Assembly (NCBI RefSeq): GCF_029457495.1
Contig: NZ_CP120361.1
Span: 3,674,001-3,738,000 of the forward strand
Length of the DNA stretch: 64,000 nt
Source: Chelativorans sp. AA-79
Lineage (GTDB): Bacteria; Pseudomonadota; Alphaproteobacteria; Rhizobiales; Rhizobiaceae
Reading direction: 5' to 3'
Part shown: in pieces, positions 1-64,000 of the stretch
Numbering within the stretch: the stretch's first letter is position 1
Layout of the letters: each line of letters begins with the position of its first letter
Program-made: the position numbers and the translations under genes
Notes under the pieces: generated by a model
What the model was told of the DNA's origin: nothing
Database searches by the model: none
Seen by the model: only the letters and a program-made list of their open reading frames with translations

Positions 1-390
1 CCGATACGCAAAATCGATGCCTTCCTGACCGGGGACATTCTGCACGCCCGGCGTATGTGCGGAGAGGATTTGAACATTGATCCCCGCCACGTCCATTGCA
101 CCGATGCGGCCAGGGCCGAGTTCGGCAAGACCGGTTTCCTCGAGGTACTCTACATGTTCATCGTTAATCGCGTTCAGCGCTATCAGTTCGTCGGTGGTAT
201 AGGTCTCTTCCGTGGCGATGAATGGCAGGTCCTGGTCTCGCAACGCGATGACCGAAGGCTCTGCCGCGGCGGCGCGGGAGACAATGGCGGGCGCGGACAA
301 TCCGGCACCAACACCAAGCACGGCCGCGCCACCCAGAAAACTGCGGCGTCCCATTGCAAGGCTCTTTTGGGGTTTTTCGATCTGTTTCAC
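1..390 (-). CDS. Tat-exported amidohydrolase (TIM-barrel metal-dependent hydrolase), N-terminal part
   Basis: This gene runs off the left edge; about 130 N-terminal residues are visible, reading from a GTG at 390. The start gives a classic twin-arginine signal: a polar stretch, then GRRSFLGG, a hydrophobic run, and an Ala-rich cleavage region around residue 45. The mature part begins with FIATEETYTTDELIALN and continues into MDVAGINVQILSAHTPGVQN, the pattern at the start of amidohydrolase-2/ACMSD-type hydrolases or decarboxylases. The product is therefore probably a periplasmic metal-dependent hydrolase or decarboxylase. The metal ligands lie outside the window, so the substrate cannot be guessed. 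The Tat motif supports the GTG over the ATG 12 codons downstream, which would start directly before the arginines. Confidence 0.75.
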   Translation of the reverse strand, partial: MKQIEKPQKSLAMGRRSFLGGAAVLGVGAGLSAPAIVSRAAAAEPSVIALRDQDLPFIATEETYTTDELIALNAINDEHVEYLEETGLAELGPGRIGAMDVAGINVQILSAHTPGVQNVPGQEGIDFAYR

Positions 391-800
391 GTCAGTTTCT
401 GCTCCGATGTTTGCGTTGCGCAGTCTGGGTGCAGCTTTCGCTTGATAAAGACTTCATCTCAACCGCTAGAAGCCGAGATATAGCCTGCCGCATCCTGGAG
501 GCGTGGCGACACATCAATGGGCCTGCCTAGCTGCACTTTTTCCGATTTTGTCGTTGGGTTGGGTTTTCTCTTGTTGAGAGTTGTTTCGTCGCATGCGGGC
601 GGAGCGACCCGGATGCAGTATTGCCCCCACGGTACATCGACCGACGGCGTCGATGATCGCGGGCGACAAACACAACAGTGCTCACCACGACCTCGCACTG
701 CCCATCAGCCTATCTCTACCGTAAGCTGGAATCTGGTTTTGGGTTGCTCGTTTCCTTCACTTGCGCCTCATTGACGCAATACTATCACCGCTTTGCTGGA
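391..800. other. Intergenic region without a supportable gene
   Basis: This lies between the start of the amidohydrolase and the 3' end of the sensor kinase gene, both on the minus strand. The short open frames on both strands have compositions unlike the neighbouring proteins and no recognisable motif. The promoter of the amidohydrolase should lie near 391-470. I see no clear terminator hairpin after the kinase gene. Confidence 0.5.
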
Positions 801-2192
801 TCACTCAGCGTGGGCAAGCTCACCGGCCGACGAATTGAACGTGGCATCGCTTGCCACATCTCCCGCGGCGGGAAGTTCGATCTGTGCCAAAAGCCCATGC
901 GGCACCCTGTTCAGAAGTTCGAGCGTGCCGCCATGCGCCCGCACGATGTCGTCGACGATCGAAAGCCCGAGTCCGAACCCGGTGCGACTGGCCGGTGTCC
1001 GTGCGGTATCGGCTTTGAAAAAGGGCTCCAGCACAAGGGTCCGCAAGCTGCCGAGAAGGCCCGGGCCCTCATCAATGACGCTTATGCGCACGGCTCCATT
1101 TTCGGGGACTGACAATTCCACCATGGCATGGCCAGCGAACTTGGTGCTGTTTTCGACGAGATTGGTGACCGCGCGCGCCAGCGATCGCGGTTTGCAGCGA
1201 TAGGCGAAACGTTCCGGTCCGGTATAAGTCACGTTGAAGCCGATATCGGAAAAGTCAGAACACACGGTCGCCAACAGACTGGGAAGATCGGCATTCACCG
1301 GCTTCTCAGACGCCATATCCTTGCTGAGATAGGTCAGCGTATCGTTGATCATATCGCTCAAAGCGGAGATGTCCTTGAGCAGCGCCGCTTTGAGCTCCGG
1401 CTGCGTCGATCGCTCCACGCGCAGACGCAGACGGGTCAACGGTGTACGAAGATCATGGCTAATCGCGCGCAACATGCGCGTGCGATCATCGATCATGTGA
1501 CGGACCCGGCTACGCATGTCATTGAGGGACTTCGCCAATGTCCTGATTTCGGCCGCGCCACGTTCTTTGAAAGGCCTGTCCGGCCCGTCGTCGGGCTTCA
1601 ACGTTTCCGCAGCCTTCGCGAATTCAATAAGGGGAGCCGCAATCACCCGCGCCGCGTAGAGCGACAAGAGAGCCACCGGCAGGACTAGACCCATCAGTTC
1701 CAGCACGATGATCACTTCATGGTCGCTGATCCATGCATCGGGAGGAGGCGGCGCGGGCAAAAACGCCAAGGCCCGGTTCTCGTCGACCCCGACGACCAGC
1801 ACATCGCGAAGGCTTCCGGTTGCGGTCTCCGAACGAAAGGACGTCGTGAAGCCGACCGGTAGATTCTCCTGCACCGTGTGGCGGACATCCTCGGAGGAAA
1901 TGCCCGTTTCGCTTTGGGAAAGCTCCGCCACTGCAACTTCCTCCACCCGCAACCCCGTCCTTGCTGACGCATCGAGGATCGCCGCCTTCTGCCCGGGGGA
2001 AGTGGACGCGCGTACCAGATCGATGATCGACTCGATCTTCGATGCCGTCGCCCGGGCATAGGAGATGCTCTCCAGGTCTTCCCGCAGCAACCAATCGGAA
2101 ATCGCGCTCAGGATGACGAGGCAAATGATCGGGCCGATGGCCAGGGCCACGATCTGGCGACGAATCGATCCGCCCCTAAAGCGCTTGCTCAT
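801..2192 (-). CDS. HAMP-domain sensor histidine kinase (OmpR-type partner)
   Basis: A 463-residue inner-membrane sensor kinase. One membrane helix lies near residues 13-34 and a second near 159-181, enclosing a roughly 125-residue periplasmic sensing region with no recognised fold. A HAMP linker follows (about 182-235). The HisKA box is AISHDLRTPLTRLRLRVER, with the phosphorylated His at about 246; the N box (NLVENSTKFA, about 344) and DEGPG (about 374) form the ATP-binding domain. The start overlaps the response regulator stop in a TGATG junction, so the two are translationally coupled. The architecture resembles EnvZ-like kinases. The signal is unknown. Confidence 0.93.
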   Translation of the reverse strand: MSKRFRGGSIRRQIVALAIGPIICLVILSAISDWLLREDLESISYARATASKIESIIDLVRASTSPGQKAAILDASARTGLRVEEVAVAELSQSETGISSEDVRHTVQENLPVGFTTSFRSETATGSLRDVLVVGVDENRALAFLPAPPPPDAWISDHEVIIVLELMGLVLPVALLSLYAARVIAAPLIEFAKAAETLKPDDGPDRPFKERGAAEIRTLAKSLNDMRSRVRHMIDDRTRMLRAISHDLRTPLTRLRLRVERSTQPELKAALLKDISALSDMINDTLTYLSKDMASEKPVNADLPSLLATVCSDFSDIGFNVTYTGPERFAYRCKPRSLARAVTNLVENSTKFAGHAMVELSVPENGAVRISVIDEGPGLLGSLRTLVLEPFFKADTARTPASRTGFGLGLSIVDDIVRAHGGTLELLNRVPHGLLAQIELPAAGDVASDATFNSSAGELAHAE

Positions 2193-2929
2193 CAGCAGCC
2201 CTCGACTTTCGGGGTGAACATGTAGCCGCCCAAACGGACCGTCTTGATGAAGGACGGCTCGCGGACATTCTGCTCAATCTTCTGCCTGACGCGGCTGATG
2301 TGAACATCAATGCTGCGCTCGACCGAACCGGCAAGGCCGGCGTGGGTCAGCCGCAGAAGCTGCTCACGCGTCATGACCCGTCCCGGATTCTGGCAGAGTG
2401 CGAGAAGAATATCGAACTCGGCCGTGGTCATCGAGACGTGCACACCTTCCGGATTGATGAGTTGCCGCTGGATCGGATCGATCTGCCATCCCGCAAAGCG
2501 CATTGGGGTCTGTCGCAAGGACTGATCGGCTCCATAGGACGCGCGCCGCAACAGGCCTTTGATGCGCGCGATGAGTTCACGCGGATGAAACGGCTTGGTG
2601 ACGTAATCGTCCGCGCCGAGCTCGATACCGACAATGCGGTTAATTTCATCGCCGAGCGCCGTGAGCATGACGATCGGGATCGTCAATGATGCCCGCAGCC
2701 GGCGGCAGATGCTGAAGCCGTCTTCGCCAGGCAGCATGGCATCAAGCACAACCAGATCGAAGGATTGCTTTCTCATGGCGGCGTCCATGTTGGCGGCTGA
2801 GCCAACCGCAACAGCCTCCAGACCGTTCTCCCGCAACATCTCAACGACCATGGCGGCCATCTCCTCGTCGTCCTCGACGAGAAGAATACGGAACACGGTT
2901 TCCGGCGCGCCGCGATGGTGAACTGTCAT
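2192..2929 (-). CDS. OmpR/PhoB-family response regulator
   Basis: The receiver domain begins FRILLVEDDEEMAAMV; the phospho-acceptor Asp is in DLVVLDAMLPGEDG (about residue 63), and the conserved Lys is in DYVTKPFHPREL. A winged-helix domain occupies the C-terminal 100 residues (TTAEFDILLALCQNPGRVMTREQLL, then RSIDVHISRVRQKIE). It should phosphorylate-switch and act as a transcription factor for the kinase encoded directly downstream. I place the start at 2929, shortly before the first receiver strand. An in-frame ATG at 2980 would add 17 residues but has no visible ribosome site. The target genes are not apparent from the sequence. Confidence 0.93.
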   Translation of the reverse strand: MTVHHRGAPETVFRILLVEDDEEMAAMVVEMLRENGLEAVAVGSAANMDAAMRKQSFDLVVLDAMLPGEDGFSICRRLRASLTIPIVMLTALGDEINRIVGIELGADDYVTKPFHPRELIARIKGLLRRASYGADQSLRQTPMRFAGWQIDPIQRQLINPEGVHVSMTTAEFDILLALCQNPGRVMTREQLLRLTHAGLAGSVERSIDVHISRVRQKIEQNVREPSFIKTVRLGGYMFTPKVEGC

Positions 2930-3454
2930 GTGTTTTCTCTGCAAAGCGTGATCGGCGATGGCTGGGATCTCGTGCTTCATTGTCGCAGAAACACACCCGA
3001 AGTTACAGGTGCAAGTTGTTTAGTTATGTTAAGAAGATAAAAGACGCGAGAAATGCCGAACAAGCGCCAGATTTAATGCAATCCTTCTTGATCAAAGTTT
3101 TATGTGTGATTTCCACGATAACCCAAGTTCATCTGACTTTTTTATAGAATATTCCATCCTAATATGTGATGATTTAATTTTATTGTTCTTGGTTTTTTCA
3201 TTCGAATTTAGCAGAAAGTGATAAAATCCGCCCGCATGCAACCGCTCCAACTGCGGCCAATGTACAATTCCCTACACCCGTAGATTTCTTGCGCGGGTTA
3301 AACCCGATCGGAAACCAAGGTCGACATCTGCCGTGCCACCAGCACCGAGGTTCGGAAACAAAAACTTCACTGAACGCCTCGGTTTTGTCGCGGTTTTGAC
3401 ATCGCAAAGCTCTTCGCTGTCTTCATCTAGGGCGAATCACGCCCGGAGGCACTC
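2930..3454. other. AT-rich intergenic region
   Basis: A stretch distinctly richer in A+T than the rest of the window, particularly 3000-3200, between the response regulator (minus strand) and a small plus-strand gene. It should carry the divergent promoters of both. No gene, tRNA or clear hairpin was seen. The one open frame on the minus strand (3198-3407) has a Cys/Trp/Arg-rich composition typical of noncoding sequence. Confidence 0.55.
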
Positions 3455-3709
3455 ATGGTCCATGATGAAATAACGATAGCCGACATCCTGGACGACCCGC
3501 TCATCTTACAATTGATGCAAGCTGACGGAGTATCTGTTGGACAGATGGAGAGGCTGCTTCTGGAAGCAGCCCAGGCACAAGGGATCTGTAACGGGCACCC
3601 GATTAAGGTTGGCAAGATCCCCACCGCCGACGGGTCCGGAAACCCGCGTCGGCACGTCTATGCATTTCCCGATGGCCAATTGCCCCTCTGGAATCCTGAC
3701 AAGACATAG
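3455..3709 (+). CDS. Small hypothetical protein, 84 aa
   Basis: The ATG at 3455 has a good ribosome site (GGAGG, about 6 bases upstream), and the product is soluble and acidic, with regular amphipathic segments: DEITIADILDDPLILQLMQADGV, then SVGQMERLLLEAAQAQG, then a Pro/Gly-rich tail ending PLWNPDKT. The helical N-terminal half suggests a small regulatory or protein-binding factor. I do not recognise the family. It stands alone, divergent from the two-component genes, and is followed by GC hairpins before the glycosyltransferase gene. Confidence 0.6.
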   Translation: MVHDEITIADILDDPLILQLMQADGVSVGQMERLLLEAAQAQGICNGHPIKVGKIPTADGSGNPRRHVYAFPDGQLPLWNPDKT

Positions 3710-3775
3710 ACGTCAATCAATCCGCGATTGGCTCAAAATCGCACCTCCCGGACAGTCGCGAAATAACCGTCGGCA

Positions 3776-3829
3776 CCCGCGAGCATTGGCTCGCGGGAAA
3801 GCGGCCTGCGTGGCCGGGATCCATCCCGG
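3776..3829 (+). other. Two tandem GC-rich hairpins upstream of the glycosyltransferase gene
   Basis: The first hairpin has arms CCCGCGAGC and GCTCGCGGG (3776-3784 and 3789-3797) around a 4-base loop. The second has arms CCGGGAT and ATCCCGG (3814-3820 and 3823-3829) around 2 bases. Neither is followed by a run of T, so they are not standard intrinsic terminators. They lie in the 250-base gap between the 84-aa gene and the glycosyltransferase gene and could act as an mRNA-end structure or a leader element. Confidence 0.6.
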
Positions 3830-3959
3830 TCCGGGCGCAACAAATCCAAGCAAAGCTCAACAAGACTTAACACCGTCCGGTCGGGAAGCCGGCTAGGTCT
3901 AGGCGGCAGCGCGGCCCGATCACCGATCGCGCGCCGGCCAATTCCACCTGGAGTCTTGT

Positions 3960-6566
3960 ATGAATTCTCATCCGAGACCGTCGCCTGACGTTCATACCCG
4001 CCAGTCGTCCGTCTCAATCATCGTCCCCACGTTGAACGAGGCGGAGAACATCGACCGGACCTTGCGCGCCATCATCGAGAATATCGGCGGGCGCTTTGAT
4101 TTTGAAATCATCGTCACAGATGGAGGGTCGACCGATGGTACGCGCGAAAGGGTGGCCTGCTGGGAGAAGGATCGACCCGTTCGCCTACTTGGAAACATTG
4201 GCGGCGGCGGGTTGGCCAAAGATGTCCGTGCCGCGGCGTTGAGCGCCAGATTTCCGATTGTCGTTGTGCTCGATGCGGATGGAAGCCATCCGGCTTCAGC
4301 GATTACTTCCCTCGTGGACGCCGTAGCTTCAGGCGAATACGACATAGCGATCGGCAGCCGGTATGTTGCCGGTGGTGCAACGGTCGACTGGCCCTTCCCG
4401 CGCCAGGCGCTTTCGCGCCTCGGCGCAGCGCTCGCGGCGCCCTTTACCGATATCCAGGATCCGCTGTCGGGCTTTTTCGCGATACGACGAACATGTCTCC
4501 TGGCTGCGGGCGCGGATGCGGAAGGATTCAAGATCGGACTGGAGGCGATAGTCGCCGGCGGCGACGGCATCAGGGTATGCGAGGTGCCGATTTCATTTTC
4601 CGACAGGGTTCATGGAACGTCGAAAATAGGCGCCAGTCAGACGATCGCCTACATCAACCAACTGCTGCGGTTTTCCAGGGGCACCACCTCAGCGGTCGCC
4701 ATGCATCGCTTTGCGCTGGTCGGCATGGCCGGGTTCCTCATGGACTTTCTTGTGGTCGCGGTTCTGCAGTCTCTCGGCACCAGCATCGCCATCGCTCATG
4801 TCTCCGGCTTCTGCATCTCGGCGGCGTTCAATTATCTTGGTCACATGAAATGGTCGTTCCAGGATCGTCCGCGGGAGAAATCGCAGTTCGCGCGGTTCAT
4901 TCTCGTGTCGGCCATGGCCATTGCCTTGCGCGGCGGCTTCATCGCGGCGGCGACCGATCTCGGTCTTCCCTTCTTCGCCGTGGTGATTGCGGGCATCGCG
5001 GGCGGCGGGGTCGTCAGCTACATCGGCAACGAGTTCTATGTATTCAGGAATGACCGGTTCCTGTCTTCAGCGGCCCGATGGAGACTGGCGGCTTTCGCCA
5101 TAGCCGTCTACGCCGTGGCCCTGAGGATCGTCTATCAGGGCAGCATAGACCTGATCCCTCAGGAGGCTTACTACTGGAACTACGCCCAGCATCCCGCATT
5201 GGGTTACCTCGATCATCCGCCGATGGTGGCGTGGCTGATATGGCTGGGAACGTCCGTTTTCGGCGATTCCGAATTCGGCGTTCGCATCGTGGCAACCTTC
5301 ACCTGGCTGACGACCGCCTATTTCATGTTTCGGCTTACGAAGAATCTCTTCGGACAGACTGCCGCGTTTCTGGCTCTGATGCTGCTGTCGGTTTTCCCGT
5401 TCTATTTCCTCATCGGGATCCTGACCACGCCTGATGCACCGCTTACGGCCGCCTGGGCGGGAGCATTGTATTTCCTGGAGCGTGCGTTGCGGGCGAAAGA
5501 TGCCAAGGCCTGGCTTGGCGCCGGACTCTGCGTGGGCCTTGGCATGCTGTCGAAATACACGATTGCATTGCTGGGCCCTGCGACGCTGGTCTATCTGCTC
5601 GTCCATCCGCAGTCTCGACGGTGGCTCCTCACAATATGGCCTTACCTCTGCGCGGGCGTGGTGGCGGTCTTGTTTACCCCGGTGATTGCATGGAACGCGA
5701 ACCACGACTGGGCTTCCTTTCACTTTCAGGGAAGCAGGCGATGGTTCCAGGACGACCTTGAATTTTCGATGCCTACCCTGGTGCTGTTCATGGCGGCGCT
5801 GCTGGGCCCGATCGGGATCTCCCTTGCCGGACATGCAGGCAGCCGGATGGTCCGGCTCCCGGCGAGGACTTTTCTGCGGGAAGCCGGCATGTTCGTCATC
5901 GTCTTCACACTGGCGCCGCTTTCGGTTTTCGTCTTCTACAGCCTGTTCCACTCAGTCAAGCTCAACTGGACTGGGCCGGTCTGGTTGGCATTGGTGCCTG
6001 CCATGGCCAATGTGGTTGCCAAAGCAATAAAGAAGGGCGACAAACCCCGTTTCATGGCTTCCCTGCAGATCACCACGGCGGTCAGCATTGTGGCGTTCAC
6101 GCTACTGTTTCACTACGTCGCTCTGGGCCTGCCCTTGATCGGCCATACCGGCAAGCTGCGCGGCTTGCCAGTGGCCTGGGAAGAATTTGGCGCGGAGGCG
6201 GAGCGGATCAAGGCGAGCGTGGAAGCCGAAACCGGTCAACCGCCGCTGCTTGTCGGCATGGACACTTACAACATCGCGAGCGAGCTCGGCTTTTACAGCA
6301 CAGGGCCGGCCGCGTTGGAAAACGTTACAAGTCAGAACCTTTTCGGCCGCAACGGCCTCATGTTCGACACCTGGTTTTCCAACCGCTCCTCCGACGGACG
6401 CGACGTAATCATGGTCAGCGTCAAGGAAGCCGGCGTTTCCGATGACGGATTGTCCGCATGGTTTGAGACCATCGGCCCGGTCGAGCGGCAGGCGGTGCGA
6501 AAGAACGGCGCCGTGGTGGGACGTTTCTTTTACAGGATCGGCTACGGATTCCGGCACCCCGATTGA
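3960..6566 (+). CDS. Three-domain fusion: GT2 glycosyltransferase, GtrA membrane domain, PMT/ArnT-type glycosyltransferase
   Basis: An 868-residue protein with a ribosome site (GGAG) 8 bases before the ATG. Residues about 15-235 form a family 2 glycosyltransferase like dolichol-/undecaprenyl-phosphate sugar synthases (SVSIIVPTLNEAENI, VLDADGSHP, DPLSGFFAIRR). Residues about 248-365 are a GtrA-like four-helix membrane domain. The rest is a polytopic GT39/GT83-type domain with the acidic periplasmic motif QEAYYWNY at about 401 and LDHPPMVAWLIW just after. The family logic is that the first domain charges a polyprenyl phosphate with sugar, the middle domain helps flip it, and the last transfers it to an acceptor such as lipid A or an envelope glycan. 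The acceptor is unknown. Confidence 0.88.
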   Translation: MNSHPRPSPDVHTRQSSVSIIVPTLNEAENIDRTLRAIIENIGGRFDFEIIVTDGGSTDGTRERVACWEKDRPVRLLGNIGGGGLAKDVRAAALSARFPIVVVLDADGSHPASAITSLVDAVASGEYDIAIGSRYVAGGATVDWPFPRQALSRLGAALAAPFTDIQDPLSGFFAIRRTCLLAAGADAEGFKIGLEAIVAGGDGIRVCEVPISFSDRVHGTSKIGASQTIAYINQLLRFSRGTTSAVAMHRFALVGMAGFLMDFLVVAVLQSLGTSIAIAHVSGFCISAAFNYLGHMKWSFQDRPREKSQFARFILVSAMAIALRGGFIAAATDLGLPFFAVVIAGIAGGGVVSYIGNEFYVFRNDRFLSSAARWRLAAFAIAVYAVALRIVYQGSIDLIPQEAYYWNYAQHPALGYLDHPPMVAWLIWLGTSVFGDSEFGVRIVATFTWLTTAYFMFRLTKNLFGQTAAFLALMLLSVFPFYFLIGILTTPDAPLTAAWAGALYFLERALRAKDAKAWLGAGLCVGLGMLSKYTIALLGPATLVYLLVHPQSRRWLLTIWPYLCAGVVAVLFTPVIAWNANHDWASFHFQGSRRWFQDDLEFSMPTLVLFMAALLGPIGISLAGHAGSRMVRLPARTFLREAGMFVIVFTLAPLSVFVFYSLFHSVKLNWTGPVWLALVPAMANVVAKAIKKGDKPRFMASLQITTAVSIVAFTLLFHYVALGLPLIGHTGKLRGLPVAWEEFGAEAERIKASVEAETGQPPLLVGMDTYNIASELGFYSTGPAALENVTSQNLFGRNGLMFDTWFSNRSSDGRDVIMVSVKEAGVSDDGLSAWFETIGPVERQAVRKNGAVVGRFFYRIGYGFRHPD

Positions 6567-6590
6567 CGCCCGCTCCCGTCTCCGGGCCGA

Positions 6591-7346
6591 CTACCAAGGG
6601 TAGGTTTCCTTGACCGAACCGGTGAAGGTACCGGTTGGGTCTTCGCTGCTGAGGGCGACACGAACGGCTTCGGCAGCCCCTTGCTGGACGGTCTCGGTGC
6701 CTTCGTAATTGTTGAGCGCGGTGCTGGTGAAACCTGGGGTCACCGCATTGACCTTTATGCCTTCGGATTCGAGATCGATGGCAAATGCCAAGGTAATGGC
6801 GTTGAGCGCGGTTTTGGAGGCGCCATAGCCCGGATTAAATGTCGCCCGATAGGGATTGGGCGTGGAATTGATGGTGAGCGAGCCGAGGGCGCTTGAGACG
6901 TTGACGATGCGTGCGGCTTCCGATTTGCGCAGCAGGGGAACGAAGGCCTGGGTGACGGCGAGGACGCCGAAGACATTGGTTTCCCATATGGTGCGCACTT
7001 CATCGAGCGAAATCAGCGTCGCGCGCGAGCGCTGGATGTAGTCGTGCATGGTCTCGCTTTCCTGACTATTGGCGCGGGAAATGGCAGCATTGTTGATGAG
7101 GATGTCGAGGCGGCCGAACTGCTGTTCGACTTGTGCGAACGCGGCATCGATCGAAGCCTTGTCGGTCACGTCGAGTTGGATGGGCTGAACATCTCCGTCG
7201 ATGGTTTGAGCTGCGGCCTTGCCGCGTTCGAGGTTGCGCGAGGCGAGCAGCACGGTGAGGCCGCTGGCGGCGAGGTCGGTTGCGATCTGGAGCCCGATGC
7301 CTTGATTGGCGCCGGTGACGAGGGCGATGCGGGAGTTTGAGGTCAT
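6591..7346 (-). CDS. Short-chain dehydrogenase/reductase (SDR)
   Basis: A 251-residue classical SDR: nucleotide-binding TGANQGIGLQIA near the N-terminus, NNAAIS (NNAG-like) near residue 88, catalytic Ser in NVSSALGSL, and YGASKTAL carrying the Tyr-x3-Lys pair. It should reduce a carbonyl or oxidise an alcohol with NADP(H). I start it at the ATG at 7346, preceded by AGGA; the upstream extension (from 7388) is not conserved-looking and would cover the operator. It is divergent from an AraC-type regulator, a common pairing in which the regulator controls the reductase. Confidence 0.92.
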   Translation of the reverse strand: MTSNSRIALVTGANQGIGLQIATDLAASGLTVLLASRNLERGKAAAQTIDGDVQPIQLDVTDKASIDAAFAQVEQQFGRLDILINNAAISRANSQESETMHDYIQRSRATLISLDEVRTIWETNVFGVLAVTQAFVPLLRKSEAARIVNVSSALGSLTINSTPNPYRATFNPGYGASKTALNAITLAFAIDLESEGIKVNAVTPGFTSTALNNYEGTETVQQGAAEAVRVALSSEDPTGTFTGSVKETYPW

Positions 7347-7395
7347 GATCTGATCCTGTTGCTGATTGGACCAACAGGACATGGCCATGGGCGTC

Positions 7396-7420
7396 TGGAC
7401 GTTCTATATTCAAACGTCCA
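7396..7420. promoter_or_regulatory. Inverted-repeat operator between the SDR and AraC genes
   Basis: Perfect 8-base arms TGGACGTT (7396-7403) and AACGTCCA (7413-7420) with a 9-base AT-rich spacer. It sits in the 97-base gap between the two divergent starts (7346 and 7444), where a regulator controlling both genes would bind. Confidence 0.65.
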
Positions 7421-7443
7421 AGAAAATTTCGTGCGAGTCCATA

Positions 7444-8391
7444 ATGGCCGATCCCCTAGCGCAGATTATCGGTTTACTGCACCCGGGCGCGCCGTTCTCC
7501 AAGTGCGTCACTGGCTCAGGACCGTGGCGAGTGCGGCGGACGCAGTCGCCCAATCCCTATTACGTCGCCGTGCTCAAGGGGAGCGTGCGTTATTGGGATC
7601 ACCAGAGCGGCGAGGTGATCGTCAATGCAGGCGACTTCATCCTCATCCCTTCGGCGCAGGACTTCATGATGTGGAGCGCTGTGCCCAGCAGCGACAAGGA
7701 CATGGTGACAGATCCGGTAATCCTGCCCGGAGGCGGATATCGCGTCGGCAGCGTCGATGGTCCGACCGATATGCGGGCGCTTGTCGGTTACTGTATCTTC
7801 CAGTCCGAGGATGCGGTCTTGCTATCCTCGCTGTTGCCCAAACTAGTGGTCGTGCGTGGCGAGCACCGCCTGGCCATGCTGATGCAGTTGCTGGGCGAGG
7901 AGGCTGTGGGGAATAAGCCGGGGCGGGAGGTCGTGTTGCAGCATCTCCTTGAAGTGCTGCTGATCGAGGCGTTGCGGACAACAGCCGAACCGGGCAACTC
8001 CCCGGGGTTGCTGCGCGGCCTGTCGGACGAGCGATTGGCAGTGGCAATTCGGGCCATGCATGCGGAGCCCGGGCGCGGCTGGACGGTGGCAGAACTGGCG
8101 CGTGAGGCGGCGGTGTCGAGATCGGGCTTCCACGACCGATTCCAGAGCGCAGTGGGAATGGCGCCGATGGAGTACCTGACAGCGTGGCGGCTGACTTTGG
8201 CCAAGGACTTCCTGCGTAAGCGGGAGCTGAGCGTGAGCGTAATTGCCCGGCAAGTCGGCTACAGCTCGGCCAGCGCCTTCAGCGTGGCCTTCGCGCGAAG
8301 CGTGGGTGTATCCCCGGTACGCTATGCGCGCGAGGCGGCTGCGGCATCCGCTGGCAGGGCGGCAGAGGAATTCGAAGGCGCCATCGCTTGA
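7444..8391 (+). CDS. AraC-family transcriptional regulator with cupin sensor domain
   Basis: A protein of about 315 residues. The N-terminal half is a cupin-type sensor (PFSKCVTGSGPWRVRR, then YYVAVLKGSVRYWDHQSGEVIVNAGDFILIP). The C-terminal 100 residues are two AraC helix-turn-helix motifs (WTVAELAREAAVSRSGFHDRFQ, then VSVIARQVGYSSASAFSVAFARSVG). I start at the ATG at 7444 because the sensor fold begins there (MADPLAQIIGLL) and longer in-frame extensions would run through the operator. It likely activates the divergent SDR gene in response to a small molecule. Confidence 0.9.
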   Translation: MADPLAQIIGLLHPGAPFSKCVTGSGPWRVRRTQSPNPYYVAVLKGSVRYWDHQSGEVIVNAGDFILIPSAQDFMMWSAVPSSDKDMVTDPVILPGGGYRVGSVDGPTDMRALVGYCIFQSEDAVLLSSLLPKLVVVRGEHRLAMLMQLLGEEAVGNKPGREVVLQHLLEVLLIEALRTTAEPGNSPGLLRGLSDERLAVAIRAMHAEPGRGWTVAELAREAAVSRSGFHDRFQSAVGMAPMEYLTAWRLTLAKDFLRKRELSVSVIARQVGYSSASAFSVAFARSVGVSPVRYAREAAAASAGRAAEEFEGAIA

Positions 8392-8598
8392 TGGGGCTCG
8401 CCGCGCGTGTCTCTTGAAAGAGGGAGCAATCTCGAAAGGGGGGCGCCGGCTTGTTGGGCGACTCTTTGCGTGTTCTCCAAGAAAATTTGAAGGCATAGAA
8501 CTTGAGTTGAATCTCTGCGGAAGTTCGACAGAGTCCGCACAAGAGCGTTCCCGTTCTGCATGTCTCTCAGTGGGGAAATTGGCTGCACAAAGTTCATT

Positions 8599-9355
8599 TC
8601 AGCTCAAAACGGAGACGACGCGTTCGCGAACCCAGCGCAGGCAAGAATCGTCGGAGGATCGATCATGCCACACCATGCAATAAGCGAATTCTTCGGCTTC
8701 CGGGAAATCGATGAGGTGCAATTTCGCGATGCCAGCGACCTGTTCCGCCACGCGTCGTGGCATACATAGGACATGGTCGGAGTCAGCCACAATGGGCCAT
8801 AGAGAAAATAGGGCGTTACAAAGTTGCCAGCTGCTGCCGATTGCCCATGGCTGGCAAGAATATCTTCCAATCTGTTCCCGTGCCGTCCGGGTGGCGGAGG
8901 AGCACGCGCGGAAACCCAGCCAATTCAGCACTCGTCACTCTTCCGCCGCTATCACGATGTTGGGTGGTCGCGCCGAGCGAGGCAGACATAGTTTTCCTTA
9001 AACAATGGCTGAAATTTAAAGCCTGGGGGCAATGGATCATCGGTATAAAGACCAAAGTCCACCCGTCCTTCCTCGAGATCATCAAGCGTTCCCGAAGACC
9101 AGGGACGCACATCAATTGAAATCCCGGGGGCGATGCATGACTTGCAACATGGGAAATACCGCGCTTCTACTCGTCGGTCAGCGCCGAAGCATCGCGCAAG
9201 CTCTGCGTGATCGGCATGGCCGGGCAAGTCGACGGCGTACTCGTGGCAGAACTGCCGCTTGAAGGCCGCAAATGGCTGGCTGACCAGCATCCGGCGGCTT
9301 CGGGTCCGTCACTGAACAAGAGGAACGTTGTTCCAAGCCACTTCACTGCGGCCAT
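8599..9355 (-). pseudogene. Decayed LysR-family regulator
   Basis: LysR substrate-binding-domain sequence is readable on the minus strand but scattered over all three frames. One frame gives IDVRPWSSGTLDDLEEGRVDFGLY and ARRDHP (about 9120-8960); a second gives a segment around TPYFLYGPLWLTPT (about 8800); a third gives LIDFPEAEEFAYCMVWHDRS and a WVRE tail (about 8700-8610). The upstream part is worse, with only a SQP-like trace of the DNA-binding domain near 9280. At least three frame changes mean no working protein, so this is an old remnant rather than one sequencing slip. Confidence 0.7.
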
Positions 9356-9445
9356 AACCCGACGCGGCTAATCAGCGAAGGCGAGGAATTGTCGAGCTTG
9401 CCAATCCCAGTGCTTCGGCTGAGCCCGCCTGCAGTTTCCCCTTCT

Positions 9446-10906
9446 TTACGGGCCCCGTGGCGAGAATATCGCGCGCGCGGGATCGGCCTCGTAGAAGGGA
9501 ACGTAGGCTCCCACATCGTCCGCAAGAGTAGCGATCGAATCGAGGATATAGTCGACCTTCTCGTCGGAAAGCAGCACGCTAAGATTGAAGCGCGTGAAGC
9601 CGGGCTTTTCGATCTCCTGCCCCGACCGGATCGCCGCCCGCAGCCCGTTGGAGCGGACCTCGTCGATGCCCAGCAGGCGATGGACGTAGGGTCCGGCGCA
9701 GGCGCAGCCGCCGCGGGCCTGGATACCGAAACGGTCGCTCAGCATCCGGGTCACCAGTTGCTGATGCACATGCCCGCCGTGCCCGTCGCGGATACGGAAC
9801 GCGAAGATCGGCAGGCGCGTGGCGGTCGTAGAGCCGAGCATCTCGAGATTCGGTATGTCGAGAAGCCGTCGCATTGCACGGCCGGCGAGCCATTCGTTGC
9901 GCACTGCCATGAAGTCCGCACCGATCGCCTCCTTGACGAGAAAGGCCAGAGCGGCGCGGATGTCGCCGATGACGTTCGGCGTTCCCGCCTCCTCCCGCGC
10001 CTCAAGGCTGGCACTGTAATCGTGCCCCCAGGGCGAGACAAAGGAGACCGTGCCTCCGCCCGGCCATGTCGGCTTGTCGGCCACGACGGCATCGCGCCGC
10101 ACGATCAGGACGCCCGAGGCGCCGGGGCCGCCGACGAATTTGTGCGGTGAGACGACGACGGCGTCGATGTAATCGGCCACGTCGATCGGCACATATGGCC
10201 CCGCCCCGGCATAATCCCACACCATCAGCGCGCCGGCCGCCTTCACTTGCCGCGAGATGGCGCGGACATCGGCGACGATGCCCGTGACGTTGGAGGCGGC
10301 CGAAAAGGAGCAAACTGTCAATTCCGGCGCCGAGGGCTGATGAAGCACGGCTTCCAGGCGGTCGCGATCGGGACCGCCACCGGGCGCCTCCTCGATCTCG
10401 ACGATCTCCGCCCCGCTTTCGCGCCACGGCAGTATGTTGGAATGATGCTCGTAGGGGCCGATAATGACGCGTGCGCCGGCACCCGCGGCAGCGGTCTGCC
10501 GGACGCCCAAAAGATTTACGAGGCGATTGATGCCGGTCGTGGCACCGTTGCCGGCGAAGATCACCGCGTGCGCGGCGCCGGCATTGCAGAAGCGGAGAAT
10601 GGTAGCGCGCGCTTCGCGGCGCAACCGGGTGACATAGCCGCCGCAGAAGGACGCCTCCGTGTGGCTGTTGGCGTAATAGGGCAGCAACTCGCGCAGTACG
10701 AACTCCTCGACCTGCATCAGCGCCCTGCCGGACGCGACATAGTCGGCATAGACGAGACGCTTCTCACCGAACGGCCCCGGCACAACCGCGTCTTCGCCGA
10801 TCAGCCCTCTGCGCAAGACGGCGACTGCGCTCTCGGCCGCAAGCCTCGCGCGGAAATCGGCTAGCGGGGACGGGTTTTCAGCGGCGAGGCTCACAATGAT
10901 CTCCAT
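9446..10906 (-). CDS. Class V aminotransferase / cysteine-desulfurase-fold PLP enzyme
   Basis: About 486 residues of fold-type I PLP enzyme. Visible landmarks are the cofactor-binding FAGNGATTGINRL, DYAGAGPYVPID with the Asp that pairs with the PLP ring, and the Schiff-base Lys in VVVSPHKFVGGPGASG. A Cys-containing loop, ARGGCACAGPYVHRLLG, lies near the C-terminus, as in the class that includes desulfurases. True SufS/IscS proteins are about 410 residues, so this longer member may be a lyase or aminotransferase on another substrate. I use the ATG at 10906; a GTG at 10894 has a better-spaced GGAG. It is divergent from an Lrp-type gene that probably controls it. Confidence 0.82.
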   Translation of the reverse strand: MEIIVSLAAENPSPLADFRARLAAESAVAVLRRGLIGEDAVVPGPFGEKRLVYADYVASGRALMQVEEFVLRELLPYYANSHTEASFCGGYVTRLRREARATILRFCNAGAAHAVIFAGNGATTGINRLVNLLGVRQTAAAGAGARVIIGPYEHHSNILPWRESGAEIVEIEEAPGGGPDRDRLEAVLHQPSAPELTVCSFSAASNVTGIVADVRAISRQVKAAGALMVWDYAGAGPYVPIDVADYIDAVVVSPHKFVGGPGASGVLIVRRDAVVADKPTWPGGGTVSFVSPWGHDYSASLEAREEAGTPNVIGDIRAALAFLVKEAIGADFMAVRNEWLAGRAMRRLLDIPNLEMLGSTTATRLPIFAFRIRDGHGGHVHQQLVTRMLSDRFGIQARGGCACAGPYVHRLLGIDEVRSNGLRAAIRSGQEIEKPGFTRFNLSVLLSDEKVDYILDSIATLADDVGAYVPFYEADPARAIFSPRGP

Positions 10907-10978
10907 ACCAAGGGATTTTTCTTTCAATATCACCGCTGAAGCGAAGAAACCTCACTTGTTTTGAGCCATGAACACATT

Positions 10979-11002
10979 ATTATCGTTCATATGAACGATA
11001 AT
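10979..11002. promoter_or_regulatory. Perfect 24-bp palindrome overlapping the Lrp-family start codon
   Basis: The arms are ATTATCGTTCAT (10979-10990) and ATGAACGATAAT (10991-11002), with no spacer. The right arm begins with the ATG that I take as the start of the regulator gene. A dimeric regulator bound here would block its own transcription and could control the divergent PLP-enzyme gene that starts about 75 bases away. Confidence 0.75.
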
Positions 11003-11473
11003 TTTCCCACAATTGATATGATTGATCGAAAGATCGTGCGCGAGCTGCAAAAGGACGCCTCGCTGTCCCAGCGCGAGCTGGCGGAGCGGGTCGGCCTGTC
11101 GCAAAACGCCTGCTGGCGCAGGCTTCAGCGGCTTCGGGCCGAGGGCATTCTGGGCGACATGCAGACGCGAGTGAACCTGGAGGCGTTCGGCCTCGACCTC
11201 ACCGTCTTCGTGATGATTCGCACCCGCCACCACTCCGTCGAATGGGCGACCCGCTTCCGCAGCCATGTCGAGCGGCTGCCGGAGGTCACCGGCTTCTATC
11301 GGATCGGCGGCGACTGGGACTATCTGGTCAAGGTGGTGACGCGCGGCATGAAGGGCTACGACGCCTTCTACAAGCGGCTGACCACCGATTTCGACCTTGC
11401 AACCGTCACCGGTTTCTTCTCGATGGAAGAGATCATTGACGAGCGCCCCGTGGACGTGCTGCAGATCCGGTGA
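10991..11473 (+). CDS. Lrp/AsnC-family transcriptional regulator
   Basis: A 160-residue regulator. The N-terminal winged helix is DMIDRKIVRELQKDASLSQRELAERVGLSQNACWRRLQRL, and the C-terminal RAM/AsnC ligand domain has the Gly-Asp turn in GFYRIGGDWDYLVKVV. This family usually senses an amino acid. The ATG at 10991 lies in the palindrome described separately and has no Shine-Dalgarno sequence; the alternative TTG at 10961 also lacks one, so the message may be leaderless. It likely regulates the divergent PLP enzyme. Its stop at 11473 abuts the convergent dehydrogenase gene. Confidence 0.92.
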   Translation: MNDNFPTIDMIDRKIVRELQKDASLSQRELAERVGLSQNACWRRLQRLRAEGILGDMQTRVNLEAFGLDLTVFVMIRTRHHSVEWATRFRSHVERLPEVTGFYRIGGDWDYLVKVVTRGMKGYDAFYKRLTTDFDLATVTGFFSMEEIIDERPVDVLQIR

Positions 11474-12496
11474 CTATCGGTGTATGGCCGGAAGGAGGTC
11501 GTTCTCGGCACGGAAATCCCGCCCGTAGAGCGCACAGAAGATCGCCACCCCGGCTTTGTGAAGCGGAACGGGCACGCTCTTTTCCCTTGCGAGGTCGATC
11601 ACCTGCACGATGCCGAAGGGCACGTCCTCGGTGACGAAGCGGGTTTCGAGCGATGTCGGACCGGGGGGCCCCTTGCGCTTTTCGTGGACGGCCGCCGCCA
11701 TCTCGGCAACACTCATGCCTTCCGCAAAGCCGAAGGTCAGGCGGTAGTGATCCTCGACGCTGCGCACCGACACGCCATGCGCAGCGGCAACCGCCAGCCG
11801 CTCGGCGTCGAGCGCCTCGATGAAGCGCGCGACAGACGGCGTGATCGCGTCGTAGTTGGCCCAGTACTCGGCCTTCTCGATGCGGGTGAAGTTGCACAGG
11901 GCGCTCGCCATGTGGATCGGCGGATTGAGGTTGCTGAGCGCGATCGCGGTAAGGTTGGCGGCAAGCCGGAAGCGGTCGCCGAACAGCGCGCGGCAGGTCT
12001 GCAGCCCCTCCGACGCCCGATGCTCGGGCAGGACCGCGATCTCCAGAAGGTTGCGGATACCGCCGATGGCGACGGTATCCGGGCCGGAGCGGCGCCCCAT
12101 GAGCACGGTGGTAGCAAATGCGATCACCGTCACGTCCACCCCGCGCTGTTCGAGACGCTGCGCGAGATAGAGCGCGCCCATCGACAATTGCGCGCTGACG
12201 ATGACCGTCTGGCCGGGCGCGACATGCGGCAGCGCAGCGTCGAAGACGTTGCGATGGCCGTTGGCAGGCAAGGCGACGATGATCACATTCGCCTCCTTCA
12301 CCGCTTCGGCGGCCGTAGGCACGAAGGCAACACGCAACCGGTGCTCGATGACGCCGGTAGTGACAAGGTCGGACGTCGCGAGCTCGCCGATGCTCGCTCC
12401 CGACGGCGACCAGACCGCCACCGTGTGGCCGGCCTGCTCGAGCATGGCCGCCATTGCGAGCGCGACGCCCCCTGCCCCGAGAATTGCCACCCGCAT
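11474..12496 (-). CDS. Octopine/nopaline dehydrogenase-like NAD(P) oxidoreductase
   Basis: A 340-residue protein with an N-terminal Rossmann motif (MRVAILGAGGVALAMAAMLEQAGHTV) and a helical C-terminal domain of the opine-dehydrogenase type: NPPIHMASALCNFTRIE carries the catalytic-type His, and DHYRLTFGFAEGMSVAEMA follows. Family members reductively join, or oxidatively split, an amino acid and an alpha-keto acid. The gene starts 3 bases after the hyuB stop, so it is in the hyuAB operon. In this context oxidative cleavage of an opine-like or N-carboxyalkyl amino acid is a reasonable guess, not shown by sequence. Confidence 0.85.
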   Translation of the reverse strand: MRVAILGAGGVALAMAAMLEQAGHTVAVWSPSGASIGELATSDLVTTGVIEHRLRVAFVPTAAEAVKEANVIIVALPANGHRNVFDAALPHVAPGQTVIVSAQLSMGALYLAQRLEQRGVDVTVIAFATTVLMGRRSGPDTVAIGGIRNLLEIAVLPEHRASEGLQTCRALFGDRFRLAANLTAIALSNLNPPIHMASALCNFTRIEKAEYWANYDAITPSVARFIEALDAERLAVAAAHGVSVRSVEDHYRLTFGFAEGMSVAEMAAAVHEKRKGPPGPTSLETRFVTEDVPFGIVQVIDLAREKSVPVPLHKAGVAIFCALYGRDFRAENDLLPAIHR

Positions 12497-12499
12497 CGT

Positions 12500-14164
12500 T
12501 CAGACGTCCAGCCCGTAAATGTCGCGGGCGGCCTGAAGCGAGATGCGCTCCTCTTTCAGGTCTCGCCGGACGAGGTCGCGGTCGCGCTCCTTCGGGTTGC
12601 CGTAGCCGCCACCCGACGATGCGACCATCGCCAGCGTCCGGCCCGGACCGACGCGGCCGTTGCGGTTCTTCAGCGCCGCAACGCCCTCGCCCAGCTCGAC
12701 ATTGGTGGTGCGACCGTCATGGGCGCCGAACAGACCCCACGGCGGGATGATCGAATTGGTGCCGCCGGCATTGACTGTCGCGGTATGGTCGAGCACGCGG
12801 ATCTGCCGGCGCATCGTCATGCCGCCGCGCCATTTGCCGGGGCCGCCGGAGTCCTGCACCAGCTCATAGCGCTCGACCATGACGGGATGCTCGAATTCGA
12901 GCGCCTCGATGGGAATGTTGGCGGTGTTGGTGGTGTGCACCTGCACGCCGTCAAGCCCGTCCTGCGCGGCGCGTCCGCCCATGCTGCCGCCGCACATCTC
13001 GTTATAGACGTAGAAGCGGCCGGTGCGCGGGTGCATGCCCGAAAACGTCATCAGGCCACCGCCCGTGCAGGCCGCGCAGATGCGCTCGGGGATGGCGGCG
13101 GAAAGCGCTGCGAAGATCATGTCCACCAGCCGCTGACCGATGTCGGTGCGGGTGTAAACGGCTGCGGGCGAGACCGCGTTGAAGACGGAGCCTTCATCCG
13201 CAATGACGTGTATGGGACGATGGAAGCCGGAATTGGCCGGAATGCCCGGATCAACCAGCGACTTGACGGCGAAATAGACCGTGGCGAGCGTGGCCGTGTA
13301 GACCATGTTGATGCCGGCGCGAACCTGCGCGGGATTGTCGCGCAGGTCGATCGTAATCTCGTCACCCTTGACCTCGACTTTCACCTTGAGGTCAAGCAGT
13401 TGGTCGTAGGAGGGCGTATCGAAACGACATTCGTTGAAGTACACGCCGTCCGGGATGGTGGCGATGCCGGTGCGGGTCTTGCGCTCGGCGTAGTCCAGCA
13501 CCTCGGCACCTGCCGCGCGCACGACATGCTCGCCGTACTTTGAGCACAGTGCCTGATATCGCTGGACGCCCAGCCGATTGGCCGCCATCTGGGCGCGGAA
13601 ATCGTTGATGCGCTCGTGCGGGACCTGACAGTTCAGCAGCACCAGATCCATGATATCCTGCTGCAGCACGCCCTTGCGGTAGAGGCGGATCGGCGGAATG
13701 CGCAGACCTTCCTGATAGATATGGTCGTGGCCGCGGTCGACGAAGTCGGAGTGATGCGCGAGGTTCGTTACCCACGCCACCAGCCTCTCCTCGAAGAAGA
13801 CCGGCTCAAGAAAGACGATGTCGTTGAGATGCGTGCCGCCGCCGGTATGGGCATCGTTGCCGATGAAGACGTCGCCCGGCTCGACCGTCGACAGATCGAC
13901 ATTCTTCATCACCCATTCCGAGATGCCGAGCAGCGAGCCCAGATGCACGGGAATGCGCTCGGCCTGCGCTAGCGTGCGGCCTTCAGTGTCGAAGATCACC
14001 GTGGAGCAGTCCTGCCGCTCCTTGATGTTGGCCGAATAGGCGGCGCGCACGATGGCCTTGCCCATTTCCTCGACAATCGTCATCAGCGCGCTGCCGACGA
14101 CCTCCGTGGTTACGGGATCGAGTTGCACGGACGCGGTTTCCGAGACTGAGAGGAGCTTGTTCAT
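12500..14164 (-). CDS. hyuB: Hydantoinase B / 5-oxoprolinase beta-type subunit
   Basis: 554 residues, starting MNKLLSVSETASVQLDPVTTEVVGSAL. The typical HyuB landmarks are GKAIVRAAYSANIKERQDCST, a GDVFIGNDAHTGGGTHLNDI segment, a mid-protein NSGFHRPIHVI region, and the C-terminal GGPGKWRGGMTMRRQIRV. With HyuA it forms the ATP-dependent ring-opening enzyme acting on hydantoins, 5-oxoproline or related lactams or imides. The start overlaps the HyuA stop (ATGA), giving translational coupling. Open sequence reading upstream into the HyuA gene is out-of-frame shadow. Length fits the family. Confidence 0.92.
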   Translation of the reverse strand: MNKLLSVSETASVQLDPVTTEVVGSALMTIVEEMGKAIVRAAYSANIKERQDCSTVIFDTEGRTLAQAERIPVHLGSLLGISEWVMKNVDLSTVEPGDVFIGNDAHTGGGTHLNDIVFLEPVFFEERLVAWVTNLAHHSDFVDRGHDHIYQEGLRIPPIRLYRKGVLQQDIMDLVLLNCQVPHERINDFRAQMAANRLGVQRYQALCSKYGEHVVRAAGAEVLDYAERKTRTGIATIPDGVYFNECRFDTPSYDQLLDLKVKVEVKGDEITIDLRDNPAQVRAGINMVYTATLATVYFAVKSLVDPGIPANSGFHRPIHVIADEGSVFNAVSPAAVYTRTDIGQRLVDMIFAALSAAIPERICAACTGGGLMTFSGMHPRTGRFYVYNEMCGGSMGGRAAQDGLDGVQVHTTNTANIPIEALEFEHPVMVERYELVQDSGGPGKWRGGMTMRRQIRVLDHTATVNAGGTNSIIPPWGLFGAHDGRTTNVELGEGVAALKNRNGRVGPGRTLAMVASSGGGYGNPKERDRDLVRRDLKEERISLQAARDIYGLDV

Positions 14165-16266
14165 CCGGAGGCCTCGAGCATCAGGTTGAGATAGGCGTCG
14201 ACGGTGGCGGCCTGCGCCGGCAGCACGAGCGTGGTGGAATCCATCTGCTCGATGACGGCAGGCCCTTTGACCACGTGGCCAGGCTGGAGGCGCTCGCGAT
14301 CGTAGAGCGGCACGTCGACGACTGCACCCATTTCCGGCAGCCAGACGCTGCGCGTGCCGATGACGGTCGCAGCGACGTCGCCGGTTGCCGGCGGATAAGA
14401 CTTCTGCTCGGCTTTCGGAACCAGGCCGATCGCCTCGGCGCGCAGGGTCGTGATCTGGATCGGCTCCTCGTCGGCGACATAGCCGTAGAGCTGGCGATGC
14501 GCGTCCTCGAAGTTCCGGCGCAACGCATCGAGAACCGTCTCGGGAGAAGCATCCTCCGGCCAATCCACGGTCAGCTCGTAGCCCTGTCCGCCGTAGCGCA
14601 TGTCGACGGCACGGTTGAGGCGGCGATCGCCAGCGGGAATCTTCTCGGCTGCGAACCAGTCGTCGGCGCGCTCCCGAAGTTGAGCGAAGCCGGCTTCCAG
14701 AGGTGCAAGCGAATCCGACCCGAGCGCCATCATCCGCGTCAGGGCGAGATTGGTGCGCAGGTCGGACTGCAACAGCCCCAGGGCACACATGATGCCGGGA
14801 TGCTTGGGGATCATGACACGCGGAATGTCGAGCTCGGCTGCGAGGCGGGCAGCATGGATGGGGCCGGCGCCACCGAAGGCGAGCATGACATAGTCGCGCG
14901 GATCGTAACCGCGCTCGACCGAAATGACGCGAATGGCCTTGGCCATGTTGGCGACGACGACGCGGATGATGCCCTGCGCCGCGTCCATGACACCGATGCC
15001 GAGCTTTTCGGCCAGCCGCTCGACCGCCGCGCGGGAAGCGGAAGCATCGATCGCCATGCGGCCGTTGAGCAGGTGCGTCTGGTTGAGTATCCCAAGCACG
15101 ACATTGGCGTCGGTGACAGTCGGCTCGTCATTGCCGAGGCCGTAGCACACTGGTCCCGGAGATGCGCCTGCCGAGCGCGGGCCGACCTTGAGAAGGCCGT
15201 TGTCGACATACGCGATGGAGCCGCCGCCGGCGCCCACGGTGTGAATGTCCAACATCGGCACCTTGAGCGGGTAGCCGTGAACCTCGATGTCGTTGGCCAT
15301 CTGCGGACGACCGCGATCGATCAGCGACACGTCGCTGGACGTGCCGCCCATGTCGAAGGTGATGAGGTTGTCGTAGCCTGTCGAGCGACCAATGGTCAAA
15401 GCCGCCATCACACCCGCGGCCGGTCCGGACAGCACCGTGCGGACCGGCTGCGCCTTGGCCGTCTCGCAGGAGATGACGCCGCCATTGCTCTGCGTGAGAT
15501 GCGGCTCGGCATGAACCCCGATGGCCTCCAGACGCGGCGTGAGACGATCCAGATAGGCGCGCATGATCGGCCCGAGATAGGCGTTGACCACCGTGGTGGA
15601 CAGGCGCTCATATTCGCGGAACTCGGGCGCGATCTCGTGCGAGACCGAGATGAAGGCCCCGGGATACTCCTCCTCGACGATGGCGCGGATACGCGCCTCG
15701 TGTTTCGGCTCGATGAAGGAGAAAAGCGTGCAGATCGCCACGGCGCCGACGCCGTCCTGCTTCAGCTTGCGAACCGCCGCACGTACGTCGCCCTCGTTCA
15801 GCTCGGTCTGCACCGTGCCGTCGAACAGGATGCGCTCGCGCACCTCCAGCCGCTTGTCGCGGCTGGCGAGAACTGGCGGCTTCACTGTCTGCAAATCGTA
15901 GAGATCGGGCCGCTTCTGACGCCGTATTTCAAGGATGTCACGGAAACCGGCGGTGGTGATAAGGCCGGTGTCGGCACCGTTGCCGGTGATCAGCGCATTG
16001 GTACCGACCGTCGTGCCGTGACCGAAATAGGCTACCGCCCCGCGAGCGGCCTCGCCGCCCAACTCCCCGAGCGCCTGCTCGATACCTGTAGCGATGCCTT
16101 CGGAGGGGTCGCGCGGCGTGCTGGACACCTTCCAGACCAGAACGTCGCCGGTGCTTTCGTCAAACACGCAGACATCGGTGAAGGTGCCGCCCGAATCGAC
16201 GCCGACGCGCAACCGGGCGGAAGAGGGCTGGGAGTTGTCCTGAGACAAAGGAAAGCGTCCTCGCAT
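14161..16266 (-). CDS. hyuA: Hydantoinase A / 5-oxoprolinase alpha-type subunit
   Basis: About 701 residues of the actin-fold ATPase subunit. RVGVDSGGTFTDVCVFDE opens the nucleotide-binding fold, GHGTTVGTNALI and GFRDILEIRRQKRPDLYDL follow in the N-terminal domain, then FDMGGTSSDVSLI and AVGAGGGSIAYVD form the phosphate-binding loops. The C-terminal part matches the family to the end. I start at the ATG at 16266, 16 residues before that fold; upstream in-frame codons to 16344 would enter the control region. First gene of hyuA-hyuB-dehydrogenase, divergent from a GntR regulator. Confidence 0.92.
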   Translation of the reverse strand: MRGRFPLSQDNSQPSSARLRVGVDSGGTFTDVCVFDESTGDVLVWKVSSTPRDPSEGIATGIEQALGELGGEAARGAVAYFGHGTTVGTNALITGNGADTGLITTAGFRDILEIRRQKRPDLYDLQTVKPPVLASRDKRLEVRERILFDGTVQTELNEGDVRAAVRKLKQDGVGAVAICTLFSFIEPKHEARIRAIVEEEYPGAFISVSHEIAPEFREYERLSTTVVNAYLGPIMRAYLDRLTPRLEAIGVHAEPHLTQSNGGVISCETAKAQPVRTVLSGPAAGVMAALTIGRSTGYDNLITFDMGGTSSDVSLIDRGRPQMANDIEVHGYPLKVPMLDIHTVGAGGGSIAYVDNGLLKVGPRSAGASPGPVCYGLGNDEPTVTDANVVLGILNQTHLLNGRMAIDASASRAAVERLAEKLGIGVMDAAQGIIRVVVANMAKAIRVISVERGYDPRDYVMLAFGGAGPIHAARLAAELDIPRVMIPKHPGIMCALGLLQSDLRTNLALTRMMALGSDSLAPLEAGFAQLRERADDWFAAEKIPAGDRRLNRAVDMRYGGQGYELTVDWPEDASPETVLDALRRNFEDAHRQLYGYVADEEPIQITTLRAEAIGLVPKAEQKSYPPATGDVAATVIGTRSVWLPEMGAVVDVPLYDRERLQPGHVVKGPAVIEQMDSTTLVLPAQAATVDAYLNLMLEASG

Positions 16267-16330
16267 TGGCCCCGCAGGGAGCGCGGGCCTAAAGTTAGCA
16301 GCGAAGCGACCGACAGGTGCTCCTGTTGCA

Positions 16331-16343
16331 GAAATTGGCGCCA
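16331..16343. promoter_or_regulatory. Putative GntR operator, copy 1 (GAAATTGGCGCCA)
   Basis: A 13-base word containing the palindrome TTGGCGCCAA, in the 140-base gap between hyuA and the GntR gene. The identical 13-mer recurs at 17099-17111 in front of the hydrolase/importer operon. Duplication at two promoters flanking the regulator gene is the evidence for a shared operator. Confidence 0.6.
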
Positions 16344-16406
16344 AATTTGGGGACTGTCAAGCCGATCCACGCGTGCTAGAGTGACAATTCAACAAAAGAG
16401 ACATGC

Positions 16407-17039
16407 ATGAAGCAGGAAACGACTTCGACCCAGGGGCGCCTTGCCGACATCATCGAGCGCGACATCTACCAGGGCGTTCTGGCGCCTGGCATGTGGCTGA
16501 AGCAGATCGATCTGGAGGAGCGGTACGGCTGCACGCGTCTGTCCCTCCGGCACGCGCTCGAGCAGCTCCAGACGCGGAAGATCGTCCAGCACGTCCCGAA
16601 CCGGGGTTACTACGTACCGTCGGTCGACCAGACTGCCGTGCGCGAGATCATGCAGGCACGCGCCTATGTGGAAATGTCGGTCTGCGACAATCTCGTGGCC
16701 AATATCAGCGACGACTCAATCGCCAAATTGTCATACCTTGCAAGCCTTTTCGCCGATTCCATCAAATCCGGCACCGTACTGCAGCAGGACGAAGCGAACC
16801 ATGCGTTCCATCGCGAATTGCTGCGCTCCTGCAAGAACCAGGTGATGGTGGAGATTATCTGGGATCTGCGCCTGCGCGTTCCGATCTCGGTTCAACGCGC
16901 GAACAATACCCCGACCCGCCTCGAACGCTCCGCACGCGAACATTTCGAGATGGTGGAAGCCTTGCGCCTGCGCGACGCGGAGCGCCTGCGCGCCATCACC
17001 GAAAGCCACGTCACCTATCCGTCGGAAGCCGGGCGCTGA
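16407..17039 (+). CDS. GntR-family regulator, FCD subfamily
   Basis: A 210-residue regulator. The N-terminal winged helix is atypically spelled (LADIIERDIYQGVLAPGMWLKQIDLEERYGCTRLSLRHALEQLQ, then RGYYVP in the wing). The all-helical FCD effector domain carries the expected metal ligands: Asp and His in QQDEANHAFH, His in AREHFEMVEAL, and His in TESHV. FCD regulators bind carboxylate-type ligands and repress nearby catabolic genes. It is divergent from hyuA and precedes the hydrolase/importer operon, with the same 13-mer on both sides, so it probably represses both. Confidence 0.9.
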   Translation: MKQETTSTQGRLADIIERDIYQGVLAPGMWLKQIDLEERYGCTRLSLRHALEQLQTRKIVQHVPNRGYYVPSVDQTAVREIMQARAYVEMSVCDNLVANISDDSIAKLSYLASLFADSIKSGTVLQQDEANHAFHRELLRSCKNQVMVEIIWDLRLRVPISVQRANNTPTRLERSAREHFEMVEALRLRDAERLRAITESHVTYPSEAGR

Positions 17040-17098
17040 TTTCTTTGCATTTTTCGCTTCAGTTCAAAGAATCATCGCAGAAGAGAAAAATTTTGTTT

Positions 17099-17111
17099 GA
17101 AATTGGCGCCA
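17099..17111. promoter_or_regulatory. Putative GntR operator, copy 2 (GAAATTGGCGCCA)
   Basis: Identical in all 13 bases to the copy at 16331-16343. It lies 60 bases after the GntR stop and about 100 bases before the start of the alpha/beta hydrolase gene, consistent with an operator for the downstream transport operon. Confidence 0.6.
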
Positions 17112-17213
17112 TATGAGGTTCTTATTTTAGGGAACAAGAAGAGGCTCCGGCGACTGTCGGCGGTCCGGGAACATCGGTTGCGGTTTGCCGCTCTCCTATT
17201 GAAAGGACGCTTC

Positions 17214-18056
17214 GTGCCTACTGTCGCACTGAACGGCGCAACGTTCGTCTATGACGAGGCCGGTTCCGCCGACGCCGAGCCGATCATCGCGCTGCACGGC
17301 GGGCGCGGCATCGGCGACCGCCACGGCGAGTTCAACGCCTGGTCCGCGCTGTCGGACACCTACAGACTGATCGCGTACGACCAGCGCGGCTGCGGCCAGA
17401 CCAGCCTCACGCCTCCTTATACGTTCGAGCAGCTTGCCGACGACGTCGAGGCGTTCCGGCAGACGCTGTGCGGCGGCCGCAGGATTATCCTTCAAGGCGG
17501 CTCTTTCGGGGGTATGATCGCGCTCACCTATGCGGTCAAGTACCCGCAGGGGCTCTCGCGGCTCATCCTGCGGGGAACCGCGCCCAGCCACCACAACGAG
17601 GACGACGCCTTCGAAACATTCCGCGCGCGGCTGCACAAGGCGTCAAGCGCATCCGAGGGGATGCTGCGCAAGATGTTTTCCGACACGGTGGTCGACGACA
17701 CCGAACTGCGGTTGATCTGGCTTGCTCTGCAGCCGCTCTACTTCGAGAAATTCGATCCGGACGCGGCTCTCGAGCGCACCCGCACGATGCATCTGCACGC
17801 CGAAACCCACAACGCGCTGTTCAAGGAGCGCAGCTACGACCTGCGAGACCGGCTTCCCGAGATACAGGTCCCCACATTGGTGATCGTCGGGGCGGAAGAC
17901 TGGATCTGCACGCCGAACCACTCCAGGCTGATCGCCGACCAAGTGCCGAATGCGGAACTCTTCGAGGTGCCGGGCGCAAACCATGCAGTCCACGTCGAGG
18001 CGAACGACATCGTCATTTCCGCTGCGCGCGATTTCCTGGCGCGCAGTGCCGGCTAA
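17214..18056 (+). CDS. Alpha/beta hydrolase, proline iminopeptidase-like
   Basis: A 280-residue cytoplasmic-looking hydrolase from a GTG at 17214 with AAAGGA 6 bases upstream. The oxyanion HGG motif (IIALHGGRGIGDRHGEF), DQRGCGQTS, the nucleophile elbow GGSFGGMIALTY, an acid in VIVGAEDWIC, and the catalytic His in PGANHAVHVEA are all in the right order. The S33 peptidase group, which releases N-terminal proline or cleaves small amides and lactones, is the closest pattern. As first gene of the peptide-importer operon, it probably acts on the imported compound. Confidence 0.88.
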   Translation: MPTVALNGATFVYDEAGSADAEPIIALHGGRGIGDRHGEFNAWSALSDTYRLIAYDQRGCGQTSLTPPYTFEQLADDVEAFRQTLCGGRRIILQGGSFGGMIALTYAVKYPQGLSRLILRGTAPSHHNEDDAFETFRARLHKASSASEGMLRKMFSDTVVDDTELRLIWLALQPLYFEKFDPDAALERTRTMHLHAETHNALFKERSYDLRDRLPEIQVPTLVIVGAEDWICTPNHSRLIADQVPNAELFEVPGANHAVHVEANDIVISAARDFLARSAG

Positions 18057-18073
18057 GTTCTGAAGAGACCGGG

Positions 18074-18994
18074 ATGGCTCGATATTTCCTGTCAAAGATC
18101 GCGGAGGCCCTCATAGCGGTATGGGGTGTCCTGACGATCGTTTTCTTCGTGACACGTGTGTTGGGCGATCCCGCGACGCTGTTGCTACCGATCGGCGCTA
18201 CCGAAGCGCAACTCGATGCATTGCGCGAGCAGTTCGGTCTGCACAGGCCGGTGGTCGAGCAGTATCTCCACTACCTTGCGATGATCGTGCAGGGCGATTT
18301 CGGTATGTCGTTCCAGTTCCAGCGCCCGGCCATGGAGGTCGTGCTGGAACGCATGCCCGCAACACTGGAGCTTGCGTTTTCGGCAATCATCCTCGGCACG
18401 CTGCTGGGGCTGGTGGCCGGCACCATCGCCGCCCTGAATCGCGGAAGGCTGGCGGAGCTGGTGGTGATGATCTTCGCCCTTCTGGGGCAGGCGACGCCGG
18501 TTTTCTGGCTCGGCATCATGTTCATCCTGCTGTTCGCGGTGGAGTTCGGTTGGCTGCCGACGGGCGGCCGCGGCACGCTCGCCCACACGGTCCTGCCGGC
18601 ACTGACGCTGGCGATCTTCGTCTGCGCGTCGATCGCGCGCCTGCTGCGGTCGAGCCTGCTGGACGTGCTGCGGGAGGACTATGTACGCACCGCCCGCGCC
18701 AAGGGCCTGATGCCGCGCACCATCTTCGTCTGGCACGTCGCGCGCAACGCTCTGATCCCGGTGGTGACGATGATCGGCATCATCATGGGTGAGCTGCTCG
18801 GCGGTTCCGTCGTCACGGAGACAGTCTTTGCGTGGCCGGGCATCGGGCGCCTCATCATCCAGGCGATCGAGACCAAGGATTTTCCGGTGATCCAGGCCGG
18901 CGTGATGCTGATCGCCTTCATTTTCGTCGCCATCAACCTGCTGATCGATCTCGCTTACGGCTTCCTTGATCCGCGCATACGCGAGCGCCGATAG
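18074..18994 (+). CDS. ABC transporter permease, DppB/OppB type
   Basis: 306 residues. MARYFLSKIAEALIAVWGVLTIVFFVTRVLGDP is the typical first membrane helix followed by GDP. The conserved cytoplasmic loop for contact with the ATPase is in DYVRTARAKGLMPRTIFVWHVARNALIPVV, and about six helices are visible. It forms the inner-membrane channel with the next permease. It starts 15 bases after the hydrolase stop, in one operon. Peptides, opines and related amides are typical substrates. Confidence 0.93.
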   Translation: MARYFLSKIAEALIAVWGVLTIVFFVTRVLGDPATLLLPIGATEAQLDALREQFGLHRPVVEQYLHYLAMIVQGDFGMSFQFQRPAMEVVLERMPATLELAFSAIILGTLLGLVAGTIAALNRGRLAELVVMIFALLGQATPVFWLGIMFILLFAVEFGWLPTGGRGTLAHTVLPALTLAIFVCASIARLLRSSLLDVLREDYVRTARAKGLMPRTIFVWHVARNALIPVVTMIGIIMGELLGGSVVTETVFAWPGIGRLIIQAIETKDFPVIQAGVMLIAFIFVAINLLIDLAYGFLDPRIRERR

Positions 18995-19004
18995 GACATC
19001 AGAC

Positions 19005-19859
19005 GTGAAACAGTTCTTCTCCGCCCTGATTCGCTCGCGTGCCGGACTTTTCGGCTGGACGATCCTTTGTCTTTTCGTCGTCGTCGCGCTGGCCGCGCCA
19101 TGGCTGGGCCTGCACGACCCGGTCAAGAGCAGCCTGACTGCGCGGCTCGAGGCGCCGACTTGGACCGATCTGTTCAACCCCGGCGCGCACCCGCTAGGCA
19201 CCGACCAGCTCGGCCGGGACATCCTCAGCCGTGTTGTCTACGGCTCGCGCGCGACGCTGGCGATCGCGGGCATGGCGGTGATCCTCGGCGGCATCGTCGG
19301 TGTGGTCCTCGGCATCGTTGCGGGCTATCTGCGCGGCATCACGGATACGATCCTGATGCGGCTGGTCGACATCCAGCTTGCGCTGCCGCTGATGCTTCTG
19401 GCGTTGCTTGTCGTTGCGGCGTTCGGCCCGTCGATGACCAATCTCGTCATCGTTCTCGCCCTCACGAGCTGGATACGGTACGCCCGCATCGTGCGCGGCC
19501 AGGTGCTGGCCGTTCGCGAGCGGGAATTCGTGCTGTCGACGGTCGCCATCGGCGCATCCACCGCGCGCATCATGTTCCGTCATATCCTTCCCAACATCGT
19601 CACCCCGGCCGTCGTCGTCGCCACGCTGGAACTCGCGCGCATTATCATCATGGACGCCGCGCTGAGCTTCCTCGGGCTCGGGCTTCAGCCTCCTTCCCCG
19701 AGCTGGGGCCGCATGCTTGCCGACGGGCGCACCTACATGAACACAGCCTGGTGGGTCGTCACCTTCCCCGGTCTTGCCATCGTTCTGACGGTTCTGAGCG
19801 TGAACCTGGTGGGTGACTGGCTGCGCGACTATTTCGATCCCCGCCAGAGGAACCTGTGA
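19005..19859 (+). CDS. ABC transporter permease, DppC/OppC type
   Basis: 284 residues with a GTG start at 19005 (AGGA 8 bases upstream); an in-frame ATG at 18966 would overlap the previous gene by 29 bases and has no ribosome site. Conserved points are HPLGTDQLGRDILSRVVYGSRATL and the coupling loop REREFVLSTVAIGASTARIMFRHILPNI. Partner of the preceding permease. The stop overlaps the next start by one base. Confidence 0.92.
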   Translation: MKQFFSALIRSRAGLFGWTILCLFVVVALAAPWLGLHDPVKSSLTARLEAPTWTDLFNPGAHPLGTDQLGRDILSRVVYGSRATLAIAGMAVILGGIVGVVLGIVAGYLRGITDTILMRLVDIQLALPLMLLALLVVAAFGPSMTNLVIVLALTSWIRYARIVRGQVLAVREREFVLSTVAIGASTARIMFRHILPNIVTPAVVVATLELARIIIMDAALSFLGLGLQPPSPSWGRMLADGRTYMNTAWWVVTFPGLAIVLTVLSVNLVGDWLRDYFDPRQRNL

Positions 19860-20875
19860 TGGGTACACCGCTCCTGGAAGTCCGTAATCTGAGCGTGGTC
19901 TTCGACACGCCGGCTGGGACAGTGCACGCCGTCAACGACGTTTCCTATACGCTGGAGGAAGGCGAGACGCTGGGGATCGTCGGCGAAAGCGGCTCGGGCA
20001 AGAGCGTCCATGCGCTTGCCATGCTCGGTCTGCTGCCGCGACCGCCGGGGCGGATCGTTTCCGGCGAGGTCCTGTTTCGCGGCCGCAACCTCCTGACGAT
20101 GAGCGAGCGCGAGTTGCGGGATATTCGCGGAAAGCAGATCGGCTTCGTCTTCCAGGACCCGATGACGGCGCTAAACCCGGTGCTCACGGTCGAACGGCAG
20201 CTTTGCGAACCGCTCGTCCGCCACGAGAACCTGTCGAAACCGGCAGCACGCAAGCGAGCCATCGAACTGCTCGAATTGGTCGGCATTCCCTTCGCGGAGG
20301 ATCGCATCGGCCACTATCTCTTCCAATTCTCGGGTGGAATGCGGCAGCGGGTGATGATCGCTATCGGCATTGCCTGCAGCCCACAGCTGCTAATCGCCGA
20401 CGAGGCGACCACTGCGCTGGACGTGACCGTGCAGGCGCAGGTGCTCGATCTCGTGCGCGACCTGAAGGAGAAGTTCGGCACCACCGTCATCTGGATCACG
20501 CACGACATGGGCGTGGTGGCCGGCCTCGCCGACACCGTGCAGGTGATGTATGGCGGCCGGATCATGGAGCGCGGCCCGGCCGATCCGATCTTCCACAAGC
20601 CGCACAGCGCCTACACCTGGGGTCTGCTGCGCTCCCTCCCTCACGGGCAGACGCGCAGCACAAGGCGGCTCTATCAGATACCCGGCCAGCCGCCGGACCT
20701 GCTTGCCGCGCCGAAGGGCGATCCGTTCGCCCCCCGCAACGAGTTCGCCACGCCGCGCTGCTTCGAGGAGGTGCCGCCGCTGCGGCAGGTTGACGGCAGC
20801 GTTCCGGGCCATCTGGTCGCGGCATGGTACAATCTCCCGGCCTTGCTGGCGAAGCGCGAGGGAGCACAGGCATGA
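19859..20875 (+). CDS. ABC transporter ATPase, OppD/DppD type
   Basis: 338 residues. Walker A is [12 protein letters not shown], the Q loop is in GFVFQDPMTALNP, the signature is QFSGGMRQRVMIA, Walker B is LLIADEATTALD, and the switch His is in WITHDMGVVAG. A C-terminal oligopeptide-type extension follows, with DPFAPRNEFATPRCFEEVPPL (the iron-sulfur motif of the family is reduced to one Cys here). It powers import with the OppF-type partner. The ATG at 19859 overlaps the preceding stop (TGATG). Confidence 0.93.
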   Translation: MGTPLLEVRNLSVVFDTPAGTVHAVNDVSYTLEEGETLGIVGESGSGKSVHALAMLGLLPRPPGRIVSGEVLFRGRNLLTMSERELRDIRGKQIGFVFQDPMTALNPVLTVERQLCEPLVRHENLSKPAARKRAIELLELVGIPFAEDRIGHYLFQFSGGMRQRVMIAIGIACSPQLLIADEATTALDVTVQAQVLDLVRDLKEKFGTTVIWITHDMGVVAGLADTVQVMYGGRIMERGPADPIFHKPHSAYTWGLLRSLPHGQTRSTRRLYQIPGQPPDLLAAPKGDPFAPRNEFATPRCFEEVPPLRQVDGSVPGHLVAAWYNLPALLAKREGAQA

Positions 20876-21777
20876 CGGCCGTTCCCCAGCCGCTCGTCGC
20901 GGTTCGCAACCTGGTCAAGCAGTATGGTGGCCGGAAGCGGCTGTTCGGCGGCGGATTTTCCCTGCGGGCCGTCGACGACATCAGCTTCGACATCGCGCCC
21001 GGCGAAACGCTGGGTCTGGTGGGCGAATCCGGTTCGGGCAAAAGCACGACCGGCCGGGTTCTCCTCCAGCTCGAACCGCTGACCTCCGGCGAGGTCCGTT
21101 TCAAGGGCGAAAGCATAACCGGCTTCAAACCTTCGGAAATGAAGCGCTTCCGGCAGGAAATGCAGATCGTCTTTCAGGACCCTTACTCGGCGCTCAACCC
21201 GCGCATGACGGTGGGCGACTTCGTGGAAGAGCCGATCCTCATCCACACGAAAAGCTCCAGGGCCGAACGACGCGACCGCACCGCCGAATTGTTCCGGCTC
21301 GTCGGGCTAGACCCGTCCTTCATGTCGCGTTATCCGCACGAATTTTCAGGCGGCCAGCGCCAGCGCGTCAACATCGCAAGGGCGGTTGCGCTGCGGCCGA
21401 GCTTTATCGTGGCCGACGAGCCGATCACCGCGCTCGACGTATCCATCCAGGCACAGATCATCAATCTTTTCCAGGACCTCCAGGAACAGATGGGATTGGC
21501 CTACCTGTTCGTCGCGCACGACCTGTCGATGGTGCGCTATCTCTGCCATCGCGTCGCCGTCATGCTGCGCGGACGCATCGTGGAAATGGCGCCGGCGGAG
21601 CAGCTTTTCGAGGATCCGCGCCATCCCTACACACAGGCGTTGCTCAGCGCGATCCCGGTACCCGATCCACGCATCGAGCGGCAGCGCCGCCATGTCAAGT
21701 TCAATCTCGCCGTTCACGGCCCGAAGCCCGAGCAGGCACTGCGCGAGGTCTCACCCGACCATCTTGTCCTTTCATGA
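20872..21777 (+). CDS. ABC transporter ATPase, OppF/DppF type
   Basis: 301 residues, starting at the ATGA overlap with the preceding stop; longer in-frame starts lie inside that gene. Walker [15 protein letters not shown] loop [13 protein letters not shown], signature [13 protein letters not shown], Walker [12 protein letters not shown], and switch His [11 protein letters not shown] are all intact. The second, distinct nucleotide-binding subunit of the peptide-type importer, as usual for this class. Confidence 0.93.
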
Positions 21778-21813
21778 GCCGACATCACCCGTAACCTTCA
21801 CCCAAAGCGAGAC

Positions 21814-23328
21814 ATGCCAATGCTTCACCAAACGCGTACATTTCTGCTGGCCGGCGCCGCCGGCCTCTTCATGTCCATGCCTCTGGCGAACGCCCAGGAC
21901 GCCGACACGGTGACGATCGCCCTGCGCGTCGCGGTCAATACGCTCGATCCGCACATGTCCGCATCTGTCGGATCTGACCTTAGCGTGCTGAGCCACATTT
22001 ATCCGGCGCTGATCCTGCGCGGCCCGGACCTGAAGCTGCAGCCATCCGTGGCGCAATCGTGGGAAATGGTCGACGATACCACCTGGCGTTTCAAGCTGAC
22101 ACCCCGTGCGACCTTTGCAAATGGCGAGAAGATCGATGCTGCAGCCGTCAAGTGGAACCTTGACCGGGTCCTCGACGAGGCGGTCGGCGCCCGCATCGCC
22201 GGCTGGTTCTCCCTTGTGTCGGAGGCCATCGTCGTTGATGACCTGACCATCGATGTCAAGACGTCGGAGCCCTATCCGGCATTCGCCGACCAGCTCTCGA
22301 TGTTCTTCCTGCTGCCGCCGGAATGGGCGCAGACCCACAATCCGGCTACGGAAACCATGTCGGGCGGTCCTTACAAGGTCGCCGAAAACGTGCCGGGCGA
22401 CCACATCACGCTGGAGATCAATCCGGACTACTGGGGTGAAGCGCCGGCTTTCGAAACCGTGATCTTCCGCACGATTCCGGAGACAGGCAGCCGCATTGCC
22501 GCGCTGCTGGCAGGCGAGATCGACCTCGTTACCGGTATTCCTACGACCGAATTGGACCGGGTCAACGGCTCAGGCGTGGCCACGGCTGACGCGATCGACT
22601 CGATCCGGATGATGTTGGGTAAGATCAACCATCAAAAGGCGCCGATGGAAAACCGGGCCTTCCGCCAAGCCCTCAACTATGCCGTCGACAAGCAGGGCAT
22701 CGTTGACGCGATCTTCGATGGTAAGGCTACCGTGTCGGCCTGTCAGCTCCTGTCCGAACCGTATGTCGGTTACAATCCGAACCTCGAGGGTTACCCGTAC
22801 GACCCGGAAAAGGCGCGTGAACTGCTGCAGGAGTCTGGCGTTGACCTGAGCCAGGAAATCGAGATCGAGGTGCCGACCGCCACTTACCTGCAGGGCGATG
22901 AGGTTACCCAAATCATTGCAGCGCAGCTTCAGGAAGTCGGATTGAACATGAAGATCACCGAGATTGAATTCGGCGCCTTCATGAACAAGCAGCTTCGTGC
23001 GCGTGATCTCGCTCAGATAGCCGTTCAGGGACTGGCATGGCCGACCATCGATGCCGACGGAATGTTGACGATGTTCGCTCCAGGTAACGTTTACGACTAC
23101 TGGAACAATGCCGAATTCGGCAAGATCCTCGACGAGGCCCGCGTCACTACTGACAAAGAAAAGCGCGACGCGCTCTATGCCGATGCCACAAAGTTGATGT
23201 GCGATGAAGCGGCCGCGCTCTTCCTCTACCTGATGCCCGCCACATTCGGCGTGTCAAACCGCATCGAATGGGACGCGCGGGGCGACGACTGGGTTCGTGC
23301 TTTTGATATGAGGCCAGCCGCGCAGTAA
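21814..23328 (+). CDS. Periplasmic substrate-binding protein, peptide/opine family 5
   Basis: 504 residues with a Sec signal (MLHQTRTFLLAGAAGLFMSMPLANA, cleaved near residue 27). The family 5 pattern follows: TLDPHMSASVGSDLSVLSHIYPALI, WRFKLTPRATFANGEKIDAAAVKWNLDR, SGGPYKVAENVPGDHITLEINPDYWG, and NRAFRQALNYAVDKQGIV. It delivers the ligand to the DppBC-type channel. It looks like the group often found beside CMD-fold proteins (the next module downstream). The start could be either Met at 21814 or 21820. An intrinsic terminator follows. Confidence 0.92.
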   Translation: MPMLHQTRTFLLAGAAGLFMSMPLANAQDADTVTIALRVAVNTLDPHMSASVGSDLSVLSHIYPALILRGPDLKLQPSVAQSWEMVDDTTWRFKLTPRATFANGEKIDAAAVKWNLDRVLDEAVGARIAGWFSLVSEAIVVDDLTIDVKTSEPYPAFADQLSMFFLLPPEWAQTHNPATETMSGGPYKVAENVPGDHITLEINPDYWGEAPAFETVIFRTIPETGSRIAALLAGEIDLVTGIPTTELDRVNGSGVATADAIDSIRMMLGKINHQKAPMENRAFRQALNYAVDKQGIVDAIFDGKATVSACQLLSEPYVGYNPNLEGYPYDPEKARELLQESGVDLSQEIEIEVPTATYLQGDEVTQIIAAQLQEVGLNMKITEIEFGAFMNKQLRARDLAQIAVQGLAWPTIDADGMLTMFAPGNVYDYWNNAEFGKILDEARVTTDKEKRDALYADATKLMCDEAAALFLYLMPATFGVSNRIEWDARGDDWVRAFDMRPAAQ

Positions 23329-23347
23329 GCGACGGGGGTTCCTTTTT

Positions 23348-23380
23348 AGCCCCGGTGCAGCGCTGCATCGGGGCTTTTTC
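23348..23380 (+). terminator. Intrinsic terminator after the peptide-importer operon
   Basis: A stem of 12 base pairs (23348-23359 with 23364-23375, one G-U pair) and a GCGC loop, followed by TTTTT. It lies 20 bases after the stop of the binding-protein gene and marks the end of the operon that starts at 17214. Confidence 0.9.
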
Positions 23381-23951
23381 ATGCCTTTTCCGGCAGGACG
23401 GCGTGACCGAGAATATGCATCAGCCGATTAGCCCATCCGAAGATCGACACGGCGTGAATGAGATCGACGATCTCGGCATCGCCCATCCCGGTTTCGCGCA
23501 ACGCCGCAACGTGATCGGCCGTCGCTTGCGACGGTGTGCGTGATAGCGCAACGGCGAACTCCCAGATCGCGCGGTCGCGGACAGAAAGCAGATCGACCCG
23601 TCCGTACCAAAGTGCGGTGACGACATCGTCGCTTCCGGTCAGCTTTGCGTGCTGCCTGCCATGGATCATGGCGCAGTATTTGCACCCGTTCACCACCGAG
23701 GCTCCCAGCGCGCCCAGCTCGCGCTCAGGGCGCGGCAGGCCGCCTTCCGCGTACATGATCGCGTTGAACAGAACCGTGCGGGCGACATAGCTCTCGGGAT
23801 CATGCGCCAGCGTGCGCACATAGGGCGAGACCTTCTTGGCAGAGGGCGTCACCTTCATCGCCTCGAGCTGCTCGGGTGTGGCTTCATCGATCTCGACGGG
23901 CGTAATATGGGGGTGCCATACGAGCTGGCGAATGCGAATGGTTGGCATCAT
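23379..23951 (-). CDS. Alkylhydroperoxidase (AhpD)-like / CMD-domain protein with CxxC
   Basis: 190 residues. The AhpD-type redox motif is complete: NGCKYCAMIHGRQHAK, with CxxC and the following His. The helical core resembles peroxidase-related members of the carboxymuconolactone decarboxylase family and, from memory, the group named for Agrobacterium vitis Avi_7169. These probably detoxify peroxides or carry redox equivalents. The start overlaps the stop of the preceding CMD gene (TGATG). Last gene of the LysR-monooxygenase cluster; ends against the terminator of the opposing operon. Confidence 0.87.
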   Translation of the reverse strand: MMPTIRIRQLVWHPHITPVEIDEATPEQLEAMKVTPSAKKVSPYVRTLAHDPESYVARTVLFNAIMYAEGGLPRPERELGALGASVVNGCKYCAMIHGRQHAKLTGSDDVVTALWYGRVDLLSVRDRAIWEFAVALSRTPSQATADHVAALRETGMGDAEIVDLIHAVSIFGWANRLMHILGHAVLPEKA

Positions 23952-24427
23952 CACGGGCTTCCAAGCAGGCGCAGACCCTGCGTGATCCGGGTCTGGAAAT
24001 TGACAAAGGCGATCAGTTCACTGAGCGCGACGATCTGCGCATTGTCGAGACCAACGGCCGAAAGCCGCTCAAGGTCTGCCGCCATCGCGACGGCAGGCGT
24101 ACCGGTGACGAGATCGGCATGTCTGGCCATGCTCGCTTCCGGCTCGTTCAACATTTCCGGCGGAGCGCCCGCAGCCAATGCCTCTAATGCGGGAGCGGTA
24201 AGCGCGTCGTATTGTGCCGTCAGCGTTGCGTCGGCATTCGCGCGGGCCATTCGAGCGGCGAGCGCTGCGCGCAGTTCCGGCACAAGCCCGTGAGTGGTCG
24301 CCGGATTGAGAACCGCCGCACGGCAGGCCTCCGCACCGCTCACGAACTCCGGACGAAGCATGCGCAGTTCATAGAGGTGGCTGCCCGGCGCCAAGCCAAG
24401 GGCCAAATCGATCGCATCGCCCGTCAT
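23951..24427 (-). CDS. CMD-fold protein without CxxC (Avi_7170-like)
   Basis: 158 residues, all-helical: MTGDAIDLALGLAPGSHLYELRMLRPEF, then ELRAALAARMARANAD, and a core around DNAQIVALSELIAFVNFQTRITQGLRLL. The fold fits the carboxymuconolactone decarboxylase superfamily, but the redox CxxC is missing, so it may be a structural or catalytic partner of the AhpD-like protein encoded next. It resembles a family known to travel with that protein and an ABC importer (from memory). The ATG overlaps the monooxygenase stop (ATGA). Confidence 0.75.
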   Translation of the reverse strand: MTGDAIDLALGLAPGSHLYELRMLRPEFVSGAEACRAAVLNPATTHGLVPELRAALAARMARANADATLTAQYDALTAPALEALAAGAPPEMLNEPEASMARHADLVTGTPAVAMAADLERLSAVGLDNAQIVALSELIAFVNFQTRITQGLRLLGSP

Positions 24428-25881
24428 GGCTGGGGCACCTCCTCTCGCGCCCGGGTCATGGCGGGTGAGGAATCCACCCACTCGTCACCCTGAAGTTCCG
24501 GAATGTCATAGGCTTGCAAATTGGCGAAGTGCCTTTCGGCATCGGCCTCGAACAGTGCCGCCGTGATATGCCGAACCAGTCGATCGGCGCCCGCGCTGAC
24601 GGCCGGTATGTCGCCCGACACCTTTCCGTGCGTCAGCATCGCCGCGTCGTTGAAACAGTGAATCCGCGCCAGTCCCGGGCACGCGCCGGCGACCTTCTCG
24701 CGGAACTCGAATCCCGGACCGAGATCGGGGGCTTCCATCATGCTGCCGCGCGGCGGGCCCATATCGGGCGAATAGCGCCCGTCAGACCATGTCCTGATGT
24801 GGGGCGCGATCGCATCGAATTCCGGCCGGCCGGTGAAATCGTTGCCGAATCCGGTCGCCGCGATCAGGAAATCGTAGCGCCGCTCGCCGAGACTGGTGTT
24901 CAAGACCAGTTCCTCGCCCTCGACACGGGCCGAATCGATGGCGCAACCCAGATAGAAGGCGGCGTTCGAGTGGCGGGAAACGCGCAATGTAGAGGAACGC
25001 GGCGGAGGCGTCTGGGTCGTTGCGGTGTAGTCGAAGAAACGCCATTTCCACGCGTCCGGCAGCATGTGCATACCGTGTACGACACCCTGGCTGCCGATGC
25101 CCGTCATCTTGTTGATGCGCGGCATCTCGCGGCGGCGGATCAGCATGTCGACGCTTGCCGCCCCCGCCTCCAGCGCCGTGGCCGCATTGTCCATGGCGGA
25201 GGCTCCGGCACCGATGACGGCAATGCGGCGCCCGTTCAGCGCATCGAAGTCGATCGGGTCTGCCGAATGAGACCAGAAGCGACGGTCGATGTCTTCCAGG
25301 AACTCCGGCACAATGGCCCCGCCGAGACCCGACCGCCCTGTCGCAAGTACCAGATGCCGGCAGAGGAAGCGCTTCCGCTCTGATGGCGTGGCCACGTCCA
25401 GGACAATGAGATCCCCGTCGAAGGCGATGCCGGTCATGCGGTGCTCGTTGAGGATCGGAAGTGCCAGCACACGACGGAACCAGATGAGATAATCCATCCA
25501 GATATCGCGCGGGATCTTATCGAGTGCCTGCCACGGCTCGCCGCCATAGGCAGCGGTGTACCAGGCGCGGAAGGTCAATGCAGGCAGGCCCAGCGCCGGG
25601 CCGGCGAGCTGCTTCGGCGAGCGCAGCGTCTGCATCCGCGCGAAGGTGACCCACGGACCTTCCAGCCCTTCCGGTGCCGCATCGAGCGCGACGACGTTGT
25701 CTATGCCGCCGAGGCGCAGCCGCGCGAGCGCAGCAAGGCCGCACATGCCGGCGCCGATTACGACGACGTCGTGCACTCCGTTTCTGCGCGGCACCCACGG
25801 CTTGCCGGGCAGCTCCAGCAGTTCCATGTCTTCGGCCAGCCGTCCGGCGAGCGCGGCCAGCCCGTCCTGATTGCGCTTCAT
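24424..25881 (-). CDS. Flavin-containing monooxygenase (FAD/NADPH)
   Basis: 485 residues, starting MKRNQDGLAALAGRLAEDMELLELPG with AAGGAG upstream. The FAD motif is DVVVIGAGMCGLAALARL near residue 37, and the NADPH motif is RRIAVIGAGASAMDNAATAL mid-protein, preceded by RRFWSHSADPIDF at the FMO fingerprint position. The last part includes FLIAATGFGNDF. It likely hydroxylates or oxygenates a nitrogen or sulfur atom, or acts as a Baeyer-Villiger enzyme. It is in one transcription unit with LysR upstream and two CMD-fold genes downstream. Confidence 0.88.
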   Translation of the reverse strand: MKRNQDGLAALAGRLAEDMELLELPGKPWVPRRNGVHDVVVIGAGMCGLAALARLRLGGIDNVVALDAAPEGLEGPWVTFARMQTLRSPKQLAGPALGLPALTFRAWYTAAYGGEPWQALDKIPRDIWMDYLIWFRRVLALPILNEHRMTGIAFDGDLIVLDVATPSERKRFLCRHLVLATGRSGLGGAIVPEFLEDIDRRFWSHSADPIDFDALNGRRIAVIGAGASAMDNAATALEAGAASVDMLIRRREMPRINKMTGIGSQGVVHGMHMLPDAWKWRFFDYTATTQTPPPRSSTLRVSRHSNAAFYLGCAIDSARVEGEELVLNTSLGERRYDFLIAATGFGNDFTGRPEFDAIAPHIRTWSDGRYSPDMGPPRGSMMEAPDLGPGFEFREKVAGACPGLARIHCFNDAAMLTHGKVSGDIPAVSAGADRLVRHITAALFEADAERHFANLQAYDIPELQGDEWVDSSPAMTRAREEVPQP

Positions 25882-25894
25882 GAGGGCAGGCTCC

Positions 25895-26851
25895 TTAATC
25901 TTCCTGTCTCGCGGGCGGCGGGCCTGCGTCGGCGCTGTCGTCGTCGGGATCGAAGGAGACGAAAGCCGGGATACGCTCCCGCGCGATGGCCTCGAGGTGA
26001 TCGAGAAGTTCCTCGACGAGCGGATGAAGCGGCCGCTGCGGATCGGCAACGACGCCCCAGTGATAAGGAACCTCCCTATCCACCGGCTTTACGGCAAGGT
26101 CGGAGTTGTCGACCGTCCACGCGCTGATCGGGTCCAGCAGCGCGATCGCCTTCATGCTTCGCACCACCTGGATCGCGTTTGATGCCGCGTTGGTACGCAC
26201 ATAGCCGGCGCCGGTCACGCCGCGCGCGGCAAAGGCCAGACCGACCTGCCGCTGGAAGCGCATCGGGTCAAGCATTGTAACTTGGCGCCGTCCGGCAAAG
26301 TCGTCCAGCTTCACCTGCGTTTGCCCAGCAAGGGGATCGTCCTGGTGCAGCACGGCCGCCGCGGGGGCGGTGTAGTGCTTCACGAGCTTCAGCCCAGGCG
26401 TATCGAGAGGTAGGCTCGACAGGCCGATCTCGGCCATGCCGTCGCGCACCTGCTTGGCAACGCCGTTCGCCGGCACCTGCACGAGGTGGATTTCCGGCAA
26501 AGTCTCAATCGCAAGACGAGCCAGTGCAAGCGGCAACAGGGTCGAACAAATAGCGGGGATCGCCGCGATGCGAAGCACCCTGCCGGACCCCGCGGCCGCA
26601 TCGCGCACCCTGTCCGCCAGGCCGACGAAAGCCTGCACCATGCGCCGGGCCTCGCCCTCGAAGGCCAATCCCTCGTCCGACAAGACGACCCGGCGGCCGA
26701 CGCGTTCCAGCAACGCCAGACCCAGCTCGACCTCAAGATGCTGGATGGTGCGCGTGACGTGCGGTTGCGAGCAGCCGAGCATCTCGGCCGCTCGCGTTAT
26801 ACTGCCGCTTTCTGCCACCGCCAGAAAAATCTCGAGGTCTCGTATATCCAT
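25895..26851 (-). CDS. LysR-family transcriptional regulator
   Basis: 318 residues with an N-terminal winged helix-turn-helix (MDIRDLEIFLAVAESGSITRAAEMLGCSQPHVTRTIQHLEVELG) and a two-lobed effector domain. It ends 13 bases before the monooxygenase start and is on the same strand, so it is probably co-transcribed rather than divergent, which is less usual for LysR genes. It most likely responds to the substrate of that module. Confidence 0.9.
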   Translation of the reverse strand: MDIRDLEIFLAVAESGSITRAAEMLGCSQPHVTRTIQHLEVELGLALLERVGRRVVLSDEGLAFEGEARRMVQAFVGLADRVRDAAAGSGRVLRIAAIPAICSTLLPLALARLAIETLPEIHLVQVPANGVAKQVRDGMAEIGLSSLPLDTPGLKLVKHYTAPAAAVLHQDDPLAGQTQVKLDDFAGRRQVTMLDPMRFQRQVGLAFAARGVTGAGYVRTNAASNAIQVVRSMKAIALLDPISAWTVDNSDLAVKPVDREVPYHWGVVADPQRPLHPLVEELLDHLEAIARERIPAFVSFDPDDDSADAGPPPARQED

Positions 26852-27079
26852 ATCAATACAATACTAGCATTAATTAACCAGTTCAATTTCAAAATGACAT
26901 GAATTGCAATCGCTTGGCCTCACGCGCAAAATTCCGGATAGTCCCGTGCTGGATCGCACGCTCCGTCTCGATATCGAGCGCCGATGTTGGCAAAAGCAAT
27001 CGAGGTGGGGCTGGTAGCTCCGGTGTGACAGCCTCAGGCCGTGCCGTATTTGCGAACGTGCGGCGATGGGGGAGCCCTA
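26852..27079. other. Gap with one doubtful small ORF
   Basis: Between the LysR gene and the iron-type binding-protein gene. A minus-strand ORF (27083-26889, 64 codons from a GTG that overlaps the binding-protein stop, GTGA) could encode a small protein with a helical tail (DIETERAIQHGTIRNFAREA). Its codon use is less GC-rich than that of neighbouring genes, and I do not recognise it. The LysR promoter must lie at its 5' edge, where the sequence is AT-rich near 26860-26890. Confidence 0.3.
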
Positions 27080-28039
27080 TCACCTACCCCATTCCTCGAA
27101 CGCGGCAAGCGTGTGCAGCGCGCTCCGAATGGTGGGCGTCGCGACCTCGGCGGAATTGAGGAAAACGATCTGGTCTTCTTTCGCCGCTCGCATGAAACGG
27201 CTCCAGCCCGGCGCAATGGCGTCGAGACGGGCGCGAATGCCGCCCTCGCTATGATCGGCGCTCATATAGCTGTTCATGATGACCAGAAGATCGGGGTCGA
27301 GAAGGGCGAACTCCTCGGAGCTTAACGGCACCGCGAAGCCGCGGCTCTTCGCCGGCTCGTTGGTGACGCGATTGGCCCAGTCATACGGCTCGTAGCCGAG
27401 ATCGCGGATCGCCTGGATCGCCCCTGAGACGTCGCGTACGGCGCTGATCTGGTCAAAGACTATAATGGCGAGATAGGTTTTTCCACGTGGATCCTCGGGC
27501 AGGCTTGCGCGGACTTCCTCGACACGCTCCAGATAGGACGCACGCTTGACATCAAACACCGCGGTGCGGCCGAACGCTTTCGCCAGTTGCTCCTCGATGG
27601 AAAAGCCCGACTCGCTTCCCGCCATCGTCGTCTGAAGATAGACGGGGGCGATTGCCGAGAGAATTTCCGATTGTGCCAACTGCCGCCCCATGCCGACGAT
27701 CAGATCGGGTTTCAGGGCGCGCAGCTTCTCCAGATCGATATCGCCGACCGGTCCGATGCCGCCGATTTGCAGCGACGGATCGTCGCCGAACACGCTTTTG
27801 ATGAAATCGACATCGTAGATGCTGGCGCCATCGTCGGCACGGCCATAGACGCCGATCACATCGAATCCCAGTTCGATCAAGGGCAAGGCGATGAGTGCCT
27901 CGTGCATGGCGATGATGCGCTGCGGCTTTTCAGGTATCTGCACCGTCCGCCCGGCGTCGTCGATGACCTCACGGGTCTGAGCGAATGCCGCAGTGGTGGC
28001 CAGCAGCATGACGGCCATGGTTGTGACGAGCTTTCTCAT
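27080..28039 (-). CDS. Periplasmic Fe(III)-chelate binding protein (FecB/FepB type)
   Basis: 319 residues, signal MRKLVTTMAVMLLATTAAFA. The mature part opens with VIDDAGRTVQIPEKPQRIIAMHEALIALPLIELGFDVIGVYG, the class III solute-binding pattern, and ends with the paired lobe LAAFEEWGR. It binds ferric siderophores, haem or cobalamin-like ligands and hands them to the FecCD-type permeases encoded upstream. The presence of a TonB receptor and siderophore-interacting protein in the same region favours an iron chelate. Confidence 0.88.
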   Translation of the reverse strand: MRKLVTTMAVMLLATTAAFAQTREVIDDAGRTVQIPEKPQRIIAMHEALIALPLIELGFDVIGVYGRADDGASIYDVDFIKSVFGDDPSLQIGGIGPVGDIDLEKLRALKPDLIVGMGRQLAQSEILSAIAPVYLQTTMAGSESGFSIEEQLAKAFGRTAVFDVKRASYLERVEEVRASLPEDPRGKTYLAIIVFDQISAVRDVSGAIQAIRDLGYEPYDWANRVTNEPAKSRGFAVPLSSEEFALLDPDLLVIMNSYMSADHSEGGIRARLDAIAPGWSRFMRAAKEDQIVFLNSAEVATPTIRSALHTLAAFEEWGR

Positions 28040-28051
28040 ATCCGTTTCCTT

Positions 28052-29116
28052 TTACTGACCGCGCATGCGGCGCATGGCGCGCAGTCGCAGCGTGACGATG
28101 AACATCGGCACGCCGAGCATGACGATGGCGAGGCCGGTCGGCAGCGGGATGTCTCCGGCGAATCCGCGCGTCATCATGTCGGCGCAGACGACCAGCAGTG
28201 CGCCAACGGCTACCGACAGCATCAGCCGGGCCCGTCCCGATGTCGGGCTGATGAAATTGGCGAGATGCGGCGCCATCACGCCGAGGAAGGCGAGCGGGCC
28301 GACGGCGGAGACGGCCGCTGAGGTCAGCAGAACGGCGGTGACGAGGATGATCGGCTTGGAGAAAGGCAGGTTCTCACCCAGGGACATCGCCACCTGGTCG
28401 CCCATGTCGTAGCTGCGCAGCGAACGGCCGAGTAACAGGATGGCCGGGACGCCGAGCGCGAACCACGGCGTGAAGGTGGCTAGGCTGTCCCACGACGAGC
28501 GGAACAGCGACCCGGCCATCCACTCGGCCAGCGCCAGCGACACTTCCGGCGGGGTGTAGAGAACGAGGATTGATGTCATCGACGACAGTGATGTCTCGAC
28601 CGCGATGCCCATCAACAGGATCGCCATGCCGCCGGCATTGCCGCGCCCGACAAGAAAGATCAGCAGCGCGCCGACCGCAAGCCCGCCACCGAGCGCAGCC
28701 AACGGCAGAACACCTTGCGGTGTCGCCGGAAACAGGACGAAGATCACCATCAGCGCCGTCATCGAGCCCTGGCTGAGGCCGAGCAGGCCAGGATCGGCCA
28801 GCGGGTTCTGCGACAGCGATTGCAGCATCGCGCCGGTCAACGCGATCGAGCCGCCGACCATCACGCCCATCAGGATCCGCGGCAGGCGCACGTCCCAGAT
28901 CGCGAAGGACAGGTCGCCGCTATCCGGCCCCCGCCACAGCGAGGCTGCGGCATCGCCGAGCGTAATCGGCGTGGTGCCGGTCGTCAGCGAGACGATCGCA
29001 GCAGCGAGAATGGCAGTGAGAAGGCCGCCAAGCGCCGCCAGATCACCGACGCGGACCTTCAGCCCGCTTTCGAAGAGCACGACACGGCGGCCGTCGAGTG
29101 CTCTGGTGACGATCAT
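28052..29116 (-). CDS. FecCD-family iron-chelate ABC permease (first)
   Basis: 354 residues with the family signature NPLADPGLLGLSQGSMTALMVI and the ATPase-contact segment near the C-terminus (SAVGPLAFLGVMAPHLANFI). About ten membrane helices are evident. It starts in an ATGA overlap with the stop of the other permease gene and ends 12 bases before the binding-protein gene. The two permeases presumably form a heterodimer, as in FecC/FecD. Confidence 0.92.
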   Translation of the reverse strand: MIVTRALDGRRVVLFESGLKVRVGDLAALGGLLTAILAAAIVSLTTGTTPITLGDAAASLWRGPDSGDLSFAIWDVRLPRILMGVMVGGSIALTGAMLQSLSQNPLADPGLLGLSQGSMTALMVIFVLFPATPQGVLPLAALGGGLAVGALLIFLVGRGNAGGMAILLMGIAVETSLSSMTSILVLYTPPEVSLALAEWMAGSLFRSSWDSLATFTPWFALGVPAILLLGRSLRSYDMGDQVAMSLGENLPFSKPIILVTAVLLTSAAVSAVGPLAFLGVMAPHLANFISPTSGRARLMLSVAVGALLVVCADMMTRGFAGDIPLPTGLAIVMLGVPMFIVTLRLRAMRRMRGQ

Positions 29117-30132
29117 CGGCTGGCCTCCCGCACGCCGGGCGACAGGTAGTAGCGCTTAACGATGATGGCGAAGGTGAGCCCGCCGAACAGGTCCATCATG
29201 ATGCCGGTGTGCAGGACGTGCGGTGCGAAGACCGTCCGTGCCGTCAGGTCGGCAAGCAGGCAGATCGCGGCGCCGAGCAGGGCGTTCGCAGGCAGGGCAT
29301 GGGTGAAGGAGGCACCGACGAGCGGGCGCACGATATGTGGTGTCACCAGCCCGACGAATCCGATAGGACCGCAGATGGCGACAGCGGAACTGACAGAGAC
29401 CACCACGACGCAGACCGATATCCAGGTGACGCGCGAAACGTCCACGCCAGCGGAAGCCGCTTTTTCGCGGCCGAGCGTCACCAGCGTCAGCGGCCGGGCA
29501 AACATCATCAGGACGCCGAGCCCGAGCACGCCGAGCCACCAGAAATCGATCAGCCGCTCCACATAGACGTGGTTGATATTGCCCGATGCCCAGCTCAGAA
29601 AATCACTGCGGCGCGAAGGGCTTGCCAGCATGATCGCATTGGCGACGCTGCTGTAGAGCATCGACAGCACGGCACCGGACAGGATGAGGGCCAGCCCGCG
29701 CGGATCCTTCGACATGCCGGTCATGCGAGTAACGAACAGACAACTGATGAAGCCGAAGAAACCGCCCGCGATGGCGGCGACGCCCTGCCATTCGGGCGGC
29801 AGGTTGAAGATGAAAGCCCCGACGATGACGAACAGCATCGCGCCAGAATTGATGCCCAGAATGCCCGGAGACGCCAGTGGGTTGCGGGTTAGCCCCTGAA
29901 GCACAGCGCCGCCGCAGGCCATCATCGCGCCGAGGAAGACTGCGATGAGCGCACGCGGTAACCGCTGGTAGGCGACGACAAAGTGATCGTAATCGTCGGC
30001 ATCGAACGCAACGAGCGCCGTGACAACGCTGATGAGGTCGATTTTCGACGGACCAAAGGAAAGGTTCGCAAGCAGCGCCGCGACCACGATGAACAGCGTG
30101 CCCGCGATTGCGGGATAGCGGAGCCGCGTCAT
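29113..30132 (-). CDS. FecCD-family iron-chelate ABC permease (second)
   Basis: 339 residues. The start at 30132 overlaps the ATPase stop (ATGA), giving MTRLRYPAIAGTLFIVVAALLANL; a longer in-frame reading to 30471 runs inside the ATPase gene and is not credible. Signature segments are NPLASPGILGINSGAMLFVI and CGPIGFVGLVTPHIVRPLVGA. Partner of the following FecCD permease in one operon. Confidence 0.92.
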   Translation of the reverse strand: MTRLRYPAIAGTLFIVVAALLANLSFGPSKIDLISVVTALVAFDADDYDHFVVAYQRLPRALIAVFLGAMMACGGAVLQGLTRNPLASPGILGINSGAMLFVIVGAFIFNLPPEWQGVAAIAGGFFGFISCLFVTRMTGMSKDPRGLALILSGAVLSMLYSSVANAIMLASPSRRSDFLSWASGNINHVYVERLIDFWWLGVLGLGVLMMFARPLTLVTLGREKAASAGVDVSRVTWISVCVVVVSVSSAVAICGPIGFVGLVTPHIVRPLVGASFTHALPANALLGAAICLLADLTARTVFAPHVLHTGIMMDLFGGLTFAIIVKRYYLSPGVREASR

Positions 30133-30920
30133 GAGACGGCTGTGTCCACGCTTTGCGGCAGGCAGACCAGCCGCTCGCCGCGCCGGAAAATGTCGGCATC
30201 GAAATCGAAGACGCGGCGGACATTGCTGGAGGTTATGGACTCGGACGTGGTGCCATGCGCGATTATCCTGCCCTCGCACATCATTACCACCTCGTCGGAG
30301 AATGCTGCCGTCAGGTTGAGGTCGTGCAGCACCGCAACGATGGTCTTGCCGCGCTGCGTCAGCGACCGGATCAGCGTGAGGATCGAATACTGATAGCGCA
30401 CGTCCAGATGATTGACCGGCTCGTCGAGCAGGATCACGTCCGAATCCTGCGCGAGGATCATCGCTATCCATGCACGCTGGCGCTGTCCGCCGGATAAAGC
30501 GTTTACCGGCTTCGACGCCATGTCCTCCAGCCCGACAGTGGCAAGCGCGTCTGCGAATAGTGCCCGGTCTTTTTCATCGGGTCCCCCGAACAGCGAATAG
30601 CGCGCGTAGGCGCCCAGCTCGACGAGTTCGCCAAGCGTGATGTAATCGGGGCAATAATTTTCCTGCGGAAGATAGGCCACCCGCTTCGCCAGTTCCTTGC
30701 GGCCGGTGCCAAGCACAGGTTTGCCGTCCAGCGAGACCGTTCCGGACGATGTCGGAAGGAAGCCCATGATCGTCTTGATGAGCGTCGACTTCCCGCAGCC
30801 ATTCGGCCCGACCAGTGCTGTGAAGCGTCTGGCGGAAAACTTGACCGAGACGCCGTTAAGCACCGGCCGGGCGGCAGGCGAATAGGATACAGTCAGATCA
30901 TTGCAAGCAAGAAGGGACAC
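30129..30920 (-). CDS. Iron-chelate ABC transporter ATPase (FecE/FepC type)
   Basis: 263 residues. Walker A GPNGCGKSTLIKTI, the YLPQ Q loop, signature LSGGQRQRAWIAM, Walker B VILLDEPVNHLD, and switch His VLHDLNLTAAF. First gene of the ATPase-permease-permease-binding protein operon and translationally coupled to the next. A TonB receptor gene ends 165 bases upstream on the same strand and may belong to the same unit. Confidence 0.93.
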   Translation of the reverse strand: MSLLACNDLTVSYSPAARPVLNGVSVKFSARRFTALVGPNGCGKSTLIKTIMGFLPTSSGTVSLDGKPVLGTGRKELAKRVAYLPQENYCPDYITLGELVELGAYARYSLFGGPDEKDRALFADALATVGLEDMASKPVNALSGGQRQRAWIAMILAQDSDVILLDEPVNHLDVRYQYSILTLIRSLTQRGKTIVAVLHDLNLTAAFSDEVVMMCEGRIIAHGTTSESITSSNVRRVFDFDADIFRRGERLVCLPQSVDTAVS

Positions 30921-31084
30921 GATAAATCCCGCGAATTCCGGCAGTCATGCCGTTCCATGATGGCGCACTCAAGATTCTCGACCCGAAAGCCTGTCAGGCT
31001 GAGCCTGTCATCCCGAGCAAGCTGGAGGTCGCAGCCCGAACCGAACTTCTCATCCACTCGGGCCGCAACGTAGCGTCGGGCGGC

Positions 31085-33148
31085 CTAGAAGTTGACGCGC
31101 ATACCGGCACCAAAAGTGCGCGGTTGCACGATGCTGGCGCTGATGACGCTGGCGCGACCGCCGATCGACGTTGCTGCTCTTTCGTCGAAGATGTTCTTCA
31201 CATAGCCGAAGATCTTGACGTTGTCGGATGGCTGATAAGAAACGTTGACGTTGGCAACTGTATACGGATCAACGGCATAACCGATGGTGTTGGCATCATC
31301 GGAGAAATAACCGTCGACGTGACGGATGTTGCCGCCGAGGTTCCACTGCTCGCTGATATCCCAGTCGAAACCGAAGCCGATCATGTATCCCGGCGATTTG
31401 GCAAACTCGTTGCCCTCGAAGTCGGCAGTCGAATCGGTAAACCTCGTAATTTTAGTGTGCAGCAAGCCGAGCGAACCGTTGAGACGTAGATTGCTTAAAA
31501 CGCTCCAGCTTGCCCCCAGTTCGACGCCGTAGGAATGGGCGCGATCCGCATTGAGCGTTGCGCTCGTCTCCAGGTCGATCTCCGGAATATACGTGCGTGA
31601 ATAGCGATGTGCATCACGGAAGTCACTGTAGAAGAGGTTTCCGGTAAGAACCAAGTCGCCGTCGAGCAGGCTGGCACGACCGAACAGTTCATAGTTCCAG
31701 ACCGTTTCCTTGCGGAACGGGACGAACATTTCGCGCGTGGTGTCGAGTGACACGCCGCCGGGGTTATAGCCGCGGTTGACGAGGGCGCCCACGGTCACAT
31801 CCGGTGTGATGTCGTAGGCGATCGATACTTTCGGCAAGATATCGTCGAACGTCCCCTCGAATGCGACAGGCGTCCCTGCGTAGTTCCCGGTACGGGTCAT
31901 AGAATCGCGCTGATAGCGCAGCCCTCCCGTAACAGACCACCTGTCAGTCAGCCGGTAGGTCATCTCGGAATAGATGCCGAGGCTCTCTTTGCTGTCGCGG
32001 AAGTCAATGCCGCCGAGGAAGTGCAACGCCTCGTCCGCCTCGACGATGCGATAGAACAGGCCGGCGACACCGGTCAAACGACCATCCATTGCCTCGAAAG
32101 TGGCGCGGGTTTCGTTCGAAAAATCAGTTTGATCGATCTCCGCAGCACCATTGCCGGAAGGATTGTAGAGACGGCGGATATCGGTCGCCGTATACTGCGT
32201 CTGATTGAACAGCTTGACGCCGTTCTCCATCTCGTAGCTGAGGTCGAGAATGCCTGTGTCTGACCTATTGTCCCAACTGGGAATGGCAGTCGAATCGCTC
32301 TCGAAACCGCGGAACGGGTAAGCAATAGACTCCGACTGAGGTCCCGTCGACTCGGCATGATTGTAGGTGAGCTTCGCTTCGAAGCCCGGCAGCGCCGACG
32401 GCGTCCACAACAGCTTCGCCCTGCCGTTCTTCACCGAGAAATTGGGGTCTGCATCGCCCGGGTCGAAGGCAGGATTGACGAAGTCGATAATGCTGTCGCG
32501 CCCATAGAAGTCGAGCGCGATACGACCTGCAAGTTCATCTTGGATCAGCGGCCCCGAGGCCATTAGCGACAAGCGTCGTCCCTTGTTGCTGCTGACACTG
32601 CCCTGAACGGACGCCTCCGGTGTCCAGGTGGGATCGTTTGTGTTGATGATTATCGCACCTGCGATGCTGTTTGCGCCTTGTGACGTCGTTTGCGGCCCGC
32701 GGAACACCTCCATCGAACTGACGTCCCACACCGAGGTGTCGCCGAAATAGAGTTCGTTGAAGCTGATATAGTGACCATCGACATTGATCGTCGCGCGCGG
32801 AACCGTACCGCCGTAGAACGCCGTTGCACCCGTATTTGGCCCTTCGATAGCCTGCCCACGAATCGTCCCAGCTCCGACCGTGTTCGGCACGAACACATTC
32901 GGCACATCGTTCAACACGTCCTTGGCGGTGTTCTCCTGTACATTCTTCTCAAGTTCCTCCTCTGTGACCACAGTGACCGAGGAAGCGGTCTCGAAAATGC
33001 TGCGTATGATGTTCTCGCCGGTGACCGTGATTGTTTCAAGCACCGTCGCGTTCCGCTGGTCCTGCGCGGATGTGGACAAGGTTGAAGCGACGAGAATCGT
33101 CAACGCGCTGGCGCTGCGCAGAAGGCCATTTGAAGAGGTAGTCGACAT
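31085..33148 (-). CDS. TonB-dependent outer-membrane receptor
   Basis: 687 residues from MSTTSSNGLLRSASALTILVASTLSTSAQ, with signal cleavage near residue 28. A TonB-box-like TVLETITVTG comes first, then the plug (VTVVTEEELEKNVQENTAKDVLNDVPNV, MEVFRGPQTTSQGANSIAGAIII), then beta-barrel sequence ending in the terminal Phe (GAGMRVNF). It imports a ferric chelate or similar large solute across the outer membrane for the FecBCD/E system. The receptor is smaller than many siderophore receptors and lacks a signalling extension. Divergent from the IclR gene. Confidence 0.92.
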   Translation of the reverse strand: MSTTSSNGLLRSASALTILVASTLSTSAQDQRNATVLETITVTGENIIRSIFETASSVTVVTEEELEKNVQENTAKDVLNDVPNVFVPNTVGAGTIRGQAIEGPNTGATAFYGGTVPRATINVDGHYISFNELYFGDTSVWDVSSMEVFRGPQTTSQGANSIAGAIIINTNDPTWTPEASVQGSVSSNKGRRLSLMASGPLIQDELAGRIALDFYGRDSIIDFVNPAFDPGDADPNFSVKNGRAKLLWTPSALPGFEAKLTYNHAESTGPQSESIAYPFRGFESDSTAIPSWDNRSDTGILDLSYEMENGVKLFNQTQYTATDIRRLYNPSGNGAAEIDQTDFSNETRATFEAMDGRLTGVAGLFYRIVEADEALHFLGGIDFRDSKESLGIYSEMTYRLTDRWSVTGGLRYQRDSMTRTGNYAGTPVAFEGTFDDILPKVSIAYDITPDVTVGALVNRGYNPGGVSLDTTREMFVPFRKETVWNYELFGRASLLDGDLVLTGNLFYSDFRDAHRYSRTYIPEIDLETSATLNADRAHSYGVELGASWSVLSNLRLNGSLGLLHTKITRFTDSTADFEGNEFAKSPGYMIGFGFDWDISEQWNLGGNIRHVDGYFSDDANTIGYAVDPYTVANVNVSYQPSDNVKIFGYVKNIFDERAATSIGGRASVISASIVQPRTFGAGMRVNF

Positions 33149-33237
33149 GAAGCCCCCAAAAAGTCGGCTGGAGAAGCTGGCTGGGGAGGGACCTTGGCTT
33201 GCAGAACTCATTGTTCTTCCACATTGCAAAATGGATT

Positions 33238-33255
33238 CTAAAAGTCAACTTTTAG
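33238..33255. promoter_or_regulatory. 18-bp inverted repeat in the receptor/IclR intergenic region
   Basis: Arms CTAAAAGT and ACTTTTAG around two bases. It lies 90 bases upstream of the TonB-receptor start and about 180 before the IclR start, in the right place to control both. IclR proteins bind palindromes of about this size, but an iron-responsive regulator could equally use it. Confidence 0.55.
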
Positions 33256-33433
33256 CCGCCATCCCAGATGGCGACCTGACAAATGTACCCGCTGTGCAAC
33301 AGTTTTGATGGCTGGCGGCGCGTGCTATGGCGATGGAATGATGGGAAGCAGGGAAGAGTCGGTTGCCGTTTGAGATGATGATGCCCTCGGGCCGATCGGC
33401 CCGTTCTCTGCTTGGAGAGCAGGCAGCGAGGGA

Positions 33434-34225
33434 TTGGCACCCTTGATCAGCCAACCGCCGATCACCGCTGACACACCGCAACCTTCGGAACGTTCGGGCG
33501 TGATCCGGTCCGTGGCTATTGCCGGCCGGTTTCTCAAGGTGCTTGCCAGCGCGAAAGGGCCGATGACGCTGGGCGAGGTTTCCAGAGAAACCGGCATGAG
33601 CGCATCGACCGCGCATCGCTATCTTCGGAGCCTGATCGCCGAGGGGTTTGCCACGCAGGATCCGGAAAGCGGCCGCTACGACCTCGGTTCTGCCGCGCTC
33701 AGCGTCGGCATCGGTGCGCTGCGCCGGATCGAGCCGGTGGAGGTCGCGGCCGGATATATGAAGAAGCTCTCGGGGTCGCTCGCGGCAAGCGCCGGGGTTG
33801 CAATCTGGACAGAGCGTGGGCCAACGCTCGTGCGCTGGTATCGCAGCGCGTACTTCTCGATCAGCACGGTGATGCTGGGCGATGTCCTTCCAGTGGACAA
33901 TACCGCCTGTGGACTGGTTTTTCAGGCCTTCATGCCGCCTGGAAAGGTGGATGCCGCGCGCCGCCAGCAACCCGTGAACTTCCGCGGCGAACCGCCAGAC
34001 ACCGCGGCGCTCGATGTCATCCGCCAGGCGGGTGCAGCCGAACTCAGCGAGCATCTGTTTTCGTCCCTGACCGGCAAAGCGGCTGCGGTTTTCGACGCCC
34101 AGGGAGAGATCGCCTGTGTGGTCACAACGGTGTCCCTCATCGATGCGGCGCGTTCCGAAGACCACTTCGCGCTACTGCTTGAAGCCGCCAAAGCGGCTTC
34201 AAGGGAGTGCGGCGGTGCAGTGTAA
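33434..34225 (+). CDS. IclR-family transcriptional regulator
   Basis: About 263 residues. Winged helix: RSVAIAGRFLKVLASAKGPMTLGEVSRETGMSASTAHRYLRSLIAEGFA. The effector domain carries the family's RIEPVEVAAGYMKKLS and VVTTVSLIDAARSEDHFALL. Start codons are all weak here; TTG at 33434 or 33443 precedes the conserved region. It is divergent from the TonB receptor and convergent with the NtaA-type monooxygenase, so it probably controls the receptor. Confidence 0.87.
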   Translation: MAPLISQPPITADTPQPSERSGVIRSVAIAGRFLKVLASAKGPMTLGEVSRETGMSASTAHRYLRSLIAEGFATQDPESGRYDLGSAALSVGIGALRRIEPVEVAAGYMKKLSGSLAASAGVAIWTERGPTLVRWYRSAYFSISTVMLGDVLPVDNTACGLVFQAFMPPGKVDAARRQQPVNFRGEPPDTAALDVIRQAGAAELSEHLFSSLTGKAAAVFDAQGEIACVVTTVSLIDAARSEDHFALLLEAAKAASRECGGAV

Positions 34226-34230
34226 GCTGG

Positions 34231-35547
34231 TCACACTTCCCGGCTGATGCCGAGATGCGCACCGAGGGATGAGCCCTCGTATTCCTTGCGGAACAATCCC
34301 ATTTCACTCAGGCGCGGCATCAGTTCGTCAAAGAATAGCCGCATCGAGCCCCATGAGCCGCCCGGAAGCGCAATGAAACCGTCGAGCGCGCCTGCCTCAT
34401 GCCATGTGACGATCTCGCGGATGACGTCGTCGACTGTTCCGACCGACACCCAGTGCGCCGAACCGACCACTTCCGGCCGCGTCAGCAGTTCTTCCACGGT
34501 CGGCTCGTTCTCGCCGATGAAACGGTGCAGCAGGTCCGCATGGGTCCGGCTGCGCACCTTCATCTGCGGATCGGGCAGCATGGACGCCGTTACACGATCC
34601 GTGTCATCCAGTTCGCTGACATCGAGCCCGATGATCGACTTGACGGATTCGACGCGCTTGTCGCGACCGAGATGGGCGTGGCCCAGTCGATGCAGCTCGC
34701 GCGCTTCTTCCCGCGTCTTCGCCAGGAAAAAATACAGCCCCGGCAGCACGCGAATATCGTCAGGCGAGCGGCCTTTTGCCTCGGCACGACGACGCAGATC
34801 GGCGCGCAGTTCGATGCCTGCCGCAAGGTCAGGAATCGCGCCGAAGATCGCGTCGGCGACGGACGCCGCGAAATCGCGACCCGCATCCGACGCCCCCGCC
34901 TGAAACAGAGGGATTCGCCCTGCCGGGTGCGCCGGAATGCTGAGCGGCCCACGCACAGCGAATAACTCGCCCTTGTGGTTGATGGGTGTGGATTCGCCGT
35001 CGAACTGGTTGCTGTTCCACAGATCGCGCACGACGTCGGTGAACTCCGCTGCGCGCCGGTAGCGCACTTCGGGTGTGGGCATCGGCTCATCGCCGAAATT
35101 CTGTGCGCCATCCATCGAGGTGACGATGTTCCAGCCCGCACGACCATTGCTCATCCAGTTGAGCGACTGAAGCTGGCGCGCAACCTGGTAGGGCGGATTG
35201 AAGGTGGTCGACGCGGTGGTGACGAGGCCGATCCTTTCTGTCTGCTGTGAAAGCGCGGCGAGCATCAACAGGGGGTCGAGCCCGACAGCCGCGTTTTCCG
35301 GCCTGTCGGCTGCCGGACGAGGCCTGGCACCGTCGGCTCGATCCTTGCCGCCCGAGGGCGCACCGCCGGTAAAGTCCGGCTTGAACACGAAGTCGAGCTT
35401 GGCGTTCTCCGCCATCTTCGCCAGTTCGACATTGAAGCCGATGCTTCCCTTCTTCGAGGCTTCCGCGTCCGCCTCATCAAGCGGGCGGATGCCCTTGCGC
35501 CATGTGGCCGTCAGGCTGAGGCCGATGGTCAGATGCCGCGATCCCAT
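34231..35547 (-). CDS. NtaA/SnaA/DszA-type FMN-dependent monooxygenase
   Basis: 438 residues of the bacterial luciferase-like fold. Landmarks: ATASTTFNPPYQVARQLQSL-like segment near residue 110, NGRAGWNIVTSMDGAQNFG, and FQAGASDAGRDFAASVADAIF. Members use FMNH2 from a separate reductase to oxidise nitrilotriacetate, EDTA, dibenzothiophene sulfone or other amines and sulfur compounds. It lies downstream of a siderophore-interacting reductase gene on the same strand. The substrate is unknown; an aminopolycarboxylate metal chelator fits the iron-uptake neighbours, but this is inference. Confidence 0.9.
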   Translation of the reverse strand: MGSRHLTIGLSLTATWRKGIRPLDEADAEASKKGSIGFNVELAKMAENAKLDFVFKPDFTGGAPSGGKDRADGARPRPAADRPENAAVGLDPLLMLAALSQQTERIGLVTTASTTFNPPYQVARQLQSLNWMSNGRAGWNIVTSMDGAQNFGDEPMPTPEVRYRRAAEFTDVVRDLWNSNQFDGESTPINHKGELFAVRGPLSIPAHPAGRIPLFQAGASDAGRDFAASVADAIFGAIPDLAAGIELRADLRRRAEAKGRSPDDIRVLPGLYFFLAKTREEARELHRLGHAHLGRDKRVESVKSIIGLDVSELDDTDRVTASMLPDPQMKVRSRTHADLLHRFIGENEPTVEELLTRPEVVGSAHWVSVGTVDDVIREIVTWHEAGALDGFIALPGGSWGSMRLFFDELMPRLSEMGLFRKEYEGSSLGAHLGISREV

Positions 35548-35653
35548 ACTTGCACCTTTTTATTCTGATGGCCGTGCCCGGCACTCTGGTGTCTGCCCAT
35601 ACGGCACAGCATGAACACTAGACCGGAGCTGGAGCGAGGAGACGGAGGCGCAC

Positions 35654-36400
35654 TCAGTCCTCGACGTGGTCGTGGCCACCGATGCGACCGGGCCGCCAGT
35701 AGCCTTCAGAAGAAATCCTGTCGCGAGTGAACCCGCGTCCGATCAGATGGTGGCGTTGGGCCCGCACATTGCTGGTCTCGCCGATAAGGTAGGCATAACC
35801 GTCGCCTTCGGGAAACTCGAATCCGGCGATGCGGTCGAGCATGATCGAACTCGGGCCAGCATGGACCCCGTTGCGGTGGATCCATTCGATCTTCGCGTCG
35901 GCCTGCGTCGTCAATTCCTGTTCGTCCTCGGCGCCAGACACCTCGATGAAGGCGAAGGCGCGCGTGCCTGCCGGCATGTCTTCGATGATATGCAGGATCG
36001 CCGGAATGCAGGTTTCGTCGCCGCAAAGCACATGCCAGTCGGCGGACGGGTTGAACACCGTACGGCCGCGTGGGCCGCGTGCGACGATCTCGTCGCCGGC
36101 CTTTGCGTTGCACGCCCAGGTCGGAGCGGGTGTCGTGCCATGAAGGACGAAATCGACGGCCAGCCGCTTCGCAGCCTTGTCGAATGACCGGATCGTGTAG
36201 TCACGGCGTCCGGTCTCTCCATCCGCCAGCGGCACCTGCATCACCAACGCCTGCCCGGGCTTGTAGTCGAACGTGTCGAGATTGTCGGCGGTGAGCACCA
36301 CACGGCGCATGCGCGGCGCGACGTCGAGCGACTCGACGACGGTGAACTTCCATTCCGGAAGATTGGGGCGGCGCGGGGGAGTTGAAGCGAAAGTAGTCAT
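35654..36400 (-). CDS. Siderophore-interacting protein, NADPH-dependent ferric-chelate reductase
   Basis: 248 residues. The FAD-binding motif RRDYTIRSFD is at about residue 65, followed by the SIP-family NPSADWHVLCGDETCIPAILHIIEDMP and the C-terminal GYWRPGRIGGHDH. These reduce Fe(III) in imported chelates in the cytoplasm. It is in the iron block, on the same strand and just upstream of the NtaA-type monooxygenase (gap 107 bases), so both may be on one transcript. Confidence 0.9.
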   Translation of the reverse strand: MTTFASTPPRRPNLPEWKFTVVESLDVAPRMRRVVLTADNLDTFDYKPGQALVMQVPLADGETGRRDYTIRSFDKAAKRLAVDFVLHGTTPAPTWACNAKAGDEIVARGPRGRTVFNPSADWHVLCGDETCIPAILHIIEDMPAGTRAFAFIEVSGAEDEQELTTQADAKIEWIHRNGVHAGPSSIMLDRIAGFEFPEGDGYAYLIGETSNVRAQRHHLIGRGFTRDRISSEGYWRPGRIGGHDHVED

Positions 36401-36650
36401 GAGAGATGCCCTATGGACGTGTCACCGACAGACTGGTGTTCCGCTTGTCGATCACCGTCCTGCGAGGACAAGACCGCCTGGAAGCGAGAACGAGGAACAT
36501 GAATGCGCGCCTACCATCTCGCGAGAGACGCGCCGGCTGATGTTTAGCACTTATGCGGTTTTGATCAAGATAAGTTGACAATTGCCATCATGTTTTATCG
36601 TCGCACTGTGCGGTACGTTCAAATGACGTGTGTGGGGCCGAAATTGCTGA
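36401..36650. other. Intergenic region upstream of the siderophore-interacting protein gene
   Basis: AT-rich around 36540-36610, where promoters should lie. It ends at the stop of the EamA pseudogene, which points the same way. No gene or clear repeat was seen. Confidence 0.5.
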
Positions 36651-37195
36651 TCAAGCGAGCGAGAAGCCGCCGCGTATCGGCAACCGGGGCAGCCAGCATC
36701 CCAAAGCCGCACCCATCCCTTGCAAACCCGTCCATTGGAGGCCGTCAGGAGAATCGCCGGCGCGCATGACGAACGCGTTCACCAGGCCGTAGACGATCCA
36801 GAAGGCGAGTGCGCTGACCGCCGACAGAATGCCGAGCAGGATCGCGCGCCTATCCTCGATTTCGCGGCGCTGATCGCTGCAGTGTTTACCACCCCCACGT
36901 CAAACGTGTTCAAGGCAAGCGGAAGCTCGAGCGCGAGCCAGGGTGCTGAACGACCCCGCATGTTGGCGACGGTTGCGAGAAATACCGGCATGGTGCCGAT
37001 GATGAGTGGCGGGAGCGCGGCTCCTGCCAGTTTGACGGCAAAGGCGGCACTCACGAAATTGCCGACATAGCCGACACCTCCGAGTAGAAAGCCGATCGTC
37101 ATGCGGGAGCACGAAATGCCGGTCGGCCGAAAGCGCGGGTGCAGCATCAGCAACGCGCAGGCCACCCCGAAGATGCCATAATGTGCGATCGTCAA
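36651..37195 (-). pseudogene. EamA/DMT-type transporter remnant, frameshifted and 5'-truncated
   Basis: Membrane-protein sequence reads GFLLGGVGYVGNFVSAAFAVK and LAGAALPPLIIGTMPVFLATVANM in one frame. Around 36855-36870 it passes into a second frame, which reads EDRRAILLGILSAVSALAFWIVYGLVNAF and stops at 36651. No full N-terminal helix set is present upstream. About half of a ten-helix drug/metabolite transporter remains; non-functional. Confidence 0.72.
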
Positions 37196-37235
37196 TCCCG
37201 CGTCTTGCGCTCACCTTTGGCGCTCACGCATTCGG

Positions 37236-38347
37236 TCAAATGTCGATGTCGACCCAGATGGCAGCGTGGTCGGAGCCCGCGTCCTGCTTGCGTTTCAGTT
37301 CCTCATAGACCTCCCACCGGACGGGTCGTGAGCCGGGCCACATGCCCCGCCGGAAGAGACCACCCTTCTCGATCCGTTCGAAGAGCGCGGGAGACAGAAG
37401 GAGATAGTCGATCTTGTTCGACGCATTGCACAAGCCATAGGTGCCGGGCCAGCCACCATCATCGAAGGCCGGATGCGCGAAGGCATCCTTGAGGTCGCTG
37501 TCGGTCAGAAGCGGCATCAGCGGGGCACTCTCCGGCGTGTCGTTGAGGTCGCCTATCACGGCAATGTTCTCCTGGCCGTCGGCGATCAGTTCCTCATAGA
37601 TCGACTTGATCCGCTCGGCCTGTGTCCGTCTCTTGGCATTGTTGGCGGTGACGCTGCCATAGCCCTTGCTCTTCAGATGATTCACCAGCACGACGAGCGG
37701 ATTGCCAGTCGGCGTCGTGATGAAGAAGACGGGGCAATCCCGGGAAAAGAGCGGATTCCCCTTCTCGTCCTGGTCGTCCACATGACTGCGCATCATCCCG
37801 ATGGGATAGCCGTCGCGTGTGACAAGCCCGACGTCAATGCTGCGCTCGTCATTGCCGTCGATCACCATGACGTGGCGGAACGGTGTACCACCCATGGCGC
37901 CTATGATTTCCTTGTTGAAAGCAGCGAGGACCGGACGGCTTTCCGCCTCCACCACGCCCAGGACATCGGCTTTCACGTCGATCATGACCCGCGCGGTGTT
38001 GTGCATGGCATGCTCGTTATCGGCTCATCGCGCAGTTCCAGAGAGCCGACCCAGTCCGCCCTCCCCTCGGCGATGATCTCGATGCCGCCGGCTTTGGGCC
38101 TCTTCACCAGGCCGCCGCGGTTGCGGCGCAGAATGACGAACGGTCCGGTGTCGGACTTTTCAAGGCCAAGGTCGAGCATGAGTTCGGCCATTTTGCGTTT
38201 GCGTGCGGCCGGATAGGTGCTCTCGCCCAGGAGCGCGTTAAGCGCCGCGAAAGCCTCCAAGATTGGCTTGCCCTCCTCCCATGTGTCGAGGTTCATCGCC
38301 TTGGCGCGGTCGAACAGATTCTCAACATTGTAGGCCGCAAGCCGCAT
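37236..38347 (-). pseudogene. Endonuclease/exonuclease/phosphatase-family protein, single frameshift
   Basis: The 5' part (from 38347) encodes MRLAAYNVENLFDRAKAMN and continues to LELRDEPI. At about 38010-38020 the frame changes, and the rest continues as NEHAMHNTARVMIDVKADVLGVVEAESRPVL through VLVNHLKSKGYGS, AVIGDLNDTPESAPL and SDHAAIWVDIDI to 37236. The active-site set of the DNase I-like fold (Asn, Glu, His-Lys, GDLND, SDH) is complete across both frames. One missing base separates the two parts, so this is either a recent mutation or a sequence error. Joined, the product would be about 370 residues. Confidence 0.82.
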
Positions 38348-38429
38348 GATCCTGCCCTCTGGCGCCGCGTACGACGTGAGCTGTTGTGCTGTGCCGCAGG
38401 TATATCTCACTGTATCTGGCGATGTTTGA

Positions 38430-38586
38430 CAGTTCGGTGACCGAGGTCCGCTTCTTCCACTTCGCAACTGTCTTCTGATTGATGCCGTAGCGCTTTGCCA
38501 GCACTCTCAGGCTCTCTTGAACTATGCTGTGTCGCTCGACGGACCGCCGCTGTCGTTGTGGCGCTCCCATGGTGAACCTGGCCCAT
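38430..38586 (-). mobile_element. IS481-type transposase N-terminal remnant
   Basis: The segment starts MGQVHHGSATTTAAVRRATQHS, shifts frame, and continues QESLRVLAKRYGINQKTVAKWKKRTSV before losing similarity. This is the familiar first 50 residues of IS481-type transposases (helix-turn-helix). The catalytic part is absent. A relic of an insertion at the edge of the decay zone. Confidence 0.72.
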
Positions 38587-38634
38587 AGCGCATCCTTCCA
38601 TCGGTTGGAAACAATGCACCATCAAAACCCGGGA

Positions 38635-39564
38635 TCAAACACTTCCGCGACCCTCGCCAAAATCGCGGGCGACCTCGTCCTGCAGCCACCGCAGGAATAC
38701 GCTGACCTTGGGCTGTTCAGTGCTCGATGGCGCGCAGACGAAATACCAGGAAGACCGTGTCGGCATCTCGGGACCGAATGGGCAGATCAGCAGGCCGGCC
38801 CTTAGGTCGTCGACCACGAGGGATTGTCGCGCAAGGGCCACCCCTTGGCCAGCCACGGCGGCTTGAAGCGCCATGGCCGTGTCGTTGTAGGCCGGCCCCT
38901 TTTCGGCGTCGACACCCGCCACTTGCGCGTGCTTCAGCCAATTGCGCCAATTGGGTCCGTCCTCCTCGCGCGATACCAGAAGGTCGTGAAGGAGCACATG
39001 GCGGCTAAGATCAGCCGGCTCGCGCAGGACGTGTGAGCCCTTCAGGAGGCGCGGCGAACAGACCGGAAAAGCGCGGTCGTCCATCAACGGCACGACATGC
39101 AGGCGGGGATAGGCACCCTGTCCGTCACGAATGGCGAGGTCAAACTCTTCCGACTCAATGTCGACGAGGCGATGGCTCGTCGAGATCATCGGGTCGATGT
39201 CCGGGTGAGCTTCACGGAAGCGCGTGAGACGCGGGATTAGCCATTTGGTGGCAAAGGACTGCACCGTGCTTATCTTCAACTGGCCGGACTCCTCGGCAGG
39301 CCGAAGCCGGCTTGTTTCGGCCGCCATCATGTCGAAGGCATCGCACAGGGGGGGCAGATAACCGCGGCCGGCCTGCGTCAGCTCGAGCCTGCGATTGTAG
39401 CGTTGGAACAACCGCACCCCCAGCATCTCCTCCAGAGCCTTGATCTGGTGGCTGACGGCAGCCTGAGTCACGAACAGTTCTTCGGCCGCCTTGGTGAAGG
39501 ACAAGTGGCGCGCCGCGGCCTCGAAGGCCCGCAGGGCGTTGAGTGGCGGAAGACGTCTGGCCAT
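38635..39564 (-). CDS. LysR-family regulator, GcvA-like
   Basis: 309 residues. MARRLPPLNALRAFEAAARHLSFTKAAEELFVTQAAVSHQIKALEEMLG is the GcvA-type N-terminus; FATKWLIPRLTRFREAHPDID and IESEEFDLAIRDGQGAYP follow in the effector domain. Divergent from the DUF1127 gene across 139 bases, and that arrangement makes the small gene its likeliest target. Apart from a few short strings, nothing identifies a ligand. Confidence 0.92.
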   Translation of the reverse strand: MARRLPPLNALRAFEAAARHLSFTKAAEELFVTQAAVSHQIKALEEMLGVRLFQRYNRRLELTQAGRGYLPPLCDAFDMMAAETSRLRPAEESGQLKISTVQSFATKWLIPRLTRFREAHPDIDPMISTSHRLVDIESEEFDLAIRDGQGAYPRLHVVPLMDDRAFPVCSPRLLKGSHVLREPADLSRHVLLHDLLVSREEDGPNWRNWLKHAQVAGVDAEKGPAYNDTAMALQAAVAGQGVALARQSLVVDDLRAGLLICPFGPEMPTRSSWYFVCAPSSTEQPKVSVFLRWLQDEVARDFGEGRGSV

Positions 39565-39703
39565 TCATTCTCTCGCATAAAATCACCTCATCCGAATTCT
39601 GAGAAATCGTCGTTTGTGATGCAAGTCTCAATTGGTCTAGCACTGTTGCAGAAGAACAGCTTGGCGCACCGGCAGAGTGAAGTTGCGCCAAAGGAGGCTG
39701 AAG

Positions 39704-39967
39704 ATGACATATGTTTCGTCGAGAGTGCGGGAGACGGTGGCCCCAGGGATTGACCGCAAATCCAGGCTCACATTAGCTGCGCTCACATCATTTCTGACTT
39801 TTCCGAGACTGTTTCGCCAGTGGCGGCAACGCGTGTCGGACCGGCGACATCTTTCGGAACTGGATGACCATATCCTCGCCGACTTCGGCCTAACGCGACA
39901 GGAGGTTATCGATGAGGCGGCAAAACCGTTTTGGCGGCCGCTCGATCCAGGCTCCGGGAGGTCATGA
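39704..39967 (+). CDS. DUF1127 (YjiS-like) small protein
   Basis: 87 residues with a strong ribosome site (AAAGGAGG) 7 bases before the ATG at 39704. The C-terminal DUF1127 motif is complete: QRVSDRRHLSELDDHILADFGLTRQEVIDEA, preceded by a hydrophobic/basic segment. Such proteins are common in alphaproteobacteria, often stress- or phosphate-linked, and some bind RNA. Divergent from a LysR gene. A perfect hairpin begins at its stop codon. Confidence 0.85.
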   Translation: MTYVSSRVRETVAPGIDRKSRLTLAALTSFLTFPRLFRQWRQRVSDRRHLSELDDHILADFGLTRQEVIDEAAKPFWRPLDPGSGRS

Positions 39968-39992
39968 CCATTCACTGCTGGTGAATGGTCAT
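39964..39992. other. Perfect hairpin after the DUF1127 gene
   Basis: Arms ATGACCATTCAC (39964-39975) and GTGAATGGTCAT (39981-39992) with a 5-base loop, beginning at the stop codon. The right arm can instead pair with CATTCACC (39990-39997). No T-run follows on either strand. It may stabilise the 3' ends of the two converging transcripts. Confidence 0.65.
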
Positions 39993-40061
39993 TCACCCGA
40001 GACATGTCCCGACGCTCCAGCCGAGCACCGCAGCAGGTATGCCGACGTCGCGGCGGCCGCA

Positions 40062-41150
40062 TCAAGCCTTCGCCCGAACCGTCCCGCCGCGCTCGTACCA
40101 GCCCTTGCTGCGGTTCACGATCCACACCACCGAAAGCATGACCGGCACTTCCACGAGCACGCCCACCACCGTGGCAAGGGCCGCCCCGGAGTTCAACCCG
40201 AACAGCACGATGGCCGCGGCGACGGCAAGCTCGAAGAAATTCGATGCCCCGATCAGCGCGGAGGGGCCGGCGACACAATGCTGTTCGCCGGACAGGCGGT
40301 TGAGCAGATAGGCAAGGCCCGAGTTGAAATAGACCTGGATCAGGATCGGCACCGCCAGAAGCGCGATCACCAGCGGCTGGGAGATGATCTGCTCGCCCTG
40401 GAAGCCGAAGAGCAAGACCAGCGTGGCAAGCAGCGCCATCAGTGAGAGCGGCTGCAGTTTCGCGAGAAACTCGTCCAGCCCGGCCTGACCGCCGGTCGCC
40501 AGCAGCCTTCTGCGCAGCACCTGTGCCACGACGACCGGCAGCAGGATATAAAGGACCACGGACAGAAGAAGCGTCTCCCACGGCACGGTGATCGCAGAAA
40601 GGCCGAGCAGGAGACCGACGATGGGCGCGAAGGCGACGATCATGATGGCATCGTTGAGCGCCACCTGGGAGAGCGTGAAGTTCGGCTCGCCGCGCGTCAG
40701 GTTCGACCAGACGAAGACCATCGCCGTGCAGGGAGCGGCGGCCAGGATGATCAGGCCGGCAATATAGGACTCGATCTGGTCCGCCGGCAGGAGCGGCCGG
40801 AAGAGCCAGCCGATGAACAGCCATCCGAGCAAAGCCATGGAAAAGGGCTTCACCGCCCAGTTGACGAACAGCGTGACGCTGATGCCGCGCCAGTAGTTGC
40901 CGATCCGGGCGAGCGAGGCGAAGTCGACCTTGAGCAGCATCGGCACGATCATCAGCCAGATCAGCACAGCGACCGGGAGGTTCACCTGGGCGACCTCGGC
41001 AGCGGCGATGATGCCGAAGACGCCGGGCAGCAAATGGCCAAGGGCGATGCCGGCAACGATGCACAGCGCCACCCAGATGGTCAGGTACTTCTCGAAAAAG
41101 CTGATGCCTGCCGGAGCAACCTCTCCGGTCTCGATCACGTGATCGGTCAT
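40062..41150 (-). CDS. acr3: ACR3-family arsenite efflux permease
   Basis: 362 residues with about ten membrane helices. The ACR3 signature is intact: AAPCTAMVFVWSNLTRGEPNFTLSQVALND, with the conserved Cys. It exports As(III) across the inner membrane. Third gene of arsR-arsC-acr3, 19 bases after arsC. No ArsA ATPase gene is nearby, so efflux probably runs on the proton gradient. Confidence 0.95.
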   Translation of the reverse strand: MTDHVIETGEVAPAGISFFEKYLTIWVALCIVAGIALGHLLPGVFGIIAAAEVAQVNLPVAVLIWLMIVPMLLKVDFASLARIGNYWRGISVTLFVNWAVKPFSMALLGWLFIGWLFRPLLPADQIESYIAGLIILAAAPCTAMVFVWSNLTRGEPNFTLSQVALNDAIMIVAFAPIVGLLLGLSAITVPWETLLLSVVLYILLPVVVAQVLRRRLLATGGQAGLDEFLAKLQPLSLMALLATLVLLFGFQGEQIISQPLVIALLAVPILIQVYFNSGLAYLLNRLSGEQHCVAGPSALIGASNFFELAVAAAIVLFGLNSGAALATVVGVLVEVPVMLSVVWIVNRSKGWYERGGTVRAKA

Positions 41151-41169
41151 AATGATCCTTGTCTTTGTT

Positions 41170-41679
41170 TCAGCCGGCTTTCGGCATGTCGCGGCCGATC
41201 TCGTCCAGCCGATTTTGCAGGCTGAGCCTGTCGAGGCTGGCCACCGGCAGATTGACGAAAATCGAGATCCGCTGCCGCATCATGCGCATCGTATCGGCAA
41301 AGGCAAAGCGCTGCTCCGCCTCGGTACCCGTTGCAGCGGATGGATCGGGAACGCCCCAATGGGCCGTCATCGGCTGGCCGGGCCAGACCGGGCAGGTTTC
41401 GTTGGCGGCGTCGTCGCAGACGGTGAAGACGAAATCGAGCTTCGGCGCGCCTGGCTTCGCAAACTCGTCCCAGGATTTCGAGCGCAGCCCGGCGGTCTGA
41501 TAGCCCCGCTGGCGCAGCAGATCGAGCGCGTAGGGATGCACCTTGCCGCGGGGCTGGCTGCCGGCGCTGAAGGCCTTGAAGCGGCCTTCACCATGCCGGT
41601 TCAAGAGGCATTCGGCGATGATCGACCGGGCTGAATTGTGCGTGCACAGAAACAGGACGTTGTAAACTCTATCATTCAC
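41170..41679 (-). CDS. arsC: Arsenate reductase, low-molecular-weight phosphatase fold
   Basis: 169 residues from a GTG at 41679 with AGGAGG upstream; longer in-frame starts are inside arsR. The active-site loop is LCTHNSARS (Cx5R) at about residues 11-19. VFTVCDDAANETCPVWPG carries two further Cys in the region used for the disulfide relay, and DPSAATGTEAEQRFAF holds the catalytic Asp. It reduces arsenate to arsenite for export by Acr3, probably with thioredoxin or glutathione. Confidence 0.93.
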   Translation of the reverse strand: MNDRVYNVLFLCTHNSARSIIAECLLNRHGEGRFKAFSAGSQPRGKVHPYALDLLRQRGYQTAGLRSKSWDEFAKPGAPKLDFVFTVCDDAANETCPVWPGQPMTAHWGVPDPSAATGTEAEQRFAFADTMRMMRQRISIFVNLPVASLDRLSLQNRLDEIGRDMPKAG

Positions 41680-41690
41680 GGAACCACCTC

Positions 41691-42023
41691 CTAGCATTCG
41701 CATGTCACCGCCTCGATTGCCGGGCGACAAAGCTCCGGCGCGCCATTGCAGCAGTCTTCCATCAGGTAAGCGAGAAGGTCGCGGAAGCCGGTCATGTCGG
41801 CGAAGTACCGGATGACCCTGCCCTCGCGCTCAGCCCGCACCAGCCCCGCATGGGTGAGGATCTTCAGGTGCGTCGACATCGTGTTCTGCACAACGTCCAG
41901 CCGCGCGGCAATCTCGCCCGCGGGAATTCCCTCCGTCCCTGTCCTGACCAGGAGTCGAAAGATTTCGAGCCGGGTTTCCTGGCCGAGCGCCGACAAGGCG
42001 GCGAGAGCAAATCTCTTTTCCAT
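41691..42023 (-). CDS. arsR: ArsR-family arsenic-responsive repressor
   Basis: 110 residues: winged helix (GIPAGEIAARLDVVQNTMSTHLKILTHAGLVRAEREGRVIRYF) and a Cys-rich C-terminus (EDCCNGAPELC, then TCEC) that probably binds As(III), as in the alphaproteobacterial type with C-terminal thiols. Promoter-proximal gene of the arsenic operon, so it represses its own operon. Confidence 0.93.
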   Translation of the reverse strand: MEKRFALAALSALGQETRLEIFRLLVRTGTEGIPAGEIAARLDVVQNTMSTHLKILTHAGLVRAEREGRVIRYFADMTGFRDLLAYLMEDCCNGAPELCRPAIEAVTCEC

Positions 42024-42442
42024 ATATCTGTGGTTCCCGATTCATGATGTGCATAGCACGAGAGGCCGGATGTGTAAACTCCGATGCGAGGGCGTGCGGA
42101 TGTAGGGGGAGCAAATCGGCACACTACACAGAACTGATATGGGCCCGCGACGGCCCGGCCTCGGTTTCCAGCCGATTGGCGGTCATCCGCCAGATCGACG
42201 AGGCGACCGGGGTTTGTTACGAGTGCCAGTGGAGCGTGCGAGCGGTCCGGCGCGGGCGGCGCTGCGACGGAAGCATACAAGTGACGGCCGCTGCCCGATG
42301 GTGCGGCGGCCGCTTGTCCGTCTATGGGACGGCGCTGTATTCCTTGGACTTGAACGACCGATGAACGACCGAACTCGGCGCATCGGCGACCTTGCGCCTG
42401 TGCAAGATACGGTACGTCCAATCGGAGCGATCCGCGTCCTTC
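42024..42442. other. Intergenic region without an identified gene
   Basis: About 420 bases between arsR (reading left) and the 3' end of the phosphatase gene. Several open frames exist on both strands but their Arg/Cys-rich compositions show no family resemblance. The ars promoter lies near its left edge (AT-rich, about 42024-42075). Confidence 0.5.
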
Positions 42443-44366
42443 TTAGCCCAGAAGGGCATTGTCATCACGCTTGATCGCGATGATCGAAGAGCGTGGCAGC
42501 TTGCCCTCACCGTCCGGAAAGGGTGCATCCGGGTGCTGGATGCCGACGAACAAAGTGCGGCGGTCGGCCGACCAGCAGAGCCCCGTCACCTCGCTACCGT
42601 AAGGGCCAGTGAGGAAGCGCTGGATCTCGCCGGTCACGGGATCGCCAACGAGCATCTGGTTATTGCCCTGGCCGGCAAAGTCACCCTCGTTGCTGTCGTC
42701 GCCATCCGTCTGGATCCAGAGCAGACCGGTCGTATCCATCACCATGCCGTCGGGCGAGTTGAACATGTTGCCGGTGTTGATGTTCGGGCTTCCTGCATAG
42801 GGGCCCTCGCTGTGGACGGAGGGATTGCCGGCCATGACGTAGAGGTCCCATTCGAAGATCGACGAGGCGTGGTTGTTGCCACCCGGCCGCCAGCGGACGA
42901 TCTGGCCGTATTCGTTGGTCTCGCGCGGGTTCACCGCGTTGACCGTCATGGCGTCTCCGCCCGCATTGGTGCGGATCGAGCCGTCGTCGCTCTTCGCGCC
43001 GCGGCGGCTGTTGTTGGTGAGGCAGCAATAGGCCTCGGTCGCCATCGGGTTCACGGCCACCCACTCGGGGCGGTCCATCGTCGTGGCGCCCACATTCGAT
43101 GCCGCCGTGCGGGTGAAGATCGAGATCTCGGCCGCAGACATGCCGGTCGCTTCAGGCGTGAGCGCGAGCCAGGAGCCGGTCTGGTCCTCATTAAACTTGG
43201 CGACGTAGAGCGTGCCCTCGTCGAGCAGGGTCGAGGTGTCGCCGCCCGGCACATAGACGTCGCGCGACACCCACTTGTAGAGGAACTCGCCTCGCTCGTC
43301 GTCGCCCATATAAACGACCACACGGCCATCGGGCGCCAGGGTGCAGGCGGCGTTCTCGTGCTTGAAGCGGCCGAGCGCGGTGCGCTTCACCGGTGTCGAG
43401 GACGGATCCGCAGGGTCGATCTCCACGATCCAGCCGGCGCGGTGCGGCTCGTTCGGATTCTTGCTGACATCGAAGCGCTCGTCGAACCTCTCGTAGGCGT
43501 ATTGCCCTTCATCGCTGATGCCATAGCGCTTGTAGCCCGCGGCGACCTTCTCGTCCGTCGGCATCTCGCCGGTGGCGCCGAAATAGCCGTTGAAGTTCTC
43601 CTCGCACGTCAGATAGGTGCCCCATGGCGTCTTGCCGGCGCCGCAATTGTTGAACGTGCCCAGGCTCTCGGTCCCGCTTGGGTCGGCCTCGGTCTTCATC
43701 AGATCGTGCCCGGCGGCGGGGCCGGAAATGCGCATCGGCGTGTTGTGGGTGATGCGGCGGTTGAAGGGGCTGTCCTTGACGACTTCCCAGCCATTCTCCC
43801 CCTCGCGCACTTCCATTACGGCCACGCCCTGAAGGTTCTGGAGCTTGCGCACCTCATCGGCGCTGGTGGGCACGCCGTCTTCGGTCTGCGGCAGGTTGAT
43901 CTTGCTGTTGACGTATTCATGGTTGACGGCGATCACCTGGCGGTTGCCGTCGACCACGAACAGTTCCATGCCGTCGGTGTTCTCGCCGAACACCTTGTCG
44001 GCCATCTCGACGCTGCCGCCGGTCTCGTTGTTGAAATCGCCTTCGGCCTCGGCGAAGAGAGGGTCGCCCCAGCTCACAAGCCTGCTCCAGGAATAGCCCT
44101 CGGGCACATGCACGGTGTGGTCCGTGAAAGTGGGGATCGGCTTGAAGGCAAAACGGCTGGTCTGTTGAGCCAGCGCGGAGGTGGAGTCCAGCAGGCCCAT
44201 TCCCATCACGGCCGCACCGGACCCGAAGGCAAGCACGCCGCCCAGGAAACCCACGGCGAGAAATCGCGCGTTCGACAACGCGGTCGAACTCCTGTTCCTT
44301 GGAGCGCGGGAATTTCAGCTCGTCCCACTCATCGGCGGACAAGGTGGCGGGGTCGATCTCTGTCAT
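42443..44366 (-). pseudogene. phoX: PhoX-family alkaline phosphatase, frameshifted in the Tat signal
   Basis: The true start appears to be the ATG at 44366 (AGGAG upstream): MTEIDPATLSADEWDELKF, then VERAISRRGF, a Tat motif. At about 44246-44253 an extra base shifts the frame; the other frame continues FLGGVLAFGSGAAVMGMGLL and then the whole mature protein, including ENFNGYFGATGEM, PDGRVVVYMGDDERGEFLYK and SPDGMVMDTTGLLWIQTDGD. PhoX enzymes are Ca/Fe-dependent periplasmic phosphatases exported by Tat. The later TTG at 44278 would give a protein without the arginine pair. Either a pseudogene, or a sequencing slip in GGGTTTCC. Confidence 0.85.
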
Positions 44367-44590
44367 CGCTTTCTCCTGGCTATATTGCTGGGTTTCGTCT
44401 GGCATGCGCCAAACCATTGCCCCCATGTAGCCGGGCCGTTTAACGGTTTGGTGACATAATGCGATCAAGCGCGCCATGCCTACGCCATCGATCGTCGATA
44501 ACGGCTCCCAACAAGGTTGACCGGCCTTGATCTCCGGCGGGAAGCGCATGCCAGGCATCGGGAGGAGCAGATATCCACCATGCTTCAACC

Positions 44591-45817
44591 TCAGGCAAGC
44601 CCGATCAGCACGCCGCCGGTCGCGGCGACGATGACCACGATCCATGGCGGAGCCTTCCATGCCATCAGAAGCACAAAGCAGGTCAGTGCCAGCGCAAACT
44701 CATATGGCCCGAGAATCGCGCCGGTCCAGACGGGCTGATAGAGCGCCGCCCCAAGGATACCGACGACGGCCGCGTTTGCGCCGCGCATGAGCGCCTGCGC
44801 GGTCGGGCGCGAACGGAAGGCATCCCAGTACGGGATGACACCGATCAGCAGCAGGAAGCCAGGGAGGAAGATGGCGACAAGGGCGATCGCCGCGCCCACA
44901 AGCCCGTTGGGTTCCGGGCCGAGCACCGTGCCGAGGTAGGCCGCGAAGGTGAAGAGCGGGCCCGGTACGGCCTGCGCGGCACCATAACCTGCAAGGAACT
45001 GATCCGCAGAGACCCAACCCGTTCGAACAGTCTCCGTCTCGAGCAGCGGCAAGACGACATGCCCTCCACCGAATACGAGTGATCCGGCTCTGTAGAAGGA
45101 ATCGAAGACGGCCATCCCCTGCGCATCCGTGGCGGCGACGAGCGCGGGTAGTCCGAAAAGCAGGGCGAAGAACAGAACGAGCGCAATCGTCCCCACCGCA
45201 TGCGAGACCGGGAAGGTCATGTGCCCGGAAATCGCCTCGGCTTTGGACCGGCACAGCCATAGCCCCGCCAAACCGCCGGCCACGATCGCGGTGATCTGAC
45301 CGATCGAGCCCGAGACGACGACGATGATGAGCACGGCGGCGAGCGCGATGCTGGCGCGCGCCCGATCCGGGCACAGGGTTCTGGCCATGCCCCAGACAGC
45401 CTGGGCGACTATGGCGACGGCGACCACCTTCAGGCCATGGATGATGCCGGAGCCGACCGGCCCGCCAAAGGCAGCCGCACCTAGCGCGAAAAGCACCAGC
45501 AGGATGGCCGAGGGCAGCGTGAAGGCTGTCCATGCGGCCGCGGCGCCCAACGGGCCGCCGCGCAGAAGCCCGAGCGCAAAACCGACCTGGCTGGATGCCG
45601 GGCCGGGCAGAAACTGGCACAGGGCGACGAGATCGGCGTATCCCTTCTCATCGATCCAACGCCGACGAACGACCAGTTCGTCGCGGAAGTAACCGAGATG
45701 CGCGATCGGGCCCCCGAAGGAGGTCAGCCCCAGCTTCAGGAAGGCGGCAAAGACCTCGCCGGGACTACCCCTCTGATTCTTCGTGCGTGCAGGTGCCTCC
45801 ACCCTCGTCTCATCCAT
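44591..45817 (-). CDS. chrA: ChrA-family chromate transporter
   Basis: 408 residues with two homologous CHR halves: GLTSFGGPIAHLGYFRDELV near the N-terminus and GSLVFGGGHVVLPLLETE midway, each with about five helices, and LCQFLPGPASSQVGFALG. It exports chromate from the cytoplasm. The start overlaps the PadR stop by 8 bases. It probably confers chromate or a related oxyanion tolerance, next to arsenic resistance. Confidence 0.93.
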   Translation of the reverse strand: MDETRVEAPARTKNQRGSPGEVFAAFLKLGLTSFGGPIAHLGYFRDELVVRRRWIDEKGYADLVALCQFLPGPASSQVGFALGLLRGGPLGAAAAWTAFTLPSAILLVLFALGAAAFGGPVGSGIIHGLKVVAVAIVAQAVWGMARTLCPDRARASIALAAVLIIVVVSGSIGQITAIVAGGLAGLWLCRSKAEAISGHMTFPVSHAVGTIALVLFFALLFGLPALVAATDAQGMAVFDSFYRAGSLVFGGGHVVLPLLETETVRTGWVSADQFLAGYGAAQAVPGPLFTFAAYLGTVLGPEPNGLVGAAIALVAIFLPGFLLLIGVIPYWDAFRSRPTAQALMRGANAAVVGILGAALYQPVWTGAILGPYEFALALTCFVLLMAWKAPPWIVVIVAATGGVLIGLA

Positions 45818-46127
45818 TGGTCATTGCCTCGCCCGTGAACTCCCGAACCCGCGCCTTCGCCAATTCAAGGCCCTCGCGTCCCAGATCAGTGATGCGGTAG
45901 AGCTTGCGTACTGAACGGCCGCGCCGCTCTTCGCGGCAGGTGAGATAGCCGTCGCGCTGCATCTTGTGCAGCATGGGATAGAGGGTGCCCGGCGACAGCC
46001 GGTAGCCGTGGCTGGCCAGTTCCTCGATCATCCATTGGCCGTAGATTTCGTGTTCGGCCGCATGGTGGAGGACATGCAGCCTCACCAGTCCCGACAGCAG
46101 GTCACGGTGTTCCATCGCGTCTTGCAT
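45810..46127 (-). CDS. PadR-family transcriptional regulator
   Basis: 105 residues with the PadR winged helix (IYGQWMIEELASHGYRLSPGTLYPMLHKMQRDGYL, then YRITDLGREGLELAKARV). The start could be the Met at 46127 or 46115. Its overlap with the chromate-transporter gene suggests that it controls that gene in a single unit, a pairing known for some chrA genes. Confidence 0.9.
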   Translation of the reverse strand: MQDAMEHRDLLSGLVRLHVLHHAAEHEIYGQWMIEELASHGYRLSPGTLYPMLHKMQRDGYLTCREERRGRSVRKLYRITDLGREGLELAKARVREFTGEAMTNG

Positions 46128-46428
46128 TCTATAAACGAAAATCGATAACGAATTCCGCTAGCCAATCTTCCGGTCGAATGCAATGTCGGAGGAAGAGATG
46201 TCGGAAGACACGGTCAATGTGCGCTATAAGTCGAGGATGCCGAAGCCGCCGTAGAGTGACACACGCCTCATCTCGGCTTCATCTCTTCAGTCCAGCCACG
46301 CCCCCGCACTTGCCGCTCCTGCTGAGCGACGGAAGAGTTCGGCAGGATGGCCGATGCCCGATCGCGAAAGGCCGCAGCCTGGCAAACCCCGCAACACGAG
46401 ATTGACTATTTTTGAGTCTCATCCTTAT
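46128..46428. other. Divergent intergenic region between padR and the LacI gene
   Basis: About 300 bases without a credible gene. It holds promoters for padR-chrA near its left edge (AT-rich around 46130-46150). Confidence 0.5.
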
Positions 46429-46459
46429 ACTAAATCGCTTTACTAAAGCGCTTTAGTAT
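46429..46459. promoter_or_regulatory. Two overlapping LacI-type operators
   Basis: A perfect palindrome TACTAAAGCGCTTTAGTA at 46442-46459, with the central CG of LacI-family sites. A second copy at 46429-46446 matches it in 16 of 18 positions and is offset by 13 bases. They end 14 bases before the LacI start codon, implying autoregulation and control of the operon that follows. Confidence 0.85.
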
Positions 46460-46473
46460 GTCAGCCTGTTGAT

Positions 46474-47499
46474 ATGGGCGTAACGAGAAAAACACCCAAG
46501 CTAGGCGATGTCGCCAAGGCCGCAGGCTTGGCGCCGGCGACCGTTTCCCGGTTTCTCAACGGCGGGATCGAATTGCCGCCTGCCACGGCCGAACGCATCC
46601 GCTCGGCAATCGCGGAGCTTGGATACCGGCCCAATCCCTATGCGCGCAGCTTGAGCCGAGGGCGAACAGACATGCTCGCCCTTGCGATTCCGGACATCCA
46701 GAACGCGTTCTTCTCGCAGCTTGCCTCAGCAGTGGACCGTTGTGCCGAGGAGCAGAACCTGAGCCTGCTTCTATGTTCCACCGCGAACAAGACGGCAAGG
46801 GAACTGGATTTCATCGAACGGCTCCGGCGCCGCTTCTTCGACGGGCTCCTGCTTGCCACCAACCATGCCGACGATGGAACGCTTGCCGAAGCGATCAACA
46901 CGGCCGACAGCAACATCGTTCTGGTCGATGAGGATGTACCAGGCGCCAGAGTGGCGAAAGTTTTCTCCGACAATGAGCAAGGTGGCTTTCTCGCGGGCAG
47001 CCACATTCTCGCTGCCGGCCACAGGGCGATCGCCTATATCGGCGGCCCTCCGAAGCTCATGAGCACGGTCGAGAGGCGACAAGGGCTGTCGAACGCGATT
47101 TCCGCCTCCAGCGATGCGCGCCTCGTCTGCTGCCTGGAGCACGACTATACGCGAGAGCACGGCCGCGCAGCCATGGCAGAGATCATCGCGCATCACCGCG
47201 ATGTGACCGCGGTCTTCGCCGGCAGCGACGAGATCACGCTCGGCGTTCTCGAGGTCTTGCGGGAGCACGGGCTGCGCGTTGCGTGCGACTTGTCGCTGGT
47301 GACCTTCGACGATGTGGGCCTGCTCCATCTTCTGGACCCGCCCGTCACCGCGATCAGGCAACCCACGGCCGAGATCGGGCGAAAGGCCTTCGAGCGTTTG
47401 GCAGCCGCGATCACAGGAGAAAGCGTCGAGATCGCGACCGAACGTCTGCCCGTGCGGCTGGTCGAACGGGCCTCGGTTGCGGCGCCGCGCAGGGCGTGA
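46474..47499 (+). CDS. LacI-family transcriptional regulator
   Basis: 341 residues. The LacI headpiece is GDVAKAAGLAPATVSRFLNG with the hinge helix RIRSAIAELGYRPNPYARSL. The periplasmic-binding-protein-like core reads NAFFSQLASAVDRCAEEQNLSLLLCST and CDLSLVTFDDVGLLHLLDPPVTAIRQP. It lies first in an operon-like run with an importer and an M20 enzyme, and two operators precede it. The sugar-like inducer is unknown. Confidence 0.93.
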   Translation: MGVTRKTPKLGDVAKAAGLAPATVSRFLNGGIELPPATAERIRSAIAELGYRPNPYARSLSRGRTDMLALAIPDIQNAFFSQLASAVDRCAEEQNLSLLLCSTANKTARELDFIERLRRRFFDGLLLATNHADDGTLAEAINTADSNIVLVDEDVPGARVAKVFSDNEQGGFLAGSHILAAGHRAIAYIGGPPKLMSTVERRQGLSNAISASSDARLVCCLEHDYTREHGRAAMAEIIAHHRDVTAVFAGSDEITLGVLEVLREHGLRVACDLSLVTFDDVGLLHLLDPPVTAIRQPTAEIGRKAFERLAAAITGESVEIATERLPVRLVERASVAAPRRA

Positions 47500-47557
47500 A
47501 TGTGAAGTATCAGGCCGGTCCCCAAGTCCGGCCGAACAGGTGAAGAGGAGTTTCGAA

Positions 47558-48343
47558 ATGACAAAGAAGGTGCTGCTGCTCGGCGAGAGCTGGATGACGT
47601 CAGCCACGCACTACAAGGGGTTCGACCAGTTCGGCAGCGTGACCTTCCATCTGGGCGCCGAGGATCTCGTGAAATCGCTCGAAGGCACTGAGTTCGAGCT
47701 GACTTACATGCCAAGCCACGACGCAGCCGAAAAGCTGCCCTTCGAGATGAGCAGCCTCGACGCCTTTGATGCGATCATGATCTCCGACATCGGGGCCAAT
47801 TCGCTGCTCCTGCACCCCGATGTCTGGCTCCACGGCAAGCCGGTTCCCAACAGGCTGAAGCTGATCCGCGAATGGACGCGCAATGGCGGCGGTCTCATGA
47901 TGATCGGCGGCTATCTCAGCTTCCAGGGCATCGACGGGAAAGCGCGCTGGCGCAGGACACCGGTAGAAGAGGCCCTGCCGGTGGAATGCCTTCCCTATGA
48001 CGACCGCCTCGAGGTTCCTGAAGGCTATCGCGCGAAAATCCTGAAGGCGGATCACCCGATCCTGGCCGGGCTCGAGGGTGAATGGCCGCTTCTGCTGGGC
48101 GCCAATGAAGTGGTGGTGAAGCAGTCGGACGGTGTCGAGGTCCTGGCGACCCTGCCCGATGAAGAAGGCGGACACCCGCTGCTCGTCACCGGCCGGTTCG
48201 GCAAGGGGCGAACGCTCGCCTGGATGTCCGATATTGGCCACCACTGGCTGCCGGAGGATTTCAGAAACTGGGCCGGCTACGGCATCTTCTGGAGGAACTG
48301 CCTGTCCTGGCTGACGGCTTCCTCCGAGAGCGGCACCCGCTGA
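47558..48343 (+). CDS. Glutamine-amidotransferase-fold (ThuA-like) protein
   Basis: 261 residues with GGAG 8 bases before the ATG. It opens KKVLLLGESWMTSATHYKGFDQFGS and has the flavodoxin/class I amidotransferase core (DAIMISDIGANSLLLHPD, RNGGGLMMIGGYLSFQGIDG, RFGKGRTLAWMSDIGHHW). The usual nucleophile elbow Cys is replaced by Gly-Gly-Tyr sequence, so amide transfer is unlikely; ThuA-like proteins take part in sugar metabolism. Located between LacI and the importer ATPase. Confidence 0.72.
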   Translation: MTKKVLLLGESWMTSATHYKGFDQFGSVTFHLGAEDLVKSLEGTEFELTYMPSHDAAEKLPFEMSSLDAFDAIMISDIGANSLLLHPDVWLHGKPVPNRLKLIREWTRNGGGLMMIGGYLSFQGIDGKARWRRTPVEEALPVECLPYDDRLEVPEGYRAKILKADHPILAGLEGEWPLLLGANEVVVKQSDGVEVLATLPDEEGGHPLLVTGRFGKGRTLAWMSDIGHHWLPEDFRNWAGYGIFWRNCLSWLTASSESGTR

Positions 48344-48358
48344 TCGAAGGAGAAGCCC

Positions 48359-49132
48359 TTGCCTGCTCCCCTCCTCACCGCGCGCGACATCACCAAGCGT
48401 TTCGGGGCGCTCACGGCTCTGCAGAGTGTCGATCTCGACATCAGGGCCGGTGAGGTCCTCGCCCTCCTCGGTGACAACGGAGCGGGAAAATCGACCTTCA
48501 TCAAGATCCTTGCCGGCGCCCACACGCAGACGGAGGGAGAACTGCGCATGGAAGGGCGGCTCGTCTCCTTCTCCTCCCCCAAGGATGCGGCGGAAGCAGG
48601 TATCGCCACGATCTTCCAGGAGCTTGCGCTTTCGGAAAACCTCTCCATCTCAGAGAACGTGTTTCTCGGGCGTGAGCTGACCCACCGCGTTGTCGGCCTT
48701 CCGATGCTGCGCCGCCGCGCCATGCGCGAACGCGTCGCCGAACTGCTCGAGGAACTCGACGCGCATATTTCCGACCCGACCGCGCCCGTCGGGTCGCTCT
48801 CCGGCGGCCAAAGGCAGGCCGTGGCGATCTGTCGGGCGCTCAATCTCAATGCCAAGCTCGTCATCATGGACGAGCCGACGGCCGCGCTCGCCGTGGCCGA
48901 GACCCGCAAGGTACTCGCGCTCACGCGGCGGCTCGCCGAGCGCGGATGCGCGGTCGTGCTCATCAGCCACAATATCTCCGATGTCTTCGAGGTCGCCGAC
49001 CGGATGGTCGTCTTCAGGCGTGGCCGGAAGATCGCCGAGCGCGAGCGCGCGGCGACGAATCCCGAGGAGATCGTCTCCTTCATAACGGGCGCGCATCCTG
49101 ACGTACGGGCGCTCGAACAAGCCAATCAATAA
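48359..49132 (+). CDS. Sugar-type (CUT2) ABC transporter ATPase, single domain
   Basis: 257 residues from a TTG with AAGGAG at good spacing. Walker A GDNGAGKSTFIKI, signature LSGGQRQAVAICRAL, Walker B LVIMDEPTAALA and switch His LISHNISDVFEV. CUT2 systems usually use a fused two-domain ATPase of about 500 residues; a one-domain form as in the fructose FrcA type is less common. Paired here with two separate permeases. Confidence 0.9.
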   Translation: MPAPLLTARDITKRFGALTALQSVDLDIRAGEVLALLGDNGAGKSTFIKILAGAHTQTEGELRMEGRLVSFSSPKDAAEAGIATIFQELALSENLSISENVFLGRELTHRVVGLPMLRRRAMRERVAELLEELDAHISDPTAPVGSLSGGQRQAVAICRALNLNAKLVIMDEPTAALAVAETRKVLALTRRLAERGCAVVLISHNISDVFEVADRMVVFRRGRKIAERERAATNPEEIVSFITGAHPDVRALEQANQ

Positions 49133-49163
49133 GCGTGCGTCAAACCTCAGAGGAGTAACCGCA

Positions 49164-50150
49164 GTGATGTTGAAGTTCCTGAAAATACTGGTCTCGGCCT
49201 CCGCCCTTGCCGTTCTTTCGACCGGCGCCCTCGCCCAGGACAAGCCGCGCGTCGCCTTCGTACCGCAGCTCGTGGGCATCCCCTACTTCAATGCCATGGA
49301 AGAAGGCGGCAACCGGGCTGCCGAAGAACTCGGCGTCGAGTTCATCTATTCCGGCCCCGTCGACACCAACCCGATCGACCAGTTGCAAATCGTTCAAAAC
49401 CTGATCGCGCAGGGCGTGGAGGCGATCTCCGTCAGCGTGCTGGATGCATCGAGCATCGCGCCGGTCGTTGAGCAGGCGCGGCAGCAGAACATCCATATCT
49501 ACACCAGCGACAGCGATGCGCCCGACAGCGGACGCGCCGTCTACGTGGCACAAGCGACCGACCAGGGTCTCGGCTATACGATCATCGACGAGCTCGTGTC
49601 GCGCGTCGACGAGGACGCGAAGATCGGCATCGTATCCGGCGAGGCGACGGCTTCCAACCTCAATGCCTGGATCGGCTTCATGCAGGAACGGGTGGCCGAG
49701 CGCTACCCGAACGTGACGCTGCTCGAGCCGCAATTCGCCGGCGGCACCGCCCAGCGTGCGGCTCAGATCGCGACGGACATGATGGCCTCCAACCCGGACC
49801 TGAAGGGCATCGTCGCCGTCGCCTCCACCACCTGCCCCGGCGTTGCGCAGGCCATCGAGACCTCCAACAAGATCGGCGAGGTCGTGGGTACCGGCTATTG
49901 CAGCCCGAACACCGCCCGCTCCTACATCAAGAGCGGTGCTTTCGGCTTCTCCGTCCTGTGGGATCCCGCACAGCTCGGCTATCTCACGGTCTGGGCGGGC
50001 AAGCAGCTCATCGACGGAAAGGGCTTCGAGGCGGAGAATACGGTTCCTGGCTTTGACGAGCCGGTTACCTACGACGCCGAGACGGGCGTTCTCCTCCTGG
50101 GCGCTCCGGCCGTCTTCACGGCGGAGAACGTCGACAATTTCGACTTCTGA
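49164..50150 (+). CDS. Periplasmic sugar-type binding protein (RbsB/LsrB/RhaS-like)
   Basis: 328 residues with a signal MLKFLKILVSASALAVLSTGALA. The mature protein matches the periplasmic-binding-protein 4 pattern: RVAFVPQLVGIPYFNAMEEGGNRAAEELGVEFIYSGP, VDTNPIDQLQIVQNLIAQGVEAISVSV, and DLKGIVAVASTTCPGVAQAIE. It resembles autoinducer-2/rhamnose binding proteins more than ribose. Start is GTG 49164 or ATG 49167; AGGAG is placed better for the GTG. Confidence 0.9.
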   Translation: MMLKFLKILVSASALAVLSTGALAQDKPRVAFVPQLVGIPYFNAMEEGGNRAAEELGVEFIYSGPVDTNPIDQLQIVQNLIAQGVEAISVSVLDASSIAPVVEQARQQNIHIYTSDSDAPDSGRAVYVAQATDQGLGYTIIDELVSRVDEDAKIGIVSGEATASNLNAWIGFMQERVAERYPNVTLLEPQFAGGTAQRAAQIATDMMASNPDLKGIVAVASTTCPGVAQAIETSNKIGEVVGTGYCSPNTARSYIKSGAFGFSVLWDPAQLGYLTVWAGKQLIDGKGFEAENTVPGFDEPVTYDAETGVLLLGAPAVFTAENVDNFDF

Positions 50151-50160
50151 AGCGCCTGAG

Positions 50161-51132
50161 ATGAACCTGCGCAGCATGCCCGCGCTCAGCAGCCGCGAAG
50201 TCACCCTCGCGGCTGCATGTTTGGCGGCCATCCTGATCTTCTGGCTCGTTTCGCCTCACTTCGGAACGGTTGCCAACCTGTCCACGATCCTGCGCAACAG
50301 CGTGGAACTCCTGCTGATCGGGCTCGGCATGACACTTCTGCTGGCGATGGGTGGCATCGACGTGTCTGTCGGGGTGGCCATGGGGCTCGCCGCCATCGCC
50401 GTCGGCCAGGTGCTCGCGGGCAATGGCCCGACGGCGGCGGCCGCACTTGCGGGTCCTTTGACCGGAGCAGCCCTCGGCATCATCACCGCTTCCGTGGTCG
50501 TGCTTGGCCGCATACCGCCCATCGTCGCGACCCTCGGCCTGTTCGGCGTCTTCCGGACAGCGATTTTTCTCTGGCTCGGCGGACAATGGCTCTCCGGCCT
50601 GCCGACGGACCTCACCGCGCTGGTATCCACCCACATCCTTGGTGTTCCGCTGACCGCGTGGATCATAGCGGCAGCCTATCTGGCCACCTGGTTTGCGCTG
50701 CGGCGCACGCCTTTCGGACCGCACCTCCTGGCGATCGGAAACTCTGAAGCCAAGGCGCGACTCTCCGGCATATCGGTCAGAAAAGTCCAATTCTCCGCCT
50801 TCGTGATCAGCGGAGCCCTCTGCGGGCTTGCGGCCACTTTCTATGTCGCAACCTATCGCAATGTGGAAATGACGATCGGAAGCACTCTGGCGCTTGAGGC
50901 CATCGCTGCAGTGGTGCTCGGAGGAACGAGCATCCTGGGCGGCCGCTGCAGCCTTGTCGGCACGGTCCTCGGCGTCCTCCTCATCCGCATTCTCCAGAAC
51001 GGGCTCCTTCTCGTCGGCGTCCCGTCGCTTTGGCAGACCGTGGTGACCGGCGGGCTGCTCCTCGCGGTCCTGTGCCTCGATGCCTTTTCCGGGCGGCTGA
51101 GCCTCCCGGTCCCCGGACGGAGGCCCGCATGA
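50161..51132 (+). CDS. Sugar-type ABC permease (first)
   Basis: 323 residues, eight to ten helices, with the family motif LLLAMGGIDVSVGVAMGLAAIAVG and the coupling loop RTPFGPHLLAIGNSEAKARLSGISVRKVQFSAF. Starts 11 bases after the binding-protein stop. Its stop overlaps the next start (ATGA). Confidence 0.92.
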   Translation: MNLRSMPALSSREVTLAAACLAAILIFWLVSPHFGTVANLSTILRNSVELLLIGLGMTLLLAMGGIDVSVGVAMGLAAIAVGQVLAGNGPTAAAALAGPLTGAALGIITASVVVLGRIPPIVATLGLFGVFRTAIFLWLGGQWLSGLPTDLTALVSTHILGVPLTAWIIAAAYLATWFALRRTPFGPHLLAIGNSEAKARLSGISVRKVQFSAFVISGALCGLAATFYVATYRNVEMTIGSTLALEAIAAVVLGGTSILGGRCSLVGTVLGVLLIRILQNGLLLVGVPSLWQTVVTGGLLLAVLCLDAFSGRLSLPVPGRRPA

Positions 51133-52085
51133 GCGTGTTCCTCACAACCTGGCGCGCCCAGCCCGTGCTGGTCGTCCTCGCCCTCCTGTGGGTGGTGCTG
51201 CTTGCGGCGATCGCACTCCTTCAGCCGCAGATTCTGAATTCCCATACCTTCACCAGCATCCTTCAATTCGCGTCCATCCTGGCGCTGGTGTCGCTCGGCC
51301 AGTCCCTCATCATCCTGGCCGGCGGCGCAGGCATCGACCTTTCGGTCGGCGGCAACGTGTCGCTGTCCGCCGTTCTGACGATGATGGCGATCGCTGGTGG
51401 CCTCGACGGTGCCTGGATGCCGGCGCTGTGCGTGGCAATCGGCGGTGCGCTGGGCCTTGCCAACGGCATCCTGGTCACGCGACTCGGCTTCTACCCACTG
51501 ATCGTGACGCTGGGTACTTTTTACGTCTATTCCGGCGTCGCGCTGGCGCTCACCGGCGGCGCCGCCATTCCCGGAGTGCCCGCATGGTCCCTGCCCTGGG
51601 GGCGCGGCTCCCTGGGACCAGTCCCATGGCCTTTCCTGACGCTCGTGCTGCCCGGCTTCCTCCTGGCATTCCTGGTCTTGTCCTTCACCTCGTGGGGCCG
51701 CTGGATATACGCCATGGGGTTCAACGAGCGCTCCGCACGCCTCGTCGGGATTCCGGTCGATCGCGTCCGCGTGCTGCTCTACACGCTGGGCGGCATGCTC
51801 AGTGGGCTTGCCGCACTCATCTCTCTGGCTTGGCTCGGCAGTGCCCGGCCCAATGTCGGCGTCAATCTCGAACTGGAGTCGCTGACAGCCGCAATGCTCG
51901 GCGGCGTCGCCATCTTCGGCGGAAGGGGCCATGTGTTCGGCGTTTTCGCCGCGGTGGTCCTTCTGGTCACACTCAAGACCGCCATGCTGCAGATGGGCTT
52001 CAACACGGTGCTGCAGGTCGGCGTCGTGGGTCTGCTCCTCATCCTGGTCCTGCTCGCCGACCGCTTGTCTCAAACCCGGGGGTAG
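51129..52085 (+). CDS. Sugar-type ABC permease (second)
   Basis: 318 residues starting MSVFLTTWRAQPVLVVLALLW. LIILAGGAGIDLSVGGNVSLSAVLTMMAIAGG and RWIYAMGFNERSARLVGIPVDRVRVLLY are the usual CUT2 landmarks. With the preceding gene it forms a heterodimeric channel; many CUT2 importers use two identical permease subunits instead. Confidence 0.92.
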   Translation: MSVFLTTWRAQPVLVVLALLWVVLLAAIALLQPQILNSHTFTSILQFASILALVSLGQSLIILAGGAGIDLSVGGNVSLSAVLTMMAIAGGLDGAWMPALCVAIGGALGLANGILVTRLGFYPLIVTLGTFYVYSGVALALTGGAAIPGVPAWSLPWGRGSLGPVPWPFLTLVLPGFLLAFLVLSFTSWGRWIYAMGFNERSARLVGIPVDRVRVLLYTLGGMLSGLAALISLAWLGSARPNVGVNLELESLTAAMLGGVAIFGGRGHVFGVFAAVVLLVTLKTAMLQMGFNTVLQVGVVGLLLILVLLADRLSQTRG

Positions 52086-52087
52086 AA

Positions 52088-53416
52088 ATGCCTGACGCTC
52101 AGAAGATTGCCCGCTATGTCGAAGACAATGCGCAGCGGATTGTCGAAACGCTCTGTGACCTCATTTCCTTCCCGTCGATCGTCATGAGCGATCCGACCAA
52201 GGCCGGTCCCGGCGAACGAGACTGCCAGCTCTATCTGGAAAAGCGCTTGAAGAAGATCGGCATGGAAACCGACCTGTGGGAACCCGACGGCCCCGCCCTC
52301 TACGAGAAATATGCCGGCCGCCCCGGCGCCAACAAGGGCAGGACGTTCGAGGGTCGCCCCAATCTCGGCGGCATTCTGCGCGGTACCGGCGGCGGGCGCT
52401 CGATCATGCTCACGGGTCATATCGATGTCGTACCCCCCGGCCCTCGGGAGCATTGGCGCACCGATCCGTTCAGGCCGGAAGTGATCGACGGCTTCGTGCG
52501 CGGGCGCGGCGCCGTGGACATGAAAGGCGGTGTGGCCTCGATGCTGATGGCCGTGGAACTGCTCGGGGAAATGGGCGTGGAGCTTGCCGGCGACGTGGTC
52601 TTCACGACCGTCGTCGACGAGGAGATCGGCGGCATGGGTTCGCTCGCCATGGTCGATCGCGGCTTCAAGGCCGATGCCGGCATCATGACGGAACCGACCG
52701 CGAACCGCATCGCGCCACTCTGCCACGGCATCCTCTGGGGCAGGATCATCATCGACGGCATCGGCGGACATGCCGAGCTCACGCCCAATGCATGGTATTC
52801 CAGCGGACCGGTCGATGCGGTTCAACTGTGCCGACAGATGCTCGGCGGCATAGACATCCTCAACCGACGCTGGCAGTTCGATCCCAGGAAGAACCACCCG
52901 CTGATGGACCTTCCGAACCAGATCATCGTCACCCAGGTCAATGCCGGCGAGCACCCTTCATCCATGGCCGGCCGCGCCGAGATCATCATCGACGTGCAGT
53001 ATCTGCCGAGCGAAAAGGATGCACTCGGCCTTGGCGGCAACGTCAAGCGGGAGGTGGAGGAGCACGTCGCGTTCGTCTGCCAGGCCGATCCCTATCTGCG
53101 CGAGCACCCGGCTCGGGTCGAATGGATTCTCGATGCCGACTGCGCGGAGGTTTCCGCCGACCATCCCTTTGTCGAGACCTTCCAGCAGGCGGTTGCCGAT
53201 GTCTCCCTTTCGCCAAAACTGTCCGGGTTCGGCGCCCACAGCGATATCGGCCTTCCCACGACACTCGGCCAGACGCCGACGGTCAACTTTGGGCCAGGCG
53301 ATCCGACCCAGGCGCATCAGCCGAACGAGCGTGTGTCGGTCGAAGACCTCGTGGCCTGCACCAAGGCCATCGCTTTGGCGATCTGCAAGTGGAGCACGGA
53401 ACCCAAAGCATCATGA
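52088..53416 (+). CDS. M20-family zinc amidohydrolase (ArgE/DapE-like)
   Basis: 442 residues. Zinc ligands and catalytic residues are in order: MLTGHIDVVPPG (His 111, Asp 113), GRGAVDMKGGVASMLM (Asp 144), TVVDEEIGGMGS (Glu 178-179), and a late His in GFGAHSDIGLP. Typical substrates are N-acyl amino acids, dipeptides and carbamoyl compounds. Separated from the preceding permease by only two bases, so it almost surely degrades the imported compound. That suggests an N-acylated sugar or amino-acid derivative as the substrate of the operon. Confidence 0.92.
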   Translation: MPDAQKIARYVEDNAQRIVETLCDLISFPSIVMSDPTKAGPGERDCQLYLEKRLKKIGMETDLWEPDGPALYEKYAGRPGANKGRTFEGRPNLGGILRGTGGGRSIMLTGHIDVVPPGPREHWRTDPFRPEVIDGFVRGRGAVDMKGGVASMLMAVELLGEMGVELAGDVVFTTVVDEEIGGMGSLAMVDRGFKADAGIMTEPTANRIAPLCHGILWGRIIIDGIGGHAELTPNAWYSSGPVDAVQLCRQMLGGIDILNRRWQFDPRKNHPLMDLPNQIIVTQVNAGEHPSSMAGRAEIIIDVQYLPSEKDALGLGGNVKREVEEHVAFVCQADPYLREHPARVEWILDADCAEVSADHPFVETFQQAVADVSLSPKLSGFGAHSDIGLPTTLGQTPTVNFGPGDPTQAHQPNERVSVEDLVACTKAIALAICKWSTEPKAS

Positions 53417-53490
53417 GCCAGTGGCAGGCATTCTCGACGGGCAACGTCGCGTTCGGTTTGGATCCGGAAGCCGTGGCGCTGCGGGTTTGA
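53413..53490 (+). CDS. Short ORF (25 aa) overlapping the M20 stop, probable gene stub
   Basis: Starts ATGA on the M20 stop and reads MSQWQAFSTGNVAFGLDPEA, then VALRV and stop. The tight coupling looks like the start of a further operon gene, but the reading ends after 25 codons and no continuation is visible in other frames. It is either a leftover N-terminus or a meaningless overlap. Confidence 0.3.
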   Translation: MSQWQAFSTGNVAFGLDPEAVALRV

Positions 53491-53525
53491 GCCTTCTACC
53501 GGCTGGCGGGCATACCCCAGCCTCA

Positions 53526-55454
53526 TCAACCCCGGGACAGCAACAGCGGCTCTGAGCAGTCGCGTATCGTTGCAAAGCCGACCGCCTGTTCCGCAGGTAT
53601 CGCTTTGGAAAACAGGAAGCCCTGCGCCGTCTTGCAGCCGAGCGCCCGCAGCAACTGTTGGTCGGCCTTTCTCTCCACGCCCTCGGCGACAACGTCTATC
53701 CCAAGTGCTCTTCCAACGTCGATCACCGCCTTGACCAAGAGTTGATCCTCCCGGGATTCAGCCAGGCCACAAACGAATTCCTTGTCGATTTTGACCTTGC
53801 TTATCCGTCGGTCCTTGAGCGACGCCAAGGTGGAGAAGCCGGTACCGAAGTCGTCGAGCGCGATTGAAATACCAGCGTGTGAGAGGCGCCCCAGCTTCTC
53901 GTCCGCCCTTTCCCTGTCTACCGGGGCCTCTTCAGTGATCTCAATCTCGAACATCGCCGCAGGGAGGCCCCTCGCCTTCAGGCCATCCAGTATCATGTCA
54001 TCGATATGGCCTGCGTCCAGTTCGCGTGGGGATACATTCATGGCGACACGAATTTCACGACGGCCAGAAGCCGCCAAACCATCGATGAGAGCGCAACAGC
54101 CCGCAAAGACGGTCTCGGTGAGCAGATGCAGAGTTCCGGTCTCGCGTGCTGCCGCCACGATCTCAGGTGGAGAGATGGCACCGTGCACCGGATGCGACCA
54201 CCTCAGCAAAGCTTCGAAACCGATCACGATTTCGGTCTCGATATTTATGATGGGCTGGAACCAGGGGCGGAGGTCTCCCGCCTCTATCGCGGACCGCAGA
54301 TCACGTTCGATGGATTGCCGGCGCTCGAGTTCGCGCTCAAGATGACTGTCGAAGAAACAATACTCGTTCCTTCCCCGCCGTTTGGCCGCATAGAGGGCAA
54401 CATCGGCTCGCGACAGCATCCGCGTCAGTTCCGGCTGGGCAGACTGGTAGATGCCCATGGATGCGCCAATCTGGACCGAGCCAGCACCGGGATAGGGTTC
54501 GGCGATGCTCGATATGATCGCGGAGGCAAGAGCAGCGGGAGAAACCGATTGTGCCCCCAACGAAAACAGAAGCACGAACTCGTCGCCGCCGATACGCGCC
54601 AATGTCGCTTTGGCGGGTGCCTTCCCCTTTATTCGATAAGCAATGCTGACGAGCAGTTCATCTCCGACCTTATGGCCATAAGTATCATTCACGGACTTGA
54701 AGCCATCCAGGTCGATCAACATGGCGACAAAGGGGCCGTCGGTCTTCTGAAGCCGCTCGATGGCATGTTCGAGACCCCGCCGGTTGAGGAGACCGGTAAG
54801 GTGATCCTCCCTGGAAATCCGTTCCATTTCCATCGCGGCTTGCTCCGCCTCGTGCTTGAGACGACTCGCCTCGCGAAAACGGGCTTGCCCGATAAGCGAG
54901 CCGCGAACCAGACCTCCCAGAAAGAGGAGCACCGCAAAGGTCAGAATGTAGTTCTCGAAACTTCCCCTGGCCAACAGGCAACCTGCAAGGATCAGGAGTG
55001 GCGGCGTAATGAAGTTGATCGACAGCTTGGCATAGGAATTGCCATAGGTGACAGCGCCGGCCGAAATTCCGGCGAGGATGATGAGGTGGAGCGACGACTG
55101 CGGCATCGCATAGCCGTTTGTCAGGACGGCGAGAAACGACCAGGCAAACCCGGACAGAAGTGCGAGGATGCTGTACAGGCGAAGCCGCCGTGAAACCGAC
55201 TTCAGGCCGCCTTCGAAATTTGCGTTCCCCTCCTCCGGCCGAGACAGCGCGAGCACGATCCGCGCGCCGTTTATGCCATTCACGACCAAAAACCAGATTG
55301 CAGCGGAAAACGTGTCGCCGGAAAGAACCTGCACAATCAGGATCAGGCTCGACAATGCGACGCTTATCGGCATCGACACGAAGAGACCGCTCCTCAGATC
55401 AGCAAACTGATCATGGAGGATCCTGGCTTCGAGAGAGTCTTTCCGGGCAATCAT
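53526..55454 (-). CDS. Membrane-bound GGDEF-EAL cyclic di-GMP enzyme
   Basis: 642 residues. About five to six helices in the first 185 residues (for example around 28-45, 95-112, 121-135, 150-162, 170-182) form an unclassified sensor. The GGDEF motif RIGGDEFVLLF (289-293) is intact, as is EAL in FEALLRWSHP (414-416), followed by NVSP, ITEEA, LDDFGTGFSTLASL, VKIDKEFV and VVAEGVE. No RxxD inhibitory site precedes GGDEF. It could make or degrade cyclic di-GMP. It is convergent with the LacI operon. Confidence 0.93.
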   Translation of the reverse strand: MIARKDSLEARILHDQFADLRSGLFVSMPISVALSSLILIVQVLSGDTFSAAIWFLVVNGINGARIVLALSRPEEGNANFEGGLKSVSRRLRLYSILALLSGFAWSFLAVLTNGYAMPQSSLHLIILAGISAGAVTYGNSYAKLSINFITPPLLILAGCLLARGSFENYILTFAVLLFLGGLVRGSLIGQARFREASRLKHEAEQAAMEMERISREDHLTGLLNRRGLEHAIERLQKTDGPFVAMLIDLDGFKSVNDTYGHKVGDELLVSIAYRIKGKAPAKATLARIGGDEFVLLFSLGAQSVSPAALASAIISSIAEPYPGAGSVQIGASMGIYQSAQPELTRMLSRADVALYAAKRRGRNEYCFFDSHLERELERRQSIERDLRSAIEAGDLRPWFQPIINIETEIVIGFEALLRWSHPVHGAISPPEIVAAARETGTLHLLTETVFAGCCALIDGLAASGRREIRVAMNVSPRELDAGHIDDMILDGLKARGLPAAMFEIEITEEAPVDRERADEKLGRLSHAGISIALDDFGTGFSTLASLKDRRISKVKIDKEFVCGLAESREDQLLVKAVIDVGRALGIDVVAEGVERKADQQLLRALGCKTAQGFLFSKAIPAEQAVGFATIRDCSEPLLLSRG

Positions 55455-55771
55455 TGATGACCAGCTTGCTTCGCATTTAGCGCAAACTGAAGCAGGCGCG
55501 CTGAATGACCGGTTAACGACTTCTGCGGTGTATCAACTCTTCTGGCCGAGGGGGAGCGCAATCATCTCGTCGTGGCGAGCGCCCAATCCGCATTCAATGC
55601 CGCATCGCCGGGCCGGCTGCTGTGGCTGTCGCGCGTTCTTGCGGTGGACGATCCTCTCCCCGCGGTTCTCGGAACACTGTCATGCGGCCGTTACGAGAGC
55701 AGACTAGGAAGCCCTCTTCGCCGCATTCAGCGCGGCTGATAGCCGTCACACAACTACCAAGAGGTTTCACA
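55455..55771. other. Intergenic region between the GGDEF-EAL gene and the iron-type importer
   Basis: A divergent region of about 317 bases with no credible gene; promoters of both neighbours lie here. Confidence 0.5.
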
Positions 55772-56743
55772 ATGCGCGCTCTTCTCACCGCCCTGCTCGT
55801 TGCGGCAGGCATGACGCCGGCCTTCGCGCTGGACGGAACGCTCGTTCTCTACACCAGCCAGCCCAACACCGACGCACAGCAGACCGCCGACGCCTTCATG
55901 ACGAAATATCCCGGCGTGACGGTGGAGTGGGTGCGTGACGGCACGCCACGCATCATGGCCAAGCTCGCCGCGGAGATCGAAGCGGGAGATCCGCAACCCG
56001 ATGTGCTCCTGATCGCAGACATCGTCACAATGGAGGGTCTCAAGGCCGAAGGCCGGCTGCTTCCTTTTCCGGAAGCCGAAATCGAGGGTATCGACGAGAC
56101 TCTGGTCGACACGGACAGGACCTACTTCCCGACCAAGCTGATCACGACCGGGATCGTCTACCACACCAATGCTCCGCTTGTGCCGACGAGTTGGCTCGAC
56201 CTGACCAAGCCGGAGACGAAGGGTCTGCTGGCGATGCCCAGCCCGCTGACGTCGGGCGCCGCGATGATCCATACCGTGACGCTGACCAGCAATCTCGAGG
56301 AGGGCTGGGACTACTACGCCGCGCTCGCCGAAAACGGTGCTCAGGCGTCCGGCGGCAATGGCGACGTGCTGAAGGCGGTCAGCGGGGGCGAGAAACTCTA
56401 CGGCATGATCGTGGACTTCATGCCGATCCGCGAAAAGGCAAAGGGGGCCCCTGTCGAGTTCGTGTTCCCGAAGGAAGGCGTCTCAGCCGTCACCGAGCCG
56501 GTCGCGATCCTCTCCACCGCCAAGAATCCGGAAGCCGCCAAGGCCTTCGTGAACTTTCTCCTCTCCGAGGAAGGGCAGAAGCTCGCCGTGGGGCAGGGTT
56601 ATATTCCGGCGCGCGCCGATGCGGGCCTGCCGGAAGGCTACCCGGATCGCTCGGCGATCAAAGTGCTTGATTACGATGCCGAGGCTGCCCTCAAGGACGA
56701 CATGGCCAACAAGGAACGCTTCACCGACGTGATGGGCCAGTAG
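55772..56743 (+). CDS. Iron(III)-type ABC binding protein (FbpA/AfuA-like)
   Basis: 323 residues from the ATG at 55772 with AGAGG upstream; the longer open frame upstream is not a signal sequence. MRALLTALLVAAGMTPAFA is a Sec signal. The mature part fits extracellular solute-binding family 1: LVLYTSQPNTDAQQTADAFMTKYPGVTVEWVRDG, GIVYHTNAPLVPTSWLDLTKPETKG, and AVTEPVAILSTAKNPEAAKAFVNFLLSEEG. Members bind ferric ion, phosphonates or similar anions. Confidence 0.87.
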   Translation: MRALLTALLVAAGMTPAFALDGTLVLYTSQPNTDAQQTADAFMTKYPGVTVEWVRDGTPRIMAKLAAEIEAGDPQPDVLLIADIVTMEGLKAEGRLLPFPEAEIEGIDETLVDTDRTYFPTKLITTGIVYHTNAPLVPTSWLDLTKPETKGLLAMPSPLTSGAAMIHTVTLTSNLEEGWDYYAALAENGAQASGGNGDVLKAVSGGEKLYGMIVDFMPIREKAKGAPVEFVFPKEGVSAVTEPVAILSTAKNPEAAKAFVNFLLSEEGQKLAVGQGYIPARADAGLPEGYPDRSAIKVLDYDAEAALKDDMANKERFTDVMGQ

Positions 56744-56778
56744 GAAGCCTCGGCGGTCCACCGCCGCCGGCATTGTGA

Positions 56779-58527
56779 ATGTCTTCGCTTCCCGACTCTC
56801 TTCCAGGGCGCCCCGCATTCCAGCCTTTGAGCAGGTTGCGGGGCACACGCTCGTGGAGAACCGCAGGGCCAGGCTTGGCAGGTCTGGTGGTGATCGCGGT
56901 GATCGCGCTGTTGAGCCTGCTGCCGACCGGAAGGCTGCTTCTCGCGGCCATCGCACCCGGCGGCGAGCTGGATCTCACCACCTTCCTGGACAGGCTGGGG
57001 AAACCCTCCACGCTCCGGGCGGCCTGGAACACGCTCGACACTGCATTCCTGGGAGCCGTGCTCGCCGTCGCGATCGGCGCACCATTCGCCGTCGCCGTCG
57101 CACTTACCGATCTGCCGTCGCGAAAGACATTGGGTTTCCTGCTCCTGCTGCCGCTCATCATCGCGCCACAGGTCATGGCACTTTCGTGGCTGCACCTGAC
57201 CGGCCCTTCAAGCACGCTTCTGAACCTTCTCGGTGTGGCACCTCCCCCCGGAACCCCCAACCCGATGCTCGGCCGAGGCGGCATCATCCTTCTTTACGGC
57301 ATACAGCACGCACCCATCGTCTTTGTGACGCTGCGCGCCGGCCTCGTCGGCATCCCTGGTGATCTGGTCGAGGCGGCCCGGGCATCCGGCGCGGGAGCGA
57401 CGAGGGCTTTTCTGACAATTGTCGCGCCGCTCATGCGGCCCTGGCTGGCCGCGGCCGGAGCGCTCGCCTTCGTGTCCGGGATCGGGAATTTCGGCATCCC
57501 CGCGCTGCTCGGCTTACCGGTAAACTACCTGACCCTTTCGACGCTGATCTATCGCCAGATGTCGAGCTTCGGCCCGGGCGTGCTTCCGCAGATGGCGAGC
57601 CTTTCAGTGCTGATCGCCATGCTGGCGCTGGTGGGCATCGCCATGCAGGGTGTCGCTTTGCGAGGGCATCGCGCACGCTACGCCACCGGCAAGGCGACAC
57701 GGTTTGCGCTCGGTCGCTGGCGCGTTCCGCTGACCGCCGTCTGTTGGGCGATGCTGACGGCGATACTCCTGCTGCCGGGGTTGGCACTGGTGACGACTTC
57801 CGTCGTGCCGGCCTTCGGCGTTCCGCTGACATTCCAGACCTTCACGCTCGTCAATTTCGAAGAAGTGCTGATGCGGCAGGCCTCGACAATGCGCGCATTC
57901 CGGAATTCCGCTTCGCTTGCCGGCGCCGCCGCCCTTATCCTCTCGCTGGGCACAATACCCGTGGCCATGGTGATGGAGCGCTTCAGCACACGCAACCGCA
58001 AGCTCCTTCACGCGACCGCCGAATTGCCCTACGCGCTGCCCGGTGTCGTGCTGGCGATCGCCTGCATCCTCCTTTTCCTGCGCCCCCTGCCGCTCATCGG
58101 CAGTCTTTATGCGACAGCATGGATCATCCTGATCGCATATCTGATGCGGTTCCTGATTCTTGCCATGAAGCCGGTTGCGAGCGCAGTTGCACAGATCCCT
58201 CCGGAACTCGACGAAGCGGCAGCCGTCTTCGGCGCGTCACCGCTTCGCCGGATCCTTTCCATCAGCGCCCCGCTGGCGGCGCCCGCGGCAGTAGCCGGTG
58301 CACTGCTTGTGTTCATGAGCGCGTTCAATGAACTGACCGTCTCAGCCCTGTTGTGGTCCAGCGGCAACGAGACGCTCGGGGTCGTTCTCTTCAGCCTGGA
58401 AGAAGCCGGCCTCGCCACCCATGCGGCTGCGATAGCGGTCGCGACCGTCGTGGTGGTCGTCGCTCTTCTCGCGGCGCTCGACAGGCTCGCGGGCAGACTG
58501 CCGTCAGGCGTGCTGCCCTGGCGCTGA
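56779..58527 (+). CDS. FbpB-type ABC permease with two fused permease domains
   Basis: 582 residues with two homologous permease halves of about six helices each. The coupling loops are in GDLVEAARASGAGATRAFLTIVAPL (first half) and PPELDEAAAVFGASPLRRILSISAPLAAP (second half). This duplicated type is standard for ferric or phosphonate/thiamine-class importers. It begins 35 bases after the binding-protein stop. Its stop lies one base from the end of the convergent ATPase gene. Confidence 0.92.
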   Translation: MSSLPDSLPGRPAFQPLSRLRGTRSWRTAGPGLAGLVVIAVIALLSLLPTGRLLLAAIAPGGELDLTTFLDRLGKPSTLRAAWNTLDTAFLGAVLAVAIGAPFAVAVALTDLPSRKTLGFLLLLPLIIAPQVMALSWLHLTGPSSTLLNLLGVAPPPGTPNPMLGRGGIILLYGIQHAPIVFVTLRAGLVGIPGDLVEAARASGAGATRAFLTIVAPLMRPWLAAAGALAFVSGIGNFGIPALLGLPVNYLTLSTLIYRQMSSFGPGVLPQMASLSVLIAMLALVGIAMQGVALRGHRARYATGKATRFALGRWRVPLTAVCWAMLTAILLLPGLALVTTSVVPAFGVPLTFQTFTLVNFEEVLMRQASTMRAFRNSASLAGAAALILSLGTIPVAMVMERFSTRNRKLLHATAELPYALPGVVLAIACILLFLRPLPLIGSLYATAWIILIAYLMRFLILAMKPVASAVAQIPPELDEAAAVFGASPLRRILSISAPLAAPAAVAGALLVFMSAFNELTVSALLWSSGNETLGVVLFSLEEAGLATHAAAIAVATVVVVVALLAALDRLAGRLPSGVLPWR

Positions 58528-58528
58528 G

Positions 58529-59575
58529 CTATGGCGCCGGGACGACCCATGCGTCGGTGACTGCCACATGCATCATGCAACCGACCGGCGGCGCATCCAC
58601 GCAATCGAGGACCACACTGTGATCTGATCCGGATATCTGCAGACGCACTTCGTGGACAGGCCCTCGATAGATCGACGAAATCACCCTCGCCTGCATGCCT
58701 TCGGCGGCAAGCTTCAGCCCTTCCGGGCGCAAAAGCACACACGCGCGCCCCCTTCGCGCCGTGTCGGTGGTGCGGGCGGCAAACCGGTGTCCGGCAACCT
58801 CCAGCATCGCCAGACCACCGGACGTCCCCACCAACTCACCTTCGAGAATGGTGCTGCGGCCAACGAAACCCGCTACCTTCTCGTGCACCGGGGAACCGTA
58901 GATCTCCGTCGGCGGTGCGATCTGGAGGATGCGCCCGCCATCCATGACGGCGATGCGATCCGAAAGTGCGAGCGCTTCGGCCTGGTCGTGGGTGACGTAG
59001 ATCATCGTCGCGCCCGTTCTGCGATGGATGCCGCGAAACACCTCCACCATTGCGGCGCGCAGATGCATGTCCAGATTGGCAAGCGGCTCATCGAACAGGA
59101 TGATCTTCGATTCCGCGATCAGGCACCGTGCAAGGGCGACGCGCTGTCGCTGACCTCCCGAAAGCTCTTCGATGCGCCGTGTCCCGTACCCATCAAGCCC
59201 GACGGTCGCCAGCACGTCACGAACCCGCCTCCCCCGCTCGGATCTCGCGACTCCTCTGGCGGTCAACGCATAGGCGACATTACCCTCGACATCCATATGC
59301 GGCCATAGCGCATAGGACTGGAACACCACACCCACACCACGCCTTTCCGGCGGCACCTGGCTCGAAGGATCCGCGATCGTCTCGCCATCGAACATCACGC
59401 GCCCCCCATCGGGCGGCTCGAATCCTGCCACCAGGCGCAGCAGCGTTGTCTTGCCGCATCCCGAAGGGCCAAGCAGGGAGGTGAACGAGCCCGCCGGGAA
59501 ATCGAGGGAGATGTCGTCGAGCGCGACCGTTCTTCCGAAACGGCGCGTCATTTCTTCAAGCCGAATATCGATCAT
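58529..59575 (-). CDS. ABC transporter ATPase, FbpC/PotA type
   Basis: 348 residues starting MIDIRLEEMTRRFGRTVALDDISL. Walker A GPSGCGKTTLLRLV, signature [16 protein letters not shown], Walker B IILFDEPLANLD, switch His YVTHDQAEAL, plus a TOBE-like C-terminal extension (LLRPEGLKL and RVISSIYRGPVHEV). It is presumably the motor of the neighbouring FbpB-like permease, although it lies on the opposite strand, tail to tail, an unusual order for one importer. Confidence 0.92.
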   Translation of the reverse strand: MIDIRLEEMTRRFGRTVALDDISLDFPAGSFTSLLGPSGCGKTTLLRLVAGFEPPDGGRVMFDGETIADPSSQVPPERRGVGVVFQSYALWPHMDVEGNVAYALTARGVARSERGRRVRDVLATVGLDGYGTRRIEELSGGQRQRVALARCLIAESKIILFDEPLANLDMHLRAAMVEVFRGIHRRTGATMIYVTHDQAEALALSDRIAVMDGGRILQIAPPTEIYGSPVHEKVAGFVGRSTILEGELVGTSGGLAMLEVAGHRFAARTTDTARRGRACVLLRPEGLKLAAEGMQARVISSIYRGPVHEVRLQISGSDHSVVLDCVDAPPVGCMMHVAVTDAWVVPAP

Positions 59576-59693
59576 GGCGGTTCTCTGCCACCGCTCCATG
59601 ACAGAATGATTGCAGCATCGTCGAATACGACAAAGCCTTCGGGCGGGTGACGATATGGTGGACCTCGTGACAAAACCGCTACTCCTCCACCTA

Positions 59694-60739
59694 GAGCCTT
59701 TCAGGTTTTGACGGAAGCGTATCCTGCATTGACGAAGTAGTTGCTGCATTCACTGGGCTGGATTAAGGAGACGAGGCCGCCGATGTGCCGCCATGTCTCC
59801 TCGATGGTCCGCTTCTGAGCCGCGCGCATCCAATGCTTGATCTTGGCGAAGGCCTGCTCGATCGGATTGAGGTCGGGCGAGTATGGGGGCAGATACCAGA
59901 GCCTTGCGCCGGCGGCTTTGATCATCTGCCGGACGGCGGCCGACTTGTGCGAGCCGAGATTGTCCATGACGACGATGTCGCCCGGTTCAAGCACCGGCAC
60001 GAGCTGCTGCTCGACATAGGCGCGGAAGCACTGGCCGTTGATCGGTCCATCGAAGACGCAAGGCGCCGTCAGCCGGTCATGGCGCAAAGCGCCGAGGAAG
60101 GTCAGCGTGCGCCAGTGGCCGTGCGGGGCAAAGCCGCGCAGGCGCTTGCCGCGTGGTCCCCAGCCCCGCAGCGGCGCCATGTTGGTCTTGATCCAGGTCT
60201 CGTCGATGAACACCAGCCGTGTCGGATCGAGACCGGACTGCCAAGAACGCCAGCGTTGCCGCCGGCGGGCGATGTCGGCACGAGCCTGCTCAAGGGCGAA
60301 CAGCGTTTTTTGAACCGAAGCCCCTCGCGGCGCAGGAACCGCCACACCGTATCGTGCGACACCTTCACGCCGCGCGCCGCCAGCTCTTCCTTCAGCTTGT
60401 GCAGCGACAGATGCGGCGTCTGGCTGATCCGCTCGGCGATGAAGGCACGGTGCGGCTCCAGCACGCGCTTGCGGTGCCCGCCCATCTTGCCCGGCGCCAC
60501 AGACCCGCTCGCACGGTAGCGCTGAGACCACTTCACCGCCGACGAGACGGCAACGCCGAAACGAGCCGCCACCGACCGGCAGCTCTCGCCGGCCTCGACC
60601 GCCCCAACAACACGTTCACGCAGATCATTCGAAAGAGGTCGCGTCATCCCATGCTGGCCTCCACTCCAGCCAGCATCTTGAATCACAAAACCTCCGAAAT
60701 CGGAATCCCCCTTCGATTCAGACACAACCGGAACCGCTC
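59694..60739 (-). mobile_element. IS630-family insertion sequence
   Basis: About 1,046 bases, bounded by TA at 59692-59693 and 60740-60741, the IS630 target duplication. The ends are imperfect inverted repeats: GAGCCTTTCAGGTTTTGACG at the left, and the complement of the right reads GAGCGGTTCCGGTTGTGTCT. It contains one transposase gene in two frames. It lies between the FbpC-type ATPase and the inositol-phosphatase-type gene. Confidence 0.85.
59701..60647 (-). CDS. IS630 transposase made by -1 frameshifting
   Basis: The first frame starts at 60647 ([20 protein letters not shown]) with a helix-turn-helix and a Myb-like segment, ending its similarity at RFKKR. At the run of six A (60306-60311 on this strand) a -1 shift continues as [16 protein letters not shown]. 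The DDE residues follow: [23 protein letters not shown], and [18 protein letters not shown]. The full fused product would be about 315 residues. A slippery A-run is typical of IS630-family programmed frameshifts, so the gene is probably intact. Confidence 0.82.
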
Positions 60740-60741
60740 TA

Positions 60742-60896
60742 GTACGACTCGGACTGGTTGAAGCAGAACGACATCGATATCGGGCCTTGTCGGGACGTGC
60801 TCGAAACCTTCCTGGACACCGGCGAATTCAACGCGGCACGCTTGTTCGCGGATCGCGCATGGAGCTTTTTGCAGGCGGAGCCGTCTACGGCATCGA
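60742..60896 (+). other. Unidentified coding-like remnant beside the IS
   Basis: Directly right of the IS, one plus-strand frame reads DSDWLKQNDIDIGPCRDVLE and TFLDTGEFNAARLFADRAWSFLQAE, a composition that looks like the end of a real protein. It has no start and runs into the antisense of the following gene. I do not recognise it; it may be a stump left by the insertion. Confidence 0.3.
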
Positions 60897-61766
60897 TCAT
60901 GCCTTCAAAGGCGCAAATGCTCCTCCCGAAATGGCTGGCAACAGGCCGAGAGTGCGGCCTATCTCGCGCCAGCTCACCTCGCTGGCAGCCAGCAGAAGCC
61001 GCCCCTCGGTCATCGATGGACGATAGCCAATCCCTGGCAGGATGGCGGCGTGACCGCCTGCCTCCTGATGAATGAGATGGCCGGCCACATGATCCCACGG
61101 TTGCAGCGAAGCGTTCATGACGAAGTCGATGCTCCCCTGGGCCAGAAGCCGGTATTCGTAGGCCGAACACCGGTAGTTCGTCACCCGCCGAAAGGCCGGC
61201 AGGTTGGGTGCGATCACGGCCTGCTCATGCGGTGCCAGCTGCGGCAGGCAGACCACGCCCGACATGTCGGCAATCGGCCGCGGCGGAGCAACTTCCAGCC
61301 GGCGGCGTGCGCCATCCGGGGCGACATGCCAGGCTCCGCCGCCACGCCGCGCGAGGATGAAATCGGCGGTCAAGGGATAGTGGATGAGGCCGGCAATCGG
61401 TTCATCGCCCACCACCAAGCCAACCATCATGCCGAAGATCGGTAGGCCATTGGCAAAGTTCCACGTGCCGTCGACCGGATCGATGACGATCGCAAGCGGG
61501 GCTGCACCGATCCGGCCAAGCCGATCCGGATCGGAAGAAACAGCTTCCTCGCCGATCACGGTCGCGCCGGGGAAGCGACGGGCAAGCGCCTCCGAAAGCA
61601 TGCGCTCGGCACCGAGATCAGCATCCGTCACCAGGTCGTCGGCGGTCGTCTTGGCTCGCACCTCACCGCTTTGAAGCCTCAGGAACCGAGGCAGTACCTC
61701 CTCGAGCGCCGCCGCCCGCATGTCGGCCATCACCGATTCCAGGTCTGCATCGGAAATTGGCGTCAA
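60897..61766 (-). CDS. Inositol-monophosphatase-family enzyme
   Basis: 289 residues. Metal-binding motifs are in order: IGEEAV (about 71-76), IDPVDGTWNFANG (95-107) and the C-terminal WDHVAGH (224-230). The family cleaves inositol, histidinol or 3'-phosphoadenosine phosphates with Mg. Its ATG overlaps the stop of the glycerophosphodiesterase gene (ATGA), so it is the last gene of the ugp-like operon and may dephosphorylate a glycerophosphate or inositol phosphate released there. Confidence 0.92.
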   Translation of the reverse strand: MTPISDADLESVMADMRAAALEEVLPRFLRLQSGEVRAKTTADDLVTDADLGAERMLSEALARRFPGATVIGEEAVSSDPDRLGRIGAAPLAIVIDPVDGTWNFANGLPIFGMMVGLVVGDEPIAGLIHYPLTADFILARRGGGAWHVAPDGARRRLEVAPPRPIADMSGVVCLPQLAPHEQAVIAPNLPAFRRVTNYRCSAYEYRLLAQGSIDFVMNASLQPWDHVAGHLIHQEAGGHAAILPGIGYRPSMTEGRLLLAASEVSWREIGRTLGLLPAISGGAFAPLKA

Positions 61767-62588
61767 CGGCCGGTCTCCCGAAGATAGGACTGAAGCGCCT
61801 CGGGCGCGTCGGTCTGGATGACGCTGACGCCCGCATCAATGAGTCGCCCCCAAACTTGGGTAGGATCGGCAAGAGCAGCACTGTCCGTCAAGCCGCAGCA
61901 GGAAACCGGATCGAGCGTGTTGACCCAGATCGCGATGCGGGCATCGGCAAAGCGCAGTTTGCGCTCGGCAATGGTTTCGATCCTGTCGAACTTGGTTTCG
62001 CACATGAAGGGCGCCATGGCCTCAAGCACGTCGGTCAGCTCCGCCGCGTTGCCGTTCGCAAAGCGCGCCATGGCCATGAAAGGCACGCCGCGCATGTCCC
62101 CCATCCCGGCGAGCCATTGCCGCGCCTCGGAGCTGTCCACGCGCGCCTTGACGTCCACCTGGGACCCCATGCCCATATCCACCACGTCTGTTATGACGCG
62201 CGGCATCAGATCGCGGTCCTTCAAATCCAGATCCACGAAGATGCGCCCTCGCGCGACCTCCAGCGCCTCGCGCAAAGTCGGGATGGTGGCACTCGTCGTC
62301 GCCCGCCCTTCCCCACCATCGGCCTCGCGCAGGCGGATGGCCTTCAGCTCCGCGATCCCGAGGCGTTCGGCCACCTCTGCGCGGCCCGCCATGCGCTCGA
62401 GCGTCTCGTCATGCATCAGGAACAGGTGCCCGTCGGCGCTTTGCCTGACGTCGATCTCGACAATCTCATAACCCGCCGCAATGGCATTCTCGATGGCCTC
62501 AACGCTGTTTTCGGATGCGGCATGCCACGCGCCGCGATGGGCCGCGATGGCGCATCCCCGCTTGGGATCAGCGATGAAGTCGACGTAG

Positions 62589-62596
<8 letters not shown>
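61763..62596 (-). CDS. ugpQ: Glycerophosphodiester phosphodiesterase
   Basis: 277 residues, starting MSDYVDFIADPKRG; the upstream in-frame part overlaps the ATPase gene and is not real. The GDPD catalytic motif is present: IAAHRGAWHAASENS (His 20, Arg 21), IVEIDVRQS and LMHDETLERM (His 62). It splits glycerophosphodiesters into an alcohol and glycerol-3-phosphate in the cytoplasm. The start overlaps the ATPase stop by 8 bases. Confidence 0.92.
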
Positions 62597-63703
<1,107 letters not shown>

Positions 63704-63707
<4 letters not shown>

Positions 63708-64000
63708 TTCTCCGAAAGGGCCAGGCCGCGCACGATCCGGCGCTGGGTCAGGGCGATCAGCACCAGCGGGATCACGGTGACCATGATCGCGCCGGTCATT
63801 TCGAGGGGGTAGTTGGGAATGTCTTCCTCCATGCCCGGTCCCAGCCGCGCCAGGCCGACGACGGCCGTCTGCATCTCGGGCGAGGAGGCAGCCACCAGCG
63901 GCCACATGTAATCCACCCATCCGCCGATGAAGAAATAGATGAAGAGGCTCACGAGGGGGCCCTTCGACAGCGGCAGGAGCATGTCCGTCATGAAGCGCAG
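63704..64000 (-). CDS. ugpE: UgpE-type ABC permease, C-terminal part
   Basis: The last 98 codons of an inner-membrane permease; the gene continues beyond the window. MTDMLLPLSKGPLVSLFIYFFIGGWVDYMWPLV is the coupling-loop end and following helix, and the tail is ALTQRRIVRGLALSEK, with the usual terminal Gly-Leu. Together with UgpC it should belong to a glycerol-3-phosphate/glycerophosphodiester importer whose other subunits lie to the right. Confidence 0.85.

Follow-up and report, generated by a model that had tools for sequence, protein, structure and literature searches.

Crown-gall bacteria feed on conjugates of amino acids and keto acids, and on Ti plasmids these opines are cleaved by flavin enzymes. 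NAD-linked opine dehydrogenases, for their part, readily run in the direction of synthesis. An opine-type compound is here a secondary amine in which an amino acid is joined to a keto acid. The opine regions of two kinds of Ti plasmid, nopaline and succinamopine, carry HyuAB-like genes and an NAD-type opine dehydrogenase (ODH), according to the passages of PMC6733357 consulted here, in which its authors propose that the HyuAB-type pair of pTiEU6 opens a lactam and describe the role of the ODH on Ti plasmids as unclarified. Noc mediates assimilation of pyronopaline, which is the lactam form of nopaline (PMC4192606), and an NAD+-dependent opine dehydrogenase is present in an Arthrobacter strain growing on an opine (PMC4575208). 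Titles and abstract openings on HyuAB with octopine dehydrogenase, on agropinic-acid lactam genes and on pRi1724/mikimopine yielded no island like the one described below. The original prediction that no described pathway has this gene set was nevertheless overstated, since the same passages of PMC6733357 already report HyuAB-like genes with an NAD-type ODH.

The island lies on a 5.3 Mb contig of Chelativorans sp. AA-79, in a window of 64 kb (the whole stretch of DNA that was analysed). Our preferred reading, held with about even confidence and with its substrate judged from homology, is a chromosomal island that breaks down opine-type compounds as well as the cyclic γ-lactams derived from them. 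Its features are as follows.

9446..10933, minus strand: PLP-dependent class V enzyme, cysteine-desulfurase-like (PF00266, 170.5 bits)
10991..11473, plus strand: Lrp/AsnC regulator, divergent from the PLP gene (PF01037, PF13404)
11474..12496, minus strand: ODH, NAD(P)-type, opine-dehydrogenase-like (PF02317, 107.8 bits)
12500..14164, minus strand: HyuB, hydantoinase/oxoprolinase/caprolactamase B subunit (PF02538, 531.8 bits)
14161..about 16266, minus strand: HyuA, ATP-binding subunit (PF01968, PF05378, PF19278)
16335..16344, unstranded: palindromic candidate operator TTGGCGCCAA, between hyuA and the GntR gene
16407..17039, plus strand: GntR-family (FCD) regulator (PF00392, PF07729)
17095..17111, unstranded: second candidate operator GTTTGAAATTGGCGCCA, 5' of the hydrolase-Dpp operon
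17199..18056, start uncertain, plus strand: alpha/beta hydrolase, proline-iminopeptidase/enol-lactonase-like, GGSFGG (PF00561, 101.9 bits)
18074..18994, plus strand: DppB-type permease (PF00528, PF19300)
18966..19859, plus strand: DppC-type permease (PF00528)
19856..20875, plus strand: DppD-type ATPase (PF00005, PF08352)
20866..21777, plus strand: DppF-type ATPase (PF00005, PF08352)
21814..23328, plus strand: family 5 solute-binding protein, SBP_bac_5 (PF00496, 249.2 bits)
23379..23954, minus strand: AhpD1, alkylhydroperoxidase-like, CKYC motif (TIGR01926, 164.9 bits, above the cut-off of 81.8)
23951..24427, minus strand: AhpD2, companion of AhpD1 (aligned with homologues next to AhpD1 and the monooxygenase)
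24424..25881, minus strand: FAD/NADPH-binding oxidoreductase, N-hydroxylating monooxygenase fold (PF13434, 33.8 bits)
25895..26851, minus strand: LysR regulator, 13 bp 5' of the monooxygenase (PF03466, PF00126)

The hyuA and hyuB genes overlap by 4 nt and 3 nt separate the HyuB stop from the ODH start, so the original prediction could fairly call the three genes translationally coupled. Their operon faces a second one, encoding the hydrolase, DppBCDF and the binding protein, with the GntR regulator between them. Family matches also bear out the class V PLP enzyme, the hydrolase, the complete importer and the two regulators (GntR-FCD and Lrp/AsnC) that had been named. The island runs beyond position 23328, where it had been taken to end; the AhpD pair, the flavin monooxygenase and the LysR gene adjoin.

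Like the island, the noc regions of the nopaline Ti plasmids pTi_Tun188 and pTiK1_93 combine HyuAB-type genes with an ODH (47-48% identity), an ABC importer and a dedicated regulator. Both have arginase and ornithine cyclodeaminase beside HyuAB/ODH, along with genes that are read as a flavin opine dehydrogenase; the island's candidate for such an amino-acid-catabolic gene is its cysteine-desulfurase-like PLP enzyme with an Lrp. The Ti HyuB is only 34% identical to that of the island, and the nopaline-Ti protein sits on a long branch whose position in the tree is unsure. The noc importer is of the amino-acid type and its regulator a LysR, whereas the island has a Dpp-type importer and a GntR in its core. 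Noc is plasmid-borne, tumour-linked and equipped with flavin oxidoreductase genes; where Ti loci have NoxAB/OoxAB, the opine-splitting flavin dehydrogenase, the island carries a flavin monooxygenase of another kind along with its NAD-type ODH, and a Ti NoxA query found no match in the window. The succinamopine plasmid pTiEU6 shares the HyuAB-type pair and the NAD-type ODH, although its gene numbers, as given in the same parts of PMC6733357, put ODH (19) apart from HyuAB (30, 31), which are coupled in the island, and it has asparaginase and flavin SacEFGH. The mikimopine Ri plasmid pRi1724 has a GntR (43%), an exact TTGGCGCCAA before hyuA and a HyuB (61%), with hyuAB next to histidine-catabolic (hut) genes. 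Its importer is of the amino-acid rather than the Dpp type, and neither an ODH nor a hydrolase homologue was found within the 27.6 kb fetched. The opine and lactam substrates first proposed are favoured by HyuAB/ODH in two noc regions and by the consulted parts of PMC6733357, while the actual compound stays at the level of prediction.

Ten loci have a HyuA at least 71% identical to that of the island; all ten carry ODH and nine the whole core. ODH was found in none of the 18 remaining HyuA loci, some of which are truncated by contig ends. The island core is kept in nine other loci at 60-92% protein identity, which argues that the gene grouping is not chance, and the expected co-conservation of HyuAB, ODH and importer holds in these loci. 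A Salipiger locus (L009) was rejected as a full member of the group: its ODH (37%) falls outside the clade of the window's ODH, no hydrolase match was found there and no operator at hyuA.

The ODH carries the Octopine_DH domain PF02317 well above its gathering score of 30. Its only PDB sequence match at an E of 0.001 is 1bg6, an N-(1-D-carboxylethyl)-L-norvaline dehydrogenase that we take to be Arthrobacter CENDH, the NAD+-dependent opine dehydrogenase. Similarity is low (120 bits), but the alignment is near full-length and His195 and Asp291, presumably the catalytic residues, each line up with the same kind of residue in 1bg6. To our knowledge, CENDH itself has not been associated with HyuAB. 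HyuA has the ATP motifs DSGGTFTD, DMGGT and GASPGP, and HyuB an Asp-His-Asp-His metal site (D52, H112, D115, H137), as in the hydantoinase/oxoprolinase/lactamase superfamily. These ligands were assigned by mapping the CapB residues given in the available part of PMC8453981 through an alignment to 6yra_B; from chain lengths and motif places, 6yra appears to be CapAB. The ATP- and metal-site residues of the caprolactamase CapAB, as covered by the parts of PMC6061476 and PMC8453981 used, are conserved in the island, whereas its HyuB lacks a Cys pair where CapB has its vicinal disulfide. Assignment as a caprolactamase was rejected, with scores of 633.6 and 268.7 bits against NCBIfam equivalog cut-offs of 1000. 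For HyuA, an ATG start at 16266 is preferred; the alternative TTG at 16344 overlaps the operator.

Exact TTGGCGCCAA precedes hyuA in all 11 loci of the island type in which GntR and HyuA are adjacent, and a copy of these ten bases carrying no more than one mismatch precedes the hydrolase in the same 11. The 17-base block GTTTGAAATTGGCGCCA is invariant across the nine loci aligned. AATTGGCGCCA, a pattern picked from the operator sites themselves, occurs three times in the 5.76 Mb genome, twice within the island. With the palindrome at both promoters, the hyuAB-odh and hydrolase-dpp-sbp operons look like a single regulon with GntR as the predicted binder. This paired palindrome at both island promoters is new here. 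As in an opine-catabolic locus, importer and binding protein lie beside catabolic enzymes with which they share a predicted operator. The exact operator is absent from four other HyuAB loci (L077, L080, L081, L082). The 64 kb window holds six sites with at most one mismatch against 2.94 expected, a count that is not significant by itself, and a match at 48096, before a distant DppF-like match, was taken as chance. Operators were also sought before the flavin operon and the PLP gene; none was found, and so neither is claimed for the GntR regulon.

The PLP enzyme scores 149.6 bits against the SufS model, short of the cut-off of 475.1, and has K265 and a C412 within an R-G-G-C-A-C motif that we take to be SufS-like. 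Of the 12 family genomes with both genes, 4 place it 10 kb or less from ODH, and the Lrp-PLP pair is seen again at six loci (L063, L065, L069, L070, L084, L086). Only one of the ten closest cassettes (L008), fetched with 10 kb flanks, contains it, and a place in the core of the HyuAB unit was therefore rejected. The original prediction had it finish the breakdown; given its own Lrp, its rarity in the cassettes and its likeness to cysteine desulfurases, it is better seen as a recurrent neighbour than as a fixed last step. The flavin monooxygenase exceeds the PF13434 gathering score of 21.3, which places it in the SidA/PvdA class, and its model (pLDDT 76) retrieves putrescine, ornithine and cadaverine N-hydroxylases as top Foldseek matches (best E 2.4e-17, TMq about 0.57, 15-16% identity). 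The fold is that of an N-hydroxylating monooxygenase, with N-hydroxylation itself a prediction. AhpD2 has no Pfam match.

Under the preferred opine and lactam reading, the binding protein and DppBCDF, an importer by homology, would bring in the compound, from which the α/β hydrolase may strip an ester, amide or peptide part. HyuAB would then open the lactam with ATP, by phosphorylation in HyuA and hydrolysis in HyuB, a mechanism carried over from caprolactamase and oxoprolinase whose catalytic residues are present. ODH, presumably working in the oxidative direction, would oxidise the C-N bond with NAD(P)+, and the resulting imine would hydrolyse to an amino acid and a keto acid. The linked flavin monooxygenase and AhpD pair could act in oxidation too, as an accessory or an alternative step. 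Should the released amino acid be cysteine, as it perhaps is, the Lrp-linked PLP enzyme might take off its sulfur. GntR would control both operons jointly through its two candidate operators. Points against this reading are the ease with which NAD-linked opine dehydrogenases work in synthesis, the use of flavin enzymes for cleavage on Ti plasmids when the window shows no NoxA-like match, the lack of an ODH in the fetched part of pRi1724, the rarity of HyuAB among the ODH regions fetched, the four HyuAB loci without an exact operator, the unsure placement of the nopaline-Ti HyuB and the caprolactamase scores below cut-off.

The same genes could instead degrade pyroglutamyl or cyclic (diketopiperazine-type) peptides, with Dpp importing them, the S33-like hydrolase cutting the peptide bond, HyuAB opening the ring of 5-oxoproline or of the cyclic dipeptide, and ODH taking the N-alkylated remainder. 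We consider this unlikely. The importer is of the peptide type and the hydrolase resembles proline iminopeptidases, although it falls under the cut-off for both TIGR01250 and TIGR02427. At L048, HyuAB gives way to a D-hydantoinase (561.3 bits against a cut-off of 393.25) and an M24 protein that is matched best, though far under cut-off in both cases, by the Xaa-Pro dipeptidase and ectoine hydrolase models; ODH, hydrolase, Dpp, GntR and operator are retained. The part of PMC6061476 used also raises the possibility that genes of this kind encode cyclic dipeptide hydrolases. A peptide substrate leaves the coupling of ODH to hyuB unexplained, however, and family 5 binding proteins are not peptide-specific, since the agrocinopine-binding AccA is one; AccA, NikA and AgaA are among the PDB sequence relatives of the island protein (best match 5u4o). 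Nor do the family matches of the island genes include a further peptidase or a glutamyl cyclotransferase.

The D-hydantoinase at L048 also speaks for hydantoin- or imidazolone-type rings, arginine glycation products included, as the substrates of HyuAB, after which ODH would remove a carboxyalkyl group. HyuA does match the solved structure 7hk5, an N-methylhydantoinase, better than it matches 6yra (537 and 451 bits), but 7hk5 is a distant relative, carbamoylase and urease are absent from the family matches of the island genes, and a Ti arginase query found no match in the window; we regard this as less likely still. There is slightly more to be said, though still little, for ODH acting on 2-hydroxyacids or ketimines and on no opine, in an island serving an unrelated nitrogen-containing plant or microbial metabolite. 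ApbA and glycerol-3-phosphate dehydrogenases are similar to ODH at its N terminus, and relatives of ODH are found in clusters with neither HyuAB nor an opine oxidase. HyuAB is present in just 1 of the 30 ODH regions fetched, so ODH has other uses and a general bond between the two across all ODHs was rejected. Against an ODH that acts on no opine, the C-terminal Octopine_DH domain, with its His and Asp, is intact and the family also occurs in the two noc regions.

If the preferred reading of opine-type compounds and their lactams is right, opine lactams would be nutrients for bacteria beyond plant tumours, a testable role would follow for HyuAB and ODH on Ti plasmids, and the 10-base operator would offer a handle for finding more such loci and the inducing compound. 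Three enzymes are named, and a small panel of synthetic opines could reveal their substrates. The presence of this conserved island in a soil-type bacterium suggests that amino-acid/keto-acid conjugates are a food source well outside plant tumours. A bolder version, tentative and on balance rather doubtful, is that undescribed cysteine-derived opines are eaten here (N-(carboxyalkyl)cysteine, or cysteine/keto-acid thiazolidines and bicyclic γ-lactams), and that the island belongs to a wide alphaproteobacterial set of modules (ODH, monooxygenase-AhpD pair and importer) whose amino-acid tail varies among cysteine, threonine, histidine and arginine. Were it true, Ti and Ri plasmids would have taken up modules that belong to a much older opine economy, general in soil and sea. 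A histidine tail at L061 was set aside; the hut-like run lies some kb off ODH and may be an ordinary neighbour. The LysR, flavin monooxygenase and AhpD genes are linked to ODH genes at other loci too, and at L053 a LysR homologue (50%) precedes the same monooxygenase-AhpD genes.

The island is a real, conserved and catabolic gene cluster, and all of the genes named in the original prediction, which described a lactam/opine-type catabolic island, were found where it had placed them. The features are as follows; the last three entries, comprising four minus-strand genes, lie to the right of the binding protein and outside the range first proposed:

Genes of the island, by position in the window
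9446-10933, minus strand: class V PLP enzyme, left of the opine-dehydrogenase-like gene and divergent from the Lrp/AsnC gene
10991-11473, plus strand: Lrp/AsnC regulator, left of the opine-dehydrogenase-like gene
11474-12496, minus strand: opine-dehydrogenase-like (ODH) gene
12500-14164, minus strand: hyuB
14161 to about 16266, minus strand: hyuA
16407-17039, plus strand: GntR regulator
after GntR and up to 23328, plus strand: α/β hydrolase, DppB, DppC, DppD, DppF and family-5 binding protein
23379-24427, minus strand: AhpD2 and AhpD1
24424-25881, minus strand: flavin monooxygenase
25895-26851, minus strand: LysR regulator

The three minus-strand genes hyuA, hyuB and ODH are closely packed. 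The stretch of nearly 1 kb to the left of the PLP gene (8497-9445) contains no called gene. On the other side, the island adjoins iron- or haem-type uptake genes at 27080-33229 (a periplasmic binding protein of PF01497, a TonB-dependent receptor and, by eye, two permease-like frames), and nothing within that stretch indicates membership of the island.

Conservation of the core is evident from a HyuA scan of genome contigs, which returned 28 loci. ODH lies directly after hyuB in all 10 loci with a HyuA identity of at least 71% and in none of the remaining 18, some of which end at contig ends. The 10 come from Ectorhizobium, Tianweitania, Neorhizobium, Rhizobium (three), a 'Rhizobiales bacterium' (one), Microvirga, Salipiger and Jiella. 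GntR, the hydrolase, DppBCDF and the binding protein are present in 9 of them (L001-L008 and L010), with a varying order of the transport genes, and the Salipiger locus (L009) is a partial cassette with ODH at 37% and no match for the hydrolase. The cassette is also found on a Neorhizobium plasmid (L037); locus L047, whose ODH is identical to that of L002, was not counted twice in the HyuA-locus set.

The island core is very likely co-regulated. Within the hyuA-GntR intergenic DNA of the cassette loci, an invariant TTGACA is followed about ten bases on by the palindrome TTGGCGCCAA, which is exact in 11/11 loci examined (the window, L001-L008, L010 and L037, each of which has GntR, HyuA and the hydrolase). 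Upstream of the hydrolase, the same 11 loci carry a second copy that deviates by no more than one base, and a 17-base block there, GTTTGAAATTGGCGCCA, is invariant across 9 aligned loci; we infer that GntR binds the palindrome. The pattern AATTGGCGCCA, itself derived from the island operator sites, occurs three times in the 5.76 Mb host genome, twice within the island and once in the middle of host locus L096, inside what by eye is a short-chain-dehydrogenase-like frame; the reversed-pattern control occurs twice. In 1.64 Mb of collected sequence, a set that is enriched for cassette loci and contains duplicates, the palindrome was counted 19 times, versus 0-13 times for each of 29 half-permuted control palindromes. 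Within the window alone, allowing one mismatch, there is no enrichment (6 sites against 2.94 expected). Three further loci have the exact operator between GntR and the adjacent gene: the variant locus L048, the Ri plasmid pRi1724 (L079) and S. medicae (L083). The HyuAB loci L077, L080, L081 and L082 lack it. Neither the flavin operon nor the PLP gene was seen to have an operator-type site in front of it.

Beyond the cassette, ODH belongs to a wider module. Searches at the level of order (297 genomes, E 1e-30), class (385) and family (199, E 1e-50) found ODH in 41 genomes besides the host, and 30 of these regions were fetched (11.9-19.9 kb each), leaving out 9 of genera already taken, a weak broken hit (G083) and, for no special reason, G692. 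The flavin monooxygenase is present in 18/30 regions, 17 of which carry PotABCD-type importer genes, and AhpD1 in 17/30. The Lrp-PLP pair occurs in four regions from three genera (L063, L065, L069, L070), NoxA-like genes in two (L052, L057) and HyuA in one (L047). Threonine dehydrogenase and glycine C-acetyltransferase, searched with queries that both exceed their own model cut-offs, accompany ODH in six (L055, L056, L058, L063, L064, L068), which hints at a form of the pathway that releases threonine. The even draw of 199 family genomes gave ODH in 23, monooxygenase in 36 (E 1e-90), PLP in 41 (E 1e-110) and close HyuB in 4 (E 1e-150). ODH and monooxygenase occur together in 19 (hypergeometric p 3e-13), at most 13 kb apart in 18 of them; ODH and PLP occur together in 12 (p 3e-4), at most 10 kb apart in 4 (p about 2e-7 under random placement) that represent two genera only, including the host's, and none of these p-values takes shared descent into account. 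Genome G837, of the window's genus, has Lrp-PLP next to a Pot-type ODH module, and HyuAB was not found in 19.9 kb; the pair thus persists while the importer and ring-opening genes change. Related gene sets were also seen on two plasmids. Ketogulonicigenium pYP12 (L082) brings together monooxygenase, AhpD pair, hydrolase, peptide-type importer, LysR and HyuAB, with no ODH found within the 19.7 kb fetched, and on a Pantoea anthophila plasmid (L085), LysR, monooxygenase (71%), AhpD2 and AhpD1 stand on their own with an ABC importer of the amino-acid type, in a set containing neither ODH nor HyuAB.

The only PDB sequence match of ODH is 1bg6, aligned almost end to end, with one His and one Asp aligned that we take to be catalytic. 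Both the Lys and the R-x-G-x-x-C cysteine that we regard as typical of SufS-type desulfurases are present in the PLP enzyme. The monooxygenase model (pLDDT 76) most resembles N-hydroxylases of putrescine, ornithine and cadaverine; identity is 15-16%, and the TM-score, near 0.57, is modest. HyuA has all three ATP motifs, and HyuB retains an Asp-His-Asp-His site that mutation experiments have probed in caprolactamase (PMC8453981); neither protein reaches the cut-off of the caprolactamase models. An NAD+-dependent enzyme of the opine-dehydrogenase kind is described from an Arthrobacter strain that uses an opine for growth (PMC4575208). Locus L048 (G525; 9318-14179) retains the hydrolase, Dpp, binding protein, ODH, GntR and operator; the place of HyuAB is taken by a prolidase/ectoine-hydrolase-like protein of the M24 family together with a D-hydantoinase (561.3 bits, cut-off 393.25). 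This replacement supports ring opening as the probable job of HyuAB, and it also keeps peptide-like or hydantoin-like substrates alive as rivals to opines.

The island most likely serves opine-type compounds and their lactams, and represents a new, chromosomal form of an arrangement familiar from Ti and Ri plasmids; titles and abstract starts in a literature search described no chromosomal island of this kind. Relatives of ODH match 239 of 72,556 records, including 117 Agrobacterium and 66 Sinorhizobium plasmids. Two nopaline Ti plasmids that were viewed carry a relative (47-48% identity) beside nocT/Q/M, together with HyuA, HyuB, arginase, ornithine cyclodeaminase and three FAD/2Fe-2S oxidoreductase genes, which we read as nopaline dehydrogenase. 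Since nopaline-Ti HyuB is only 34% identical to that of the window and has an uncertain position in the tree, on a long branch, the HyuAB-ODH pairing may have arisen more than once. On pRi1724, a mikimopine plasmid (PMC6733357), GntR (43%), the exact operator and HyuAB (HyuB 61%) recur near hutG, hutH, hutI and formimidoylglutamate deiminase, with no ODH found in 27.6 kb. The same source reports succinamopine lactam and succinopine lactam in pTiEU6 tumours, names HyuAB-like proteins as possible openers of these lactams and calls the role of ODH unclarified (PMC6733357). Elsewhere, the lactam pyronopaline is assimilated via the Noc pathway (PMC4192606), lactamase/hydantoinase genes lie on some putative rideopine regions (PMC8554961, PMC10410297), and opine-catabolic gene families are reported in other crown-gall bacteria (PMC10745273, the accessible part of which does not contain the term hydantoin).

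Cysteine is favoured as one putative product of the pathway, because two unrelated types of cysteine-degrading enzyme stand beside related ODHs. Behind the cassette of L008 (Rhizobium wenxiniae DSM 100734) lie a TauE/SafE homologue (49%), an MBL-protein homologue (67%) and a PLP homologue (65%). On a Rhizobium tumorigenes plasmid (L086), Lrp, PLP, MBL and TauE/SafE directly adjoin ODH, importer, AhpD pair and monooxygenase, the MBL protein scoring 545.7 bits against the sulfur transferase/dioxygenase model Blh (cut-off 625, not reached); on S. meliloti pSymA (L040), ODH adjoins an annotated TauE/SafE gene. The Gemmobacter ODH (L041) falls in the window's clade, and its neighbour resembles the L-cysteine desulfhydrase Cds1 (562.4 bits, short of the cut-off of 600). 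Against cysteine, however, only 3 of 12 loci of the window's ODH type show such a gene in the fetched stretch (the window, L008 and L041; the others are L001-L007, L010 and L037, with L006 included by identity, outside the tree), PLP-Lrp-MBL occurs also without ODH (L084), and the host's MBL homologues lie far from the island.

The host genome has 8 near-full-length HyuA genes, including that of the window. A second HyuAB pair (G000:C1:1851400-1855064, in L077; also L030 and L091) adjoins, by eye, FAD-oxidoreductase-like and RidA-like frames. Its HyuB groups with that of NC_002377, which we take to be an octopine type Ti plasmid, with support of 100/100, and HyuAB of NC_002377 adjoins an annotated FAD-binding oxidoreductase. 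A further pair (HyuA 45%; G000:C1:4016000-4035900, L078) adjoins a gene set resembling that for the flavin opine dehydrogenase (NoxA 41%, 2Fe-2S 37%), and is possibly another opine- or hydroxyproline-type locus.
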